Both the position numbers and the translations under genes were made by a program. 64,000 bases of DNA from positions 1 to 64,000 of the forward strand of contig JAGOVA010000002.1 of assembly GCA_018061005.1 (NCBI GenBank), read 5' to 3'. The notes beneath the pieces were generated by a model. The model saw nothing but the letters and a program-made list of their open reading frames with translations, was not told the DNA's origin and did not search any database. Below are positions 1 to 64,000 of this stretch, piece by piece (the stretch's first letter is position 1; the number at the start of each line of letters is the position of its first letter). Origin of the DNA: Sterolibacterium sp. GTDB taxonomy: Bacteria > Pseudomonadota > Gammaproteobacteria > Burkholderiales > Rhodocyclaceae.

Positions 1-991
<991 letters not shown>

Positions 992-1049
992 TTATCATGA
1001 TGCTTTGTCGAGCCGCCGGTCGGCTTGTTCCCTCACGAAAGGAAAACCT

Positions 1050-1982
1050 ATGAACATCGCCCGCAATGTCGCCGATCTGGTCGGCAACACCCCACTGGTT
1101 CAACTGAACCGCCTGAGCGCCGGTATCGATGCCACTGTGGCCGTCAAGCTCGAATTCTTCAACCCCGGCAGCAGCGTCAAAGACCGGATTGCCGTAGCGA
1201 TGATCGATGCCGCCGAAAAAGCTGGGCAACTCAAGCCAGACAGCATCATTCTTGAACCCACCTCGGGCAATACCGGTATCGGCCTGGCCATGGTGGCCGC
1301 CGCACGCGGCTACCGATGCGCTTTCGTCATGCCCGAAACCATGAGCCGCGAGCGCAAGCTGCTGCTGAAGGCCTACGGTGCTGAACTGATCCTGACCCCG
1401 GGGGCAGAAGGCATGCCCGGCGCGATCAAGAAAGCCGAAGAACTCGCGGCCAGTGATGCGCGTTATTTCATCCCGCAACAGTTCGAAAATCCTGCCAACC
1501 CGCAAATTCACCACGACACCACCGCCGAAGAAATCTGGCGCGATACCGACGGCAAAGTCGACATCTTTGTTTCCGGTATCGGCACCGGCGGCACCATCAC
1601 CGGCGTGGGTCAAATGCTCAAGGCACGCAAACCCGGCGTTCAGGTGATTGCTGTCGAACCGGATGGCAGCCCGGTGCTTTCCGGTGGCCAGCGCGGCCCC
1701 CATCTGCTGCAAGGGCTGGGCGCAGGCTTCGTCCCCAAGGTGCTCGACACCACGATCTACGATGAAGTGGTGCGCGTAAAAAATGAAGACGCCTTCAGCA
1801 TCGCCCGGCGCATGGCCACTGAAGAAGGGCTACTGGTGGGCATTTCTTCAGGCGCAGCCGTCTGGTCGGCACTGGAAGTCGCCAAACGCCCTGAAAACAA
1901 GGGCAAGCTGATTGTCGTCATCCTGCCCTCCTGCGGCGAACGTTATCTGTCGACGATCCTGTTCCAGCATCTGGATACGTAA
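1050..1982 (+). CDS. cysK: Cysteine synthase A (O-acetylserine sulfhydrylase)
   Basis: Encodes 310 aa, the usual CysK length. It makes L-cysteine from O-acetylserine and sulfide using PLP. Visible motifs are [10 protein letters not shown], the PLP-lysine segment NPGSSVKDR (Lys about 44), the substrate loop [12 protein letters not shown], the phosphate-binding [11 protein letters not shown], and [11 protein letters not shown] near the C-terminus. A longer reading frame begins at 894, but the ATG at 1050 is preferred because it has AAAGGAAA just upstream and aligns with the family N-terminus ([13 protein letters not shown]). It is divergent from the metY-type gene and followed by a PatB/MalY-type lyase, so the three form a sulfur amino-acid neighbourhood. 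CysM is the alternative, but the active-site sequence fits CysK better. Confidence 0.95.
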
Positions 1983-2032
1983 CTTTTAATTTGTAACGCG
2001 TAACTTGTCACGAATAACGCCACCACGGGCGC

Positions 2033-3190
2033 ATGTCATTCGACTTCACTCAGACGGGCGATTTCGGCCACGATGCCATCAAATGGAATCGTTACGCCGG
2101 GCGCGACATCCTGCCGCTCTGGATTGCGGACATGGACTTCGCCGCGCCGCCCGCCCTGGTGGCCGCCCTGCAACGGCGGGTGGCGCGTGCCGCTTTCGGC
2201 TACGCCGAGCCTTTGCCCTCGCTCATCGACACGCTCTGCCAGCACCTTGAAGATGAATACGCCTGGTCGATCGAGCCTGAATGGATCGTCTGGCTGCCCG
2301 GCCTCGTCACCGGGCTGAATGTCGCCTGCCGGGCGGTCAGCGGTGCCGTATTCAGTGCCACGCCGGTGTATCCGCCCTTTCTTGGCGCACCCACGCTTTC
2401 CGGCAAACCGCTCACCACAGCGCCCCTCGCCTGCACGGACGGTTACTGGCACTGGGATATCCCGCGTGTCACTGCCGCGCTGCGCCCCGATACGCGGCTG
2501 TTTTTACTCTGCCACCCGCACAACCCTGTGGGACGCGCCTGGCATGAGGCCGAATTGCAGAAAATTGCCGCACTGGCAGAACGCCACGACCTGATCGTCT
2601 GTTCCGATGAGATACACAGTGGCCTGATGCTCGACGCCCGCCCGCACCGGCCATTTGCCACGCTATCGGCAGCCGCCGCCCAGCGCAGCATCACCCTGAT
2701 GGCGCCCTCCAAAACCTTCAACATGGCCGGCCTGGGCTGCGCCTTTGCGCTCATCCCCGAGGCTCGCCTGCGCGCCCAGTTCAAAGCTGCGATGGCCGGC
2801 ATCGTGCCACACGTCAACGCCCTCGGGCTGGCCGCCTGTGAAGCTGCCTATGCCGACTGCCAAGACTGGCACACGGCGGTGCTCACGCACCTGCGTGACC
2901 AGCGCGACCACCTCGAAACCCGTATTGCACAGATCCACGGGCTACGCATGAGCCACGTCGAAGCCACCTATCTGGCTTGGATCGATGCCCGTGTGCTCTG
3001 TGCCACACGCGGCATCACCCATCCACAGCGGTTTTTTGAAGACGCAGGCGTCGGGCTATCCGCAGGCAGCGACTTTGCCTGTGGCAGTGGCGCGCAAAAC
3101 CCGGCACAACATTTCGTCCGCCTCAACTTCGCCTGCCCACGCGCCACGCTGGATCAGGCACTGGATCGCCTCGAGACCGCCACACGCTGA
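2033..3190 (+). CDS. PatB/MalY-type PLP C-S lyase (cystathionine beta-lyase-like aminotransferase fold)
   Basis: A 385-aa fold-type I PLP enzyme. The N-terminal segment IKWNRYAGRDILPLWIADMDF is the hallmark of the MalY/PatB branch. CHPHNPVGRAW and the Lys-containing MAPSKTFNMAGLG (PLP lysine) follow, with LNFACPRATLDQAL at the end. Family members cleave cystathionine or cysteine conjugates to homocysteine or thiol, pyruvate and ammonia in the cytoplasm. The ATG has only a weak GGGC-like ribosome site eight bases upstream. It lies 50 bp downstream of cysK on the same strand and may be co-transcribed. True substrate is uncertain; some relatives act mainly as regulators or aminotransferases. Confidence 0.85.
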   Translation: MSFDFTQTGDFGHDAIKWNRYAGRDILPLWIADMDFAAPPALVAALQRRVARAAFGYAEPLPSLIDTLCQHLEDEYAWSIEPEWIVWLPGLVTGLNVACRAVSGAVFSATPVYPPFLGAPTLSGKPLTTAPLACTDGYWHWDIPRVTAALRPDTRLFLLCHPHNPVGRAWHEAELQKIAALAERHDLIVCSDEIHSGLMLDARPHRPFATLSAAAAQRSITLMAPSKTFNMAGLGCAFALIPEARLRAQFKAAMAGIVPHVNALGLAACEAAYADCQDWHTAVLTHLRDQRDHLETRIAQIHGLRMSHVEATYLAWIDARVLCATRGITHPQRFFEDAGVGLSAGSDFACGSGAQNPAQHFVRLNFACPRATLDQALDRLETATR

Positions 3191-3218
3191 AGCCGCAAAG
3201 AAAAGAAGAAGAAAAAAC

Positions 3219-3242
3219 AAACCCCGGCGCGTGCCGGGGTTT
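3219..3242 (-). terminator. Rho-independent terminator for the minus-strand outer-membrane protein gene
   Basis: A perfect 10-bp stem (AAACCCCGGC / GCCGGGGTTT) closes a GCGT loop. On the minus strand it is followed by TGTTTTTTCTTCTTC, a good U-tract. On the plus strand no T-run follows, so it serves the gene at 3272-4018. It sits between two convergent genes. Confidence 0.85.
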
Positions 3243-3271
3243 GCAGGGTGCAAGCAAAACAAGCCGGCCGA

Positions 3272-4018
3272 TCAGAAACGCCCCACCAGCCCCAGCGAGA
3301 ACAGATTCACATCCGCCGTGCCGGTTGTATTGGCATCGCCCACCTTGCTGAAGCGTTCCAGTTCAGCACGCACGCCGATGTTCTGGTTAAAGGTGAAACT
3401 GCCACCCACTCCGTAATTGGGCTTCCACTTGTTCACGCTGGTATTGCCCCCCGTCGCGAAGCCCGCACCGCTATCGGTGGTCTTGATCTGGGCACGGATC
3501 ATCCCCAACTTGCCGAAGATCGCCATTTTGTCATCGATCGGGTAGATACCCAACGCCGCCACGTTCCAGCCGGTAATCTTGGCTTCGCGCGCAGTAGCAC
3601 CTTTCGTCGTCGTCTTGGTCTGCGGCCCTTTGGGCCACCAACTAAACTGGGGTGTCGAAGTCGTCATCCCGTAGTTTGCCGAATAGGAAGTCTTGCCCAG
3701 ATCGACATAACCGCCTTCGATGGCAAAGTTAGGATCAAACTGATAACCCGCCTGCAACTTATAGCCATGCTTGCCCGAGGTTTGGGTCGAATTGATCGCC
3801 GCCGACGAACCCGGCGTACCCGACAGATTCTGTATGACGATATTGTTATTGGTGACCTGCATTGGCGTATGGATGATCGCCGACTGGCCAAACGAGCCGA
3901 CGACGTACATTTCCTTGGCCATTTCCAGGGCGTGCACCGGCACGCTCACCAGTAACGCCGAAAAACCTGACAGGCAGGCGGTGCGAGCAAAGCGGGTGAC
4001 AGCGTGAGTGTGCTTCAT
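3272..4018 (-). CDS. Outer-membrane beta-barrel protein (OmpA/OmpW-like fold)
   Basis: 248 aa from the ATG with GGAGAG five bases upstream; a longer frame upstream has no support. The N-terminus has a signal peptide (MKHTHAVTRF..., hydrophobic core, cleavage near VHALEMA). The mature part starts MYVVGSFGQS and has alternating strands such as GYKLQAGYQF, FAIEGGYVDLG, NVAALGIYPI and FGKLGMIRAQ. It ends in LGLVGRF, with the terminal Phe used by the BAM assembly machinery. This fits an eight-stranded barrel of the OmpA-membrane/opacity type. Ligand and role are unknown. It is divergent from another beta-barrel gene at 4193. Confidence 0.75.
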   Translation of the reverse strand: MKHTHAVTRFARTACLSGFSALLVSVPVHALEMAKEMYVVGSFGQSAIIHTPMQVTNNNIVIQNLSGTPGSSAAINSTQTSGKHGYKLQAGYQFDPNFAIEGGYVDLGKTSYSANYGMTTSTPQFSWWPKGPQTKTTTKGATAREAKITGWNVAALGIYPIDDKMAIFGKLGMIRAQIKTTDSGAGFATGGNTSVNKWKPNYGVGGSFTFNQNIGVRAELERFSKVGDANTTGTADVNLFSLGLVGRF

Positions 4019-4143
4019 GGACTCTCCAAGATAACCACAGGGAAAACGCCATATTACCAAAAAATGGTCTATGTCCAAGGGTAAAAATTGGCAGTCATTG
4101 TGTTTTGTTTCAGCCGCATTCCCGCATTGCTGCGTCATTTCCC

Positions 4144-4149
4144 TATAAT
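4144..4149 (+). promoter_or_regulatory. Candidate -10 hexamer (TATAAT) upstream of the plus-strand barrel gene
   Basis: A perfect TATAAT lies about 44 bases before the ATG at 4193, in the 174-bp divergent intergenic region. No convincing -35 hexamer is seen at 16-18 bp spacing, so this is a weak promoter call. Confidence 0.4.
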
Positions 4150-4192
4150 CGGCAACTTGGCACTTTGACTATGAAAACCAACAGGGGGAATC

Positions 4193-5041
4193 ATGCAGCC
4201 AGGCAAAACCGGTAAGACCTTCATCGCGACCGCCATCGCCACCACATGCCTTTGCGGCAGCCCCGCCGTGCTGGCGGCAGGCAACCCGCTCAACCTGAAA
4301 ACCACCGATGATCTGACGCTGGGATTTTCGTTGTCGCAATACGACTACCGCGAACCCAACCAGACCTTGCCTACCGGCGGCACCCCGGCCGTGGTCGTCG
4401 GCGACATCAAGCAAAGCGGCGTGATCATCGGCCTGCATGGCGCGAAAACCTGGTCACTGGCAGATGGCGACTTCCTGCGTTTCGATGCCAGCTTCCAGGG
4501 CGGCGACGTGGATTACACCGGCAGCGGCACCATGACGGATCGCCCGCTGCGTTTCTATGACCTGCGCCTCGTCTACGGCGTCGATGATGAACTGACGAAC
4601 GGCGTACTCTCCACCTATGGTGGTCTGGGCTATCGTTATCTCTACAACGACATGCGCGGCACCGTCAAACTCGGCAACCAGACCCTCAGCGGCTACGAAC
4701 GCGAGCAGCAATACCTTTACCTGCCGGTGGGGCTCACCTACAAAACCCTGCTGAAAGGCAAACGCCTGAGCCTGACGGGCGAACTGGGGCTGCTGATCCA
4801 GGGGACTCATCACAGCTACAACAGCACCTTCAGCGAAACCTTCAAGCAACGCAGCGGCTTTGAAGGACGGCTGTCTGCCATGCTGAACCAGGGTAACTGG
4901 GAAATGGGGCCTTACGTCCATTACTGGCGCGTGAATGACTCCGACAAGAACAATGTCACCGTCGGCAATGTCCGCATCACTTCCTTTGAGCCCAAAAACA
5001 CCACACTTGATATCGGCGTCAAGATCGACCGGCATTTTTAA
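4193..5041 (+). CDS. Outer-membrane beta-barrel protein, function unknown
   Basis: 282 aa. A signal peptide is evident, with hydrophobic segment TAIATTCLCGSPAVLAAG and likely cleavage after VLA. The mature chain is rich in aromatic, alternating strands (FLRFDASFQGGDVDYTG, YDLRLVYGVDD, LSTYGGLGYRYLYND) and ends in VKIDRHF, a typical C-terminal beta-signal. Ribosome site GGGGGA lies just before the ATG. I do not recognise a named family. It resembles proteobacterial hypothetical outer-membrane proteins that sit near other barrels. It is divergent from the barrel gene at 3272-4018, and the two may share regulation. Confidence 0.7.
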   Translation: MQPGKTGKTFIATAIATTCLCGSPAVLAAGNPLNLKTTDDLTLGFSLSQYDYREPNQTLPTGGTPAVVVGDIKQSGVIIGLHGAKTWSLADGDFLRFDASFQGGDVDYTGSGTMTDRPLRFYDLRLVYGVDDELTNGVLSTYGGLGYRYLYNDMRGTVKLGNQTLSGYEREQQYLYLPVGLTYKTLLKGKRLSLTGELGLLIQGTHHSYNSTFSETFKQRSGFEGRLSAMLNQGNWEMGPYVHYWRVNDSDKNNVTVGNVRITSFEPKNTTLDIGVKIDRHF

Positions 5042-5184
5042 TGACGAGTTGCGTGTAACCCCGCCATCTTGCCCTTGCCACCCTGCCACCCTGCCCCGCA
5101 CAGGCGGGGGCGGGAGGGGCTGAAAAACGCTCAAGCGGCCATACCCGCAGCCATACCCGCTGCCGGAACGCGAAACAACAACCG

Positions 5185-5646
5185 CTACTTTCCAGCGGCT
5201 ACGCTGACTTTGCGAACATAGCCATTACTGAAGCCTGCCGTATGATTACCGGTGTTGTAGGCTGAAATCGCGGCACGCAGCGCCGACTGCCCTCCCCCGA
5301 ATTTTTTCGAAGCGTTGGTGTAATTTTCAGTGAGAATCTGCGCGCCAACCGCGATGTTGTAACACGGCTGAAGCAGCGTTTCCGCCGTCAGGCCAAAGCG
5401 TCGCAAATGACGCGAATTCACCTGCGCCAGCCCGAGATCGACGGAATACCCTCTGTCGATCAGCCAGTTCGCCCAGGCCACTGCCTCGACAATCGAACCC
5501 GGCTGGCGCGCCAGCCGCTGCTTGCCATTGACGTTAATCGCCAGCGGATTGCCAGCGGACTCGACCTTGACGATCGCCATCATCGTCACCGGCGCCACAT
5601 TCGGCGCACACTGGGCGATCATCTGTTCGAGTCCGGGCAGCATCAT
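5185..5646 (-). CDS. Lytic transglycosylase, VirB1/SLT family
   Basis: 153 aa with the lysozyme-like SLT fold. The catalytic Glu segment is MAIVKVESAGNPLAI (Glu about 28), followed by VDLGLAQVNSRHL and the AISAYNTGN motif. Family enzymes cleave peptidoglycan between MurNAc and GlcNAc to give anhydro-muropeptides. This size and motif order match VirB1/IagB-type enzymes that open the wall for trans-envelope machines. No signal peptide is visible from the Met-Met start at 5646, which is odd for a periplasmic enzyme. It may leave by another route, or the true start may be missed. No secretion genes adjoin it. Confidence 0.8.
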   Translation of the reverse strand: MMLPGLEQMIAQCAPNVAPVTMMAIVKVESAGNPLAINVNGKQRLARQPGSIVEAVAWANWLIDRGYSVDLGLAQVNSRHLRRFGLTAETLLQPCYNIAVGAQILTENYTNASKKFGGGQSALRAAISAYNTGNHTAGFSNGYVRKVSVAAGK

Positions 5647-5692
5647 GATATACAGCTTGATTCCAGCTTGAGGTTTGATGTTTGATTCCGGC

Positions 5693-6262
5693 TTATTTCA
5701 ACTTGCCCAGCAAGGCGTCTTTGAGATCATCCTGCACCGGCTTGTCACCCAGCCAGATCCGCGTCACCGCACGATACAGATCCTCGCCAGCGATCTCCTT
5801 GCCCAGCGGCTTGTCATTCAGCGTAACGCGAGTGCCACTGCCCGGGTTCCAGTCAAAATGGATGACATCCCCCTTCTGCGCGGTCTTGGCGGTCAGCATC
5901 GCCGCCCCCAGCTCATCGATGCGCGGCTTGAGCGACGCGAACTCTGCTTCGCTCAGGTTCTTGTGCAAGCCTTCGTTCATCGCTTCAACAAACTGGCTGG
6001 CGGAAATTTCGCGCAGCATGGCGATGCGTAGCCGCTTGCCACCGGTCAGCGTCAGCACATCGGCGGTCTGCGTCTTCTTTTCAGGCAGATACAGCCCGGC
6101 CGCATAGACCTTGACGAAAAACCGCGTGCGCAGCCCCGCGCCGTTGAGTTGCAGTTCCTGAGCTCCCAGGCGGGTGGTGTCGTCAAAGCGCACGCCCGCT
6201 ACTTCCAGCGCATGCGCCAGACCCGACATGGCCAGCAAGCCGATCAACAACAGTTTTTTCAT
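5693..6262 (-). CDS. Chalcone isomerase-fold periplasmic protein (Chalcone_3-like)
   Basis: 189 aa from an ATG preceded by GGAGG. A clear signal peptide, MKKLLLIGLLAMSGLAHA, precedes LEVAGVRFDDTTRLG. The segments LNGAGLRTRFFVKVYAAGLYLPEK and WLGDKPVQDDLKDALLGKL are typical of bacterial proteins with the chalcone-isomerase-like fold. In bacteria these are exported proteins of unknown biochemical role; flavonoid chemistry is not implied. It lies 52 bp downstream of proA on the same strand and could be read through from that operon. Confidence 0.75.
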   Translation of the reverse strand: MKKLLLIGLLAMSGLAHALEVAGVRFDDTTRLGAQELQLNGAGLRTRFFVKVYAAGLYLPEKKTQTADVLTLTGGKRLRIAMLREISASQFVEAMNEGLHKNLSEAEFASLKPRIDELGAAMLTAKTAQKGDVIHFDWNPGSGTRVTLNDKPLGKEIAGEDLYRAVTRIWLGDKPVQDDLKDALLGKLK

Positions 6263-6314
6263 GATGCCTCCGCAAACAGGTTGAACTACGAACATCCCCC
6301 GATACCGCCGGTGA

Positions 6315-7574
6315 TTATGAACGAACTTCACCATCGCCGAACACCACCCATTTCTGGCTGGTCAGCCCATCCAGCCCCACCGGGCCGCGCGCATGGATCT
6401 TGTCGGTGGAAATGCCGATTTCCGCGCCCAACCCGTATTCAAAGCCATCGGCAAAGCGTGTCGAGGCATTCACCATCACGCTGCTTGAATCCACCTCACG
6501 CAAAAACCGCATGGCATGGCTGTAATTTTCGGTAACGATAGCCTCGGTGTGCTGCGACGAATAACGGTTGATGTGCTCGATCGCCTCATCCAGCCCCGCC
6601 ACCACTTTCACGGCGATGATGGGCGCGAGATATTCTTCATACCAGTCCTGTTCCGTCGCCGCCTTCGCTGCAGGCACCCGCGCGCGGGTTTCCTCGCAAC
6701 CGCGAATTTCCACGCCCTTAGCCGTCAGCATCGCCGCAATTTGCGGCAGCAACGTATCGGCCACCGGGCGCGCAATGAGCAGCGATTCCGTGGTGTTGCA
6801 AGTGCCATACCGCTGGGTCTTGGCATTCTCGACGATCTTCAGCGCCTTCCCGGGGTCGGCAGCTTCATCGACATACACATGACAGTTACCGTCCAGATGT
6901 TTGATGACCGGCACGCGTGCCTCCTGTGAGACACGCTCGATCAGCCCCTTGCCACCGCGCGGCACGATGACATCGACGTATTGCGGCATCGTGATCAGTG
7001 CGCCCACCGCCGCACGGTCGGTGGTAGCCACCACCTGCACCGCCGCTTCCGGCAGCCCGGCAAACTTCAGCCCGGCACGCACACAGGCGGCAATCGCCTG
7101 ATTGGCGTGCAAAGCCTCTTTACCGCCGCGCAAAATGGCTGCGTTGCCCGACTTCAGACACAACGCCGCCGCGTCAGCCGTCACATTCGGCCGCGCCTCG
7201 TAAATGATGCCGATCACGCCCAGCGGCACCCGCATCTTGCCGACCTGAATGCCGCTCGGACGACGCTTGACATCGGTGATCTCGCCCACCGGATCCGGCA
7301 AGGCCGCCACCTGCTCCAGCCCCTGCGCCATCGCTTCGATGCCCTTGGCGGAAAGCGTCAGGCGGTCGATCATCGCGGCATCCAGACCCTGCGCCCGCGC
7401 CTCGGCCAGATCGGTGGCATTGGCGGCGAGCAGCGTTTCCTGTTGCACGCGGATCTGCCGCGCCATTTCCAGCAGCGCGGCATTCTTGGCTGCCGTTGAG
7501 GCCGCCGCCGTCAGGCGCGAAGCCGCGCGGGCGGCCTGCCCCAGTCCTTCCATATAAGCGTTGATGTTTTCCAT
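6315..7574 (-). CDS. proA: Gamma-glutamyl phosphate reductase
   Basis: 419 aa, the normal ProA length. It reduces gamma-glutamyl phosphate to glutamate semialdehyde with NADPH, the second step of proline synthesis. Seen in the sequence are the aldehyde-dehydrogenase fold, the cofactor-binding [32 protein letters not shown], the catalytic Cys segment [13 protein letters not shown], and the C-terminal [11 protein letters not shown]-like segment (here [11 protein letters not shown]). It follows holA by five bases on the same strand, so leuS-lptE-holA-proA reads as one operon. No proB is present in the window. Confidence 0.96.
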
Positions 7575-7579
7575 AGTCT

Positions 7580-8605
7580 TCAGGAACGTACCGTGGGGTT
7601 TCGAGTTTGGGTCAGCCGCAAGGCCAGCTGCAGGAATTCATCCCACAGATCGCCACGCGCCAGCCCCTTGATCATGCGGTCTATCCGCGCTGCCTGCAAG
7701 AGCGCCGTACGCAATAACGGGGTTGAACAGCGCTGCACGGCCTGACGATAAGCACTCTGCCGCGCACCAAAAATTTTGGCCACCCCGCAAGCCTGATCGA
7801 AACTGTTGCCCTGATCAAGCTGCGCGCGCAACTGTGCCAGCGTGCGGGTTTCCTGCGCCAGTGCCCAGAGGATCAACGGTGGTGCCGTGTCTTCGGCACG
7901 CAACCCATCCAGCAGGCGCGCACAGCGGGGCGCATCACCGGCCAGCAGCGCGGCACGCAATTTATCGACATCGAAACGCGCCACATCCAGCACCGCTTCT
8001 TCCACCTGCGCCCGCGTGAGCTGCCCCGCCGGATACAGCAAGGCAAGCTTCTGGATTTCCTGATGCGCAGCCAGCAGATTGCCCTCCACATGCGCGGCGA
8101 TGAACTCCAGCGCATCCGCCACCGCCGACTGCTGCTGACGCGCCAGCCGCATGGCAATCCAGTCCGGCAACTGGCGCAGCCCCGGCGCGTTAAGCTCCAC
8201 CACCACGGCGGTCTTGCTCAAAGCGACAAACCACGCCGCCTTCTTGGCCTGCCAGTCGAGCAGCGGCAAGGTCACCAGCGTCAGCACGCCGTCCATCGGC
8301 TGCTCCGCATGTTGCTGCAAAGCCTCCCCGCCCTCGCGCCCCGGCTTGCCATTGGGAATCCGCAGATCGATCAGCTTGTTGCTGCCAAACAACGACAGAT
8401 TACCGCCCGCCAGCTGCAACTGCTCCCAGCGAAAGCCAACACCCGCCACCAGCACCTCGCGCTCGTCGTAACCCTGCGTGCGTGCGGCACGACGCACCGC
8501 ATCGGCCGCTTCCAGCACCAGCAGCGGCTCATCGCCATGCAACACATACAACGGGACCAGCGATTGGCTCAGATGCGCGTCGAGCTGATCGGGGCGCATC
8601 TGCAT
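7580..8605 (-). CDS. holA: DNA polymerase III delta subunit
   Basis: 341 aa from the chosen start [12 protein letters not shown], which matches the usual betaproteobacterial HolA N-terminus; an upstream in-frame start at 8626 is possible but less typical. Delta is the wrench of the clamp loader that opens the beta sliding clamp. Visible signatures are [21 protein letters not shown] at the N-terminus, the inactive AAA+ core with [18 protein letters not shown], and [17 protein letters not shown] in the C-terminal collar region. It is a few bases from the lptE stop and five bases from proA, as in other betaproteobacteria. Confidence 0.92.
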
Positions 8606-8606
8606 C

Positions 8607-9245
8607 TCAACGTGAAAGCCGCGCAAGCGACGCTATCGGCTCCCCTTGCCCCTTGCGGGAGAGGGGTTGGGGGAGCGGGGTATCTGGCGCAGGCGCAGGC
8701 ACCGTACTGGCTTCATCCTTTAACTGAGGCTGAGGCTGGGGTTGAGACTGGGGTTGAGACTGACGCACCGCCGACAACCGTCGCAAGACCTGCTGCACCA
8801 GATCATTCTGCATGTCGCGCCAGAGCAGGGCTTCTTCCGACTCTTTTGAAAGCACAAGATCATCGTTGTAAGTGATGTCACGATGCACGGCAATCCGGCT
8901 GGGCGCCATCCACTCGCGCCCCTGTCCATCCGCCAGCCGGATCAGCAACGTGCGCGTTAATTGGTACTCCCGCGCCCGCCCGGCCGCAGACAGACTCAGG
9001 ATGTTCTTGGCCTGACGGTCTTCGAGCACCTGCAAGGTTACCTGTGCCGCCTTCTGCTCGCTGATGACCTGCACCGCACTGCCCGCCATGATCGCGCGCT
9101 TCAGTTGCGCGTACATCTCGCCCGTTTCTGGCAGGGCGATGTAAAGGCTGTCAAACGGCAGCGGGTACGCGCCGCGCAGCTGAAAGCCACAAGCCGCCAG
9201 CCACAACGAGCCCGCCACAGACAACAGCAAAAAAATGCGTTTCAT
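8607..9245 (-). CDS. lptE: LPS-assembly lipoprotein LptE
   Basis: 212 aa from MKRIFLLLSVAGSLWLAACGFQLRG: a lipoprotein signal peptide with lipobox LAAC and the conserved CGFQLRG start of LptE. LptE plugs the LptD barrel and delivers lipopolysaccharide to the outer leaflet. The frame extends upstream through a GGLK-coding tandem repeat to 9329; the start at 9245 is preferred because it yields a clean signal peptide (a Met at 9257 is the alternative). The C-terminal region holds a Gln/Pro/Ser-rich repeat (QSQPQSQPQPQPQ), a low-complexity tail not expected in the family. The gene lies between leuS and holA. Confidence 0.88.
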   Translation of the reverse strand: MKRIFLLLSVAGSLWLAACGFQLRGAYPLPFDSLYIALPETGEMYAQLKRAIMAGSAVQVISEQKAAQVTLQVLEDRQAKNILSLSAAGRAREYQLTRTLLIRLADGQGREWMAPSRIAVHRDITYNDDLVLSKESEEALLWRDMQNDLVQQVLRRLSAVRQSQPQSQPQPQPQLKDEASTVPAPAPDTPLPQPLSRKGQGEPIASLARLSR

Positions 9246-9257
9246 GCCAGCATCCAT

Positions 9258-12489
<3,232 letters not shown>

Positions 12490-12705
12490 ATGCCGCTGAG
12501 TGCAGAAGAAAACTACCGCCTGCTCTGTGAAATCGAGGCCAATCGCGCCATGCTGCTCCAGGCCTATCTGCAGAACGACCATTTATGGATCCATCTTGAC
12601 GAACGAATACGGCGGATATTCAATCCAGACCACCCCGACCCCCGCACTTCCCACCCCGCTTCTCCCCACCTGCCACCGGAAGACAGCGGCAAGCCGGCGT
12701 GCTGA
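12490..12705 (+). CDS. Small hypothetical protein (71 aa), uncertain
   Basis: A 71-aa frame starting [20 protein letters not shown], helical in its first 45 residues and Pro/His-rich at the end ([19 protein letters not shown]). A weak GAGG lies ten bases before the ATG. It lies upstream of nadK on the same strand and ends 50 bp before it. No family is recognised. It could be a real small gene or an open frame in the nadK leader. Confidence 0.35.
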
Positions 12706-12755
12706 CATCACACACAGATACTGATCGTGATAACGCTTTGTGGTTTAATTCAAGG

Positions 12756-13634
12756 ATGTCTACCGCCTTTCGCACCATCGCCCTGATCGGCAAATACCAG
12801 AGCCCGGAAGTTGCCGGGGCACTGCACGACCTGGCCGAATTCCTGCGCGCAAGAAACCTCGACGTCCTGATCGAAGAGAGCACCGCCGCATCGGTCGGCT
12901 GTCATGGCTGCCAGGTCGCCTCATTCGCCCAGATTGGCGAACGAGTCGATCTGGCGATTGTGGTCGGCGGCGACGGCACCATGCTCAACGCCGCGCGACG
13001 GCTGGCGGCCTACGATGTGCCGCTGGCGGGCGTCAATCAGGGTCGGCTTGGCTTCATGACCGACATTGCCCACCAGTCCATGCTCGAAGGCATCGCCGGG
13101 CTGCTCGACGGCCAGTTTGCGCCCGAACAACGCCTGCTGCTCGATGCCTGTGTACGCCGTGATGGCCAGCCGGTTTTCAGCACCCTCGCCCTCAACGACG
13201 TGGTGATCAACAAAGGCGACACCGGACGCATGATCGAAGTCGAAGTGCGCGTCGATGGCGAATTCATCTATGTACTGCGTGCCGATGGCATGATCATCGC
13301 CACCCCTACCGGCTCCACCGCCTACGCGCTGGCCGCCAATGGCCCCATCCTGCACCCCGCCGTGCAAGGCGTCGCCCTGGTGCCGCTATGCCCGCACTCG
13401 CTCACCAACCGGCCAATCACCATCAGCGACCAGAGCCGCATCGAAATCCGCCTGCTCGCCCAATATGATGCCCGTATCCACTTCGATGGCCAGGAATACT
13501 TCGACGTGCGCGCAGGCGACCAGCTTTGTGTCGAACGTTCGCGCCACGCCATCACCCTGATGCACCCGCCCGGCTACAGCTATTTCGCCATGCTGCGCGA
13601 AAAGCTGCACTGGAGCGAAACCGCCCGCCGATAA
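12756..13634 (+). CDS. nadK: NAD kinase
   Basis: 292 aa. It phosphorylates NAD to NADP with ATP or polyphosphate. Diagnostic motifs are [14 protein letters not shown] (GGDGT at about 71-75), the [11 protein letters not shown] segment, the second glycine-rich substrate motif [22 protein letters not shown], and PHSLTNRPI. The ATG at 12756 is chosen over an in-frame start at 12699 because AAGG lies directly upstream and the family N-terminus begins near [10 protein letters not shown]. recN follows 37 bp downstream on the same strand, a pairing common in beta- and gammaproteobacteria. Confidence 0.96.
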
Positions 13635-13671
13635 TTCACCTCACGCGCGACCTTCCGCCCCCCCGCCCCTC

Positions 13672-15348
13672 ATGCTGCGCCGTCTGTACATCCGCGACTT
13701 CGTCATCGTTGACCGCCTCGAACTCGAATTCGACGCCGGCTTCACCACCCTCACCGGTGAAACCGGTGCGGGCAAATCCATCCTCATCGACGCGCTCTCT
13801 CTCGCCCTGGGCGAACGTGCCGAAACCGGCTGCGTGCGCAATGGTGCAGAACGCGCCGAAATCAGCGCCACCTTCGATCTGCCATCCGCTCCAGCCCACC
13901 CGCTGACCCGCTGGTTGCACACCCATGATTTCGCTGCCGATGGCGAATGCCTGCTGCGTCGCATCGTCGAAACCAATGGCCGCTCACGCGCCTACATCAA
14001 CGGTGCCCCCGCCACCCTCACGCAACTGCGCGAAGCCGCCGAATTCCTCTGCGACATCCACGGCCAGCACGCCCACCATTCCCTGATGCGCGCCGAAGCC
14101 CAGCGCGAACTACTCGACCAGCACGCCGGGCTGACCGCACTAGCACACGAAACCAGCGAAAAATACCGTCACTGGCAACACCTGCAAAACGCACTGGAAA
14201 ACGCCGAACGTGACATCGCCGCCACCCTGCGCGAACGCGAATCGCTCGAATGGCAAGTCAAAGAACTACAAACCCTCGCCTTTGAACCCACCCAATGGCA
14301 AGAAGACACCCAGGAACACCGCCGCCTCGCGCATGCCGCCAGCCTCATCGAAGGCGTGGGCAGCAGCCTCGCCCAACTTGAAGACGACGACCAGGCACTC
14401 AGCCCCCAGCTCGACCAACTCATCCATCGCCTGCACGATCTCCTCGAATACGACCACGAACTGACCGAAACCCTCGAACTCCTCGGCAACGCCCAGATCC
14501 AGCTCCAGGAAGCCGGCCACGCCCTGCGCCACTACCAACGGCGGCTCGACATCGACCCGCAACGTCTGAGCGAACTCGAAACCCGCATCGCCAGCGTCAC
14601 CCAGATGGCACGTAAACAGCATGTCAGCCTCGACGAACTACCCGGGCTGCTGAGCCGCCAGCAAGCACGTCTCGACGAACTCACCCTGCTCACCGACAGT
14701 GCCGAGCTCGCCCGGCAAGCCGCCGCCGCCCAGGCCGAATACCTCACCGTCGCCCAACAACTCACCCAAGGCCGCCACCACACCGCCCAACAACTCAGCC
14801 AGCAAATCACCGCCGCCATACAACAACTGGCCATGAGCGGCGGCCGCTTTGAAATCCAGCTCACCCCGCTGGCCAGCGGCAACGCACACGGCCTCGAAAC
14901 CATCGAATTCCAGGTCACCGCCAATGCCGGCCAACCCCCGCGCGCCATCGCCAAAGTCGCCTCCGGCGGCGAACTCTCCCGCATCGGCCTGGCCATCCAG
15001 GTCATCGCCAGCCAGGCCACGCAAACCCCCACCCTGATCTTCGACGAAGTTGACGTCGGCATCGGTGGCCGCGTCGCCGAAATCGTCGGCCGCCTGCTGC
15101 ACGACCTCGGTCGCAGCCATCAAGTCCTCTGCGTCACCCATCTCCCGCAAGTCGCCGCCTGCGCCGACTCGCAATGGAACATCGCCAAAGAAGAACACAA
15201 CGGCCACACCCTCTCGCACGTCACCCCCCTCGACCACCCCGCCCGCATCAACGAAATCGCCCGCATGCTCGGCGGCGTCAAAATCACCGAAACCACCAAA
15301 CGCCACGCCACCGAAATGCTCGAAAACCCCATGGGGTCAGGTCTTTAA
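13672..15348 (+). CDS. recN: DNA repair ATPase RecN, C-terminal tail supplied by a repeat arm
   Basis: 558 aa, an SMC-like protein acting in double-strand-break repair. The N-terminal LYIRDFVIVDRLELEF and Walker A GETGAGKS (about 29-36) are followed by a long central coiled coil. VASGGELSRIGLAIQV is the ABC signature and TLIFDEVDVGIGGRVAE the Walker B/D-loop. The conserved C-terminus ITETTKRHATEML is present. The last residues, PMGSGL, and the TAA stop are encoded by the left arm of a 65-bp palindrome (15331-15395), so the native stop has been replaced. The enzyme should still work because all conserved motifs lie upstream. Confidence 0.95.
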   Translation: MLRRLYIRDFVIVDRLELEFDAGFTTLTGETGAGKSILIDALSLALGERAETGCVRNGAERAEISATFDLPSAPAHPLTRWLHTHDFAADGECLLRRIVETNGRSRAYINGAPATLTQLREAAEFLCDIHGQHAHHSLMRAEAQRELLDQHAGLTALAHETSEKYRHWQHLQNALENAERDIAATLRERESLEWQVKELQTLAFEPTQWQEDTQEHRRLAHAASLIEGVGSSLAQLEDDDQALSPQLDQLIHRLHDLLEYDHELTETLELLGNAQIQLQEAGHALRHYQRRLDIDPQRLSELETRIASVTQMARKQHVSLDELPGLLSRQQARLDELTLLTDSAELARQAAAAQAEYLTVAQQLTQGRHHTAQQLSQQITAAIQQLAMSGGRFEIQLTPLASGNAHGLETIEFQVTANAGQPPRAIAKVASGGELSRIGLAIQVIASQATQTPTLIFDEVDVGIGGRVAEIVGRLLHDLGRSHQVLCVTHLPQVAACADSQWNIAKEEHNGHTLSHVTPLDHPARINEIARMLGGVKITETTKRHATEMLENPMGSGL

Positions 15349-15395
15349 TTATCACATTTTGTCAAAAAATGTGATAATTAAAGACCTGACCCCAT
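15331..15395. repeat. Perfect palindrome of the RAYT-linked repeat family (recN/RAYT junction)
   Basis: Two 30-nt arms (15331-15360 and 15366-15395), exact reverse complements, separated by GTCAA. The left arm begins ATGGGGTCAGG and ends TTATCACATTTT. It encodes the end of recN and its stop codon, and the right arm ends 12 bp before the RAYT start codon. Confidence 0.97.
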
Positions 15396-15407
15396 TAAGG
15401 AAATCGC

Positions 15408-16253
15408 ATGGCACGCCCGCTCAGGCTCGAATTTCCCGGTGCGCTGTATCACGTCACCTCACGCGGCAACGCGCAACAGGCGATTTTTCTGGATGACGAT
15501 GACCGCACCTCGTTTCTCGAAGAACTCATCCGCACCATCCAACGCTTTCACTGGATCTGCTACGGCTACTGCCTGATGGACAACCACTACCATCTGATCC
15601 TCGAAACCCCCGAAGCCAATCTCTCACGCGGCATGCGCCAGCTGAACGGCATCTACACCCAACGTCACAACCACCGGCACACCCGGGTCGGCCATGTGTT
15701 TCAAGGGCGTTACAAAGCCATCCTTGTCGAACGCGACAGCCATCTACTCGAACTGGCGCGTTACGTCGTCCTCAACCCGGTGCGCGCCGGCCTATGCGCC
15801 ACCGCCGAAGCGCACCCCTGGAGCAGCTATTGCGCCACCGCCGGGCTGACCGACTGCCCCACCTGGCTCGCCGCAGAACGCCTGCTGGAACACTTCGGCA
15901 CACACCGCGCACAAACCCTCCCGGCATATCAGCAATTCGTGCTCGAAGGCCAGGCATCCCAGCCCTGGAAACAACTCAAAGGACAAGTCTTTCTAGGCAG
16001 CGAAGGCTTCATCCACCGCATGCAAGCACTTGCCCAACAACCCGGCAACCCCGAAGAAATCCCCAGCCCCCAACGCCACGCCGGACGCCCCGCACTCGAC
16101 AACCTGTTCCCCAGCACCCCCAAGCCCGACAAAGCCACCCGCAACCAGGCCATCCGCCTGGCCTGCCTCGAACACGGCTACAGCTTCACCGAAACCGCCC
16201 GCCACACCGGCCTGCACTACACATCGATCAGCAGGATCGTCAACGAAACCTGA
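15408..16253 (+). CDS. REP-associated tyrosine transposase (RAYT, Y1/IS200-like)
   Basis: 281 aa. The N-terminus (MARPLRLEFPGALYHVTSRGN) is typical of TnpA_REP proteins. The HUH pair is HYH in CLMDNHYHLILE (about residues 60-62). GHVFQGRYKAILVE and the candidate nucleophile Tyr in LARYVVLNPVRAG (about residue 119) follow. A C-terminal extension (RLACLEHGYSFTETARHTGL) looks like a helix-turn-helix found in the larger RAYTs. These single-strand nucleases act on REP palindromes. Here a perfect palindrome of a family with many copies in the window sits immediately upstream, so this is the best candidate for the enzyme that recognises it. AAGG lies about eight bases before the ATG. Confidence 0.92.
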   Translation: MARPLRLEFPGALYHVTSRGNAQQAIFLDDDDRTSFLEELIRTIQRFHWICYGYCLMDNHYHLILETPEANLSRGMRQLNGIYTQRHNHRHTRVGHVFQGRYKAILVERDSHLLELARYVVLNPVRAGLCATAEAHPWSSYCATAGLTDCPTWLAAERLLEHFGTHRAQTLPAYQQFVLEGQASQPWKQLKGQVFLGSEGFIHRMQALAQQPGNPEEIPSPQRHAGRPALDNLFPSTPKPDKATRNQAIRLACLEHGYSFTETARHTGLHYTSISRIVNET

Positions 16254-16301
16254 AACCCTGAGAATCCCAACTATTCAATCCCTGGAAACCCCAGCCACTC
16301 C

Positions 16302-16452
16302 CGTCATTCCCGCGCAGGCGGGAATCCATAACCTGCGAGCCCCACGGCGCGAGGCTGGCTCCCCGCCTGCACGGAGATGACTCACGTTGCTGACCATTCT
16401 TGCCGATCAGGCATTTGCACCCAAAATGTGATAATTAAAGACCTGACCCCAT
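16302..16452 (+). repeat. Composite repeat copy 1 (REP palindromes plus single arm)
   Basis: A ~151-bp element: GC-rich palindrome, AACCTGCGAG linker, a second hairpin (CCCCGCCTGCACGG), TGCTGACCATTC, and a terminal arm ending GACCTGACCCCAT. Nearly identical copies are at 16917-17066 and 18003-18153, all followed by CTTT. Confidence 0.92.
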
Positions 16453-16454
16453 CT

Positions 16455-16601
16455 TTTTGGATCGAACAGGAAGAAGAACGCAGTCGTCTGACTCATGAAG
16501 CACTCGAAGATGTCGATACCGGCCATGTCATCGATCATCAAGCCGTGCAAGCCTGGGCCGATAGTTTGAACACAGACCATCCGCTACCGATACCGCGATG
16601 A
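16455..16601 (+). pseudogene. Truncated antitoxin remnant (ribbon-helix-helix/CopG-type, parD-like)
   Basis: The open frame reads FWIEQEEERSRLTHEALEDV then DTGHVIDHQAVQAWADSL and ends LPIPR, stopping at 16601. The C-terminal half resembles antitoxins of the RHH family paired with ParE/RelE toxins (VIDHQAVQAWADSL is characteristic). The N-terminal DNA-binding domain, about 45 residues, is missing: the arm of composite repeat 1 ends at 16452 and the homology begins at 16455. The stop codon overlaps the ATG of the following toxin remnant, the normal arrangement for such operons. No promoter or start codon of its own is seen. Likely non-functional. Confidence 0.7.
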
Positions 16602-16877
16602 TGGAATTGAAGTGGGGCCAGCAAAGGGCTATCCGATCTGGCTCGACTGCATGATTTTCTGGCATCAGTGAATCCGGCGGCAGCGGCACGCATCGTCCGG
16701 TTGCTAACGGCTGCACCGTCAAGCCTGCGTGGCAACCCGCGGATCGGCGAGCGCCTGGAAGAATTCGAACCACGCGAGGTGCGTCGCATCTTCATCGGCA
16801 ACGATGAGATGCGCTACGAAATTCAGAACGACACCATTTACATCCTGCGCATCTGGCATACCCGTGAAGATCGGTAA
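16601..16877 (+). pseudogene. Frameshifted ParE/RelE-type toxin remnant
   Basis: Starting at the ATG at 16601 the frame reads MELKWGQQ and then leaves the family sequence. If one G is removed from the GGGG run at 16614-16617, it reads MELKWASKGLSDLARLHDFL and continues through ASVNPAAAARIVRLL to YEIQNDTIYILRIWHTREDR at 16877, a full ParE/RelE-superfamily toxin of about 91 aa. The single-base insertion therefore inactivates the gene. The Arg/Trp-rich C-terminus is intact. It is paired with the truncated antitoxin directly upstream, so both partners are broken. A programmed shift is possible but less likely given the decayed antitoxin. Confidence 0.75.
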
Positions 16878-16916
16878 ACCCAATGAGGTCACCCCATCAG
16901 CCATTCCCGTCACTCC

Positions 16917-17066
16917 CGTCACTCCCGCGCAGGCGGGAATCCATAACCTGCGAGCCCCACGGCGCGAGGCTGGCTCCCCGCCTGTACGGGGACGGCTCAC
17001 GTTGCTGACCATTCCTGCCGATCCGGTATTTGCACCGAAATGTGATAATTAAAGACCTGACCCCAT
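16917..17066 (+). repeat. Composite repeat copy 2
   Basis: Same structure and orientation as copy 1, with scattered substitutions (for example ACTCCC instead of ATTCCC in the first palindrome). The terminal arm ends at 17066, five bases before the zeta-kinase stop codon. It separates the parDE remnant from the zeta pair. Confidence 0.92.
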
Positions 17067-17070
17067 CTTT

Positions 17071-17688
17071 TCACGATGGCTCGCGGCCATACGGAAGCGT
17101 CTCGACGACCACCTGTGTCCAGTCGTGGATCGCCTCGTAGACCTTCACGATCTCGCCCTCAACCGTGCGGAAAAGCAGCTTGGGTTCGTCGCCATCCACT
17201 GAGTTGTCGTAGACGTAGGCTCGATCCGCGAATGCAGCTGCTGCTGCGCAGTTCGCGATGGACTTGGAATACCGGGAAATGATCTTGGGAATAGGGACAT
17301 CGTGGCCGCCCTCCATAACGCGCTGCGTTACGCGAGCCGCGTTGATGGATGGGTGGTCTGTGCCCACGAAGAAGAGACGGATGAAGTAGCCCTCATCCTT
17401 GGCACGCTTGATGAAGTCTATCTTATCTGATGCGGACAGCACGCTCTCGAAAGCAATACTTTCACGCAAACGCAAGCAGCGCTCACGCTCGGCCTCGGCG
17501 TGCTTGGCCGCAGCCATCACGGCCTCGTGGGAGTTCCAGTCCCCGTAGACATCGCGGGCGATATTGTCGGGGTTGATGTAGGTGCAGCCCTCGATCCACT
17601 TGTGCTGCAACACCTTGGTCGTAAGCGATGTCTTGCCCGAGCCATTCGGCCCGGCGACGACGATCAGGGTAGGGCGTTGCCCCGTCAT
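17071..17688 (-). CDS. Zeta-toxin-family P-loop kinase
   Basis: 205 aa from MTGQRPTLIVVAGPNGSGKT, whose GPNGSGKT is the Walker A (about residues 14-21). YINPDNIARD, ESIAFESVLSASDKIDF, and KIISRYSKSIANCAAAAAFA followed by DRAYVYDNS match the zeta/COG4185 family. Relatives phosphorylate UDP-sugar precursors of peptidoglycan or other small molecules, and several are toxins. The start is placed at 17688 because the upstream gene stops with an ATGA overlap there. An intact, tightly coupled two-gene unit bounded by composite repeats suggests an imported toxin-antitoxin module. Some members of this family are not toxic, so the toxin call is inference. Confidence 0.82.
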   Translation of the reverse strand: MTGQRPTLIVVAGPNGSGKTSLTTKVLQHKWIEGCTYINPDNIARDVYGDWNSHEAVMAAAKHAEAERERCLRLRESIAFESVLSASDKIDFIKRAKDEGYFIRLFFVGTDHPSINAARVTQRVMEGGHDVPIPKIISRYSKSIANCAAAAAFADRAYVYDNSVDGDEPKLLFRTVEGEIVKVYEAIHDWTQVVVETLPYGREPS

Positions 17689-17891
17689 GCGGCCGTAGCG
17701 ACCGCACGCGGACACGACAGGTGGTAGCGCGAGCGCACTTCGGCCACCTGCTTGTGCAAGGTGTGCATCAGCGCACTGTTGGCGACCGTGGCCTTGGCGC
17801 GAGCCTCGGCTACCACGCTTTGCATCAGGATTTCAAGCTGCTCGTCGGAGGGTTCCCGCGAGCAGTCCAGCAGATTGACCTTTGCATTCAT
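17685..17891 (-). CDS. Putative antitoxin partner of the zeta-type kinase
   Basis: 68 aa, MNAKVNLLDCSREPSDEQLE..., with a strong AAAGGAG ribosome site nine bases before the ATG. It overlaps the kinase start by four bases (ATGA), implying translational coupling. The middle section (EILMQSVVAEARAKATVANS, then ALMHTLHKQVAEVR) is predicted helical, as expected for a small antitoxin that blocks the kinase. No DNA-binding motif is obvious. Short proteins of this kind commonly precede COG4185 kinases, but the specific family is not certain. Confidence 0.7.
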   Translation of the reverse strand: MNAKVNLLDCSREPSDEQLEILMQSVVAEARAKATVANSALMHTLHKQVAEVRSRYHLSCPRAVATAA

Positions 17892-18002
17892 GGCCGGGCT
17901 CCTTTACATGCCGAGAGAATACAAATATGCGCCTTCGCCCACAATGTGTCAATCATTGGAGTCAAAATGAAATCGGGTCCTCCCGTCATTGCTCCCCACT
18001 CC

Positions 18003-18153
18003 CGTCATTCCCGCGCAGGCGGGAATCCATAACCTGCGAGCACCCCGGCGCGAGGCTGGCTCCCCGCCTGCACGGGGACGGCTCACGTTGCTGACCATTC
18101 CTGCTGATCAGGTATTCCCACCCAAAATGTGATAATTAAAGACCTGACCCCAT
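18003..18153 (+). repeat. Composite repeat copy 3
   Basis: Third copy of the ~150-bp composite, same orientation as copies 1 and 2, ending in the conserved arm and CTTT. It lies between the zeta pair and the fliC promoter, and so marks the right edge of the toxin-antitoxin patch. The rest of 17892-18284 holds the promoter of the antitoxin gene (not identified) and the fliC promoter. Confidence 0.92.
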
Positions 18154-18188
18154 CTTTCCATTTTTTCATCTTTTTTTGCCGCTTTGCC

Positions 18189-18215
18189 TCAAGTTTCCAA
18201 AGCCGGGGCCGTTAC
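18189..18215 (+). promoter_or_regulatory. Sigma-28 (FliA) promoter of fliC
   Basis: TCAAGTTT, an 11-bp spacer, then GCCGTTAC; the flagellar consensus is TAAAGTTT-N11-GCCGATAA. It lies about 70 bases before the fliC ATG, giving a leader of about 60 nt. Confidence 0.82.
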
Positions 18216-18284
18216 CTGAATCAAAGGCGGCGACCAATTAACGCCTTGACCGTGTAACTCTCTGACAAATAAAGGAGAATCAAA

Positions 18285-20111
18285 ATGGCCTCAGTTATCA
18301 ACACCAACATTGCGTCGCTCAACTCGCAACGCAATCTGTCCACCTCGCAAAACTCGCTGGCGATGTCGCTCCAGCGTTTGTCTTCCGGTCTGCGGATCAA
18401 TAGCGCCAAGGACGATGCGGCCGGCATGGCGATTTCGTCGCGGATGTCTTCGCAAATCAATGGCTTGAATCAGGCTGCGCGGAATGCCAATGACGGTATC
18501 TCGCTGGCGCAGACGGCTGAAGGTGCGCTGGGTGCTGTTTCTGACAACCTGCAGCGCATCCGCGAACTAGCCGTGCAATCCGCCAACGCCAGCAACAGTG
18601 CCTCTGACCGCGCCGCGCTGAACAACGAAGCCACCCAGCTGATCAACGAAATCCAGCGTGTGGCCACGACGACCAGCTTTAACGGTGTCAATCTGCTCGA
18701 CGGCACCTTCACTTCGCAAACCTTCCAGGTGGGGGCGAACTCCGGCCAGACCATCAGTGTTGACAAGATCGCCAGCGCCAAGTCCGATGCACTCGGTGTC
18801 GGTGCCAGCACCAGCTACGCCTCCACGCAAAACGGCGCAGCAGTCAATGGCAAGGGTCTGAGCACGGGTGATCTCGCCATCAACGGCGTCAATGTCGGTG
18901 CCACGTCGAGTGACGGCGTTTCCGCCTTCGGTGGTCGCACCAGTGCCCTTGCCGTAGCAAATGCCATCAACGCGGCCAACACCGGGGTCACCGCCACGGT
19001 CAATACCACCACACTGACCGGCACCGCCGCAACCGGCTTTGCTTCGGCCATTGCCACTGGCACGGTCAAGATCAACGATATCGACATCGGTGCGATTGCT
19101 GCTGCAGGCACCGCAGTGGAGCGTGGCGGCCAGATGACCGCAGCCATCAATGCCAAGTCCTCGCTCACCGGGGTGACCGCGTCTTTTGACAACACCACCG
19201 GCGCTGTCGCACTGACCGCCGCCGATGGCCGTAACATCTCGGTGTCCAACAGTGCTGCGGTTACCCGCGCCATCTCTGGCCTGGGTGTGGGTTCTGATGT
19301 CACCACCAACACCACGCTCGACCAGAAGCTCAACAGCGGCTGGGCTTCCGCCACCATATCGGCCAATGCGACCAGCATCGCAGCCGGTGATCTTTCGATC
19401 AACGGCGTCAGCATCGGCGCAGTTACCGCTGGCGGCACTCCCGCCGCACAAACCACCGCACTCGCCACCGCGATCAATAGCGTCACCAGCAAAACCGGGG
19501 TTACAGCCACCATCAACGCAGCAGGCACAGGCTATTCGCTGACCTCCTCCAATGGCGCCCAGATCGAGGTTCATCTGGCGGGTGCTCTGGTCTCTTCAGG
19601 TGTTTCGCCTGCCACCAACGCATCAGACTTCGGCCTGACTGCCATGACGGTGTCCAGCCGCACGGTGACCACCTACTCCTCCGTGAATCTGAGCAGCACG
19701 GCCAGCACCGGCTTGACGGTTTCTGACGTCGCTGGCACGGGTGCAGGTGCTAGCGGCCTGACGGTCGGCAACACAGCCGCCACACTGACCGCCGCCTCCG
19801 GGGTGTCGAAGCTTGATCTCACCACCGCCGCCGGTGCCTCCAGCGCCCTCAGCGTGATCGACTCGGCACTGAACCAGATCAACAGCTCGCGTGCCTCGCT
19901 GGGTGCCATCCAGAACCGCTTCAGCTCGGTGGTGACCAATCTGCAGACGACCTCGGAAAACCTCTCTGCCTCGCGCAGCCGCATCATGGATACCGACTTC
20001 GCCTCAGAAACCGCCAACCTCTCGCGTGCCCAGATTCTGCAACAAGCAGGTACGGCGATGCTGGCACAGGCCAACTCGATGCCGCAGTTGGTGCTGAGCC
20101 TGCTGAAGTAA
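18285..20111 (+). CDS. fliC: Flagellin
   Basis: 608 aa filament subunit. The N-terminal D0/D1 region is canonical ([60 protein letters not shown]). The C-terminal D1/D0 ends with [20 protein letters not shown] and QLVLSLLK. The middle (about 170-500) is an extended variable domain with repeated Ala/Thr/Gly-rich units ([12 protein letters not shown]..., [17 protein letters not shown]...) of the flagellin_IN type. It is secreted through the flagellar type III apparatus and polymerised under the FliD cap. Ribosome site AAAGGAG. A sigma-28 promoter lies upstream. It is somewhat longer than the ~500 aa common in betaproteobacteria because of the repeats. Confidence 0.97.
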
Positions 20112-20145
20112 TCGTCAGGCTGAGTCGTAAAATTCAGTAAAACCG

Positions 20146-20181
20146 CTGCGGCGGGCGTCCCGAAAGGGCCGTCCGCCGCAG
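20146..20181 (+). terminator. Stem-loop downstream of fliC
   Basis: CTGCGGCGG at 20146-20154 pairs with CCGCCGCAG at 20173-20181, with an inner CCC-GAAA-GGG hairpin. No U-tract follows, so it may stabilise fliC mRNA or terminate only partially. It lies in the fliC-flaG gap. Confidence 0.6.
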
Positions 20182-20203
20182 GTACAGAAGAAAGGGGAAG
20201 ACC

Positions 20204-20590
20204 ATGTCCATCCAGCCTGTCGCCACCCCCGGCGCATCCGCCCAGGCCTATGCAGAACAACCCGCCCGCAGCATCGCGCCGCGTGCCGATACTGCGTCCC
20301 TGACACCCAACGCACCGCCCACTCAGGTCGCCTCCGCCGCCTCTGCGACTGCCCCCAGCATCAAGCAGGTACAAGAAGCCGTTCAAAAAACTCAAGAGTT
20401 CCTCCAGAACAAGGCCAACAACCTGGTTTTTTCGCTCGACAAAGACTCCGGCGAAATGGTCGTCAAAGTGATCGATGCCCACACCGACGAGGTGATCCGC
20501 CAGATCCCCTCCAGAGAAATGCTCGAACTCGCCCACTCGCTCGAAGAATTCCAGAACACACACGGCGTGTTGCTCAAAAGCAAAGCCTGA
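20204..20590 (+). CDS. flaG: Flagellar protein FlaG
   Basis: 128 aa. The first 50 residues are Ala/Pro-rich and disordered. The rest is the FlaG domain: FLQNKANNLVFSLDKDSGEM, VVKVIDAHTDEVIRQIPS and EMLELAHSLEEFQ. FlaG proteins influence filament length in several polar flagellates; biochemical function is not settled. AAAGGGG precedes the ATG. It lies between fliC and fliD, as in Pseudomonas-type loci. It keeps its own TGA stop 12 bases before a RAYT-linked palindrome. Confidence 0.93.
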   Translation: MSIQPVATPGASAQAYAEQPARSIAPRADTASLTPNAPPTQVASAASATAPSIKQVQEAVQKTQEFLQNKANNLVFSLDKDSGEMVVKVIDAHTDEVIRQIPSREMLELAHSLEEFQNTHGVLLKSKA

Positions 20591-20602
20591 AAAACAACCC
20601 CC

Positions 20603-20665
20603 ATGGGGTCAGGTCTTTAATTATCACATTTTTCAAAAATGTGATAATTAAAGACCTGACCCCAT
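20603..20665. repeat. Perfect palindrome of the RAYT-linked family (flaG/fliD gap)
   Basis: Two 31-nt arms, 20603-20633 and 20635-20665, exact reverse complements around a single C. Same arm sequence as at 15331. It lies upstream of the fliD sigma-28 promoter. Confidence 0.97.
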
Positions 20666-20700
20666 TTGTTTTGTTCGTTCTTAGTTCTTCATTTTTCGGC

Positions 20701-20727
20701 TACAGTTTTTTCCAGCATGGCCGATAA
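20701..20727 (+). promoter_or_regulatory. Sigma-28 (FliA) promoter of fliD
   Basis: TACAGTTT, an 11-bp spacer, GCCGATAA: one mismatch to the TAAAGTTT-N11-GCCGATAA consensus. It is 34 bases before the fliD ATG and would also serve fliS and fliT. Confidence 0.9.
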
Positions 20728-20760
20728 TAGAGACATCCACGTTCCAGACAGGTGATCGCC

Positions 20761-22173
20761 ATGGCCTCGACTCCCGCTCTTTCATCCCCCGGCTTGGGCT
20801 CCGGCCTTGATGTCAATGGGCTGGTGAGCAAGCTCATGTCAGTAGAGCAACGCCCACTGGCCGCGCTGAATACCAAAGAGGCCGGTTATCAGGCCAAGCT
20901 TTCGGCCTTTGGCTCGTTAAAAGGTGCGCTGTCTTCGTTGCAAACGGCGGTTGGCACACTGACTTCATCAAGCACCTTCACTTCGCGCACGGCGTCAGGC
21001 TCTGACCCCACCGTCTTGACGGCCACTGCGGCAAACTCGGCCGCCGTGGGTAGCTATGCGGTCAATGTGACCCAGCTCGCCAAAAATCTGACGATCCGCA
21101 GCGACACCGCCTATGCGGCGATTACCGACACCTTCAACACCGGCTCACTCGACATCACCGTCGGCGCAACCACCAAGACGGTGACGATCGACAGCACCAA
21201 TAACACCCTGGACGGAATCCGGAACGCCATCAATGCTGCCAGCGCCGGTGTGACCGCCACGATCGTCAATGATGGTTCCACCAACCGTCTGGTTCTGACC
21301 GCCGGCAATACCGGTAGTGCCGGCGCTTTTACCGTCGCGGCCACAGACGCTGGTTCTGGCGGCACGAATGTACTGACCAACCTGGCCTACGCCGGGGGCG
21401 CGGGTGTGGCAGGGGCAACGCTACGCATGCAGCCAGCAGACGACGCTCAACTCAGCATTAATGGTTTGTCGGTCACCCGCTCGAACAATACGTTCAGTGA
21501 TGTAATTGAAGGCTTGAGTTTCAGTCTTTCAAAAACGGGCACATCCAATGTTACGGTCAGCCGAAATACGTCCAGTATTTCCAATGCACTGAACGGTTTC
21601 ATCAAAGCCTACAACGACGTCAACAAGATGCTGCATGACACCACGGCCTTCAACGCCAGCACCGGCAAGGCCTCCATCCTGACGGGTGATGGTGCGGTTC
21701 GGAACATCGGCTCACAGCTCAAATCCATCCTTGGCGCGCAGGTCAGCGGGCTGAGTGGCGGCGTGTCGTCACTCTCGGATCTGGGGGTCTCGGTGCAGAA
21801 GGATGGTTCGTTATCCGTCAATGGCACCAAGCTACAGGCCGCGCTGGATAACCCCGCAATGGATGTGGTCGGCCTGTTCACCTCGAACACGTCCGGCAAC
21901 ACCGGCATCGGTCGACGGTTCAGCGATGCGTTGAGCGGCATGATCGGTCCGACAGGTATCATCAGTGGCAAAACAGAGGGTATCAACAGTTCGATTGCCG
22001 ATATCGGCAAACAGCGCAGCGCCCTGCAGGTCAAACTGACCTCGATCGAATCCCGCTACCGTAGCCAATTCACCGCGCTCGATACCCTGATGTCAAAAAT
22101 GACACAAACCACAAACTACCTTACCCAACAGCTTGACCAGCTTGCCAAACAAACCCCGGCAAATAACAGGTAA
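20761..22173 (+). CDS. fliD: Flagellar hook-associated protein 2 (filament cap)
   Basis: 470 aa from MASTPALSSPGLGSGLDVNG, chosen over an in-frame GTG nine bases upstream because AGGTGA is correctly spaced to it. FliD forms the cap that folds flagellin at the filament tip. The FliD N domain (GLDVNGLVSKLMSVEQRPLA), a flagellin_IN segment in the middle, and the FliD C domain (LNGFIKAYNDVNKML..., QKDGSLSVNGTKLQAAL, LTSIESRYRSQFTALDTLMS) are all present, with a coiled-coil C-terminus. It is followed by fliS and fliT. Confidence 0.96.
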   Translation: MASTPALSSPGLGSGLDVNGLVSKLMSVEQRPLAALNTKEAGYQAKLSAFGSLKGALSSLQTAVGTLTSSSTFTSRTASGSDPTVLTATAANSAAVGSYAVNVTQLAKNLTIRSDTAYAAITDTFNTGSLDITVGATTKTVTIDSTNNTLDGIRNAINAASAGVTATIVNDGSTNRLVLTAGNTGSAGAFTVAATDAGSGGTNVLTNLAYAGGAGVAGATLRMQPADDAQLSINGLSVTRSNNTFSDVIEGLSFSLSKTGTSNVTVSRNTSSISNALNGFIKAYNDVNKMLHDTTAFNASTGKASILTGDGAVRNIGSQLKSILGAQVSGLSGGVSSLSDLGVSVQKDGSLSVNGTKLQAALDNPAMDVVGLFTSNTSGNTGIGRRFSDALSGMIGPTGIISGKTEGINSSIADIGKQRSALQVKLTSIESRYRSQFTALDTLMSKMTQTTNYLTQQLDQLAKQTPANNR

Positions 22174-22209
22174 GCCGTCTATCGCCTGAAAGAGATAAAG
22201 GAGCCCATC

Positions 22210-22644
22210 GTGTTCTCTTCGAGTGGAAAAGCAGCGCAGGCCTACGCCCGGGTGGGGGTTGAAACCGGCGTGGTGGCCGCAAGCCCGCACAAGCTGATCG
22301 TCATGCTGTTTGACGGTGCATTACTCGCCATTACCAACGCCCGCCAGCAGATGGCGGCGGGGCAGGTTGCGGAAAAGGGGACGTCGATTTCCCGCGCCAT
22401 TGACATCGTCAGCTGCGGCCTGCGTGCCAGCCTGGACAAATCCGCCGGGGGCGAGCTGGCTGAAAATCTTGATGCGCTGTATGGCTACATGATTTCACGG
22501 CTGTTGCACGCCAACCTGCAGAACGACCGGCAGGCACTGGAGGAAGTCGGCAACCTGCTGAATGACATCCGCAGCGCCTGGCAGCAGATTGCCGATGACC
22601 CCGCCGTGCGCGGCACGCAGAACCCAGCCGCGCAGGTGGCCTGA
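22210..22644 (+). CDS. fliS: Flagellin export chaperone FliS
   Basis: 144 aa with a GTG start preceded by AAAGGAG. FliS wraps the C-terminal helix of flagellin and keeps it unfolded for export. Family features are QAYARVGVETGVVAASPHKL, IVMLFDGALLAITNARQQ, ISRAIDIVSCGLRASLDKSA and ENLDALYGYMISRLLHANLQ. It lies 36 bp after fliD and 33 bp before fliT on the same strand, probably one transcript from the fliD sigma-28 promoter. Confidence 0.95.
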   Translation: MFSSSGKAAQAYARVGVETGVVAASPHKLIVMLFDGALLAITNARQQMAAGQVAEKGTSISRAIDIVSCGLRASLDKSAGGELAENLDALYGYMISRLLHANLQNDRQALEEVGNLLNDIRSAWQQIADDPAVRGTQNPAAQVA

Positions 22645-22677
22645 GCCGTTGGCTGGAAGGTGGAGGCTGGAGGGCTG

Positions 22678-23070
22678 ATGAACACTCAATTTGCCGACGA
22701 CCGGTTGCCGCTTTATCAGGCCATGTCTGAGCTGACGGGACAAATGGCCGCTGCCGCGCAGGCAAACGACTGGGATGCCCTCGTTACTCTGGAAGAGCAA
22801 CTCGCCCCCGTGCGCGAGCGTTTGCTGCACAGCCCCACTGCCGCTTTGCACGCCCAGGCGCTTACCGCCGAAAATGCCGAGGCTATGTTGGCATTGATCC
22901 AAACCATACAATCTCACCACGAAACCATCAGCACCTGCGTGCAGCCACACCTGGATGACCTGCGCCAGCTGATGAACGACACCGCCTCCCGCCGCCGCAT
23001 CGACGCGGCCTATGGGGCGGAAAACCCAATGGATCCAATGGGGTCAGGCTCAATGGGGTCAGGTCTTTAA
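22678..23070 (+). CDS. fliT: FliT-like flagellar chaperone with repeat-derived C-terminus
   Basis: 130 aa from the ATG with GGAGGG upstream. It is an all-helical protein: YQAMSELTGQMAAAAQANDW, LVTLEEQLAPVRERLL and ALIQTIQSHHETISTCVQPH fit the FliT fold, and its place after fliS supports this. FliT is the export chaperone for FliD. The C-terminus reads PMDPMGSGSMGSGL: the final MGSGL and TAA come from a RAYT-linked arm at 23053, preceded by a second partial copy of the same arm at 23038-23049. The gene has therefore lost its original end, in a region that is poorly conserved in the family. Confidence 0.72.
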   Translation: MNTQFADDRLPLYQAMSELTGQMAAAAQANDWDALVTLEEQLAPVRERLLHSPTAALHAQALTAENAEAMLALIQTIQSHHETISTCVQPHLDDLRQLMNDTASRRRIDAAYGAENPMDPMGSGSMGSGL

Positions 23071-23310
23071 TTATCACATTTCAGGTGGAAATGCCTGATA
23101 CGCAAGTATGGTCAGCAGCGCGAGTCTTCCCCGCGCAGGCGGGGATCCAGCCTCGTCCAAAGGTGCTCGCAGCTTATGGATTCCCGCCTGCGCGGGAATG
23201 ACGTGAGTAAGGGGGGGGGTGAGTGGGGAGTGGGGTTTGCTGAATGCTGAATGCTTGCTAACGTTCATTGCCAGCCGGGTACAAATATGATAATTAAAGA
23301 CCTGACCCCA
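23053..23310. repeat. Two-armed composite element between the two fliT-like genes
   Basis: The left arm (23053-23081) and right arm (23283-23310, one G-to-A change giving AAATATG) are inverted. Between them are two GC-rich palindromes (near 23128-23147 and 23180-23200) and a core that is the reverse complement of the composite repeats at 16-18 kb, plus a G-rich stretch (GGGGGGGGGTGAGTGGGG, about 23209). Together with flanking bases it fills the 315-bp gap between the genes. Confidence 0.9.
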
Positions 23311-23385
23311 AGGTTGCCCCTTGGTAGAAATAGCCCTCAAACCCGCCCTTCATTTCGCAAATCTGCGAAGGCTTCGGCCGTTACC

Positions 23386-23715
23386 ATGCTGCCTATGCCT
23401 ACTTCGCAGATTACGCTTTACGAAGAGATGAACGCGCTCTCTTCCCGCATGGCCGCAGCCGCACGCGCCAGCGACTGGGAAACCCTGAACCGCCTGGCGC
23501 GTGCCGTGGCGGCCTTGCGTGATTCTCTGCCTGAAAATGACACTAGCTTGAGCCATGCCGAAATGCAGCAGAAAGCCGTGTTGATCCAGCGCATCCTCGA
23601 CGACGATGCGGAAATCCGCCGCCATACCGAGCCGTGGATGGAGCCGGTTTGCCGTTTTCTTGGGCAAGAGAGCCCGCAGCGCGCGCCTTTACGCCGGGCG
23701 CAACGCGCCGGTTGA
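23386..23715 (+). CDS. FliT-like protein, second copy
   Basis: 109 aa from MLPMPTSQITLYEEMNALSS (an internal Met at 23395 is the alternative start). The helical pattern parallels the upstream fliT product: YEEMNALSSRMAAAARASDW aligns with YQAMSELTGQMAAAAQANDW. LIQRILDDDAEIRRHTEPW aligns with its third helix. It is thus a likely tandem paralogue, now separated by a composite repeat. The C-terminus ends RAPLRRAQRAG and shows no MGSGL tail. Role inferred: flagellar export chaperone for an unidentified late substrate. Confidence 0.65.
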   Translation: MLPMPTSQITLYEEMNALSSRMAAAARASDWETLNRLARAVAALRDSLPENDTSLSHAEMQQKAVLIQRILDDDAEIRRHTEPWMEPVCRFLGQESPQRAPLRRAQRAG

Positions 23716-23827
23716 GGCCGACGGGAGCGTCGAGGCCTCTCATGCGCGCCGCCCCTGATCTTGTTCGCGCCTTCATGCCGCTCGCGGTGGATGCCGCCTG
23801 CTTGCGATGGCCGCACAGGGGGGCATC

Positions 23828-25330
23828 ATGCCGCTGATCCCAGCCGATGTCGGCCTGCGTTTGCGCCTCGACAACGAGTTGCAGACGCAGCAGGTTGCGC
23901 CAACCAAGGAGATCGCGGCCGATCTGCCACGCTTGCAGGCAGGGCAGGTGTTTACGGCACAAATCCGCGATGCGTTGCCGCAGAACACTTATCTGGCACT
24001 GGTGGGCGGCAAGCAGGTCACGCTGTCGCTGCCGGAAAACGTCAAGAGTGGCGATGTGCTGGAACTGGTGGTGGTCGAGCAGACGCCGAAGGCCATCATC
24101 GCGGCCTTTGCCGATCCTGCCAAAGCCGGCAAGGCGGCCAGCCCCAACACGACCCTCAGCCAGACCGGGCAGATGCTGCGCTCGATTCTGATCAACGAAG
24201 GCGAAACGCCCGAAGCCGCGCCACTCAACCGGGGGCAGCCGCTGCTGGCGAATCCGCCGAAAAATGGCGCGGAACTCGCCCCCGCGCTGCAAAAGGCCGT
24301 CACACAAAGCGGCCTGTTTTATGAGGCGCATCAGGCGCAATGGGTCAGTGGCAAACTGCCGCTGGCCAATTTGCGGCAAGAGCCGCAGGGGCAGGTTCCT
24401 GTGCCTGGCCAAACGACCCTCGCCAATCAAGCCGCCCAGCCCGCCCCGGCCAGCGTAGCCCAGCCCGCACTGACACAGGCGGGCGCACTCCCCTTGGCAG
24501 CCAGCGCGCAGGCCGCCGCACCATTCACCACGCCTGCCACGCCGGGTGCCGGGATGCCGATGCCTGCCCCCGGTACCCCGGCCACCGCCGCGCAAACTTC
24601 GCCCGGCGGCTTGCCTGCCGCTGCCCTGCCACAAACGACCACCCCGCCCACACTACCCACGCCCGCCCCGTTGAATAACGGCGTGATGCAAAGCCTGCTA
24701 CTCTATCAAAACAATCAGGCACAGTCGCCCGCGTCGCCCGAACAAGCCAGCAATTCCACGCAAAACTCGCTACATGCCCCGCCTGGCGCACATGCAACGC
24801 AAACCAGCAGTGCTGCGGATCAACCCGCCGCAGGCAGTCTGGCCGCACAGAGCACGCCCGCCACCCCGTCTGACGAAGCCACCCGCAACAACGCACACGC
24901 CAGCACGCTGGCTTCCACCCAGATGAAACCCATGCCCGCGCTGCCGGATGAATTGCGCACGCTGGTGCAACAACAACTCGACGCCGCTGGCACGCAGCGG
25001 CTGCTCTGGCACGGCGAAGTATGGCCACAACAACAAATGCACTGGCAGCTTGAATGGCAGAACCAGGGTTCAGGCAACAACGCTGAAGAACCCGAGCCAT
25101 GGCAAACCACCCTGCGCCTGAGCACCCCGCGACTGGGCACGCTGGAAGCCGCATTACACCTAGGGCCTGCCGGTGTGCGGATCGCCCTGAATACCGACAC
25201 CGACCCCAGCGCCAGCGTCATGCGCGCCCATGCCGCCGAGCTTGAATCCGCGCTCTCGGCCGCTGGGGTTCCCCTGCGCGGCTTCAGCGTTCGCCATACA
25301 CCGACTGAATCTGACGAAGGTGAGCCCTGA
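23828..25330 (+). CDS. FliK-like hook-length control protein (second FliK-type gene)
   Basis: 500 aa from the ATG with AGGGGGG upstream. The N-terminal ~110 residues are folded (VFTAQIRDALPQNTYLALVG, VTLSLPENVKSGDVLELVVV). The middle (about 200-370) is an Ala/Pro/Gln/Thr-rich unstructured region like the ruler of FliK. The C-terminal ~100 residues (WQLEWQNQGS..., WQTTLRLSTPRLGTLEAALH, LESALSAAGVPLRGFSV) match the Flg_hook domain that touches FlhB. A separate canonical fliK lies at 42187. The next gene encodes an FlhB cytoplasmic-domain homologue, so a FliK-FlhB-type pair is formed here. Confidence 0.75.
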   Translation: MPLIPADVGLRLRLDNELQTQQVAPTKEIAADLPRLQAGQVFTAQIRDALPQNTYLALVGGKQVTLSLPENVKSGDVLELVVVEQTPKAIIAAFADPAKAGKAASPNTTLSQTGQMLRSILINEGETPEAAPLNRGQPLLANPPKNGAELAPALQKAVTQSGLFYEAHQAQWVSGKLPLANLRQEPQGQVPVPGQTTLANQAAQPAPASVAQPALTQAGALPLAASAQAAAPFTTPATPGAGMPMPAPGTPATAAQTSPGGLPAAALPQTTTPPTLPTPAPLNNGVMQSLLLYQNNQAQSPASPEQASNSTQNSLHAPPGAHATQTSSAADQPAAGSLAAQSTPATPSDEATRNNAHASTLASTQMKPMPALPDELRTLVQQQLDAAGTQRLLWHGEVWPQQQMHWQLEWQNQGSGNNAEEPEPWQTTLRLSTPRLGTLEAALHLGPAGVRIALNTDTDPSASVMRAHAAELESALSAAGVPLRGFSVRHTPTESDEGEP

Positions 25331-25456
25331 CCCCATGACATTATGAACACCATGAACAGCATAGCGACCTCCCCGCGCTTCCCACCTGGCATCCACCGGC
25401 GACAAGCAGCGCGTTCAGCGCGTCCCGTGTCGCACGCGTAACATTCACGCTAAACC

Positions 25457-25759
25457 ATGGCCGCCAACCCGAAAAACCCCGAAACGGACGAGCGCGCCCT
25501 CGCCCTGGCACTCGCCTACGCACCCGGCGACATGGCACCGCGCGTCGTCGCCAAAGGGCGTGGCCTGATCGCCGAAGAAATCATCCGCCGCGCCAACGAA
25601 GCCGGGGTATTCGTACACGAATCCCCGGAACTGGTCACCCTGCTGATGCAATCCAACCTGGACGACCACATCCCCCCGCAACTCTACGTCGCCATCGCCG
25701 AACTACTCGCCTGGATTTATCGCCTGGAGCAGGAAAAACCCATGGGGTCAGGTCTTTAA
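25457..25759 (+). CDS. FlhB C-terminal-domain homologue (FlhX-like) with repeat-derived tail
   Basis: 100 aa lacking any membrane segment. It corresponds to the part of FlhB after the NPTH autocleavage site: ERALALALAYAPGDMAPRVV, AKGRGLIAEEIIRRANEAGV, VHESPELVTLLMQ, then IPPQLYVAIAELLAWIYRLE. Stand-alone proteins of this kind exist beside flagellar genes and can substitute for the cleaved FlhB fragment in the export gate. The last residues PMGSGL and the TAA stop are from a RAYT-linked arm (25742 onward). The natural end would be expected just after RLEQ, so the domain is complete. It follows the FliK-like gene by 126 bp. Confidence 0.82.
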   Translation: MAANPKNPETDERALALALAYAPGDMAPRVVAKGRGLIAEEIIRRANEAGVFVHESPELVTLLMQSNLDDHIPPQLYVAIAELLAWIYRLEQEKPMGSGL

Positions 25760-26075
25760 TTATCACATTTTCAGCTAACTTGATGATTTATAACGCGTGA
25801 GAACAAGCAATGAACGTCAGCAAGCATCCGGCAGACCACACGCTCCGTTCCTGATATCCCCGCGCAGGCGAGGATCCAGCAATAGCGCGCTCTTCGGCTG
25901 CACCATGGATTCCCGCCTGCGCGGGAATGACGGGACATTTGCGGGAATGACGGTGCATTTGAATCGTGTTCATACGCCAACTCTGGGGGACGCGTCATGC
26001 CTGCGATTGCCGTGGGGCGTGGCTGCAATACCTTCGAACCAGGGCAAAATATGATAATTAAAGACCTGACCCCAT
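25742..26075. repeat. Two-armed composite element between the FlhB-like gene and ycgR
   Basis: Left arm 25742-25771, right arm 26046-26075 (with the AAAATATG variant), inverted. The core carries two GC-rich palindromes (about 25859-25875 and 25911-25932) and AGCAATGAACGTCAGCA, a segment also present at 45992-46008. It occupies essentially all of the gap 25760-26126; no gene is seen in it. Confidence 0.9.
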
Positions 26076-26126
26076 TCATTGCAGGCATTTAGGCTAAACT
26101 GCACGGGTTTGCAAACGGACTTTGGC

Positions 26127-26933
26127 ATGACGGATCAGCTCATTACCTCTCTTCCTGTCGCGGCGCACGCTCAATCCCGGCTTGAACCCGTTCCGGCGGA
26201 TGATGGCAAGGATTACACGCTGCGTGCACGGCCGGATATTCTCGGGGTTTTGCGCTCGTTGCTCGACCGTAACGTGCTGATGACGGCGTATTTCAATCAG
26301 GGCAACGATTTTCTGATGACGGCCTTGTTGAAGATTGCGGCCGATGGTTATACGCTGATACTCGACGTGGGCAACGATAAAGAGATGAATCAGCGCGCTT
26401 TAGCTGCCGGTCGGTTGATCTGTGTTGCCCTGCTCGACAAGATCAAAATTCAGTTTGTACTCGATGGCGTGAAGCCGGTTCAGTTCGAGGCTCGTCCGGC
26501 GTTTATGGCCAACACGCCGCAAGCCTTGTTGCGTTTGCAGCGGCGTGAGTTTTATCGTTTCGTCATGCCGGTGTTGCACCCGCTGAAATGCACCGTGCCT
26601 TTGAAAACCTATGATGGCAGCCAGTTGTCTGTCGATGTCAACGTCATTGACATCAGCGGTGGCGGGGTGGGGGTTGTTGCCAAAACCGAAGAGTTCACCT
26701 TCAGCAGCGATATGTTGCTGGAGAACTGCCGCATCGACCTGCCCGGCGTGGGCGTGCTGACCACCCATTTGCGCGTTCGCAGCATCGGTGAAATCACCTT
26801 GCGTACCGGCGCGCGCCACAAGCGGGCGGGTTGTCAGTTCATTGATTTGTCGGGCCAGCAGCAGATGTTGCTACAGCGTTTCATCATCAAGGCCGAGCGC
26901 GAGCGCAAAGCACGGGAATCCGGGTTGGGTTAG
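26127..26933 (+). CDS. ycgR: Flagellar brake protein YcgR (c-di-GMP receptor, PilZ domain)
   Basis: 268 aa from MTDQLITSLPVAAHAQ. The N-terminal YcgR domain (about 20-125: YTLRARPDILGVLRSLLDRN, DFLMTALLKIAADGYTLILD) is followed by a PilZ domain with c-di-GMP ligands RREFYR (RxxxR, about 140-144) and DISGGG (DxSxxG, about 175-180). Family members bind c-di-GMP and slow the motor through FliG or MotA. An upstream frame to 26079 lies next to the repeat and is not used. The two-armed repeat ends 51 bases before the ATG, so its promoter must be short or repeat-derived. Confidence 0.92.
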   Translation: MTDQLITSLPVAAHAQSRLEPVPADDGKDYTLRARPDILGVLRSLLDRNVLMTAYFNQGNDFLMTALLKIAADGYTLILDVGNDKEMNQRALAAGRLICVALLDKIKIQFVLDGVKPVQFEARPAFMANTPQALLRLQRREFYRFVMPVLHPLKCTVPLKTYDGSQLSVDVNVIDISGGGVGVVAKTEEFTFSSDMLLENCRIDLPGVGVLTTHLRVRSIGEITLRTGARHKRAGCQFIDLSGQQQMLLQRFIIKAERERKARESGLG

Positions 26934-26996
26934 TTTCCCCTTCTGGCGCGCGCATTCCTGCGGTCTGCGGCCACCCTGCGAACTCAGCGAATCCAG

Positions 26997-27992
26997 CTAC
27001 CCCAGCGCGTCATTCACCTGCAACACAATTTTGCCGATATGGTGTCCGCTTTCCATCAGCCGATGCGCTTCGCTGGCCTGCACCAGCGGGAAAGTCGCGC
27101 AGACATGCGTTTTCAGGCTGCCGGCCATGAGTGCTGGCCAGACGACGGGGCGCAAGGCGGCACAAATCGCGGCTTTTTCGGCCAGACTGCGCGCACGCAT
27201 GGTGGAACCGGTGAGCGTCAGGCGTTTCATCATGACGGGCATGAAATCAAACGCGGTTTTGCTGCCTTCAAGAAAGGCGATCATCACCAGGCGGCCATCG
27301 CGCCGCAACACGCTCACGTCTTTTTGCAGCGACGTTCCGCCGACCATATCGAGCACCACATCGACCCCTTCACCTCCGGTGATTTCCTTGACCCGCGTGA
27401 GAAAGTCTTCCTGCCGGTATTCGAGGACATGATCGGCGCCGAAGTCTTTGCAGAACGCGGCTTTTTCCGGGCTGCCCACGGTGACAAAAACCTCTGCCCC
27501 GACATGCCGCGCCAGTTGGATGGCGGCGAGGCCGATGCCGCTGGCACCGCCATGCACCAGCAGACGTTCACCGCGTTTGAGCCGCGCCAGGTCGATCAGA
27601 TTCGCCCAGACGGTAAACCAGGTTTCCGGCAGTGCCGCAGCCCGCGCCAGGGCAACGCCTGCGGGCACAGGCAACGCATGCGCCGCCGCGGCGAGGCAGT
27701 ATTCCGCATAGCCGCCGCCCGGTGCGAGTGCCGCGACACGATCGCCCACACGCCATTCGCTCACGCCCGCACCCAGCGCGGCCACGCGGCCGGCCACTTC
27801 CAGCCCCAGCACCGGCGAGGCTCCCGGCGGCGGCGGGTATTTGCCCGCCCGCTGCAGCACATCGGGACGATTGACGCCGGCATACGCGACTTCGATGAGG
27901 ATTTCGCCCTCGCCCGGCACGGGTCGCTCGCCTTCGACGCACGACATGGCGTCGATACTGGCCGCCGTGTCGTGGCGGATGTAACGCATCAT
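26997..27992 (-). CDS. NADPH:quinone oxidoreductase (zinc-independent MDR family)
   Basis: 331 aa from MMRYIRHDTAASIDAM (Met-Met start; either is possible). It is a medium-chain reductase without catalytic zinc ligands. VAYAGVNRPDVLQRAGKYPP and SPVLGLEVAGRVAALG belong to the GroES-like half. GERLLVHGGASGIGLAAIQL is the NADPH-binding Rossmann motif and HIGKIVLQV the C-terminal end. Likely reduces quinones or enals, like Qor and PIG3-type enzymes. Stop at 26997 converges on ycgR. rdgC ends 13 bp upstream on the same strand. No visible link to motility. Confidence 0.9.
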   Translation of the reverse strand: MMRYIRHDTAASIDAMSCVEGERPVPGEGEILIEVAYAGVNRPDVLQRAGKYPPPPGASPVLGLEVAGRVAALGAGVSEWRVGDRVAALAPGGGYAEYCLAAAAHALPVPAGVALARAAALPETWFTVWANLIDLARLKRGERLLVHGGASGIGLAAIQLARHVGAEVFVTVGSPEKAAFCKDFGADHVLEYRQEDFLTRVKEITGGEGVDVVLDMVGGTSLQKDVSVLRRDGRLVMIAFLEGSKTAFDFMPVMMKRLTLTGSTMRARSLAEKAAICAALRPVVWPALMAGSLKTHVCATFPLVQASEAHRLMESGHHIGKIVLQVNDALG

Positions 27993-28005
27993 GCCCGCAT
28001 GCGAC

Positions 28006-28905
28006 TCATTCACCCTCACCGCCCAGTGCTTCGATGAGCTGCGGCAGCAGTTGGGCAAATTCACCCGACATGATGGCGAAATCGGCCTCGAAAAGCTCAT
28101 CGGCATTTTCTGCCTGACGCTCCGATTCCTCTTTCAGCACATCGAGAAACGCCAGCCGTTTGACCTGCAACTGCTCGGTCAGCACAAATGAAATCCGCTC
28201 CTGCCAGGTCAGCGCAAGCCGCGTGGCGGATTTGCCTGCAGCGATATGGTTGGCGATTTCAGCCGCTTCCAGCGTGTGTCGCGCATAACGCACGGTGGCA
28301 CGGTCTTCTCCGGCGGCGCGCAATTCGCAATCGCGGTCGATGGTAAAACCCGCCGGCGCTTCGCCCGTAGCGAGCCATTCGGTCATCGCCGTGGTGGGCG
28401 AAATCTGGGTACGCAGCAAGGTCAGCGGCAATTCGCCCAGCGAAAGTTTGAGATGTTCGATCACTTCCTCGGCCTTGGCCGGGCTGCCCGCGTCGATGGC
28501 CAGCCAGCGGCCTTGCGGATCGATCCAGACATAAGTGAGCCTGCGCCGGATAAACGCACGCGGCAGCAATTCCGCCGTAACCGCCTCGCGCACCTCTTCG
28601 GCCTGCTTGCGCCCCGGCTTGTAACCCTGCTGCTCTTCCAGATCGGCCAGACGCTCCTGCGCGTACTGACGTACCACCGAGGCAGGCAGCAGCTTTTGCT
28701 CCACCCCCAGACAAATCAACAACTGCTTATTGACCGAGATGACCAGTTCGCCCTCGTTGCCACGCGGTGGCACCCAGCCGCAGGCTTGCAGGTCGCTGGC
28801 CGCACAACCGCGAAACACATGGGCGGCCAGCCGGGTCTGCAGACTGGCCGCATCGTGCTGCCAGTCTGCCGTCAAACGGTACATCTGAAGATTGCGGAAC
28901 CACAT
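28006..28905 (-). CDS. rdgC: Recombination-associated protein RdgC
   Basis: 299 aa, the usual size. RdgC forms a ring on DNA and restrains RecA. The N-terminal MWFRNLQMYRLTADW is close to the family start (MWFKNLQIYRL). The middle LEEQQGYKPGRKQAEEVREA and the PRAFIRRRLTYVWID segment are also characteristic. The C-terminal ALTWQERISFVLTEQLQVKR is conserved. It lies upstream of the quinone reductase on the minus strand. Confidence 0.94.
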   Translation of the reverse strand: MWFRNLQMYRLTADWQHDAASLQTRLAAHVFRGCAASDLQACGWVPPRGNEGELVISVNKQLLICLGVEQKLLPASVVRQYAQERLADLEEQQGYKPGRKQAEEVREAVTAELLPRAFIRRRLTYVWIDPQGRWLAIDAGSPAKAEEVIEHLKLSLGELPLTLLRTQISPTTAMTEWLATGEAPAGFTIDRDCELRAAGEDRATVRYARHTLEAAEIANHIAAGKSATRLALTWQERISFVLTEQLQVKRLAFLDVLKEESERQAENADELFEADFAIMSGEFAQLLPQLIEALGGEGE

Positions 28906-28983
28906 GGAAAACCCCTGCCTGCCGGATGAACAAGGGGCGGATTTTACCCGCCCGGCCCAGGTTTTCCTGATTCATCGTAAACC

Positions 28984-30378
28984 TCAGCCCGTTCCGTCCG
29001 TACCCCGTATCACTTCGTCGATGGTTGCAATCACCCGCTCCAGTGCTTGCCCGACCTTTGCAAGGGCGGCCTGCAAAGCGGCATCATTTTGTGCGGCTTC
29101 AACCACCCAGGCGGCACTGGCGCACAGGCGCAATGCCGACAGCGGCTGACCCTCACACTCGCCGCACGCCACCGGCTGGCCCAGCTGGCAGCGCGGGGTT
29201 GCCGGGCTTGCTTGCAGGTGGCGATAAACGGCTTCGGTTTGCGCCCGGTTCAGGCAACGACCATCGGCGTGACGCAACAGGAAGGGGAAGATGGTCTGCC
29301 GCGTGTCCCAAAGCGCTGGGCGTGCCTGCGCCAGCGGTAATCCCGTGCGTTCGAGCGGGGAGGTTGGCAACGCCTGCAGACGGGGGGTATTCGCCAGACG
29401 CTGGCGCACGCAGTCGGCCAGCGCGTCCAGCAGCGCGCTCACCCGGGCATCATTCAGGGCGCAGAAGGCACGCATTTCGACGAGTGCGGCCTCCCAGCGC
29501 AGGAGCAAGCCCAGATTGACCGCTGCGGGTTCGTTGCAGGTGAGCATGCACTCACTGCGTCGTTGCGGCAGTAACAAGGCGGCTGAGAACATCGGCCCTG
29601 CCATGAATTTGGAACCGGTCAGCGCGACCATCCAGCCTTGTGCCAGATAGGCGCGCAAAGTGGCCGCTGCCAGGCGCAACTGGCAGGCATCGACCAGCAC
29701 ATGAAATGCGTCCGGCACGCGGCTGTGCTGCTGCGCCAGGCGCAGGGCACACGCGGGTGAGGGGGCAATCAGGCCACTTTTGCTTACGTCGGTCAGGATC
29801 AGCAGCACGCGCTGCCCGGCGTGACGTGCCTGGGTGACGGCCTCGGCAAAATCCGCATCAATTTCAGCGGCCGTGCGCGGCTGGCCATCGGCTGCCCGCA
29901 GCGCAATCGTCACCTGCCGGGTGGCCACGCTGGCCAATGCTTCGGGAACCCGTCGCCCGGTTTCTGTGGTGTCTACGCCGATCACGCATAAAGGGGTTAG
30001 TGCGTCCCCCTGCGCGACCACATGGCGCGCGGCCAGCCGATGTACGTCCGTGCCGGAGGCCGCCAGATGGAGGGCAAGCGACGGCTCCAGTTGCAATAAA
30101 TGGCGCAATTCCTCGCCGATGCGTGCGGTTTCCTGCCGATACAGCATGTCGAGCGGCTGGTGTGCGAGCGATTGTTGCAGGCGTGCGCGCAGGGCATCGG
30201 CTGCCGCATAGCCGCCCACCGAGAGGGTCGAGGCGGTCGACGAGCCAAAACTTAACAGCGCGGGTTCCGGCAGCACAGAACATCCATAGGCATTCCGCCC
30301 GGTACGCGGATCGGGGAGGATGCGCTCATCGCCGCCCTCCACCAGCAGCTGCGCGGTCGGTGCCAGTTGCACAGGCAT
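28984..30378 (-). CDS. PLP-dependent enzyme of unknown function (aminotransferase fold), third gene of trio
   Basis: 464 aa. The chain looks like a fold-type I PLP enzyme: FHVLVDACQLR supplies the cofactor Asp (about 230), and WMVALTGSKFMAGPMFSAAL has the candidate Schiff-base Lys (about 257). A C-terminal small domain follows (LNRAQTEAVYRHLQASPA). The N-terminal LPDPRTGRNAYGCSVLPEPA and LLSFGSSTASTLSVGGYAAA are not familiar from standard aminotransferases. Its substrate is unknown. It is 54 bp downstream of the ATP-grasp gene on the same strand and forms a three-gene unit with it and the PLP decarboxylase. Confidence 0.7.
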   Translation of the reverse strand: MPVQLAPTAQLLVEGGDERILPDPRTGRNAYGCSVLPEPALLSFGSSTASTLSVGGYAAADALRARLQQSLAHQPLDMLYRQETARIGEELRHLLQLEPSLALHLAASGTDVHRLAARHVVAQGDALTPLCVIGVDTTETGRRVPEALASVATRQVTIALRAADGQPRTAAEIDADFAEAVTQARHAGQRVLLILTDVSKSGLIAPSPACALRLAQQHSRVPDAFHVLVDACQLRLAAATLRAYLAQGWMVALTGSKFMAGPMFSAALLLPQRRSECMLTCNEPAAVNLGLLLRWEAALVEMRAFCALNDARVSALLDALADCVRQRLANTPRLQALPTSPLERTGLPLAQARPALWDTRQTIFPFLLRHADGRCLNRAQTEAVYRHLQASPATPRCQLGQPVACGECEGQPLSALRLCASAAWVVEAAQNDAALQAALAKVGQALERVIATIDEVIRGTDGTG

Positions 30379-30432
30379 CAGTTTATGGCCTCAGTGCCGG
30401 GGGGTGCATTTCATACATGTCACACACTTCGT

Positions 30433-31641
30433 TCATTGCGCGCCCAGCAAGGTGCGAAATGCGTCGAATGCTTTTTGCATCTGCACAGGCTTGTAGGGGT
30501 ACAGCGCGACGGGGTCCATGGCATGCACCACCGCGCCGGTGTCGACTTCAAAAACCAGCAATCCGCCAGCGGGGGCGGGAGCGTCAGCGCAGTCGATGAC
30601 CAGGTAATCCAGCCCCAGACGCTCGTACATCGCGGTAAACGCCGCCGCATGGCGCGGTGCGAAGTCGCGTTCAAAGCTTTCCATGAAGCGTTCTTCTTCC
30701 GCCCGCTTGGCCGCGCTTTCATCCATCCCGGCGTTCAGGTAATGAATCATCCAGTGCTGCGATATGCCCATGTGACAGGCATAGGGGCGACCCGCGATCA
30801 GCACGATCCGATACTTGCGATACTGGCCGTCGGCATTGCGGTAATCGACAAAGCGGGCGATGTGAAATTCGTTTTCCGTTGCGGGGCGTTGCGCGAGAAA
30901 AACGGCGATCTCGGCGGGGGTGTCGAGCTTCATCAGGCCGTGGCCGGCATGGGTATCGACAGGTCGGGCGATGATCGGAAAGCGGCCATCGGCCAATATG
31001 TCCGTCAGCGGCAATTCATGACGGCCGATGCACGCCAGCTTGTCACGCGACAGCCGCGCCGTGAGCGGCATGACGATCCCCGGCGCGTCATGCAGGTGGA
31101 CGCAGGCGGCATCACGCGCTGTCCAGGCCGTGCGTTCCGGGCGATTGATGACGGGGCGCGGCCAGTCGCGCGTCACTTCGGCCAGTTCGGCCAGCAGCGG
31201 CGCGGTGCGGTCGGATGCGCCGATGGCGATGAACAGCAGGTCATGCTCGGGCAGTTCGTCCGGGGGCGACAGGCCATCGCCCAGATAGAGCATGTCCAGC
31301 GCGACGTCCGTGTGTTCCAGCAGGCAATCGAGCGGCGTGTTGGTCATCAGGTCGCCCGGGGTCATGAAGGCCAGCAGGCGCAATGGCGGCTGGCCTGCGC
31401 GGGGTTGCGTGGCGGGCAGATGATAGTGCGTGGTGAGTTCCAGTGCCTGACGCTGTACCTGCAAGGCCAGCTCGCGCTGGCCGGTCAGTTGCAGGATCAT
31501 CGACAGATCCATCAGCGCGTGAGCGTCTTCCGGGTGGTTCGTGGCGCGTTCCAGCAGCGTCTGGCCGAGTGGCCGCAAGTCCTCGCCCGCCATGGCACGC
31601 CGCATCAGCGCGGCGTTGCCCAGCAGTGCGGAAATGGTCAT
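30433..31641 (-). CDS. TPR/ATP-grasp-like protein of unknown function, second gene of trio
   Basis: 402 aa. Residues about 1-70 form a TPR-like helical region (LLERATNHPEDAHALMDLSM, GQRELALQVQRQALEL). The following part has ATP-grasp features: FPIIARPVDTHAGHGLMKLD (nucleotide-binding loop), EFHIARFVDYRNADGQYRKY, VLIAGRPYACHMGISQHW, GLDYLVIDC and LLVFEVDTGAVVHAMD, the last in the position of the metal-binding Glu/Asn of carboxylate-amine ligases. It may therefore ligate an acid to an amine using ATP. The start overlaps the decarboxylase stop by four bases (ATGA), indicating translational coupling. Confidence 0.72.
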   Translation of the reverse strand: MTISALLGNAALMRRAMAGEDLRPLGQTLLERATNHPEDAHALMDLSMILQLTGQRELALQVQRQALELTTHYHLPATQPRAGQPPLRLLAFMTPGDLMTNTPLDCLLEHTDVALDMLYLGDGLSPPDELPEHDLLFIAIGASDRTAPLLAELAEVTRDWPRPVINRPERTAWTARDAACVHLHDAPGIVMPLTARLSRDKLACIGRHELPLTDILADGRFPIIARPVDTHAGHGLMKLDTPAEIAVFLAQRPATENEFHIARFVDYRNADGQYRKYRIVLIAGRPYACHMGISQHWMIHYLNAGMDESAAKRAEEERFMESFERDFAPRHAAAFTAMYERLGLDYLVIDCADAPAPAGGLLVFEVDTGAVVHAMDPVALYPYKPVQMQKAFDAFRTLLGAQ

Positions 31642-33260
31642 TCCGCTTCGTCCTGGCGTATCCCGAAGCCCCCCGCCTGCCCGCCCGCACCACTCGCCAG
31701 CACTTGCGGCGCGAGACGCAGCGCGGCGGCCAGCATGGCATCGATGTCGCGACGTTCGGTGCGATGATTGACAATGGCAATACGGATGGCGAAATGGCCA
31801 TTGATGGTGGTGGTCGAGGGCGCGGCAATCCCGGACTTCTGCAGGGCAACCACCAGTGCGGCATTCACGGCATCGACATTAACCCCCGGCGCGCAGCGAT
31901 AGCGGAAGCAGACGATATTGAGTGCGACCGGAGAGAGTCGTTCAAACTCGGGCGCGGCATCGATGCGCCCGGCCAGATAGCGCGCCAGCTCACAGGTGGT
32001 GTCGATCATCCGCCCGAGATGTTCAGTGCCATAGGTCTTGAGCGTGAACCAGGTTTTCAGTGCCTTGAAGCTGCGCGACAGATCCGGGCCGAAATCGCAC
32101 GGCCAGGGCGAGCCTGCGGCCATGCCCTGGCTGTCACGGCTCAGATAGGCCACCGGCAACGCAAAGGTATCGAAGTGCAGCGCGCCGTCGCGCACCAGCA
32201 CAAAGCCTGCGTCGTACGGCACTTGCAACCATTTGTGAAAATCAAAGGCAATGGAATCCGCCTGTTCGATGCCGACCAGGCGCGGTGCCACCTGCGGCGC
32301 CAGCATGCCGAGCGCACCAAAAGCACCGTCGACATGAAACCACAGCCGCTCACGCTGCGCGATGGCGGCCAGTTGTGGCAAGGGGTCTATCGCACCGACA
32401 TCGACCGAACCTGCCGTCGCCGCGATGAAGAAGGGCTGCAGCCCGCACGCGCGGTCGGCCGCGATCGCCCGTTCAAGTGCGACCACATCCATGCGGAAAT
32501 CAGCATCCATCGGAATGACGCGCAGGAAATCGCTGCCGATCCCGGCCATGTCGATGGCTTTGTAGATGCACTTGTGCGCGCCCGCCGAAGCATACGCCGT
32601 GAGCTGGCGGCCGTGCCCCACCAGCCCCTGCCGACGCACATCCACCCCCAGCGCGTGCGCGCGCGCCACCAGCAAGGCCACCAGATTAGCCATCGAGGTG
32701 CCGGTGACAAACAGGCCGCTGGCGGTTTCAGGGAAGGAAAACAGATCGCGCATCCAGCGCGTGACCTGCCGTTCGACTTCCACAGGAATTTGCTCACGCC
32801 CGCCCAGGTTGGCATTCAGCCCGGCAGCCAGCATGTCGGCCAGCATCCCCACCGGCGCACCCGCGCCATGCACCCAGCCCATGAAACCCGGGTGGGCATT
32901 GCCGATTGCGTAGGGCAGGATGTCGTCCATGAAGCTTGCATGCACCGCTTCAAGTGCCGTCGGCTGCTGCGGCAAGCCTTGCTGGAAAGCCGCACGTGCG
33001 GCCTGCGGCACGGGCTGCCAGACCGGGCGGCTGCGGATGTTCTGCTGGTAATCGAGAATGTCATCCAGCATACGGTGCGCCTGGGCGCGAAAAGCGTCCC
33101 AATCCTGCGGATCAAGGGTGCTGGTGTTTTCGGTTGGGGATGCCGTCGTGGAACTCGGGGATACGCGCGGATCCACTGCCTGCGCCTCTTTCGCTGGTTT
33201 CACGGTTTGCGTTGAGTGTGAGCGGGTCGCAAAGATACCCTTCCCTGCCAGCGGGCGCAA
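31638..33260 (-). CDS. Pyridoxal-dependent decarboxylase (aromatic-L-amino-acid decarboxylase family), first gene of trio
   Basis: 540 aa; the first ~45 residues are low-complexity, so a downstream GTG near VDPRVSP could be the true start. The group II decarboxylase fold is clear: SFMDDILPYAIGNAHPGFMG, LFVTGTSMANLVALLVARA, LWFHVDGAFGALGMLAP (cofactor Asp), SIAFDFHKWLQVPYDAGFVL (PLP Lys), and the C-terminal NIVCFRYRCAPGVNVDAVN. Family members decarboxylate Trp, Phe, Tyr, Glu or similar amino acids to amines. The gene begins 47 bp after fliE on the same strand with no strong terminator between, so it may be transcribed from the fliE sigma-54 promoter. Confidence 0.88.
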   Translation of the reverse strand: MRPLAGKGIFATRSHSTQTVKPAKEAQAVDPRVSPSSTTASPTENTSTLDPQDWDAFRAQAHRMLDDILDYQQNIRSRPVWQPVPQAARAAFQQGLPQQPTALEAVHASFMDDILPYAIGNAHPGFMGWVHGAGAPVGMLADMLAAGLNANLGGREQIPVEVERQVTRWMRDLFSFPETASGLFVTGTSMANLVALLVARAHALGVDVRRQGLVGHGRQLTAYASAGAHKCIYKAIDMAGIGSDFLRVIPMDADFRMDVVALERAIAADRACGLQPFFIAATAGSVDVGAIDPLPQLAAIAQRERLWFHVDGAFGALGMLAPQVAPRLVGIEQADSIAFDFHKWLQVPYDAGFVLVRDGALHFDTFALPVAYLSRDSQGMAAGSPWPCDFGPDLSRSFKALKTWFTLKTYGTEHLGRMIDTTCELARYLAGRIDAAPEFERLSPVALNIVCFRYRCAPGVNVDAVNAALVVALQKSGIAAPSTTTINGHFAIRIAIVNHRTERRDIDAMLAAALRLAPQVLASGAGGQAGGFGIRQDEAE

Positions 33261-33307
33261 TACTTGAACAAAGCAGCGGGCAAACCTTGCCCCTTACAAA
33301 AGACCGG

Positions 33308-33637
33308 TCACACCTGCATGTTCATGATGTCGTGATAAGCCGTCACCAGTTTGTTACGCACCTGCACCATCTGCTGGAAGGAGAGGTTGGCCTTTTGCAG
33401 ATTGACCATGACATCCTGCAGATTGGCATTGCTGTTGCCGGTGGCGAACTCCTGCGTCATCTGGTGCGCCGACTGCTGCGCCTGATTCACTTCGTCGATG
33501 GCGGTTTTCAGCGCGGTGGAAAAATCCGCCCCACCCGCCGCGCCCGCCGCCGCGCTGGCGGGTTTGCTGGAAGTGACCGAGCCGACCGGGCGCAGCTCGG
33601 CCAGCATTTGATCCAGTTTATGAGTATCGATCGACAT
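33308..33637 (-). CDS. fliE: Flagellar hook-basal body protein FliE
   Basis: 109 aa. FliE joins the MS ring to the proximal rod. The C-terminal half is conserved: FSTALKTAIDEVNQAQQSAH, LQDVMVNLQKANLSFQQMVQ and VRNKLVTAYHDIMNMQV. The first ~35 residues are Ala-rich and variable. GGGAGA lies seven bases before the ATG, and a sigma-54 promoter lies about 53-67 bases upstream of the start. It is read on the minus strand from the same direction as fleSR but has its own promoter. Confidence 0.95.
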   Translation of the reverse strand: MSIDTHKLDQMLAELRPVGSVTSSKPASAAAGAAGGADFSTALKTAIDEVNQAQQSAHQMTQEFATGNSNANLQDVMVNLQKANLSFQQMVQVRNKLVTAYHDIMNMQV

Positions 33638-33689
33638 GATTCATCTCCCGGCTCGATCATCGAGCCTTACGCTTTTCAGGATTGTAGTA

Positions 33690-33704
33690 GCAAACCATGT
33701 GCCA
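33690..33704 (-). promoter_or_regulatory. Sigma-54 promoter of fliE
   Basis: On the minus strand TGGCACATGGTTTGC: GG and GC are separated by exactly 10 bases, and TGGCAC-N5-TTGC is the consensus. It lies between fleR and fliE. Activation by FleR is inferred. Confidence 0.88.
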
Positions 33705-33716
33705 GCTGCTTCATGT

Positions 33717-35120
33717 TCATTCGTGCTCGCTGGTTTTGTCGTCCAGCCAGCCTTCTTCACGATACTGTTTGAGCTTGTAGCGCAGCGTGCGTTCGGAGAT
33801 ACCCAGCTGCTCGATGGCCTTTTTACGCGAGCCACCCACCGCCGCCAGCGTGTCGAGAATGTGGCGACGTTCAAGGTCTTCCATGCGCGTTGCCCCGCTG
33901 GTCGCTGCTGCCGGTGGCGCAGCAACGGCGGGCGCAGGGGACGACACCGGCAAAGAAGCGACGGGTGCTGCCACCGGGGCGACCGGAAAGACATTGCCAG
34001 CACTGGCAGCAAACAGCAGATGCGCCGCCTCGATGGATTCCGCCGGTGCGAGGATCAACGCCCGCTGGATGACATTTTCCAGTTCACGCACATTCCCCGG
34101 CCACGGCCAGGCGGCAAGTTTTGCCTCGGCCGCAGCGGCAAGGCTTGCCGTTCGCCCGCTGCGACGCGCCTGCAGCGCGACAAAATGGCGCGCCAGCGGC
34201 ACGATGTCGGCGGGACGTTCGCGCAGTGACGGAATTTCCAGCGGAAAAACGTTGAGCCGATAATAGAGATCTTCCCGAAACCGCCCCAGCTTCACTTCTC
34301 CGGCCATATCGCGGTTACTGGTGGCGAGCACGCGGATATCCAGCGCGACGGGCTTCTTGCCGCCCACACGCTCGACCTCACGTTCCTGCAGGACACGCAG
34401 CAGCTTGGCCTGCAAGGCCAGCGGCATTTCTGAAATTTCATCGAGCAGCAGCGTGCCGCCATTGGCCTGTTCAAACTTGCCGGGCTGCGCCGTCTGCGCG
34501 CCGGTAAAAGCCCCCTTTTCGTAACCAAACAGGGTTGCCTCCAGCAGGCTGTCGGGGATGGCCGCACAGTTGATGGCGACAAACGCGCCTTTATGACGTG
34601 CCGACTGGTCGTGAATGTAACGGGCAAAAACCTCCTTGCCGACCCCGGATTCGCCGGTGAGCAGCACAGTGGCATCGGTTTTCGCCACGCGCGCAGCCAG
34701 CAGCAGGACGGAACGGGTTCGTTCATCACCCGCCACCACGTTGTCGTCCAGTGGGGGGGTCGCGTAACGGGCGATCTGCTCGATCAACGCCTTGGGCTCG
34801 AAGGGCTTCATCATGAAATCGCACGCCCCCCCGCGCATCGCGGCCACGGCTTTGTCGACATCGCCAAAGGCGGTCATCAGCAAAACCGGCAAGCCCGGCC
34901 AACGGTTGCGGATTTCATGCAGCAATTCAAGGCCATCCATCGGCGACATCCGCAAATCGGAGACCACCATGTGGTAATCCTCGCGCGCCAGTCGTTGCAG
35001 TGCCTGCGGCCCGCCGTCAGCCCCCTGGGCATGATGCCCGGCCGCTTCCAGCGTGATCAGCAAGGCATCGCGCAAGGCTTCGTCGTCTTCGACGACCAGT
35101 ATCTTCAGTGCTTCTTTCAT
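33717..35120 (-). CDS. fleR: Sigma-54-dependent response regulator FleR/FlrC type
   Basis: 467 aa with three domains: receiver (about 1-125; phospho-acceptor Asp about 55 in MVVSDLRM, Lys in MMKPF), AAA+ activator domain (about 140-375; Walker A GESGVGKE, the sigma-54 contact loop GAFTGA, Walker B GGTLLLDEIS), and a C-terminal Fis-type helix-turn-helix (RRHILDTLAAVGGSRKKAIE, LGISERTLRYKLKQY). A Pro/Ala linker separates the last two. It should activate the sigma-54 flagellar promoters seen in this window. The start overlaps the fleS stop by four bases, so the kinase and regulator are coupled. Confidence 0.94.
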   Translation of the reverse strand: MKEALKILVVEDDEALRDALLITLEAAGHHAQGADGGPQALQRLAREDYHMVVSDLRMSPMDGLELLHEIRNRWPGLPVLLMTAFGDVDKAVAAMRGGACDFMMKPFEPKALIEQIARYATPPLDDNVVAGDERTRSVLLLAARVAKTDATVLLTGESGVGKEVFARYIHDQSARHKGAFVAINCAAIPDSLLEATLFGYEKGAFTGAQTAQPGKFEQANGGTLLLDEISEMPLALQAKLLRVLQEREVERVGGKKPVALDIRVLATSNRDMAGEVKLGRFREDLYYRLNVFPLEIPSLRERPADIVPLARHFVALQARRSGRTASLAAAAEAKLAAWPWPGNVRELENVIQRALILAPAESIEAAHLLFAASAGNVFPVAPVAAPVASLPVSSPAPAVAAPPAAATSGATRMEDLERRHILDTLAAVGGSRKKAIEQLGISERTLRYKLKQYREEGWLDDKTSEHE

Positions 35121-36418
35121 GCTTCCTCTCCGTGCCCGGCCTGCAGGGGCAGGGTGACGATGAATTCCGTACCCACCCCGGGGGTGGAATGAACATCGAT
35201 GTTGCCGTTGTGGGCGCGCGCCACGCCCCGCGCGATGGCCAGCCCCAGACCGGTGCCTTCGGTGCGCGTCGTGAAAAAAGGCTCGAACAGGCGCGCCACA
35301 AGCTCCGGTGCCATCCCCGGCCCGTTATCGCACACGCACAGCCGCAGCTGTCCTGCTACGCAGCTCGCCCGCAGGGACACCTCACCCGGCCGCAACGACC
35401 CGGCCTGGCTCACCGCATGCAGTGCGTTTTCCAGCAGATTGGCCAGTGCGCCCACCAGGGCTTTGCGGTTGCCTTGCAGCGGCGGCAACCCGCCCTCCGG
35501 CGCGTCGGCAAACACTCGCAACAACACCTGACGAGCATGCGCCAGAGGCTCGATGGTGTGTTGCAGCTCATGCAGCAACTCCGTCACATCAATGGCTTCG
35601 CGTCCCAGCACTTCGCCCCGCGCAAACAGCAGCATGTCCTGAATCAGCCGCTCCAAATGGCGCAGTCGCGCCACGGCTTTCTGGGCAATGCTGATGCGGG
35701 TGTCCGTGGCCACGTCCGGGTTTTCCAGATTCGCCGTGTAGAGCAACGCGGCCGCCAGCGGGGTACGCAGCTGATGCGCCAGCTGGGCGGCCATTTCACC
35801 CATGGCGGCCAGCCGCTGATTGCGTGCAGAATGCGTGGTGAGACGATGCGCCTCGGTAATATCGTGCAGTAGCACGATGCGCCCACCCGCCGAATCCAGG
35901 GCAGTGACGACCACCGCCAGCCGCCGCGCTGCCGCTGCCCCCAAAACTTCGTTGGCCTCGTCGGCCTCGTTGGCCGATGAGTTGGCCGATGAGTTGGCCG
36001 ATGAAACAGACACCATAAATTCACCCGGCGTATCGCAGGCCACCAGCTGGGTACGCTCCAGTTCAGGCCAGCTCTGCCCGGGCAAAACGCCGAGCATCTG
36101 CCCGGCCGCCGGATTGGCCTCGACGATCTGCCCAGCAGCATCGAGCACCATCACCCCGGCAGGCAACGCCGACAGCAGCAACGACAGACGCTCGGTCAAG
36201 GCAGCCTTTTCCTGATATTGCTGACGCAAAGCCCCGTTGGCAGCAGCCAGTTCGCTGGTCAGCTCGGCCACCTGCGCCTGCAGGCTGGTGTAGGCGGTCG
36301 ATAGCTCTTCCGAAGCCTGATTAAAAATCCGGAAGGCTTCGGCCAGCCGCAGGCCTTCTTCCTGGGTTTCAGTCAGTTCGCCAGGCGTTACCCGCTCAGG
36401 GTCAAATGGTTCGTTCAT
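35117..36418 (-). CDS. fleS: Flagellar sensor histidine kinase FleS/FlrB type
   Basis: 433 aa from MNEPFDPERVTPGELTETQE, chosen because GGAAG precedes it; an in-frame start 12 bases upstream is possible. No membrane segment is present, so it is cytosolic. A coiled coil (about 30-80) is followed by a PAS domain (LSALPAGVMVLDAAGQIVEA), an H-box (MAAQLAHQLRTPLAAALLYT) and an ATPase domain (NLLENALHAV, CDNGPGMAPE, EGTGLGLAIARGVARAHNG). The PAS region contains a 12-bp tandem repeat giving SSANSSAN then EADEAN. It is the cognate kinase of fleR. Divergent from fliF. Confidence 0.93.
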   Translation of the reverse strand: MNEPFDPERVTPGELTETQEEGLRLAEAFRIFNQASEELSTAYTSLQAQVAELTSELAAANGALRQQYQEKAALTERLSLLLSALPAGVMVLDAAGQIVEANPAAGQMLGVLPGQSWPELERTQLVACDTPGEFMVSVSSANSSANSSANEADEANEVLGAAAARRLAVVVTALDSAGGRIVLLHDITEAHRLTTHSARNQRLAAMGEMAAQLAHQLRTPLAAALLYTANLENPDVATDTRISIAQKAVARLRHLERLIQDMLLFARGEVLGREAIDVTELLHELQHTIEPLAHARQVLLRVFADAPEGGLPPLQGNRKALVGALANLLENALHAVSQAGSLRPGEVSLRASCVAGQLRLCVCDNGPGMAPELVARLFEPFFTTRTEGTGLGLAIARGVARAHNGNIDVHSTPGVGTEFIVTLPLQAGHGEEA

Positions 36419-36570
36419 GGTCTTCCGCATCGAATCGGTCAATGATGGCAGATTCGGTGCAGTGAAACAAGAATCCAGCCACACGCCAGACGCGGAATAC
36501 CCGCAGAAATCCGCCTTTACTCCCTTAACAGGGGCTAACCTGACAGGGCATAATCAAGAAATCTTCAGAA

Positions 36571-36587
36571 TTGGCTGAAATATTGCC
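36571..36587 (+). promoter_or_regulatory. Sigma-54 promoter of fliF
   Basis: TTGGCTGAAATATTGCC: GG and GC are 10 bases apart (TGGC at -24, TTGC at -12). It lies 100 bases before fliF in the 268-bp gap divergent from fleS. It is likely to drive fliF to fliJ. No fleS promoter is evident in the same gap. Confidence 0.8.
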
Positions 36588-36686
36588 CGGAAACCTGAAA
36601 ATTCGCCCGGAATTCCACTCAGAATAGCACCCGAATAGCCCCCGAATAGCACCGCCTGACCGCACACATACCCCCGATACGACCCT

Positions 36687-38327
36687 ATGGCCGATACGGC
36701 ACAGACCTTGCCCTTCTCGCTGAATACGCTGAACGAGCTGACGCCCAACCAGAAACTGGGCGGCATCGTGGCTATTGCCATGGCGATCGCCGTGCTGGTC
36801 GGTGTCTGGACGTGGAGCAAGAACGTCGAATACAACGTGCTGTTCTCCAACATCTCCGACCGCGACGGTGGGCAGATCGTGGCTTCACTGCAGCAGATGA
36901 ACGTGCCTTACAAGTTCTCTGAAGGCGGCGGTGCCATTCTTGTTCCGGCAGCGCAGGTGCATGATGCGCGGCTGCGTCTGGCCTCGCAGGGACTGCCCAA
37001 AGGCGGACTGGTCGGTTTCGAGATCATGGAAAATCAGAAACTGGGCGCCAGCCAGTTTCTGGAACAGGTGAATTACCAGCGCGCACTCGAAGGCGAACTG
37101 GCGCGTTCGATCCAGAGCCTGCAGGCAGTACAGGCCGCACGGGTACATCTGGCGATACCCAAAACCTCCGCCTTTCTGCGCGACGAACAAAAACCCACAG
37201 CATCGGTGGTGCTCAACCTGTTTCCTGGCCGCGCCATCGATGCCAGCCAGGTCGCGGGCATCGTGCATCTGGTGGCCTCCAGCGTGCCGCAACTGATGCC
37301 CACCCACATCAGCGTCATCGACCAGAACGGCAATCTGGTGTCACAGAACGCAGACAATACGCGCGATCACGGGCTGGACCCGACGCAGCTCAAATACCTG
37401 CGTGATCTGGAACAAAGCACCATCCGCCGCATCGAGGCCATTCTTGAGCCGGTCGTCGGCCCCGGTAATGTCCGCGCCCAGGTGGCTGCCGATGTAGATT
37501 TCACACAAACCGAGCAGATGGCGGAAACCTACTCGCCCAACCCGCCGCCCAATGCCGCCATCCGCAGCCAGCAAACCGCCGAAGCGGGCAGTGCCACCCC
37601 CAGCGCCAGTGGCGTGCCGGGCGCACTGTCGAACCAGCCGCCCGTGCCGGCCATCGCGCCGATCACCACGCCACCGCTAACCGGCGCAGCAAACACCGCC
37701 AATCCGCCCGGCGCCGCCAGCAACGCCAACAGCAGCCGCAATGCCACCACCAATTACGAACTCGACAAGACCGTCAAACATACGCGTAGCGCCTCCGGCC
37801 TGATCAAGCGGCTGTCGGTGGCCGTGGTGATCAACCAGAAGAAGAGCACACCCGACAAGGAAGGCAAGACCAAGAGCCTGCCGCTCTCGCCGGATGAAAT
37901 CGAGCAAGTGCAGAATCTGGTGCGTGAAGCCATGGGCTACAACAAAGAGCGCGGCGATACGCTCAATGTGGCCAATGTTTCCTTCAACGCCGGTGAAAGG
38001 GAAGTCATCGCCGAAACACCGCTGTGGAAGTCACCTGAATTCATCGCCATGGCGCGTGAAAGCGTCAAATATCTGGCCGTGCTGATTGCCGCCATGCTGC
38101 TCTGGAACAAGCTGATCAAACCGTTGTTCGCAGCCTGGATGGGGGCTGCCGAAGAACGGCGACGTGCGCTGGAGCTGGCCAACCAGGCGCAGGAAGTCGT
38201 CCTCGAAACCAGCGGCCCACCCGTGCGCGGCTACGATGACAAACTCGCCGGTGCACGCGATCTGGTCAAGCAGGATCCCAAGGTGGTGGCCAACGTCATC
38301 AAGGAGTGGGTAGGCGGCAATGAGTAA
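36687..38327 (+). CDS. fliF: Flagellar MS-ring protein FliF
   Basis: 546 aa. FliF assembles the MS ring in the inner membrane. A first membrane segment lies at about 26-48 (GGIVAIAMAIAVLVGVWTW). The ring-building motifs follow (FSNISDRDGGQIVASLQQMN, GLPKGGLVGFEIMENQKLGA, YQRALEGELARSIQSLQAVQ). A Pro/Ala/Asn-rich region spans about 285-350. The second segment is near 453-475 (SVKYLAVLIAAMLLWNKL), and the C-terminal FliG-binding tail ends ARDLVKQDPKVVANVIKEWV. It overlaps fliG by eight bases. Confidence 0.97.
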   Translation: MADTAQTLPFSLNTLNELTPNQKLGGIVAIAMAIAVLVGVWTWSKNVEYNVLFSNISDRDGGQIVASLQQMNVPYKFSEGGGAILVPAAQVHDARLRLASQGLPKGGLVGFEIMENQKLGASQFLEQVNYQRALEGELARSIQSLQAVQAARVHLAIPKTSAFLRDEQKPTASVVLNLFPGRAIDASQVAGIVHLVASSVPQLMPTHISVIDQNGNLVSQNADNTRDHGLDPTQLKYLRDLEQSTIRRIEAILEPVVGPGNVRAQVAADVDFTQTEQMAETYSPNPPPNAAIRSQQTAEAGSATPSASGVPGALSNQPPVPAIAPITTPPLTGAANTANPPGAASNANSSRNATTNYELDKTVKHTRSASGLIKRLSVAVVINQKKSTPDKEGKTKSLPLSPDEIEQVQNLVREAMGYNKERGDTLNVANVSFNAGEREVIAETPLWKSPEFIAMARESVKYLAVLIAAMLLWNKLIKPLFAAWMGAAEERRRALELANQAQEVVLETSGPPVRGYDDKLAGARDLVKQDPKVVANVIKEWVGGNE

Positions 38328-39315
38328 CGAGGGCATCGAAAAAGGAGCCATGCTGCTGCTGTCGCTGGGCGAAGATCAGGCCGCCGAGGTGCTGAAGCAC
38401 CTGACGCCCAAGGAAGTGCAGAAACTCGGCCACGCCATGGCCGAAATCAAAGGCGTGCCGCGCGACCGCATCGAAGCCGTACTCGACGAACTCGAATCCC
38501 ATACCGCCAAAGGTACTGGCGTTACTGCCGACGAAGCGATGATCCGCAACATGCTCACCAAGGCACTCGGCGACGATCGTGCATCCAACCTGATTTCACG
38601 CATCCTGCAAGGCGACGACACCGCCGGCATCGAAAGCCTCAAGTGGATGGATCCGGGCACGGTCGCCGACATGATCCGCAACGAGCATCCGCAGATCATT
38701 GCCACCATCCTCGTGCATCTTGAATTCGACCATGCGGGCGACATTCTCAAGCTATTCACCGAACGTCTACGCAACGATGTCCTGCTGCGGATCGCCACCC
38801 TGGACGGAGTGCAACCGCAGGCCTTGTATGAACTGAACGAAGCCCTGACGCGCGTGCTGGCCGGTGCCAAGTCCATCAAGAAAACCGCCATGGGCGGCGT
38901 GCGCCATGCCGCAGAAATCCTCAACTTCGTCGGCCAGGCGCAGGAAACCGCCATCATCGACAATGTGCGCGAATACGATCCTGACCTGGCACAGAAAATC
39001 CTCGACGAAATGTTCGTCTTCGACAACCTCATGGATGTCGATGATCGCGGCATCCAGTTGCTGCTGCGCGAAGTACAGTCCGATTCGCTGATCGTCGCCC
39101 TGAAAGGTGCCACCCCCGAACTGCGTGAGAAAATCTTCAAGAACATGTCGCAGCGGGCGGCCGAAATGCTGCGCGAGGATCTCGAAGCCAAAGGCCCGGT
39201 GCGCCTCTCGGAAGTCGAAGGCGAACAAAAAGAAATCCTCAAGATCGCCCGCCGCCTGGCCGACGAAGGCCAGATCCAGCTCGGCGGCGGCGGCTCAGAA
39301 GATGCGTTCATCTAA
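38320..39315 (+). CDS. fliG: Flagellar motor switch protein FliG
   Basis: 331 aa, the normal size. FliG links the MS ring to the C ring and carries the torque-generating charges. The N-terminal domain (KGAMLLLSLGEDQAAEVLKH), the EHPQ-type motif (NEHPQIIATILVHL) in the middle domain, and the C-terminal domain (FVFDNLMDVDDRGIQLLLRE, then LKGATPELREKIFKNMSQRA) are complete, ending in DAFI. It starts within the fliF coding sequence. The stop lies 12 bases before a RAYT-linked palindrome that separates it from fliH. Confidence 0.97.
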   Translation: MSNEGIEKGAMLLLSLGEDQAAEVLKHLTPKEVQKLGHAMAEIKGVPRDRIEAVLDELESHTAKGTGVTADEAMIRNMLTKALGDDRASNLISRILQGDDTAGIESLKWMDPGTVADMIRNEHPQIIATILVHLEFDHAGDILKLFTERLRNDVLLRIATLDGVQPQALYELNEALTRVLAGAKSIKKTAMGGVRHAAEILNFVGQAQETAIIDNVREYDPDLAQKILDEMFVFDNLMDVDDRGIQLLLREVQSDSLIVALKGATPELREKIFKNMSQRAAEMLREDLEAKGPVRLSEVEGEQKEILKIARRLADEGQIQLGGGGSEDAFI

Positions 39316-39326
39316 CCCTCTACAAC

Positions 39327-39392
39327 GGGGTCAGGTCTTTAATTATCATATTTTTCATTTTGAAAATGTGATAATTAAAGACCTGACCCCAT
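39327..39392. repeat. Near-perfect palindrome of the RAYT-linked family inside the fli operon
   Basis: Left arm from 39327 (one change, ATCATATT for ATCACATT), right arm 39363-39392 in inverted orientation, with a short AT-rich loop. It lies entirely in the 93-bp gap between fliG and fliH, within an otherwise tightly packed operon. Confidence 0.95.
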
Positions 39393-39408
39393 AATCTCCA
39401 TAATCCCC

Positions 39409-40089
39409 ATGAGCCAAGATATGGATACTGCGGATGAGGATGCCTGGACGCCTTGGCAGCTGGCGAGTTTCGACACGCCTGGCATTGCGGGCTCTGCTTC
39501 GGGCGCACCGCAAAATCCGGCCACGGCCAGCGCACTGCCTGCGGCTACGCTTGAGGAGATCGCGCGTTTGCGTCAGAAGGCCGAAGCCGAAGGACGGACG
39601 GCCGGGCTGGCGGCGGGTTATGCTGCCGGTTACGCTGAGGGGCAGCAGCAGGCGCGCCATGAGGCGGTGCAGCTCGCCGCCCTGATCAGTCAGCTTGATC
39701 AAGCACTGAATACGCTGGATCAGCAGGTGGCCGACGAAATACTGGCGTTGTCGCTGGAGCTTGCCCGGCAGGTCATCCGCCACAGCCTCACGGTGCAGCC
39801 CGCACTGATCCTCGACATTCTGCGCGAGGCACTGGCGCAATCCCATCACACGCACGCCACGATTTCGGTGCATCCGGAAGATGCGGCATTGATCCGTCGT
39901 CATGCAGACGAATTACTGAACCACAGCGGCCACCGCCTGCGCGAGGATCCACGTTTGCAGCGCGGTGGCTGCCTCATCGATGCCGGTGGCGGGCAGATTG
40001 ATGCCAGCCTGGAAACCCGTTGGCGACGTGTGGTTGAAACGCTAGGCAGTGATACCCCCTGGCTGGCCAGCGACACGCCGACGGAATGA
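39409..40089 (+). CDS. fliH: Flagellar assembly protein FliH
   Basis: 226 aa. FliH binds FliI and tethers it to the export gate. The hallmark glycine-rich GxxxG/A helix is present ([20 protein letters not shown], about 65-84), followed by the helix [20 protein letters not shown] and the beta-domain ([19 protein letters not shown], then [20 protein letters not shown]). The N-terminus ([19 protein letters not shown]) is typical. It follows the palindrome, so its translation start is about 16 bases after the repeat. No strong ribosome site is seen. fliI starts four bases after its stop. Confidence 0.95.
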
Positions 40090-40093
40090 CCTC

Positions 40094-41563
40094 ATGAGCC
40101 ACGATGCGGCCGACAGCGAGGTGAGCCCCCAGCCGCAGGGTGATGTGGGTGACGACAATCCCCATCTCGTCAAATGGCAGCAGTTCCTGCAGGACTGCCG
40201 CAGCCAGATCAGCCAGGCGACACCTTTTCAGACTTACGGGCGACTGACGCGCATCAACGGGCTGGTGATGGAGGCGACGGGGATCAAATTGCCGCTGGGT
40301 GCCAGTTGCAGCATCCAGGTACCCGGTGGCCGGGAGGTTGAAGCCGAAGTGGTTGGTTTTTCCGGCGAGAAACTGTTCATGATGCCTTGCGAGGACGTGC
40401 AGGGACTCGCGCCGGGGGCGTTGATCACCCCGTTGGAAAGTACCGTCAGCCCGCCGATACCCGGTGCGCGCCCGACGCTGCAGCGTCGCCACATCGATCG
40501 CACCAAACGCGTGCCGGTGGGGGATGCCCTGCTCGGTCGCGTGCTCGACAGCAACGGCCGCCCGCTCGACGGCCTGGGGCCGCTCAATGCGTCGCAGACA
40601 CGCTCCTTGCAAAGCCGCCCGATCAACCCGCTGTCGCGCGCGCCGATCAGCCATAGCCTGGATGTCGGCATCCGCGCCATCAACGCGCTGCTCACTGTCG
40701 GCAAAGGGCAGCGACTCGGCTTGTTTGCCGGTTCTGGCGTGGGCAAGAGCGTGCTGCTGGGGATGATGGCGCGCTATACGGAAGCCGAAATCATCGTCGT
40801 TGGCCTGATTGGCGAACGCGGCCGTGAGGTCAAGGAGTTCATCGAACAGATCCTCGGCGAGGAAGGCTTGCGACGTTCGGTCGTGGTCGCCGCACCGGCC
40901 GACACCAGTCCCTTGATGCGTCTGCAGGGGGCGAGCTACGCGACCACCATCGCCGAAGCCTTCCGCGACCAGGGGCGGCAGGTGCTGCTCATCATGGACT
41001 CACTAACGCGTTACGCCATGGCGCAGCGTGAAATTGCCTTGGCGATCGGCGAACCACCGGTGACGCGCGGCTATCCACCTTCCGTATTCGCCCGCCTGCC
41101 CGCACTGGTGGAACGCGCCGGTAACGGCCCGGAAGGCGGCGGTTCGATCACCGCGTTCTACACCGTGCTGGCCGAAGGTGATGACCAGCAGGATCCGATT
41201 GCCGACTCGGCACGCGCCATTCTCGATGGCCACTTCGTGCTCTCGCGCACCCTCGCCGATGCGGGGCACTATCCGGCGATTGATATCGAGCAGTCCATCT
41301 CGCGCGCCATGACCAGTCTGATCGACCCGACCCATCTCGATCAGGTGCGCCGCTTCAAGCAGCTTTACTCACGCTACCAGCGCGCCCGCGACCTGATCGC
41401 CGTGGGTGCTTATGCGGCAGGCAGCGATCCGACCCTCGATCTAGCGATACGCCTGCAACCGCTGATGGAGGGCTTTCTTCAACAACGACTGGATGAGCAA
41501 TCCAACTATTCCGGCAGTCTCCATGCGCTGTCGCAATTATTTACAGTGGCCGACACCGCGTAA
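40094..41563 (+). CDS. fliI: Flagellar export ATPase FliI
   Basis: 489 aa from [20 protein letters not shown]; a longer frame overlaps fliH. FliI energises the flagellar export apparatus. The N-terminal ring-forming part ([20 protein letters not shown]), Walker [41 protein letters not shown], Walker [21 protein letters not shown], and the C-terminal [18 protein letters not shown] are all present, as in F1-ATPase beta homologues. It lies downstream of fliH and upstream of fliJ. Confidence 0.97.
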
Positions 41564-41636
41564 CCACCACTATGCACTAAGATAGAGACATCACTAGAGA
41601 TGTCATTCCACGTTTTTCCTCTGCAACATCGCCATC

Positions 41637-42089
41637 GTGAGCCACGCCTTCCCCCTCCAGACCCTGCTTGACCTCTCGCAGTTACGCATGGACGATGCGG
41701 CCAAGCGACTGGGGCAACTGCTGGCCAGCGAACAGGAAGCCAGTGCGCGGCTGCTGCTGTTGCAGCAATACCGAGCCGAGTATCAGGGGCGCTTCATCAG
41801 CAGCAGCCAGCAAGGCATCGGCCGCGATCAGCTCGACAACTACCGCAGTTTCCTCCTGCGACTCGACGAGGCCATCGACCAGGCTCGACAGATGACCGAA
41901 CATTCCCGGCAACGCACCTCGCTAGGACAGCAGGACTGGCTCGACAAACGCGGCCAGGTCAAAGCCTACGACACGCTTTCGCAACGTCATCAGTCCCACC
42001 AGAGCAGCCTGGAAAACCGCAAAGAGCAGAAACTGCTCGACGAACACGCGGCACGCCGCTTCCTGAGCGCGGAAAAAGATTCCTCCTGA
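41637..42089 (+). CDS. fliJ: Flagellar export protein FliJ
   Basis: 150 aa with a GTG start. It is a long two-helix coiled coil: FPLQTLLDLSQLRMDDAAKR and LGQLLASEQEASARLLLLQQ at the front, RLDEAIDQARQMTEHSRQ in the middle, and LENRKEQKLLDEHAARRF at the end. FliJ inserts into the FliI hexamer and helps drive the export gate. There is no clear Shine-Dalgarno before the GTG. A small inverted repeat (GACATC-N6-GATGTC, 41587-41604) lies in the 73-bp gap after fliI. Confidence 0.93.
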   Translation: MSHAFPLQTLLDLSQLRMDDAAKRLGQLLASEQEASARLLLLQQYRAEYQGRFISSSQQGIGRDQLDNYRSFLLRLDEAIDQARQMTEHSRQRTSLGQQDWLDKRGQVKAYDTLSQRHQSHQSSLENRKEQKLLDEHAARRFLSAEKDSS

Positions 42090-42119
42090 AGATTCCTCCT
42101 GATCCGGCAAAAATCAAAC

Positions 42120-42135
42120 TGGCACGCACCTTGCA
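42120..42135 (+). promoter_or_regulatory. Sigma-54 promoter of fliK
   Basis: TGGCACGCACCTTGCA matches the consensus TGGCAC-N5-TTGCA at every conserved base, with GG and GC 10 bases apart. It lies 52 bases before the fliK ATG and divides the fliFGHIJ and fliKLMNOPQR units. Confidence 0.93.
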
Positions 42136-42186
42136 TTACGAAGGGCAACCGACCGTTCCCAACGGCTCTTCGACAAGGAATGCATC

Positions 42187-43800
42187 ATGCCGGAATCTGC
42201 CCTGCTCCCCTCATTCGCTGCGTCCAGCGCTGCGCCCCCCAAGACAGCCTCGCGTTACAGCAGCGGCAACGCCTCGGCCACCACGGCAGGGCTTGCCGCC
42301 CGCAACGATGCCCCGGCAAAAGAATCGGGGAACGGCAGCTTTGCCAGCGTCCTGAAACGTCAGACGAATCAGGCCGCCCCATCGGTTCGTTCCAGCTCAT
42401 CCAGCTCACCCGCCCCATCCAGCTCACCCGCCAACGCCGAGCCCGCGTCGACGCCCCCCCCCACAGACGGCGCAGCCCCCATTGCGGAGGCTGCGCGTAG
42501 CGCGCAAACCGCTACGGCCACGCCCTTCGCCCCCCGCATCCCCTTGCTCGCAGCGGCCGCAGCCGAAGCCGACGAAGCGCATGCCGCACGCCCGCTCACA
42601 TTGGTAGCACTCCTGAACCACAGCACCGATGAGCGGCCAGCGGATGAGATAGCCGTGGCGGCTACCGACAGCGCGGCATCGCCCAGCACCGCCGTGGCGA
42701 TGACTGCAGAGGCCGGAACCGACCTATCGCCGAAGATACCCGTGACGCAGCATTCGACCATCACGCCTGACACCACCCGCGCAAGCGAGGCCACCTCACG
42801 CGCCGAATCCCGGGACGATGACAGTTCCACGCTGACCGATGCCGCCGCCGTCACGGCACTCATGGCATTCTTCGCCCCGGCCACCCCGGCCACTGCACCC
42901 CAGCGGACTGACAGAAACCCCGATGAAACGCTCGCACGCAGCCTGCCCCTCGCGGCCAACCCGCGCGCTAGCGACAACGATCCCAACAATATCCCCCGCC
43001 TTCTGCCGGAGAAACATGACAGCGCAGCGGCAGGCAGCGATGAAAACCGCCACGACGACACTGCGGCAGAATTTGCCGCACAGCAGCCATTAACGGCAGC
43101 CACTGAACGCCCTGCGGCCAGCACATCCGGCAATTCCAGCAAATCCAGCAACATCGCGTCCCTCAGCGCCACGCCGCTCGACGCAGCACTGGCACAGGGC
43201 AAAGAAAATGGCGCGACGACGGGTGAGATCCGTTTCGATCAAACACTCCAGGCCGCACAAACTGCACACACTGCACACACTGCGTCTTCCGGTCTCGGCG
43301 CGCTGAATGAAACCGGCCTGCGCGGTGCGAACCACGCTGAGGTTCCGCTCAAGATCGAAACCCCAGTCGGCACCCGTGGCTGGGAACATGAAGTCGGCGA
43401 CAAGCTGGTCTGGATGGCCGGTCGCCAGGAACAGCGTGCCGAACTGGTGCTCAACCCCCCGCAACTCGGCCGCGTGGAGGTTTCCATCCACCTGAAGGGC
43501 GACCAGGCCAGTGCCACCTTTGTGGCCGCCAACCCGATCGTGCGTGAGGCACTGGCCGAAGCACTGCCGCGCCTGCGTGAAATGTTCGCGGATGCGGGTC
43601 TGAGCCTGGGGCAAGCCCACGTCGGCGCCGATTCAGGCCGCAACCACCCCGAACAATCTGCGGCGAACTGGGAAAACAGGGAGGATTCCTCACGTTTTTC
43701 TGGCGCACTGGAACCGCTGACTGACGGTAACATGTCACACTTGAACGGATCGCCTTCATGGCCGAGACAAGGTCGCGGGCTGGTCGACACCTTTGCCTGA
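42187..43800 (+). CDS. fliK: Flagellar hook-length control protein FliK
   Basis: 537 aa. FliK measures hook length and triggers the export switch at FlhB. Residues 1 to about 370 are Ala/Ser/Thr/Pro-rich and disordered, with a 9-bp tandem repeat giving TAHTAHTA. The conserved C-terminal Flg_hook domain (about 385-490) contains WEHEVGDKLVWMAGRQEQRA, ELVLNPPQLGRVEVSIHLKG, and LREMFADAGLSLGQAHVGAD. AAGGAA precedes the ATG by six bases. A strong sigma-54 promoter lies upstream, and fliL follows 89 bp downstream. Another FliK-like gene lies at 23828. Confidence 0.93.
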   Translation: MPESALLPSFAASSAAPPKTASRYSSGNASATTAGLAARNDAPAKESGNGSFASVLKRQTNQAAPSVRSSSSSSPAPSSSPANAEPASTPPPTDGAAPIAEAARSAQTATATPFAPRIPLLAAAAAEADEAHAARPLTLVALLNHSTDERPADEIAVAATDSAASPSTAVAMTAEAGTDLSPKIPVTQHSTITPDTTRASEATSRAESRDDDSSTLTDAAAVTALMAFFAPATPATAPQRTDRNPDETLARSLPLAANPRASDNDPNNIPRLLPEKHDSAAAGSDENRHDDTAAEFAAQQPLTAATERPAASTSGNSSKSSNIASLSATPLDAALAQGKENGATTGEIRFDQTLQAAQTAHTAHTASSGLGALNETGLRGANHAEVPLKIETPVGTRGWEHEVGDKLVWMAGRQEQRAELVLNPPQLGRVEVSIHLKGDQASATFVAANPIVREALAEALPRLREMFADAGLSLGQAHVGADSGRNHPEQSAANWENREDSSRFSGALEPLTDGNMSHLNGSPSWPRQGRGLVDTFA

Positions 43801-43889
43801 TCCACGCCCCGTGCCATACTCACCCGCATGAACAGCCGCTGCGGCTGGTGCTCTGAACCCGACCGCAGCGAACGACACGAGGAAACAGC

Positions 43890-44447
43890 ATGGCCAAAGC
43901 CCCCGAAAAAGCCGAAGCAAACGAAGCCGCCGCGCCCCCTGCCAAGAGCAAAAAAACGCTGATCATCATCATCGTTGCCGTTGTTCTGGTGCTGGTCATC
44001 GGTGCGGCCATGATCCTCATGAAAAAAAGCCACCCGCCCGCCGAAGGCGAAGAAGGCAAGACCGAAAAGGTCGAGAAAGCCAAGAAAAAACCGGATGCCC
44101 CACCGATCGTCGTCAAGCTCGACCAATTCACCGTCAAGCTGCAGCCCGACGAAGGCAAGCCGGAACAATACATGCAGACCACGGCTGAAATGGAAGTGCA
44201 GGACAACGCCGCCGCCGAACATATCAAGGTTTATATGTCGAGGATCCGCGCCAAAATCCTGCTGATCCTGCTGGGCAAAACACCTTCTGAAATCTCCACG
44301 CCGCAGGGTATCGAACTGCTCACCACCGAAATCCGCAACGAGGTGAATACCATCCTCGATGGCACGGTACGCCCGCCCGGCACGCTCAAGGCCGGCGAGG
44401 ATGATGCGGTGCGCGCCGTCTATCTCACCCAGTTCATTGTGCAGTAA
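43890..44447 (+). CDS. fliL: Flagellar basal-body-associated protein FliL
   Basis: 185 aa. A short Lys/Glu/Ala-rich cytosolic tail is followed by one membrane segment (KTLIIIIVAVVLVLVIGAAM, about 28-47), a charged linker and the periplasmic FliL domain (APPIVVKLDQFTVKLQPD-like region, then YMQTTAEMEVQDNAAAEHIK, LLILLGKTPSEISTPQGIEL, and AVYLTQFIVQ at the end). FliL supports stators around the motor. GAGGAAA precedes the ATG. It is 18 bp upstream of fliM. Confidence 0.95.
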   Translation: MAKAPEKAEANEAAAPPAKSKKTLIIIIVAVVLVLVIGAAMILMKKSHPPAEGEEGKTEKVEKAKKKPDAPPIVVKLDQFTVKLQPDEGKPEQYMQTTAEMEVQDNAAAEHIKVYMSRIRAKILLILLGKTPSEISTPQGIELLTTEIRNEVNTILDGTVRPPGTLKAGEDDAVRAVYLTQFIVQ

Positions 44448-44465
44448 GCACAAAACCCAGACCGC

Positions 44466-45470
44466 ATGAGCCAGGATTTTCTCTCCCAGGAAGAAGTCGA
44501 TGCCCTGCTCAAGGGCGTCACGGGGGAAGCCGATGAAGCCCCGGCGGAAGCGGCCGCCGAAGGCAACGTGCGCGCCTACGACATTGGTCGTCAGGAACGC
44601 ATCGTGCGCGGCCGCATGCCGACGCTCGAACTCATCAACGAACGTTTTGCACGCTATCTGCGGATCGGCCTGTTCAACTACATGCGGCGTAACGCCGAAG
44701 TTTCGGTTGGCCCGATCCGCGTCCAGAAATACAGCGAATTCGTCCGCAACCTGGTCGTGCCCACCAATCTGAACATGGTGCAAGCCAAACCCTTGCGCGG
44801 CACCTGCCTGTTTGTGCTCGATCCCAACCTGGTGTTTCTGGTCATCGACAATATGTTCGGTGGCGATGGTCGTTTCCATACCCGTGTTGAAGGCCGCGAT
44901 TTCACGCCCACCGAGCAGCGCATCATCCAGGGCTTGCTGAAAACCGTGTTCACCGAATACGAAAAATCCTGGAAACCGATCTTCCCGCTGAGCTTCGAGT
45001 ATGTGCGTTCGGAAATGAACACGCAGTTCGCCAATATCGCCACGCCCTCGGAAATCGTGGTGGCCGTGACCTTCACCATCGAGTTTTCCGGCGCTGCTTC
45101 GGAAATGCACATCTGCCTGCCCTACTCGATGATCGAACCGATCCGCGACACGCTCTACAGCAGCCTGCACAGCGAGCAGCTTTCGTCCGACAAACGCTGG
45201 ACGGGACTATTGCGTCAGCAACTCAAAACCGCCACGGTCGAACTGGTCGCCCCGCTAGGGCAAACCGAAATCACGCTCCGGCAGATCATGGACATGAAAG
45301 TGGGCGACATCATCCCCCTCGATATCGATGAATCCCTGACTGTGGCCGTGCATGGTGCGCCCGTGCTATCCGCCCGCTACGGCGTCAAGAATGGCCAGTA
45401 CGCGCTTAAAATCGATCAATTCCTCGCCCAGGACACTCCTCAGGGCACGCCACAGGAAACCCCATCATGA
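44466..45470 (+). CDS. fliM: Flagellar motor switch protein FliM
   Basis: 334 aa. FliM forms the C-ring wall and binds CheY-P through its N-terminus (MSQDFLSQEEVDALLKGVTG, the usual LSQxEVDALL motif). The central CheC-like domain has GRMPTLELINERFARYLRI, TPTEQRIIQGLLKTVFTEYE and YVRSEMNTQFANIATPSEI. The C-terminal SpoA domain ends PVLSARYGVKNGQYALKIDQ. The start is 18 bp after fliL, and the stop overlaps the fliN start by four bases. Confidence 0.97.
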   Translation: MSQDFLSQEEVDALLKGVTGEADEAPAEAAAEGNVRAYDIGRQERIVRGRMPTLELINERFARYLRIGLFNYMRRNAEVSVGPIRVQKYSEFVRNLVVPTNLNMVQAKPLRGTCLFVLDPNLVFLVIDNMFGGDGRFHTRVEGRDFTPTEQRIIQGLLKTVFTEYEKSWKPIFPLSFEYVRSEMNTQFANIATPSEIVVAVTFTIEFSGAASEMHICLPYSMIEPIRDTLYSSLHSEQLSSDKRWTGLLRQQLKTATVELVAPLGQTEITLRQIMDMKVGDIIPLDIDESLTVAVHGAPVLSARYGVKNGQYALKIDQFLAQDTPQGTPQETPS

Positions 45471-45877
45471 CAGATGAATCACAGGTAAGCGACGACGACT
45501 GGGCGGCCGCCATGGGCGAGCAAAGCGCCGTTGAATCCGCGCAGACCGAAGCCCAGGCGGCCACCGCCAAAGTCTTCGAGCAGTTCGGCGATGACAGCTC
45601 GAAATCCGGCAATCTCAGCGACTTTGGCATGATCCTCGACATCCCGGTCAGCCTGACCGTGGAACTCGGTCGCACGCGCATCGCCATCCGCGACCTGCTG
45701 CAACTAGCGCATGGATCGGTGGTCGAACTTGAAGGCATGGCGGGCGAACCGATGGACGTACTGGTCAACGGCACGCTGATCGCCCAAGGCGAAGTGGTGG
45801 TGGTGAACGAACGTTTCGGCATCCGCCTGACCGACATCATCACGCCCGCCGAGCGCATGAACAAACTGAACCGCTGA
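45467..45877 (+). CDS. fliN: Flagellar motor switch protein FliN
   Basis: 136 aa. The N-terminal half is acidic and variable (SQVSDDDWAAAMGEQSAVES). The C-terminal SpoA domain (about 65-130) is canonical: MILDIPVSLTVELGRTRIAI, DLLQLAHGSVVELEGMAGEP, MDVLVNGTLIAQGEVVVVNE and FGIRLTDIITP. FliN builds the base of the C ring with FliM. It overlaps fliM by four bases. It ends before a 346-bp gap, so fliO may need its own promoter. Confidence 0.96.
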   Translation: MTDESQVSDDDWAAAMGEQSAVESAQTEAQAATAKVFEQFGDDSSKSGNLSDFGMILDIPVSLTVELGRTRIAIRDLLQLAHGSVVELEGMAGEPMDVLVNGTLIAQGEVVVVNERFGIRLTDIITPAERMNKLNR

Positions 45878-46223
45878 CGCTGATCGCAGGATAAATCCTG
45901 AACAGCGGATTGAACCGGATTGAACCGGATTGAGCCCACTTACCCGCGTTTGAAATTGATGTCGCTGCCGCTGCAATACCTTCCTGATTAGCAATGAACG
46001 TCAGCAGGCATCCGGCAGGCCGCAGACACCACACGCCGTTCCCGCTGGGTCCCCGCCTGCGCGGGGATGACAAGCGTTGCTGACCATTCTTTCCAATCAG
46101 AAGCACCTTTGAACCACCGTTCAACCACCGTTGAACCACCATTGCACCGGGAACTGAATTAAGCCGTTTTCGCCCGTTTATTCGCCGACTTGCCAATACA
46201 GCCACGGGTTAAGCTCGCCGGGC
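45878..46223. other. Intergenic region between fliN and fliO carrying a REP-like element
   Basis: The gap interrupts the fli operon. It holds a short direct repeat (GATTGAACCG, about 45910-45930), the segment AGCAATGAACGTCAGCA shared with the element at 25.8 kb, a GC-rich palindrome (TCCCCGCCTGCGCGGGGA, about 46052-46069), the tail TTGCTGACCATTCTTTCCAA, and a run of GAACCACC-type repeats (46110-46145). No RAYT-linked arm was found here. No convincing promoter for fliO was seen. Confidence 0.75.
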
Positions 46224-46694
46224 ATGCAATCTCCGTGCGAGCCGATGAATCCCTATCTGAATTTTCTCGCCTTCATAGGCGCGCTGCCCGTGCTGGCTCG
46301 CGCCGAATCGCTGGCTCCTGCCCCGACCACGCTCCCTTCCGCTGAACCGGGAGGCGGCTGGCTGCAGGTGATTTTTGGCCTGCTGCTGGTCGCGGGCTTA
46401 CTCGCGGCCAGCCTCTACCTGCTCAAACGCCTGGCCGCCCCCCGTGGCGCGGCCGCTTTACTGCGAGTCATTTCAGCTGTTTCACTGGGGCCGCGTGAAC
46501 GGGTTGTCGTCGTCGAAACCGGTGAAACCTGGCTGGTACTGGGCGTGACCGCCACACACATCAGCAAGCTGCACGAACTGCCGCGTCAGAAACTGCCTGA
46601 AACAGAGCTGCCCGGCACATCCACCTCACGCCACTTCAGTGAAGATTTTGCGGCTCGCCTGAAGCAACTCATGGAAAACCGGCATGCGCGCTAA
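46224..46694 (+). CDS. fliO: Flagellar biosynthesis protein FliO
   Basis: 156 aa. FliO is a small membrane scaffold for FliP assembly. A signal-like N-terminus ([20 protein letters not shown]) is followed by a membrane segment ([20 protein letters not shown], about 50-70) and a cytosolic domain: [42 protein letters not shown] at 46224 is used; an internal ATG at 46245 is an alternative. The stop overlaps the fliP start by 11 bases. Confidence 0.92.
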
Positions 46695-47472
46695 CTCATC
46701 ATTCACCCGCTGGATGCCGACCGGCGGCGCGCTGTTCGCCGTGTTTGCATTATTCGGAATGTTCATGTTCAGCCTTTGGCCCTCAAGCGTCTGGGCACAG
46801 GCCTTGCCTGCCGTGACCAGCACCCCCGCCGCAGGAGGCGGCACGCAATGGTCACTCTCCATCCAGACCCTGCTGATGCTCACCAGCCTGAGCTTTCTAC
46901 CCGCCATCCTGCTGATGATGACCAGCTTCACCCGCATCATCATTGTGTTTTCCCTGCTGCGTAGCGCACTGGGAACCCAATCCTCGCCGCCCAACCAGGT
47001 GCTCGTCGGGCTGGCACTGTTCCTGACCTTTTTCATCATGGCACCGGTCGGCGACAAGATATACAGCGAAGCCTATCTCCCCCTGGCCGAAAACAAAATC
47101 ACCTTCGCCGAAGCCCTCGATCGTGGCGCCGTTCCCTTGCGTGCGTTCATGCTCAAGCAGACCCGCGAACCTGATCTGGCACTATTCACCAAAATTTCCA
47201 AACTCCCCAAACCGGAATCCCCCGAAACCGTCTCGATGCGCGTGCTGATCCCGGCCTTTGTGACTTCGGAACTCAAAACCGCCTTCCAGATCGGCTTCAT
47301 CGTTTTCATCCCCTTCCTCATTATCGACATGGTGGTCGCCTCGGTGCTAATGTCGATGGGGATGATGATGATGTCGCCCGTCATCGTCGCCCTGCCGTTC
47401 AAGATCATGCTGTTCGTCCTGGTCGACGGCTGGACACTGCTGATCGGTTCACTGGTACAAAGTTTCGGATGA
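46684..47472 (+). CDS. fliP: Flagellar export gate protein FliP
   Basis: 262 aa. FliP with FliQ and FliR forms the membrane export channel. It begins with a cleavable signal sequence ([25 protein letters not shown]), as in other FliP proteins. Conserved motifs are [60 protein letters not shown], and the final [20 protein letters not shown]. Four membrane segments are expected in the mature protein. fliQ follows after seven bases. Confidence 0.97.
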
Positions 47473-47479
47473 GCCTGCC

Positions 47480-47749
47480 ATGACCCCCACTACCGTTGTC
47501 GAACTGGGGCGCAATGCCCTGGAAATCCTGCTGCTGATCTCCATGCCCCTGTTCATCGTGGCACTCGCAGTGGGTCTGCTGGTCAGCATTTTTCAGGCAG
47601 CCACCCAGATCAATGAAGCGACCCTGTCCTTCGTCCCCAAGCTGGTCGCCATTTTTGTCACCCTGATCGCAGCTGGGCCGTGGATGCTAACGGTGATGAC
47701 CGACTACATGCGCCGCCTCTACGAAAGCATTCCGAACCTGATCGGATGA
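47480..47749 (+). CDS. fliQ: Flagellar export gate protein FliQ
   Basis: 89 aa with two membrane helices. The family signature is clear: ALEILLLISMPLFIVALAVG, LLVSIFQAATQINEATLSFV, PKLVAIFVTLIAAGPWML. FliQ packs around the FliP-FliR core of the export gate. The stop overlaps the fliR start (GGATGA), so the two are translationally coupled. Confidence 0.97.
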   Translation: MTPTTVVELGRNALEILLLISMPLFIVALAVGLLVSIFQAATQINEATLSFVPKLVAIFVTLIAAGPWMLTVMTDYMRRLYESIPNLIG

Positions 47750-48582
47750 TCACCATCACCTCCGCCCAGCTCGATACCTGGCTGGCCGTCTATCTTTATC
47801 CGCTGACACGCATTCTGGCGTTGCTGGCCACCGCGCCGATCTTCAACAGCGCCGGGCTCTCCGCACGGCTCCGTCTGATCACCGGCCTGGCCATCGCCCT
47901 GGCACTCGCGCCCGCACTACCGCAAGACGCAGGCACACTCATCCCGCCCGGCTCCTGGGCCGGCATGGCGGTACTCGGGCAACAAATGCTGATCGGCACG
48001 ATCATGGGGCTGACCTTGCGGCTGGTGTTCACCGCAGTCGACATCGCCGGGGAACTGATCGGCCTACAGATGGGGCTTTCCTTCGCCACCTTTTTCGATC
48101 CGCACAGCAGCGCGCAAACCTCGGTGATGAGCTCTTTTCTGGGGCTGATCACCTCGCTCCTGTTCCTTGCGATGAATGGGCATCTGCTGATCCTTTCAGT
48201 GCTGGCCGAAAGCTTCCGGCTACTGCCCGTCAGCACGCAACCTTTTGCCGCCGGCGGATTCAGCGCACTACTCGCCTGGTCTGCCACCCTGTTTTCGGCA
48301 GGGCTGATGCTGGCACTACCGCTGATCGCTGCCCTGTTCATTGCCAACATCGCACTGGGCGTGCTGGCGCGCATCGCACCCCAGCTCAACATTTTCGCCA
48401 TCGGCTTTCCGGTCACCAGCATCACCGGGTTCGTGATGCTGACCCTGGCACTGCCCCACCTGGGCGATGCGATGCTGCGGCTTTATGAACGCGGATTCGT
48501 CGCGCTTGCCGAGGTGTTGCGCGCGGGCGGCGCATTGTCCGCATTGTCGACATTGGCAGCCCCGGCCTCATCCTTACCCTGA
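47746..48582 (+). CDS. fliR: Flagellar export gate protein FliR
   Basis: 278 aa from the ATG overlapping the fliQ stop; a longer frame inside fliQ is rejected. FliR closes the export gate. Several membrane segments are visible, with conserved LYPLTRILALLATAPIFNSA, IGLQMGLSFATFFDPHSSAQ, TSVMSSFLGLITSLLFLAMN and ARIAPQLNIFAIGFPVTSIT. The last ~30 residues (LSALSTLAAPASSLP) are variable and overlap a convergent gene by 100 bp. Confidence 0.96.
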   Translation: MITITSAQLDTWLAVYLYPLTRILALLATAPIFNSAGLSARLRLITGLAIALALAPALPQDAGTLIPPGSWAGMAVLGQQMLIGTIMGLTLRLVFTAVDIAGELIGLQMGLSFATFFDPHSSAQTSVMSSFLGLITSLLFLAMNGHLLILSVLAESFRLLPVSTQPFAAGGFSALLAWSATLFSAGLMLALPLIAALFIANIALGVLARIAPQLNIFAIGFPVTSITGFVMLTLALPHLGDAMLRLYERGFVALAEVLRAGGALSALSTLAAPASSLP

Positions 48583-49040
48583 TCGTCGCGCTTGCCGGTC
48601 AGGTGGATCACGCCGCGCGCCACCCGCTGCGAGCCGATCAGCGAGGACTCGATCCCCTCGCTATATTCCTGGATTTCATAGCCACTGAAGCTGCCATACT
48701 GCACCAGCTCGCGGGCACGCCGCTGAAATAACTGCCGCGCCTCGCCCGCGCCGCCGGCATAAAAACGCCGCATTTTCAGCGCGATATGCACATGATCCTC
48801 TGGCAACGGTGCCTGTTCGATTTCCCAGTTGGGTGCCAGCGGATCAAGGATCAGATACGCCGCGCCGGCATACGCCCCCCAGAACACGATTTTTTCCAGC
48901 GGCACGCCCATCGATGCGGAAATATGCAGCGTCGAATTCGGGATCAGCCCGGCCGCCTGCGTCATCCCGGCAGAACCACCCCAGCACCCTATCAGGCTCA
49001 GCCACAGCGCGGCCTGACGCAAAAAATGCCGGTTAACCAA
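48483..49040 (-). CDS. Exported protein of unknown function next to flgL
   Basis: About 185 aa, beginning with a TTG that overlaps the end of flgL by eight bases, so coupling to the flg operon is likely. The N-terminus looks like a signal peptide (RQAALWLSLIGCWGGSAGMT, then QAAG). ASMGVPLEKIVFWGAYAGAA and YLILDPLAPNWEIEQAPLPE form a possible membrane-associated region. The following EDHVHIALKMRRFYAGGAGE, ARELVQYGSFSGYEIQEYSE and GVIHLTGKRDD resemble conserved betaproteobacterial proteins without assigned function. The C-terminal 33 residues are Asp/Ala/Asn-rich and are the part that overlaps the end of fliR on the other strand. Confidence 0.65.
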   Translation of the reverse strand: MVNRHFLRQAALWLSLIGCWGGSAGMTQAAGLIPNSTLHISASMGVPLEKIVFWGAYAGAAYLILDPLAPNWEIEQAPLPEDHVHIALKMRRFYAGGAGEARQLFQRRARELVQYGSFSGYEIQEYSEGIESSLIGSQRVARGVIHLTGKRDDQGKDEAGAANVDNADNAPPARNTSASATNPRS

Positions 49041-50355
49041 GATAGTTGAACAGCGACAACTGCGAGATTTTGACGAACGACTGTTGCGCGGCCTGCAACT
49101 GGGTGTTCAGCCGCGTCAGATCCGAAATAGCCTGGGTCACATCCACATCCTGCAAGCGCGATAAGGTCTGCTGATACTGCAGGCTGACATCGCCATTCAC
49201 CGACTGCAATGCATCTGCCGTACCCATCCGCGCGCCGATGGCGGCACGCGTCGTCAGCAGGCTCTGATGCGCCTGATCGACGTTGCCGAGCATGGAAGCC
49301 ACTTCATTGCCCAGCCGCGTCGTGTCGTCGGTTGCCCCGCTCAGCGGCCGCTCCAGCGCCTTGATGAAACGCCCCAGCGTGGCAAATACGCTTTGCCCGG
49401 AACTACTCTTGACGCTGAAGCTATCCCCACTGGCCGGCTTGCCCGAGATGGTGACCGTCACGCCAAAATCGTTGTATGGCGCAGCCAGGCCGCTGAAGCT
49501 GATCGGCTGACCGGCCACATAGGCATGGCTGTAGGTGTTGGTCGGCCCGCCCGGCACGGGTGGCGTGCCGGTAAACAGAGACACCGGCGGATTCGCCGCA
49601 GCATCGACGAGATCGTAATACGTGGTGTTGGGCGGCCCATTCTGACCCGCGGTATCCGTCCAGAAACTCACCTGCAGGTTGCCACTGTTGTTCGGGCTTT
49701 GCCACTGACTGGGCACCAGGACATTACCGCCATTAACGATGCCCGTGCCAACATTTGCCGCACCGTAATCGGTAGCAAACACGCCATTTCCACTGGGGAC
49801 ATGGTTAAAAATCTCATTCCCCGAATCGCTGACCGCCAGTTGTTGCGAAGGCGACACCTGTAAAAACCGCTGACCATCATCCCCGGCATAGGCCACGCCT
49901 TCATTCACCGTGCCCGCAAACGGTTGGGTGTTGCCCTGAAAGCCAGAAAAAATGTACTGTCCACTGGCATCGCGGGTATTGGCAATCCCCATCAGCTGCT
50001 CGAAGCTCGCACGCATCTGCGTGGCGATACTTTGCCGATCGCTGTTACTCAGGCTGCTGTTGCCCGCCTGCACCGCCAGCGTTCGCACCTGAATCAGCAG
50101 ATCGCCCGCCCCCTGCAACTGGCTTTCGGCCAGCGCCAGCGTGTCACTGGTGTTATCCAGCGCAGCGGTATATTGCTTGGTCAGTGCCACGCCCTGCGAG
50201 GTCTCAAGAATGCCTGCCGAAGCCACCGGGTCATCCGCCGGGGTCAATACCCGTCGCCCGGTCGCCAGTTGCTGCTGTGTTTGCAGCATCTGGCTGGTTT
50301 GCCGACCGATGGCGCCCACCCCCACTTCATAAATCATGTTGGTACTGATACGCAT
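49033..50355 (-). CDS. flgL: Hook-filament junction protein FlgL (HAP3)
   Basis: 440 aa. The N-terminal D0/D1 is conserved (MRISTNMIYEVGVGAIGRQT, QQLATGRRVLTPADDPVASA), as is the C-terminus (LQDVDVTQAISDLTRLNTQL, QAAQQSFVKISQLSLFNYLG). The middle has an extra domain (about 170-330) with PISFSGLAAPYNDFGVTVTI and GKPASGDSFSV, similar to segments in flgK. FlgL joins the hook-associated ring to flagellin. It begins 18 bp after the flgK stop; GGAGT precedes the ATG. Confidence 0.94.
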   Translation of the reverse strand: MRISTNMIYEVGVGAIGRQTSQMLQTQQQLATGRRVLTPADDPVASAGILETSQGVALTKQYTAALDNTSDTLALAESQLQGAGDLLIQVRTLAVQAGNSSLSNSDRQSIATQMRASFEQLMGIANTRDASGQYIFSGFQGNTQPFAGTVNEGVAYAGDDGQRFLQVSPSQQLAVSDSGNEIFNHVPSGNGVFATDYGAANVGTGIVNGGNVLVPSQWQSPNNSGNLQVSFWTDTAGQNGPPNTTYYDLVDAAANPPVSLFTGTPPVPGGPTNTYSHAYVAGQPISFSGLAAPYNDFGVTVTISGKPASGDSFSVKSSSGQSVFATLGRFIKALERPLSGATDDTTRLGNEVASMLGNVDQAHQSLLTTRAAIGARMGTADALQSVNGDVSLQYQQTLSRLQDVDVTQAISDLTRLNTQLQAAQQSFVKISQLSLFNYLG

Positions 50356-50373
50356 GATGAATACTCCTTCGAA

Positions 50374-53277
50374 TCAGATTTCCAGCAAAGTATCGAACAG
50401 TTTATTGGCCACAGAGATCAGGCGCGCAGCCGCCTGGTAAGCCTGCTGGAAGCGCAGCAGGTTGGCCGCTTCCTCATCCAGATTCACGGCGGAAACCGAA
50501 TCACGCGAACTCTTCGCCTGATCGGCCAGCGCGTGCTGTGCCTGGCCACTGACCTGAACTTCGCGCGCTTTGTTACCCACCTGATTGACCATGGCCGCAT
50601 AACTGCCCTGGAAGGTAGTCGAGTTGCCATTGATGATCTTCGTCGTCTGCAACTGCCCCAGCAGCAGGGCATTGCGATTGTCCGACACGCCATTGCTGTT
50701 CGGCCCCACGCTGAAGGTATCGCCATTGTTCGGCGCACCCTTAATGGTGAAAGACACCCCATTGAAGCTGATCGCCGCACCCGAAACATAATTGATCTGG
50801 GTCAGCGGCGAATCAATGGCGAAGGGACTGCCCACCGCACCCGCCACGCTGACGCTGGTGCCCACCGGAAAGCCTGACAAAGTATTGGTCGCCTGGTCGT
50901 AACGCAAGGTCAGCGGAGCCACCGGCAGGCTGGACAGTTGCGTCACCGTTGCCCCCACCGTGCTCATCACACCGGTTCCGTTGGCGACACTCGCCAGGCT
51001 GACCCCTGTCGCACCGCCCAGGGTATTCGACATCACCGCCAGATGACCCGCGCCATTCACGGCCACACTCACGCCGGGGGCGGCAAACTGTGCATTGATA
51101 GTGGTTTGCAACTGCGTCGCCAGCGCTGCCGGGGTATAGCTGCCCGAGGGGACGAGTATTGTTTGCGCGCCTGCGCCATCGACATTGATGCTGAAACGGT
51201 CATTCACCCCGGCCTTGATGAGCATCGGGTTGCCAAGCACCAGCCCCCCTTCCTCCACCGCGCGATCGCCGGTCGTGACGGCACCACCAAACAGGGCATT
51301 GATGCCGGCATTTCCCGCCGTGAGCGTCACCGCTGCTGCCGTGGCGCCGCCTTGCAGGTTCGAGGTAATCATCAGCTGGCCACTGGCATCCGCGCTCACC
51401 GTCGCGCCCACCCCTACGGCAGCCTGCAGTCCGGCAATCAGTGCCTGACGGGTGGGGTAGGTTCCCGCCGCCAGTGTCTGGGTTGCCGCCGCGACACCAT
51501 TCAACGCCAGATCAAACTGGTCGTTCACCCCGGCCGCGATGGTCAAAGGAAAGCCCGGTGCCGCCACCCCTCTGGCCGCGCCCTGCACCGTGGTTGAGGG
51601 CGCACCAAACAACGCGGCGAAGCCGGTATTGGCCACCCCCGGCGTGGTGCCAGGCTGCGGATTGATGGTGAAGGAATCGCCATTCACCGGCGCGCCGGTA
51701 ATATTGACGGCAATGCCGTTGAAACTGAGATTGCCCCCCATGGCATAGGGCACCTTCGTCGTCGGGCTGGTAATCTGGATCAACTGCCCGCCGCCGTTAT
51801 CCACCAGTGCGCCGACCGGAAAGCCATCCAGACTGGGCGTGGGCGAGCTCAGATAGCGCAGCGTGATGGCCGCCGGAGGCGGTGTAGCGGTGGTACTCGT
51901 CACACTTCCGGCGGCAATACTTGCCGTGCCTGAATTGGTCACCCCAACGCCCGTGCGTACTGGCGCGGCCACCGCGATGTTACGCGTATCGGTAATCGCC
52001 ACGCCGATGTCACTGGCACCGCTGCGAGTGGGGCGGATCAGGAAACTGGAGCCATTCAAGGGCGGGCTGGAAAGGCTGATCGACATGCCCTCAATGCTGG
52101 CGGGCAACGGCCCGTTATTGAGAACCGTCACATTATCCGCAAGCCGCAGCAGGCTGTAATTGCCGCCCCCGGTTGAAGTCAGCCGGTAATCGCTAGTCGT
52201 CAATGCCGTCACGTCGCTGATCGTGGCCGTCACCGTCGGATTGGGCAAGGTGTTGCTGTTGCTGGCCAGCACCTGGGGCGCAGGAATCGAGAAGAAATCC
52301 TTGCCCAGCACGCCTGTCAGATCCATGCCCAGCTTGTGCTGGTCATTGAACGAATCGGCCAGGGCAATCGCCGTGCGACCCAGGGTATTTTGTGCCGTAT
52401 CCAGCGTTTCATTGCGAAATGCCAGCAGGCCGCCCAGCGCGCCGCCCTTCAACTGATTGTCGGGCAACTGAAAGGAGCCACCGGTCGGCAACTGCAAGGC
52501 CACCACGGTTCGCAGGGCATCGTAGCCATCCGGCACTGCGGCCAGCGTCGAGGCATCATTACCGACCACCAGCGGCTGGCCGGTGCCGATGAATACACTA
52601 TAACTGCCATCGCTTTGCGGCAGCACCGTGACGCGGATCTCCTTGTTGAGATCGTTGATGATCTGATCGCGCTGATCAAGCAGATCGTTGGCAGGCTGAT
52701 CGGTACCCGAGGCCTGCGCCACCAGGATGCGCTGATTGATGCTGGCAATCTGCTGGGCATAGGTATTGATGAGCGACACTTCGCTGGCAATCTGGGTATT
52801 AACCCCGGCACGAATCTCACCGAGCCGCGAATCGAGGCTCTGGAAACGCGCCGCCAGCGACTGGGCTTCGGAAAGAAAAGCCTGCCGCGACGGGGTTGAG
52901 GACGGATTGGCACTCAACTGGCTCAGCGCACTGAAGAAACCCGCCATGGCCGGGCTCAACCCGGAACTGGCATCCGCCATCAGATTGACGACCTGATCGA
53001 TCTGCGCGCCATAACGATCCATTTCCGACGCGCCCGCCTGTGCGCCCAGCACCTGCGTGGTCAGATAATCGCTATACGCCCGTTTGATGGTCGAGACATT
53101 GACCCCCTGGCCGATAAAGCCCGCCCCGGTATACATCGGTTGATTCGCCTGCTGCACCACCTGCTGCCGCGTATAGCCCGGCGTTGAGGCGTTGGCGATG
53201 TTCTGCCCGGTGGTATTCAGGTTCATCTGGGCGACGTTCAGGCCAGTCACGCCGATATTCAATGCATTGGCACCCAT
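50374..53277 (-). CDS. flgK: Hook-associated protein FlgK (HAP1), unusually long
   Basis: 967 aa against about 450-650 in most relatives. The ends are normal: MGANALNIGVTGLNVAQMNL, NTTGQNIANASTPGYTRQQV at the start, and VNLDEEAANLLRFQQAYQAA, ARLISVANKLFDTLLEI at the end. The extra length is in the middle (about 400-860) and contains two similar modules, starting near IAAGVNDQFDLALNGVAAAT and IKAGVNDRFSINVDGAGAQT. Two segments of the form SFNG...GAP.NGD.F also occur. FlgK is the first junction protein between hook and filament. Two sigma-54-like sites lie upstream. Confidence 0.93.
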   Translation of the reverse strand: MGANALNIGVTGLNVAQMNLNTTGQNIANASTPGYTRQQVVQQANQPMYTGAGFIGQGVNVSTIKRAYSDYLTTQVLGAQAGASEMDRYGAQIDQVVNLMADASSGLSPAMAGFFSALSQLSANPSSTPSRQAFLSEAQSLAARFQSLDSRLGEIRAGVNTQIASEVSLINTYAQQIASINQRILVAQASGTDQPANDLLDQRDQIINDLNKEIRVTVLPQSDGSYSVFIGTGQPLVVGNDASTLAAVPDGYDALRTVVALQLPTGGSFQLPDNQLKGGALGGLLAFRNETLDTAQNTLGRTAIALADSFNDQHKLGMDLTGVLGKDFFSIPAPQVLASNSNTLPNPTVTATISDVTALTTSDYRLTSTGGGNYSLLRLADNVTVLNNGPLPASIEGMSISLSSPPLNGSSFLIRPTRSGASDIGVAITDTRNIAVAAPVRTGVGVTNSGTASIAAGSVTSTTATPPPAAITLRYLSSPTPSLDGFPVGALVDNGGGQLIQITSPTTKVPYAMGGNLSFNGIAVNITGAPVNGDSFTINPQPGTTPGVANTGFAALFGAPSTTVQGAARGVAAPGFPLTIAAGVNDQFDLALNGVAAATQTLAAGTYPTRQALIAGLQAAVGVGATVSADASGQLMITSNLQGGATAAAVTLTAGNAGINALFGGAVTTGDRAVEEGGLVLGNPMLIKAGVNDRFSINVDGAGAQTILVPSGSYTPAALATQLQTTINAQFAAPGVSVAVNGAGHLAVMSNTLGGATGVSLASVANGTGVMSTVGATVTQLSSLPVAPLTLRYDQATNTLSGFPVGTSVSVAGAVGSPFAIDSPLTQINYVSGAAISFNGVSFTIKGAPNNGDTFSVGPNSNGVSDNRNALLLGQLQTTKIINGNSTTFQGSYAAMVNQVGNKAREVQVSGQAQHALADQAKSSRDSVSAVNLDEEAANLLRFQQAYQAAARLISVANKLFDTLLEI

Positions 53278-53354
53278 GATTGCTCCAAAGTTTCACTCGG
53301 TTAACGGCAAAACTTGCCGCGGGTTGAGTCGATCGAGTTTTCACCTGGATAACA

Positions 53355-53369
53355 GCAACCTTCGTGCCA
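53355..53369 (-). promoter_or_regulatory. Sigma-54 promoter of flgK
   Basis: On the minus strand TGGCACGAAGGTTGC, matching TGGCAC-N5-TTGC with the 10-base GG/GC spacing. It is about 80 bases before the flgK start, giving flgKL (and the gene at 48483) their own promoter. Confidence 0.9.
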
Positions 53370-53378
53370 GCCTTTGGG

Positions 53379-53393
53379 CCAACCTTCATGCCA
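53379..53393 (-). promoter_or_regulatory. Degenerate duplicate of the flgK sigma-54 promoter
   Basis: TGGCATGAAGGTTGG on the minus strand, 24 bp upstream of the good promoter and part of a direct repeat of it. The -12 GC is GG here and the -24 has one change, so it is probably inactive. Confidence 0.6.
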
Positions 53394-53405
53394 GCTTTCG
53401 AGGAA

Positions 53406-54422
53406 TCAGCCCGGCAAGGACAGCGGGCGCAAGGCCTGCCCTTCGATGATCCGGCTCAGCTTGAGCGCGTACTGCGGATCGGTGGCATAACCGGCCTGCT
53501 GCAAGCCTCGGGCAAAGCTGGCGGCATCGCGCGCGCCCAGGGCATCGGCATAACGTGGATTGTCCGCCAGCAAACGGGCGTAATCCTGAAACGCGGCCTG
53601 ATACGAAGGATAGGCACGAAAGCGCGCGCTCTGCCGCTGGGCGAGCCCGTTGACCACTTCGGTCGTCGAAGCCGTCACACTCGGGCCGCTCCAGCCCGCC
53701 CCGGCCTTGATGCCAAACAGATTATGACTGGAGGTTCCATCCGCCAGCCGTGGCAAGGATTTACCCCAGCCGGTTTCCAGCGCGGCCTGCGCCACCATGA
53801 AGTGCGCCGGAATTCCCGTCGCACGACTGGTTTCCAGCGCATGTGGCCACAGCTGCTCGATGAAATCGCGCGTCGCCGGGGATGCCGCCGGGGCATGAGC
53901 ACTTTGGGCTTCCTTGTCAGCGGCGGGCAGCAGTCGCGCATCCGGTAAAGGGCGCAACGTCGCGGCAGGCGGTTCAGTGGCCACGCCCTGCACGCCCGAC
54001 AAAGACAAACCGGAACTGGCCGGAGACAAGGACAAAGGCAGACTGCGCTCAGGGCGGTGCAGTGGTAATCCGGCTGGTACACCGGCAGGCAAGGCCGGTT
54101 CCGCGCTGCCTTGCGACATCTGCTTTTCGACCAGGGCAGCCAGGCCCATACCACGCCCACGCGTCGCCAGCACCTGTACCAGTTGCTGGTCGTACATCGA
54201 CTCGTACATGCGGGTTTGTTCGCTGTCAAAAAGCCCGTCATGCGGCGTCGCATCGCGCATGGCTTTCAGCACGGTTTGCAGGAACAGCGCCTCGAACTGC
54301 TGCGCCACCGCCTTGCGTGCTGCAGGCGTATCGGCGCGTGCCTCACGCCGCAGGTCGTTGAGGCCACGCGCATCCAGCGCAAGCTGGGTCTGTGAAGAAT
54401 AATCGGCAACGGTCATCTGCAT
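53406..54422 (-). CDS. flgJ: Flagellar rod assembly protein/muramidase FlgJ
   Basis: 338 aa, two domains. The N-terminal rod-capping part has AVAQQFEALFLQTVLKAMRD and EQTRMYESMYDQQLVQVLAT. The C-terminal glucosaminidase (about 185-335) cuts peptidoglycan to let the rod through: HFMVAQAALETGWGKSLPRL (catalytic Glu about 216), LFGIKAGAGWSG, FRAYPSYQAAFQDYARLLAD, NPRYADAL. The linker between them is Pro/Leu/Ser-rich. It is 74 bp downstream of flgI and probably belongs to the flgBCDEFGHI transcript. Confidence 0.95.
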   Translation of the reverse strand: MQMTVADYSSQTQLALDARGLNDLRREARADTPAARKAVAQQFEALFLQTVLKAMRDATPHDGLFDSEQTRMYESMYDQQLVQVLATRGRGMGLAALVEKQMSQGSAEPALPAGVPAGLPLHRPERSLPLSLSPASSGLSLSGVQGVATEPPAATLRPLPDARLLPAADKEAQSAHAPAASPATRDFIEQLWPHALETSRATGIPAHFMVAQAALETGWGKSLPRLADGTSSHNLFGIKAGAGWSGPSVTASTTEVVNGLAQRQSARFRAYPSYQAAFQDYARLLADNPRYADALGARDAASFARGLQQAGYATDPQYALKLSRIIEGQALRPLSLPG

Positions 54423-54496
54423 AGCCTACCTCCTTCGGCGCATGGCTCAAGCCGGATAAAAGCGGCTTTTCCCTGCCTGCACGCGGTTTCGCCGCG

Positions 54497-55603
54497 TCAG
54501 ATCACTTCCAGATCCGCCCGCAACGCACCCGCCGTATGCATCGCCTGAAGAATGGCGATGAGATCGGCCGGGTTCGCACCAATCGCATTCAACGCTTTCA
54601 CCACCTCGGCCAGATTCGCCCCGGGGCGCACATTGATCAGTGCGCCGCCCTCCTGCTTGATGTCGATCTGCGCGTTGCTCACCCCGGCCGTCTGGCCGGT
54701 GGACAGTGGATTGGGCTGGCTGACCGCGTTCTCTGCGCTCACGGTCACTGAAAGGCTGCCATGCGCCACGGCACAGTTATCCAGCGTCACCCCCTGGTTC
54801 ATCACCACAGAGCCGGTGCGGCTGTTGATGATGACCTTGGCCGCCTGCTGTACCGGTGTCAGCGACAAATCTTCGATCCGGCCGATGAACGCCACGCGCT
54901 CATCGGCACTCACCGGCGCACGCACCCTGACCTGGCGGCCATCTGCCGCGCTGGCCGTGCCAGGTGCCGCCTGATTGATGGCGGCCACCAGACGCTGCAT
55001 GGTGCCGAAATCGGCATTCTTGAGATCAAAATAAACGTATTCGCCCACCCCCAGCGGCGTAGCCAGCTCACGCTCCACGGTCGCACCACCGGCGATCCGC
55101 CCCACCGACAAATGATTCACCACCGCCTTCGATCCGCCCGCCGAAGCCCCGGCACCACTGACCACGACATTGCCTTGCGCCATGGCATACACCTGGCTGT
55201 CTGCGCCTTTCAGCGGTGTCATGATCAGCGTGCCACCGCGTAAGGATTTGGCATTACCCATCGAAGACACCGTAATGTCGATCTGCTGACCGGCACGGGC
55301 AAACGGCGGCAACGCGGCAGTGACGATCACGGCGGCGACATTTTTCAGTTGCAGGCTGGTGCCCGGCGGCAAGGCCACGCCCATGTTGGAGAGCATATTG
55401 ACGATGCTTTGCACCGTAAACGGCGTTTGCGTGGTCTGGTCGCCGCTGCCATCCAGCCCCACCACCAGGCCATAACCCACCAGCTGGTTATGGCGCACAC
55501 CGGCAATCGTGGCGAGATCCTTGATGCGTTCTGCATGCACCGGCGCGCCGGCGAGCAGCAACAGGAATGCCGCCCCCAGCAGCCTCATCCAGCGACCTAT
55601 CAT
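54497..55603 (-). CDS. flgI: Flagellar P-ring protein FlgI
   Basis: 368 aa from MIGRWMRLLGAAFLLLLAGA, chosen because AAAGGA precedes it by six bases; an upstream ATG at 55618 lacks this. The signal peptide is followed by the mature start ERIKDLATIAGVRHNQLVGY and GLVVGLDGSGDQTTQTPFT. ASSMGNAKSLRGGTLIMTPL-like and GGALINVRPGANLAEVVKAL segments, and the final GALRADLEVI, complete the family signature. FlgI forms the periplasmic ring bushing in the peptidoglycan layer. Confidence 0.96.
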   Translation of the reverse strand: MIGRWMRLLGAAFLLLLAGAPVHAERIKDLATIAGVRHNQLVGYGLVVGLDGSGDQTTQTPFTVQSIVNMLSNMGVALPPGTSLQLKNVAAVIVTAALPPFARAGQQIDITVSSMGNAKSLRGGTLIMTPLKGADSQVYAMAQGNVVVSGAGASAGGSKAVVNHLSVGRIAGGATVERELATPLGVGEYVYFDLKNADFGTMQRLVAAINQAAPGTASAADGRQVRVRAPVSADERVAFIGRIEDLSLTPVQQAAKVIINSRTGSVVMNQGVTLDNCAVAHGSLSVTVSAENAVSQPNPLSTGQTAGVSNAQIDIKQEGGALINVRPGANLAEVVKALNAIGANPADLIAILQAMHTAGALRADLEVI

Positions 55604-55620
55604 GGCAGATCCTTTCATGT

Positions 55621-56298
55621 TCAGAAGGGCAGGAAAGTCAGGAAGAAACGGCTCAGCCAGCCCATCGCCTGTGCCGAGTCGATAAATCCGTTCGCCTTGT
55701 ATTCAATGCGCGCATCGGCCACCTGAGTCGATTGCACGGTATTCGAGGCGGTGATGGTGTTGGGATTGACCACGCCAGAAAAACGGATGAACTCCTCGCC
55801 TTCCTTGAGGCCGATCTGCTTCTCGCCCGACACCAGCAGATTGCCGTTGGGCATCGCTTCGATCACGGTGACGGTGAGCGTGCTGGTGAAATCATTGGCC
55901 GAGGTATTCTGCCCCTTGCCATCGAAATCGTTGCTGCCGGAAGCGGCCAGATTCGTGCCTTGCAGCGTTTTGATCGGCAGGCCACTGACCGTCGGCACTG
56001 CGGCCTTGACGCTGGTCGAGCGTGTGGTCTTGTTTTCGGAATTCTTCGATGCTGACGTTTTCTCGGCAATATTGATGGTGAGAATGTCACCGACAAACCG
56101 CGCGCGCCGATCCTCGAACAAAGGGCGCGCCGAGGCCAGATTGTAAATCGCACCATTCGCCGGGGCTGCATAGTTGCGCGGCTCGGCGCGCGCTGTCATC
56201 GGCTGATGCACGCTGGTGGGCGGCACGCTGGTGGCACAGCCTGCCAAGAGCCCTAGCCCCAGCCCTGACACGACCCGCAGTATCGCCGAAATTTTCAC
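55621..56298 (-). CDS. flgH: Flagellar L-ring lipoprotein FlgH
   Basis: 225 aa from a GTG at 56298 with GGGGA upstream; the in-frame TTG at 56322 overlaps the flgG stop and is less likely. The lipobox is GLLAGCATS. The mature part has LFEDRRARFVGDILTINIAE, KTSASKNSENKTTRSTS, VSGEKQIGLKEGEEFIRFSG, VVNPNTITASNTVQSTQVAD and ARIEYKANGFIDSAQAMGWL. It forms the ring in the outer membrane. It ends 17 bp before flgI. Confidence 0.95.
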   Translation of the reverse strand: MKISAILRVVSGLGLGLLAGCATSVPPTSVHQPMTARAEPRNYAAPANGAIYNLASARPLFEDRRARFVGDILTINIAEKTSASKNSENKTTRSTSVKAAVPTVSGLPIKTLQGTNLAASGSNDFDGKGQNTSANDFTSTLTVTVIEAMPNGNLLVSGEKQIGLKEGEEFIRFSGVVNPNTITASNTVQSTQVADARIEYKANGFIDSAQAMGWLSRFFLTFLPF

Positions 56299-56318
56299 CG
56301 CTCGTCCCCGCTCATGGC

Positions 56319-57101
56319 TCAAAGATTAGCCAGCTTGGCCAGCATCTGATCCGAAGTTGAAATTACTTTGGAATTCATTTCATACGCCCGCTGGGTCTGG
56401 ATCATGGTCACCAGTTCCTCGGCCATATTGACGTTGGAAGTTTCGACATAGCCCTGATTGAGCAGGCCGGTTCCGTTGGTGCCCGGCGTGTTGGGCGACG
56501 GCGTGCCACTGGAGCCGGTTTCAACAAACAGGTTCTCGCCCATGCTCTGCAAACCGCCCGGATTGACGAAATTGGCGACCTGTATGGTGCCGATCTGCGT
56601 TGGCGCTTTCGCCCCCGCCTGCACGACGGAAACCACGCCATCGCGCGCAATGGTGATCGACGTCGCATCCGCCGGTATGGTCAACGCCGGCGAGAGCGGA
56701 TAGCCGCTGGAGGTCACCACCTGGCCGGTGCTGTCTTTCTGAAACGCACCATCACGCGTGTAAGACAACGTGCCGTCAGGCATCTGGATCTGGAAGAACC
56801 CCGAGCCATTGATGGCGATATCCAGCGCGTTGCTGGTCTGGCTCAGGTTGCCCTGGGTAAAGTTCTTTTCCGTTGCCACCGGGCGTGCCCCGGTGCCGAC
56901 CTGCAGACCGGAGGGGATCGTCGTTTGCTGCGACGACTGCGCGCCGGGCTGACGTAGCGTCTGGTAGAGCAGATCCTCGAATACCGCGCGCGAACGCTTG
57001 TAGCCATTGGTGCTGAGGTTGGCGAGGTTATTGGAAATGACATCAAGCTGGGTTTGCTGGGCATCGAGACCGGTTTTGGCTATCCAGAGCGAACGAATCA
57101 T
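56319..57101 (-). CDS. flgG: Flagellar distal rod protein FlgG
   Basis: 260 aa, the normal size. The N-terminus [40 protein letters not shown] and [15 protein letters not shown] is diagnostic of FlgG. The C-terminus [38 protein letters not shown] is the conserved rod/hook terminal helix. FlgG makes the distal rod. Together with flgF it lies in the usual order flgE-flgF-flgG-flgH. Confidence 0.97.
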
Positions 57102-57119
57102 GGGGGCTTACCTTGGCTG

Positions 57120-57860
57120 TCAAAGATTGGAAATAACCTGTGTCGCTGCCTGGTCATTGGTGGACGCGGTGGTCAGCAAGCGGGTTTGCAGCTCGAACTG
57201 GCGCGCCAGCGAAATCATGCTGACCATCTGCTCGACGGCATTCACGTTGCTGCCTTCGAGATGGCCGCTGGCCAGCCCGACCTTGGGATCAGGATCGGCG
57301 GCATTGCCGCTTTTCAGCCGGAACAAGCCGTCGCCACCGCGCACCAGATCGGCTTCCGGCGGATTCACCAGCTTGATGCGGCCTATCGCATTCACAGTGT
57401 TTTGCGCGCCCGAGGCAGGCACCACCGACACACTGCCATCGACACCGATGGAGGTCTTGACATCCGGCGGCACGCTGATCGGCCCGCCATCGCCTTGCAC
57501 CGGGATGCCGTTGCGCGTCTGCAACACGCCATTCACATCGAGCTGCAGGCTGCCATTGCGCGTGTAGGCTTCCGTGCCATCGGGCATCGCCAGCGCAATC
57601 CAGCCAGCACCTTGCACGGCGACATCCAGCCCACGTCCGGTCGCTTGCAACGGCCCGCTGGCAAAGTTGGTATGCGTGCTGGCATCGACCACGAACGCCC
57701 GCGTCGGCAAGGCCTGCGACTGCACCGGCACGGCGCGCAGCCGATGCTCTTCGGCACGGTAGCCGGTCGAGGAAACATTGGCCAGGTTGTGTGCCACCGC
57801 CGCCTGCCGGTTCATCGTTTGCGATGCACCGGTCATGGCGGTATAAATCAGGCGATCCAT
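57120..57860 (-). CDS. flgF: Flagellar proximal rod protein FlgF
   Basis: 246 aa. Start MDRLIYTAMTGASQTMNRQA, AVAHNLANVSSTGYRAEEHR; end NVNAVEQMVSMISLARQFEL, QTRLLTTASTNDQAATQVI. These are the conserved N- and C-terminal helices of rod proteins, with GLDVAVQGAGWIALAMPDGT typical of FlgF. It lies 18 bp upstream of flgG and 18 bp downstream of flgE on the transcript. Confidence 0.96.
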   Translation of the reverse strand: MDRLIYTAMTGASQTMNRQAAVAHNLANVSSTGYRAEEHRLRAVPVQSQALPTRAFVVDASTHTNFASGPLQATGRGLDVAVQGAGWIALAMPDGTEAYTRNGSLQLDVNGVLQTRNGIPVQGDGGPISVPPDVKTSIGVDGSVSVVPASGAQNTVNAIGRIKLVNPPEADLVRGGDGLFRLKSGNAADPDPKVGLASGHLEGSNVNAVEQMVSMISLARQFELQTRLLTTASTNDQAATQVISNL

Positions 57861-57878
57861 CGTTCGTCAGCCTCTGGA

Positions 57879-59507
57879 TTAACGCAGGTTCACCAGCGTC
57901 TGCATGATCTGATCCTGGGTCTTGATCGATTGTGCATTGGCCTGATACGAACGTTGTGCAGTAATCATGTTGACCAGCTCCTTGGTCATATCGACGTTGG
58001 ACTCCTCCACCGCACCGGATTGCACCACCCCCAGATTGCCTGAGCCGGGTGCGCCTGGAATCGGCGAACCGGAATCCGAAGTTTCTGCCCACAGGTTGTT
58101 GCCCAGCGACTGCAAGCCGTTCGGGTTATTGAAGTTAGCCAGCACCAGCTGCCCCATGTTGCGTGATTTACCGTTGGAATACCGTCCCTGCACCGTGCCA
58201 TCCGCCGAAACCGACATGCCAGAGAGCTTGCCGGAGGTATAGCCGTCCTGCAGCAACTGGTTGGTGCCAAAGGCAATGCCGTACTGGGTCGTGCCGGTCA
58301 GGTCGAGACCAAACAGCAGTGGTGTCGTCGCCCCCGTGCTGATGTCGAACAGCCTTTGCAGCTTCGTGCCCGGCGCCGGCGTGCTCAGTGCGCCCGAGCC
58401 ACCAAAGGTCAGATCGACGCAATTTGGCTTGGCCGGAATGGCGGGGGGACCCACCACCGCCGGATCCATCAGCACCTTGCCATCCAGCGAGGTGTACATC
58501 TGCCAGATGCCTGGCTGCGAAGTCTTGACGTAATACAGCGACATGGTGTGCGGATTGCCCAGCGAATCATATTCCGTCTGCGCCGTCGCTGCCGTGTAAC
58601 TGTTGGTATTGGCAATATCGAAATTATCGGTGCCCACCACCTCGACCGGTGCGGCTCCGAACAGAGCGGCGGCGGCCGCGCCACCCGCCGCTGTGACCGT
58701 GGAGCCTGTGCCCAGCATGCCTTTGGAGCCGACACTGCGGGAAGTCACCACCAGTTGATTGGTGGCATCAACCGTGACATCCACCTGCACCGTCGGCGCG
58801 GTGGCGGCCAGTGCCGTATTGAGCTTGTTCTGCACTTCAAGTGCCAGCGCGCCCACCGAAGCATAAATCCCTGGGGTAATCGCCACCCCGGTCACGGCCA
58901 CGCCATCGACCGTAATATCCAGCGCATTGCCCGGCACGGCGGCCACCGTCAGGTTGGCGGCTGCGTTGCCGGTCATGCTGCCGTGCATCATCGAAGCCGG
59001 CGGCTTGGCGCGCGAATCGAGGTTCACCTGTATCTGGCTCAGTGTGGTGGCCACCGGCGGAATCGCGTTGTTATTCACCTGCAGCGCCACGATATTGCCT
59101 GGCACAATGGTGCCGGTCACCGGATCGGCGGCATAACCGGTCAGCTTCAGCCCTTGGTTGTTGATCACAAAGCCTTCCTTGTTGAGCAGGAACTGGCCGT
59201 TGCGGGTGTAGCTGATGGCACCGTTGTTGTCGAGGCGGAACATGCCGCCCCCGTTGATGGCGATATCCAGCGGATTGTTGGTGGTGGTCAGGTTACCCTG
59301 GGTAAATTGCTGACGGATGGCCGCCAGCTGAGCACCGATCCCCACCGACGCGGTTCCGCCGCCCTGCATGGAGGCGGCAAAGGCATCGGCAAACTGGGCA
59401 CTCGCTCCCTTGAAACCCACGGTACTGGTATTGGCAATGTTGTTACCGATGGCGGCGAGGGTTGCATCGGAAGAACTCAGGCCGCTAAGTGCTTGCTGGA
59501 AGCTCAT
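57879..59507 (-). CDS. flgE: Flagellar hook protein FlgE
   Basis: 542 aa, longer than the ~400 of enteric FlgE. The N-terminus (MSFQQALSGLSSSDATLAAI, GNNIANTSTVGFKGASAQFA) and C-terminus (GAVEESNVDMTKELVNMITA, QRSYQANAQSIKTQDQIMQT, LVNLR) are typical. The FlgE D2 insert contains LDITVDGVAVTGVAITPGIY and QVDVTVDATNQLVVTSRSVG (about 195-270), a module like the two in FlgK. FlgE polymerises into the hook. GGAGAC precedes the ATG. flgD is 109 bp upstream. Confidence 0.95.
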   Translation of the reverse strand: MSFQQALSGLSSSDATLAAIGNNIANTSTVGFKGASAQFADAFAASMQGGGTASVGIGAQLAAIRQQFTQGNLTTTNNPLDIAINGGGMFRLDNNGAISYTRNGQFLLNKEGFVINNQGLKLTGYAADPVTGTIVPGNIVALQVNNNAIPPVATTLSQIQVNLDSRAKPPASMMHGSMTGNAAANLTVAAVPGNALDITVDGVAVTGVAITPGIYASVGALALEVQNKLNTALAATAPTVQVDVTVDATNQLVVTSRSVGSKGMLGTGSTVTAAGGAAAAALFGAAPVEVVGTDNFDIANTNSYTAATAQTEYDSLGNPHTMSLYYVKTSQPGIWQMYTSLDGKVLMDPAVVGPPAIPAKPNCVDLTFGGSGALSTPAPGTKLQRLFDISTGATTPLLFGLDLTGTTQYGIAFGTNQLLQDGYTSGKLSGMSVSADGTVQGRYSNGKSRNMGQLVLANFNNPNGLQSLGNNLWAETSDSGSPIPGAPGSGNLGVVQSGAVEESNVDMTKELVNMITAQRSYQANAQSIKTQDQIMQTLVNLR

Positions 59508-59616
59508 GATCGTCTCCTGTTGAAACTATTGATGTGGGGTGTCTGGACTACCTGACTACAAAGCCAGCAATTCCTGTGCCAGCTTGCCGGAAGGTCAGGG
59601 GTGAAGGGCTGGTGTG

Positions 59617-60315
59617 TCAAATGATTTGCCGCACGTCAGCCAGGCTCACCACCATGTCCTTGCTGCCCACCGTCAGCGTCACGCCCTGGTTGCTTCTGGC
59701 CACGCTGGTCACTGCGCCATATTCGAGTGCCTTGGCTTCAACCTTTTCGCCCCCTTGCTTGGCGGCAAAACTTACCGTGTAGGCACCCTCTGCCGCATCC
59801 GCGCCATCATCGGTCTTGCCATCCCAGGCGAAATTCGAGGTTCCAGCCGGCAAGGCATCCATATCCAGGGTACGCACCACCAGGCCATTGGCATCCTTGA
59901 TGGTCGCCACCACATTGTCGGCTACCCCGGCCATATCCACCCCGCCTACGGCCTGGCCTGCTTTCAGTGCCAGATGATTACCCGGCACCAGCACCGCATG
60001 CCCCACCAGCGCGGCCGCCTGAAAGGTCTGGCTGTCTGCCGAATTATTCAGCATGGCCTGCATGGTGGAATTGAGCTTGGTAATGCCATCGACCGTGCTG
60101 ATCTGCGCCAGCTGCGAAGTCATCTGCGCGTTATCCAGCGGATTCAGCGGATCCTGATTCTTCAGCTGCGCGGTGAGCAGCTTGAGAAAGCGGTCCTGAG
60201 CCGAAGCGGACGACTCCAGCGATGCTGTTTTAGCCTTGGCCGCTGTCGCCGCCCCCTGATTAGAACTGTTGATTGCGTCGTAAGTGGCGGAATTGATATC
60301 GGAGGTCGTGCTCAT
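59617..60315 (-). CDS. flgD: Flagellar hook assembly protein FlgD
   Basis: 232 aa. FlgD caps the growing hook. The N-terminal part has DRFLKLLTAQLKNQDPLNPL and DNAQMTSQLAQISTVDGITK, the FlgD signature. The C-terminal Ig/tudor-like part has VRTLDMDALPAGTSNFAWDG, KTDDGADAAEGAYTVSF. AAAGGAAA precedes the ATG. It follows flgC by 17 bp. Confidence 0.96.
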   Translation of the reverse strand: MSTTSDINSATYDAINSSNQGAATAAKAKTASLESSASAQDRFLKLLTAQLKNQDPLNPLDNAQMTSQLAQISTVDGITKLNSTMQAMLNNSADSQTFQAAALVGHAVLVPGNHLALKAGQAVGGVDMAGVADNVVATIKDANGLVVRTLDMDALPAGTSNFAWDGKTDDGADAAEGAYTVSFAAKQGGEKVEAKALEYGAVTSVARSNQGVTLTVGSKDMVVSLADVRQII

Positions 60316-60332
60316 GTCGGTTTCCTTTCAGA

Positions 60333-60737
60333 TTACTGACCAATGGTCAGTGTTTTCATCAACAGTTGCTTGGCGGTATTCATCATTTCGGCATTGGTCT
60401 GGTACGCCCGCGATGCCGAAATCATGTTCACCATTTCTTCCACCACATTCACATTGGGCATCGAAACATAACCCTGCTCATTGGCCTGCGGGTTGTTCGG
60501 CTCGTACACCAGCCGCAAGGGCGCCGCACTTTCGACCACCTGGGTGACGCGCACACCCTGGCCGCCTTCGTTACCCACCGGCGTGGCGGCAAAGACCACC
60601 TGCTTGGCGCGATACGGCTGGCCATCCGCCCCCGTCAGGCTGTCGGCATTGGCCAGATTGCTGGATACCGCATTCAACCGCGCCGATTGCGCGCCCAGTG
60701 CAGAGCCCGCGATGCTGAAAACATTGAAGATGCTCAT
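60333..60737 (-). CDS. flgC: Flagellar proximal rod protein FlgC
   Basis: 134 aa, exactly the usual size. [40 protein letters not shown] and [13 protein letters not shown] at the start, [40 protein letters not shown] at the end. It is a proximal rod component exported by the flagellar apparatus. It lies 36 bp after flgB. Confidence 0.97.
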
Positions 60738-60773
60738 GGTGTCTGGCTCAAATAAAGATCAGGGGATCAAAAA

Positions 60774-61178
60774 TCAGGGCTGCAAGGCAGCGCTCATCAG
60801 CTTGAACTGGTGATTGACGAAAGAAATCAACGCCTCCATCTGGATCGCGTTTTCGGCAAAGGCCGCACGTTCCGTGTCCATATTTACCGTATTGCCATCC
60901 ACACTGGACTGCGACTCGCCGCGATACATCAGTGCCGCGCCAAAACGGTTACTGCCGGGCACCTGCTGATGCCCCGCCGTCGTCTGCGCCAGCGACAGGG
61001 CACTGCCCTGGCTCTTGCCCAGCGCGCCATTCAACGCCGACTTGAAATCGATATCGCGCGCCTTGTAGTTCGGCGTGTCGGCATTGGCAATGTTCGAGGC
61101 CAGCAACTCCTGCCGGTAGGCGCGCAGATTGAGTGAAGTCTGGCTGAACTGCAAATCCTGGTCGATACGGCTGTTCAT
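60774..61178 (-). CDS. flgB: Flagellar proximal rod protein FlgB
   Basis: 134 aa. FLASNIANADTPNYKARDID-type segment (here LLASNIANADTPNYKARDID) is the family signature, with VDMERARFAENAIQYEA-like C-terminal segment (here NMDTERAAFAENAIQMEALI, SFVNHQFKLM). First gene of the flgBCDEFGHIJ operon on the minus strand. AAGGTGAG precedes the ATG. A strong sigma-54 promoter lies 71-85 bases upstream. Confidence 0.97.
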   Translation of the reverse strand: MNSRIDQDLQFSQTSLNLRAYRQELLASNIANADTPNYKARDIDFKSALNGALGKSQGSALSLAQTTAGHQQVPGSNRFGAALMYRGESQSSVDGNTVNMDTERAAFAENAIQMEALISFVNHQFKLMSAALQP

Positions 61179-61248
61179 GAAAATCTCACCTTGGTGGGCG
61201 GTTACGCTGCCTGACGTGACGGCTTACGGCAGCTTCGTGCAACACAAT

Positions 61249-61263
61249 GCAGGAAACGTGCCA
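61249..61263 (-). promoter_or_regulatory. Sigma-54 promoter of flgB
   Basis: On the minus strand TGGCACGTTTCCTGC: perfect -24 TGGCACG and a -12 TGC with the required 10-base GG/GC spacing. It should drive flgBCDEFGHIJ. Confidence 0.9.
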
Positions 61264-61578
61264 CCCCCTCCACCGCTGCCGCTCGGCGGCCTGTCTGCCG
61301 GTCATCGCGAACCTGACCCATGGAAACGAGCGACTTCGGCAAAATTTGCCGTGCGCTGGCGTAAAGTAGCCGCGCTGCAGGTGGCGGAGCAGATCGAACG
61401 GCGTAGCACGGGAAATTCAGGCATTGCGATTCTCGAAAATAGCTGTCGAATTTGGGCGGCGCGGACTCTTTGTCACGCCCCATACGGCACAACTGCTAAA
61501 TTCACTGCCATCCAGCGTCTTATCTAGCGGTGTGCAATGAAAGTCGATCTCTATTGATCCGGCACGGCGATGTGTGAA

Positions 61579-61628
61579 CCGTTCGGGCTGATCTTGTCGA
61601 AGGACTTCGACAGACTCAGCCCGAACGG
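61579..61628. repeat. Dispersed palindrome, CCGTTCGGGCTGA family, copy 1
   Basis: CCGTTCGGGCTGA at 61579-61591 pairs with TCAGCCCGAACGG at 61616-61628, and GTCGAAG pairs with CTTCGAC inside. Similar repeats (TTCGACAGGCTCAGCCCGAAC-type) are widespread in proteobacteria. It lies just downstream of the AraC-type gene. Confidence 0.9.
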
Positions 61629-61713
61629 AACTTCAAACCTAATCCGGCCTGCTCAATAAGCAGGACACCATGACCATTCATTACCATTCAAATGGTCTAC
61701 GGCGCAGCGATAT

Positions 61714-62730
61714 CTAGCCCACCCCTGAGCGAAACTCCCCCGGTGTCTGTCCCGTCCAGCGCTTGAAGGCATGCTGGAAGCTGCTCTGCTCGCCGTAGCC
61801 AAGCAGGAAGGCGATTTCCGCCAGTGAGATGGCCGGGTCGCGCAGGCAACTCTCCGCGCGCGCGCGGCGCACGGCGTCGGCGAGTTCGCGGAAGTTGCAG
61901 CCGCAATCGGCGAGGCGGCGATGCAGCGTGCGTCCGGACATGCCGAGCAGGGCGGCGATGTCGTCGAGCGCGGCGTGTTCGCTGCCGAGCCGCTGCTCGA
62001 TGGCCCGCCGTGTGCGGCGCAGAATTTCCGGTTCGCTGTCGAGCGCCTTGAGTGCCGAGGCGGCCTGCGCTTCGGCGATGACGCGCAGTTCCGGATTACC
62101 CATGGCGATCGGCAAATCGAGCACGGCGGCGGGAAACACCAGCTTGGTGACGGGCTGGCCGAAGCGCGGCGCGATGCCGAAGATGCGTTCGTATTCGGCC
62201 AGGTCGCGCGGCGGCGCGAAGCGGAAATGCGCTTGCCAGGTCAGATCGTCGCGACCACTCAGCCAGTGCCCCAGCGTCACGGTGGCCGCCGCCCAGAGCT
62301 GTTCGAGTGCCGTCGGCGGCGGTCCGGCCTCGGGCCACTGGAAGATGTCCTCGACCCATGCGCCGCGCCGTACCAGCTGCGAATTGCCGACATCGCCCAT
62401 GAGCCGGTTGTAGCGAACCACCTGGCGGCCGGCCTCGCCCAGCGTGGTGCAATTGATCAGCACATGGCCGGCCAGTCCAAGATGGCGCAACTGAAAGGCC
62501 GCGCCGATCTTCAGCGGCAGCGCGGGATCGTCGGCCTGCTCGCCGAGCGCGGCGATCATCGCCAGCCACTCGGCGCGCGACGTCGGCGCATGCGCGTCGC
62601 TGGCTGCGCTGGCGGTGATGGCCTCGATTTTCGCGGCCTGCCCGGCGCTCAGCGAGGCACCCTGCCCCTGCCCGCGCAGATAGTCGGACAGCAGGCGGGC
62701 ATAGCCGACGGCAACGGAAGCGCCGGTCAT
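61714..62730 (-). CDS. AraC-family transcriptional regulator (Arabinose_bd plus HTH_18)
   Basis: 338 aa from MTGASVAVGYARLLSDYLRG; an in-frame upstream extension to 62937 is not supported. The N-terminal ligand/dimer domain (about 25-210: LKIGAAFQLRHLGLAGHVLI, NCTTLGEAGRQVVRYNRLMG) is of the OruR/ArgR-like Arabinose_bd type. The C-terminal AraC HTH (about 235-335) has LDDIAALLGMSGRTLHRRLA, SLAEIAFLLGYGEQSSFQHA and FKRWTGQTPGEFR. It is divergent from two short-chain dehydrogenases that it may regulate. Codon use is more GC-rich than in the flagellar genes. Confidence 0.93.
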   Translation of the reverse strand: MTGASVAVGYARLLSDYLRGQGQGASLSAGQAAKIEAITASAASDAHAPTSRAEWLAMIAALGEQADDPALPLKIGAAFQLRHLGLAGHVLINCTTLGEAGRQVVRYNRLMGDVGNSQLVRRGAWVEDIFQWPEAGPPPTALEQLWAAATVTLGHWLSGRDDLTWQAHFRFAPPRDLAEYERIFGIAPRFGQPVTKLVFPAAVLDLPIAMGNPELRVIAEAQAASALKALDSEPEILRRTRRAIEQRLGSEHAALDDIAALLGMSGRTLHRRLADCGCNFRELADAVRRARAESCLRDPAISLAEIAFLLGYGEQSSFQHAFKRWTGQTPGEFRSGVG

Positions 62731-63031
62731 TGCACGCCACCCGCCACCATCCGATACTGGCGGAATTTCACAATCGAATGTCGGATTCCCCCAAGCGCGG
62801 GGAAGGTGATGGGCATGAGAATGTAATCCTTGTAATGGGTACAACGAAGGGGTATCGAGCCAGGGGCATTGCCATGTCCCTCCCGTTTGCCCTGAGCCTG
62901 TCGAAGGGTGAATGGCGCTCGCGGCGCGCTCGTTCATGGTTCGACAAGCTCACCGCGAACGGAATGCCCATTATCGTTGATAGTCCTTTTTTCCCTGCAA
63001 GGCATTTGAAGCGGATGGAGCGCGTGACACG
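62731..63031. other. Divergent intergenic region between the AraC-type regulator and the SDR genes
   Basis: About 300 bp. It should contain the promoters of both transcripts, but no clear -35/-10 pair was identified. Its right half is occupied by the repeat at 62883-62962. Confidence 0.5.
62883..62962. repeat. Dispersed palindrome, CCGTTCGGGCTGA family, copy 2
   Basis: CCTGAGCCTGTCGAAGG near 62891-62907 is inverted relative to GGTTCGACAAGCTCACCG near 62938-62955, and the outer CCGTTTG pairs imperfectly with CGAACGG. A GC-rich hairpin (GCGCTCGCGGCGCGC) lies at the centre. Copies 1 and 2 flank the AraC-type gene. Confidence 0.8.
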
Positions 63032-63862
63032 ATGATCCTGTTCCCCGAATTCTATCGACGCTACGGCCCCTGGGCCATCGTCGCCGGCGCCTCGGAAGGG
63101 CTGGGGCAAGCTTATGCCCATGTGCTTGCCGAGCGCGGCTTGAACCTCGTCACCCTCGGCCGCCGCGCCGAGCCGCTGGAACGCGACGCCGAACTGCTGC
63201 GCCGGCGCCATCACGTCGAGGTGCGGCCACTGGCCGTCGACCTCGCCGCGCCCGATCTCGCCGAACGCGTTGACGCGGCGACGGCCGATCTCGACGTCGG
63301 CCTGCTGGTCTACAACGCCGCGCTGTGGGTCATCGACGAGTTCGTCGCCACGCCGCTGGCCGACCACCAGCGCATGATCGACGTGAACTGCCGCGGCGTG
63401 CTGGCGCTGACGACCACCGTCGCACCGCGTCTCAAGCAGCGCGGGCGCGGCGGCATCGTGCTGATGTCGAGCATGGCCGGCTTTCAGGGCTCGGCGCTGC
63501 TGGCGACCTACGCGGCGACCAAGGCCTTCGACACCGTGCTTGCCGAAGGGCTGTGGTACGAACTCGCGCCGCACGGTGTCGACGTGCTCGCCTGCGTTGC
63601 CGGCGCGATGGCGACGCCCGGCTTCTACCAGGTGACGCCGCCCGAGAAACAGGCGCAGGCGATGCCGATGCGCCCCGAAGCCGTGGCGCGCGGCGCGCTC
63701 GACGAACTGGAACGCCGCCGCAAGCCGACGCATCTCGCCGGCTGGGCGCCGCGCCTCGGCCACGCGCTCGGCTCAATGATGACGCGGCGCCGCCGCGCCG
63801 TCTTCTTCAGCGACATGAACCGCAAGATCTATGGCGCCCGCCAGGTAAGGAGCAAGACATGA
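63032..63862 (+). CDS. Short-chain dehydrogenase/reductase
   Basis: 276 aa. NAD(P)-binding motif GASEGLGQAYA (TGxxxGxG-type, about 19-29), LGRRAEPLERDAELLRR, the NAA-type YNAAL segment, and the catalytic Ser...Tyr-x-x-x-Lys set: VLMSSMAGFQGSALLATYAA, TKAFDTVLAEGL (YAATK). The C-terminal third (AMPMRPEAVARGALDELERR) is typical of the long-chain/DltE-like branch. Substrate unknown. It overlaps a second SDR gene by four bases (ATGA), and lies divergent from an AraC-type regulator. Confidence 0.9.
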   Translation: MILFPEFYRRYGPWAIVAGASEGLGQAYAHVLAERGLNLVTLGRRAEPLERDAELLRRRHHVEVRPLAVDLAAPDLAERVDAATADLDVGLLVYNAALWVIDEFVATPLADHQRMIDVNCRGVLALTTTVAPRLKQRGRGGIVLMSSMAGFQGSALLATYAATKAFDTVLAEGLWYELAPHGVDVLACVAGAMATPGFYQVTPPEKQAQAMPMRPEAVARGALDELERRRKPTHLAGWAPRLGHALGSMMTRRRRAVFFSDMNRKIYGARQVRSKT

Positions 63863-64000
63863 ACAACGACGATTTTCGCCGCCGCTACGGCCCGTGGGCG
63901 GTGATCGCCGGCGCGTCGGAAGGCATCGGCCAGGCCTATGCCGACCAGCTGGCGGCCAAGGGCGTCAACCTGATCACCCTGGCGCGCCGCGCCGAGCTGC
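63859..64000 (+). CDS. Short-chain dehydrogenase/reductase, tandem paralogue (partial)
   Basis: The visible 47 codons read MNNDDFRRRYGPWAVIAGAS, EGIGQAYADQLAAKGVNLIT, LARRAEL and run off the right edge. This is clearly paralogous to the preceding SDR (FYRRYGPWAIVAGASEGLGQ). AAGGAG precedes the ATG. The two genes are translationally coupled and likely arose by tandem duplication. Confidence 0.88.
   Translation, partial: MNNDDFRRRYGPWAVIAGASEGIGQAYADQLAAKGVNLITLARRAEL

Follow-up and report, generated by a model that had tools for sequence, protein, structure and literature searches.

Why do three unrelated genes of Sterolibacterium sp. end in the same five amino acids? Within the window (the whole stretch of 64,000 nucleotides that was analysed), recN (13672–15348, forward strand), fliT (22678–23070, forward strand) and an FlhB-like gene (25457–25759, forward strand) share the 3' end ATG GGG TCA GGT CTT TAA, which encodes MGSGL followed by a stop. 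The original prediction that all three genes read in the same frame into a forward repeat arm was borne out at the stop codons 15346–15348, 23068–23070 and 25757–25759. Its count of three out of five forward arms was also correct, nine reverse arms having been omitted from it. The last six codons of recN (15331–15348) are arm-derived, and the NCBIfam RecN match covers residues 1–551 of 558. FliT, whose Pfam match spans residues 23–112 of 130, ends in ..AENP-MDP-MGSGS-MGSGL-stop, which corresponds to two consecutive arm starts. The FlhB-like protein ends in ..EQEKP-MGSGL-stop; it exceeds the cut-off of Pfam Bac_export_2, and its TIGR00789 match (residues 13–92 of 100) is under the cut-off of that model.

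The repeated arm, GGGGTCAGGTCTTTAATTATCACATTTT, is abundant. Allowing up to 2 mismatches, the window contains 14 arm starts (five on the forward and nine on the reverse strand) versus 0.05 expected. In the whole genome, which is 93% complete, there are 47 exact 14-mers of the arm and none of the reversed control, and 51 arms have at most 3 mismatches to the 28-mer. The fetched stretches of the source genome hold 52 arms, which are dispersed as 32 units, of which 20 are facing pairs and 12 consist of one arm. The arm start GGGGTCAG is present in 49 of the 52. A complete palindromic unit of two facing arms is found at 15331–15395 (predicted fold -54.8 kcal/mol, z -11.3); its forward arm terminates recN and its reverse arm lies 12 nt ahead of a transposase gene. 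Two longer units terminate the other two genes: that at 23053–23311 (arms 259 bp apart) encloses two CGTC-type palindromes, and that at 25742–26075 (arms 334 bp apart) encloses one. The exact 22-base arm was found in none of 40 relatives searched for exact matches, including three of the same genus, and the copies therefore look recent in this lineage. When ten relative loci were searched with up to 3 mismatches, a single partial start of the arm appeared, at L315 of G003.

A gene for a 281-residue Y1 transposase of the RAYT/TIRYT type (15408–16253, forward strand) is enclosed by arms at 15331 (forward) and 16452 (reverse). The protein passes the Pfam Y1_Tnp model (38.6 bits, cut-off 23), scores slightly below the cut-off of NCBIfam REP_Tyr_transpos (77.5 versus 80 bits), and contains NHYHL (HYH) and LARYVVLNP, which we take to be motifs of a Y1 (HUH) transposase. 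Among 17 stretches of the source genome, the transposase is present in the window only. Arm-flanked transposases with the same layout occur in loci L382, L391, L395 and L409, and a match to the transposase or fragments of it was obtained in 19 of 108 loci with stop-bearing arms and in 12 of 40 control loci. Near full-length homologues near arms elsewhere are 44–56% identical. Of 369 genomes in the class, 87 contain the 13-mer GGGGTCAGGTCTT, the source genome included. Judged from its sequence and layout, the arm family is made up of the putative terminal inverted repeats of a RAYT/TIRYT (IS200/IS605-like) element and of its dispersed non-coding copies.

Elements of this kind are described, in the available text of PMC3733652 (Di Nocera et al. 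2013), as TIRtrons, in which a RAYT-like tyrosine transposase (TIRYT) lies within terminal inverted repeats (TIRs) unrelated to GTAG REPs. Their TIRs carry the motif GGGGWSAS, with which GGGGTCAG agrees, and TIR copies are scattered singly, in pairs or in groups. The family studied here resembles TIRtrons as portrayed there in the type of transposase, the flanking inverted repeats, the motif and the dispersed single or paired copies; it differs from that description in that its arm has an in-frame stop and terminates at least nine genes. TnpAREP subclass 2.1, or RAYT group 1, is probably equivalent to TIRYT and comprises types with a C-terminal helix-turn-helix according to the accessible part of PMC6006769, and the transposase is a candidate for this group. 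Donation of stop codons to genes is reported for GTAG REPs in section 15 of PMC3733652, and for two species the same partial text shows most convergent REPs closer than 20 bp to the 3' end of a gene. As depicted there, GTAG REPs represent a different class whose donated stop is the terminal GTAG tag. In our family, by contrast, TAA or TGA lies inside the 28-bp arm and is reached, almost always in a single frame, after a tail of five residues; GTAG or CTAC was found close to only 1 of the 52 arms. In E. coli, a stop codon lies no more than 15 nt from 260 of 496 REPs, according to ref. 17 as quoted in the available text of PMC12306157. They are likewise stable palindromes close to stop codons, yet, in that account, they are defined by their distance past the stop, whereas the hairpin described here starts within the coding sequence.

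If the arms terminate genes, the frame in which they are entered should be informative. In the source genome we scored ORFs of at least 80 codons that enter one of the 52 arms from outside, frame c being xTG GGG TCA GGT CTT TAA with its immediate stop, and a and b the other two frames. Frame c is entered by 13 such ORFs. Nine of them have Pfam or NCBIfam support (RecN, FliT, the FlhB-like protein, ComEC, a long-chain acyl-CoA synthetase, a PIN protein, DHFR, Gpx and TrmL) and four have no family match. Among the 24 rows in frames a and b, 14 were tested, eight of the ten untested rows overlapping supported genes; a single one was supported, a TolC/OEP gene in frame a whose family match stops about 95–100 aa upstream of the arm. 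Frame c accounts for 9 of the 10 supported genes (p = 3.6e-4), and the arms are read unequally, as had been anticipated. Measured from the arm's first G onwards, median tail lengths are 4, 15 and 17 codons in frames c, a and b, respectively.

The earlier claim that family homology finishes just before the tail applies, exactly or nearly so, to RecN, FliT and the FlhB-like protein, and equally to DHFR, TrmL and, on TIGR02540, Gpx. It is less exact for ComEC, where the match stops 29–39 aa ahead of the protein end, for the PIN protein (about 29 aa), and for the acyl-CoA synthetase, whose profile is 14 residues short of completion. Orthologues locate the old stops more directly. With d defined as the orthologue end minus the last own residue ahead of the five-residue tail, d is 0 in 19 of 22 TrmL orthologues (one partial hit omitted). 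Of the 24 RecN orthologues, 16 end within one codon of that position (d = 0 in eight, -1 in seven and +1 in one) and eight are longer; in the same genus, d is 0 in one of three genomes (G001), the other two being longer. DHFR gives d = +1 in 9 of 22 orthologues, the remainder being longer, and Gpx d = +1 in 8 of 16, a comparison confined to loci L327–L342, with paralogues included, L343 under the score cut and L344–L353 left out. The FlhB-like family is mostly longer (median +9, n = 21), and d is 0 in two of three same-genus genomes, where the proteins end in ..EQERP* and ..EQAQS*. Thus, the old stop lies at the start of the tail or within a codon of it in five of the seven genes compared (RecN, TrmL, FlhB-like, DHFR and Gpx). 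Since their closest or commonest orthologues stop there, the tail is derived from the repeat, as the original prediction had it, with the arm sitting on the old stop. In the two other genes, four FliT relatives are 5–9 residues shorter (ends ..YGSNDDD, ..GGDSDSSN, ..GLPGPG and ..YGANS) because the fliT end contains two arm starts, and the acyl-CoA synthetase is about 15 residues shorter than its same-genus counterpart in G002, with distant matches at +1 and +10. A displaced stop was sought behind the units of eight genes and found at recN only (TAA). Because that stop could be part of the transposase segment, this line of evidence was dropped.

Arms in other genomes show the same predominance of frame c. 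A scan with GGGGTCAGGTCTTTRATT, representing arm forms that retain the frame-c stop, gave at least 104 stretches, to which four viral contigs were added; 157 arms were counted among the matches listed. In the 104 stretches, 14 of the frame-c ORFs are at least 90 codons long. All were tested, and family support was obtained for 8 of 14, one of them weakly, in unrelated genomes among the matches listed: a BadF-type ATPase, an MFS transporter, a response regulator, dCTP deaminase, PhnW, a P450, MetX and a SagB-like protein. The SagB-like one falls below its cut-off and is truncated; PhnW, MetX and P450 end 4–7 residues past their profile matches, and L166 appears cut inside its domain. The other six of these 14 ORFs have no family match. 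Frames a and b make up 21 rows among the matches listed. Sixteen were tested, and one more (L165 b) shares its ORF with a tested row; left out were L114 b, L119 b, L177 a and L198 a. Across the 17 of 21 rows so covered, one match was over the cut-off, in L192, where the arm match sits inside a long OmpA/TPR gene. No Pfam match was found for L114 a, L122 a and b, L125, L157, L174, and L207 a and b. Several of these have conserved sequence in common past the 18-mer, and they look like hits within genes rather than elements. Pooling the supported genes of the source genome with those among the matches listed elsewhere places 17 of 18 in frame c (p = 9.6e-8), or 17 of 19 with L192 included (p = 6.2e-7).

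Control arms were taken in two sets from the sites of the 13-mer GGGGTCAGGTCTT. The first, hand-chosen and non-random, consists of 40 regions with 72 arms, mostly of forms without a quick frame-c stop. It yielded 19 ORFs that reach 90 codons; all were tested and two were supported, the L416 transposase gene (frame a) and nifV in L391. The arm variant of L391 has its TAA in frame a, and nifV terminates there as WGQVFHHS-stop, directly after the homology. The second set holds 37 arms from the first GGGGTCAGGTCTT loci, with our own locus omitted and several places duplicated. Ten ORFs of this length were obtained, one of which was the nifV already seen; the other nine were tested and one was supported: recG (L106) reads into its arm in frame b, gaining a tail of about 15 residues. 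No frame of the L106 arm form offers a quick stop, so this insertion was kept despite its long tail. None of the 72 and 37 control arms, some of them duplicated, ends a Pfam-supported gene in frame c.

The units are also unevenly placed. With flanking genes taken from a simple hexamer gene caller, and in a sample of loci fetched for holding arms, 18 of the 32 units either overlap the 3' end of a facing gene or are no more than 12 nt away from it, whereas 14–20% of permissible sites do so (p 2e-8 to 8e-6). Neither the TolC unit nor a 44-aa gene call of doubtful validity was scored as near. After removal of the nine overlaps, 9 of 23 units remain near a 3' end versus 9.3% (p 1.2e-4), and these nine lie 3–12 nt beyond intact stops. 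Examples in the window are the palindromic units at 20603–20665, 12 nt past the stop codon of gene 20204–20590, and at 39325–39392, 9 nt past that of gene 38320–39315. Gene 5' ends have 3 of 32 units nearby versus 10.5%. Avoidance of promoters may explain part of the clustering at 3' ends, which could reflect either target choice by the transposase or survival; target choice would represent an unusual site preference for RAYT-class enzymes.

We propose, with a probability of roughly two thirds (0.67), that TIRYT copies gather at gene 3' ends and that those removing a stop survive mostly in the stop frame of the arm, presumably through selection. Element copies would accumulate at 3' ends; a copy landing on or just ahead of the native stop would remove it; and the host would usually retain such a copy only where the arm itself gives an immediate stop, here after five residues. 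MGSGL would then be a harmless by-product of 3'-end-biased insertion and selection on frame. This model accounts for the dominant frame, for the coincidence with the old stops and for the frame switch of nifV, where the entry frame tracks the stop of the arm itself. Counting against the filter are recG and the TolC/OEP gene, which read through, and further points against the model are the loss of about 15 residues from the synthetase, the cut within the L166 domain, and the greater length of many FlhB-like and some DHFR orthologues. The recG case indicates that longer tails are tolerable and that the filter is not absolute, and our confidence was lowered from 0.72 accordingly.

Coincidental in-frame endings have next to no probability. 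The ORFs without a family match (4 of 13 in the source genome and 6 of 14 among the foreign matches listed) would be compatible with them, and long ORFs were dropped as stand-alone evidence for this reason; however, the family-supported counts by themselves rule chance out, and the stops of orthologues fall at the arm start. A transposase that targets the stop codon region in a fixed register, so that the enzyme rather than selection sets the frame, would explain why, in five of the seven genes compared with orthologues, the arm takes the place of the old stop or of its neighbouring codon, and the outward flanks of the 52 arms do show a preference (T at -1 in 92%, A at -2 in 77%). We nevertheless consider it unlikely: no fixed left target extends beyond (A)T in these flanks, nine units lie past intact stops, the insertions in the acyl-CoA synthetase gene and L166 lie deeper inside the gene, and other arm variants were entered in frame a (nifV, L391) or b (recG, L106).

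True domestication, in which the hairpin at the gene end is retained because it protects the mRNA 3' end or slows translation, seems to us quite improbable, even though three tight arm pairs fold to -48 to -55 kcal/mol (z about -11) and REPs located no more than 15 nt from a stop codon in E. coli are stated, in the available text of PMC12306157 (citing ref. 17), to stall ribosomes and reduce translation. The host genes are unrelated to one another, the absence of the exact arm from all 40 relatives leaves conserved use out of sight, and the 81-nt end of the FlhB-like gene, with its widely spaced arms, shows no unusual folding (z 0.6). The idea of a repeat domesticated as a portable gene terminus is not upheld; neither benefit nor conserved use was seen, and surviving insertions of low harm explain the pattern. 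A bolder and rather doubtful speculation is that TIRYT ends are portable translation terminators with the gene 3' end as their true integration target; the hairpin, which would then begin within the last codons, might modulate termination or the release of ribosomes in numerous unrelated genes.

REP-donated stops, crowding at 3' ends and the TIR/TIRYT class are already in print in the portion of PMC3733652 available, the only paper bearing on stop donation among the matches listed for stop-supplying or stop-targeting elements; a literature search with the arm letters listed no title on bacterial repeats. New here are a TIR/TIRYT family that donates stops, nearly always in one frame, and the location of the old stops. 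Small mobile repeats in compact genomes thereby leave a countable footprint, in which the entry frame reports selection and orthologues reveal the old stop. Annotated proteins ending in xGSGL may have repeat-derived C-termini, which bear on C-terminal tagging, degron studies and orthologue comparison.

The window holds further reverse-strand features found in the arm search: a single arm 3' of the transposase gene (16422–16452), a feature at 17036–17066, and a single arm 131 nt upstream of gene 18285–20111 (18123–18153). A scan for intrinsic terminators, in which a T run directly follows a G+C-rich hairpin, counted at most 20 pairs and listed no unit as a whole. By eye, T-rich sequence follows position 20665 and each of the two reverse arms at 16452 and 18153.

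The arm pairs of the Sterolibacterium sp. genome, formed by two facing terminal inverted repeats of the RAYT/TIRYT element, are associated with a second repeat type. A CGTC-type REP or a close variant of it (CGTCATTCCCGCGCAGGCGGGAATCCA) lies between the arms in all five pairs longer than 190 bp, out of 20 pairs overall. Two of these five are located in the window (23053–23311 and 25742–26075) and three on other stretches of the same genome (C24:3059, C71:89535 and C99:4860). Across 179 kb of own-genome loci, eight of 14 CGTC-type palindromes are found inside arm units or on their inner side. Because CGTC REPs reportedly lack a dedicated transposase, the arm pair may serve as their target or carrier. 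Four CGTC-type palindromes form a cluster at 12171–12370 of the window, with no arm associated.

Genes of other genomes also run into arm variants, in frames different from the one that yields MGSGL and an immediate stop. At L106:1044–1676, frame b carries recG into an arm of the form TTTACTTTTGC, which lacks a quick stop, and the protein acquires GVRSLLLHLYPSSCE as its tail; this gene is an exception to the frame rule. The end of nifV at L391:1364–2503 is held by the arm variant ..TTTCATCATTCGTAA, entered in frame a, with WGQVFHHS as the resulting tail. Within the window, a relic arm of opposite direction may end a fourth gene, fliK, since its TGA stop falls within a degenerate reverse arm start (25322–25336; two mismatches in 15 positions). 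In three of four relatives fliK ends at about the same position.

Between −9 and −3, the outward flanks of the 52 own-genome arms are rich in A and C; position −2 is A in 77% of them and position −1 is T in 92%. Flanks of foreign arms are likewise A-rich, but without a fixed T. Tandem arms or arm starts occur at 23038–23067 of the window and at five foreign loci (L110, L128, L130, L149 and L165), in several cases with the left-flank stretch duplicated too, and look as if insertion recurs beside an older copy.

Promoter-like pairs (TTATCA .. TGATAAT) are present on both strands within the palindromes at 15348–15378 and 20620–20648, and these two units hold six of the ten promoter-like rows of window 13000–26500. 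One pair, at 15349–15378 (+), is directed towards the transposase gene (15408–16253).
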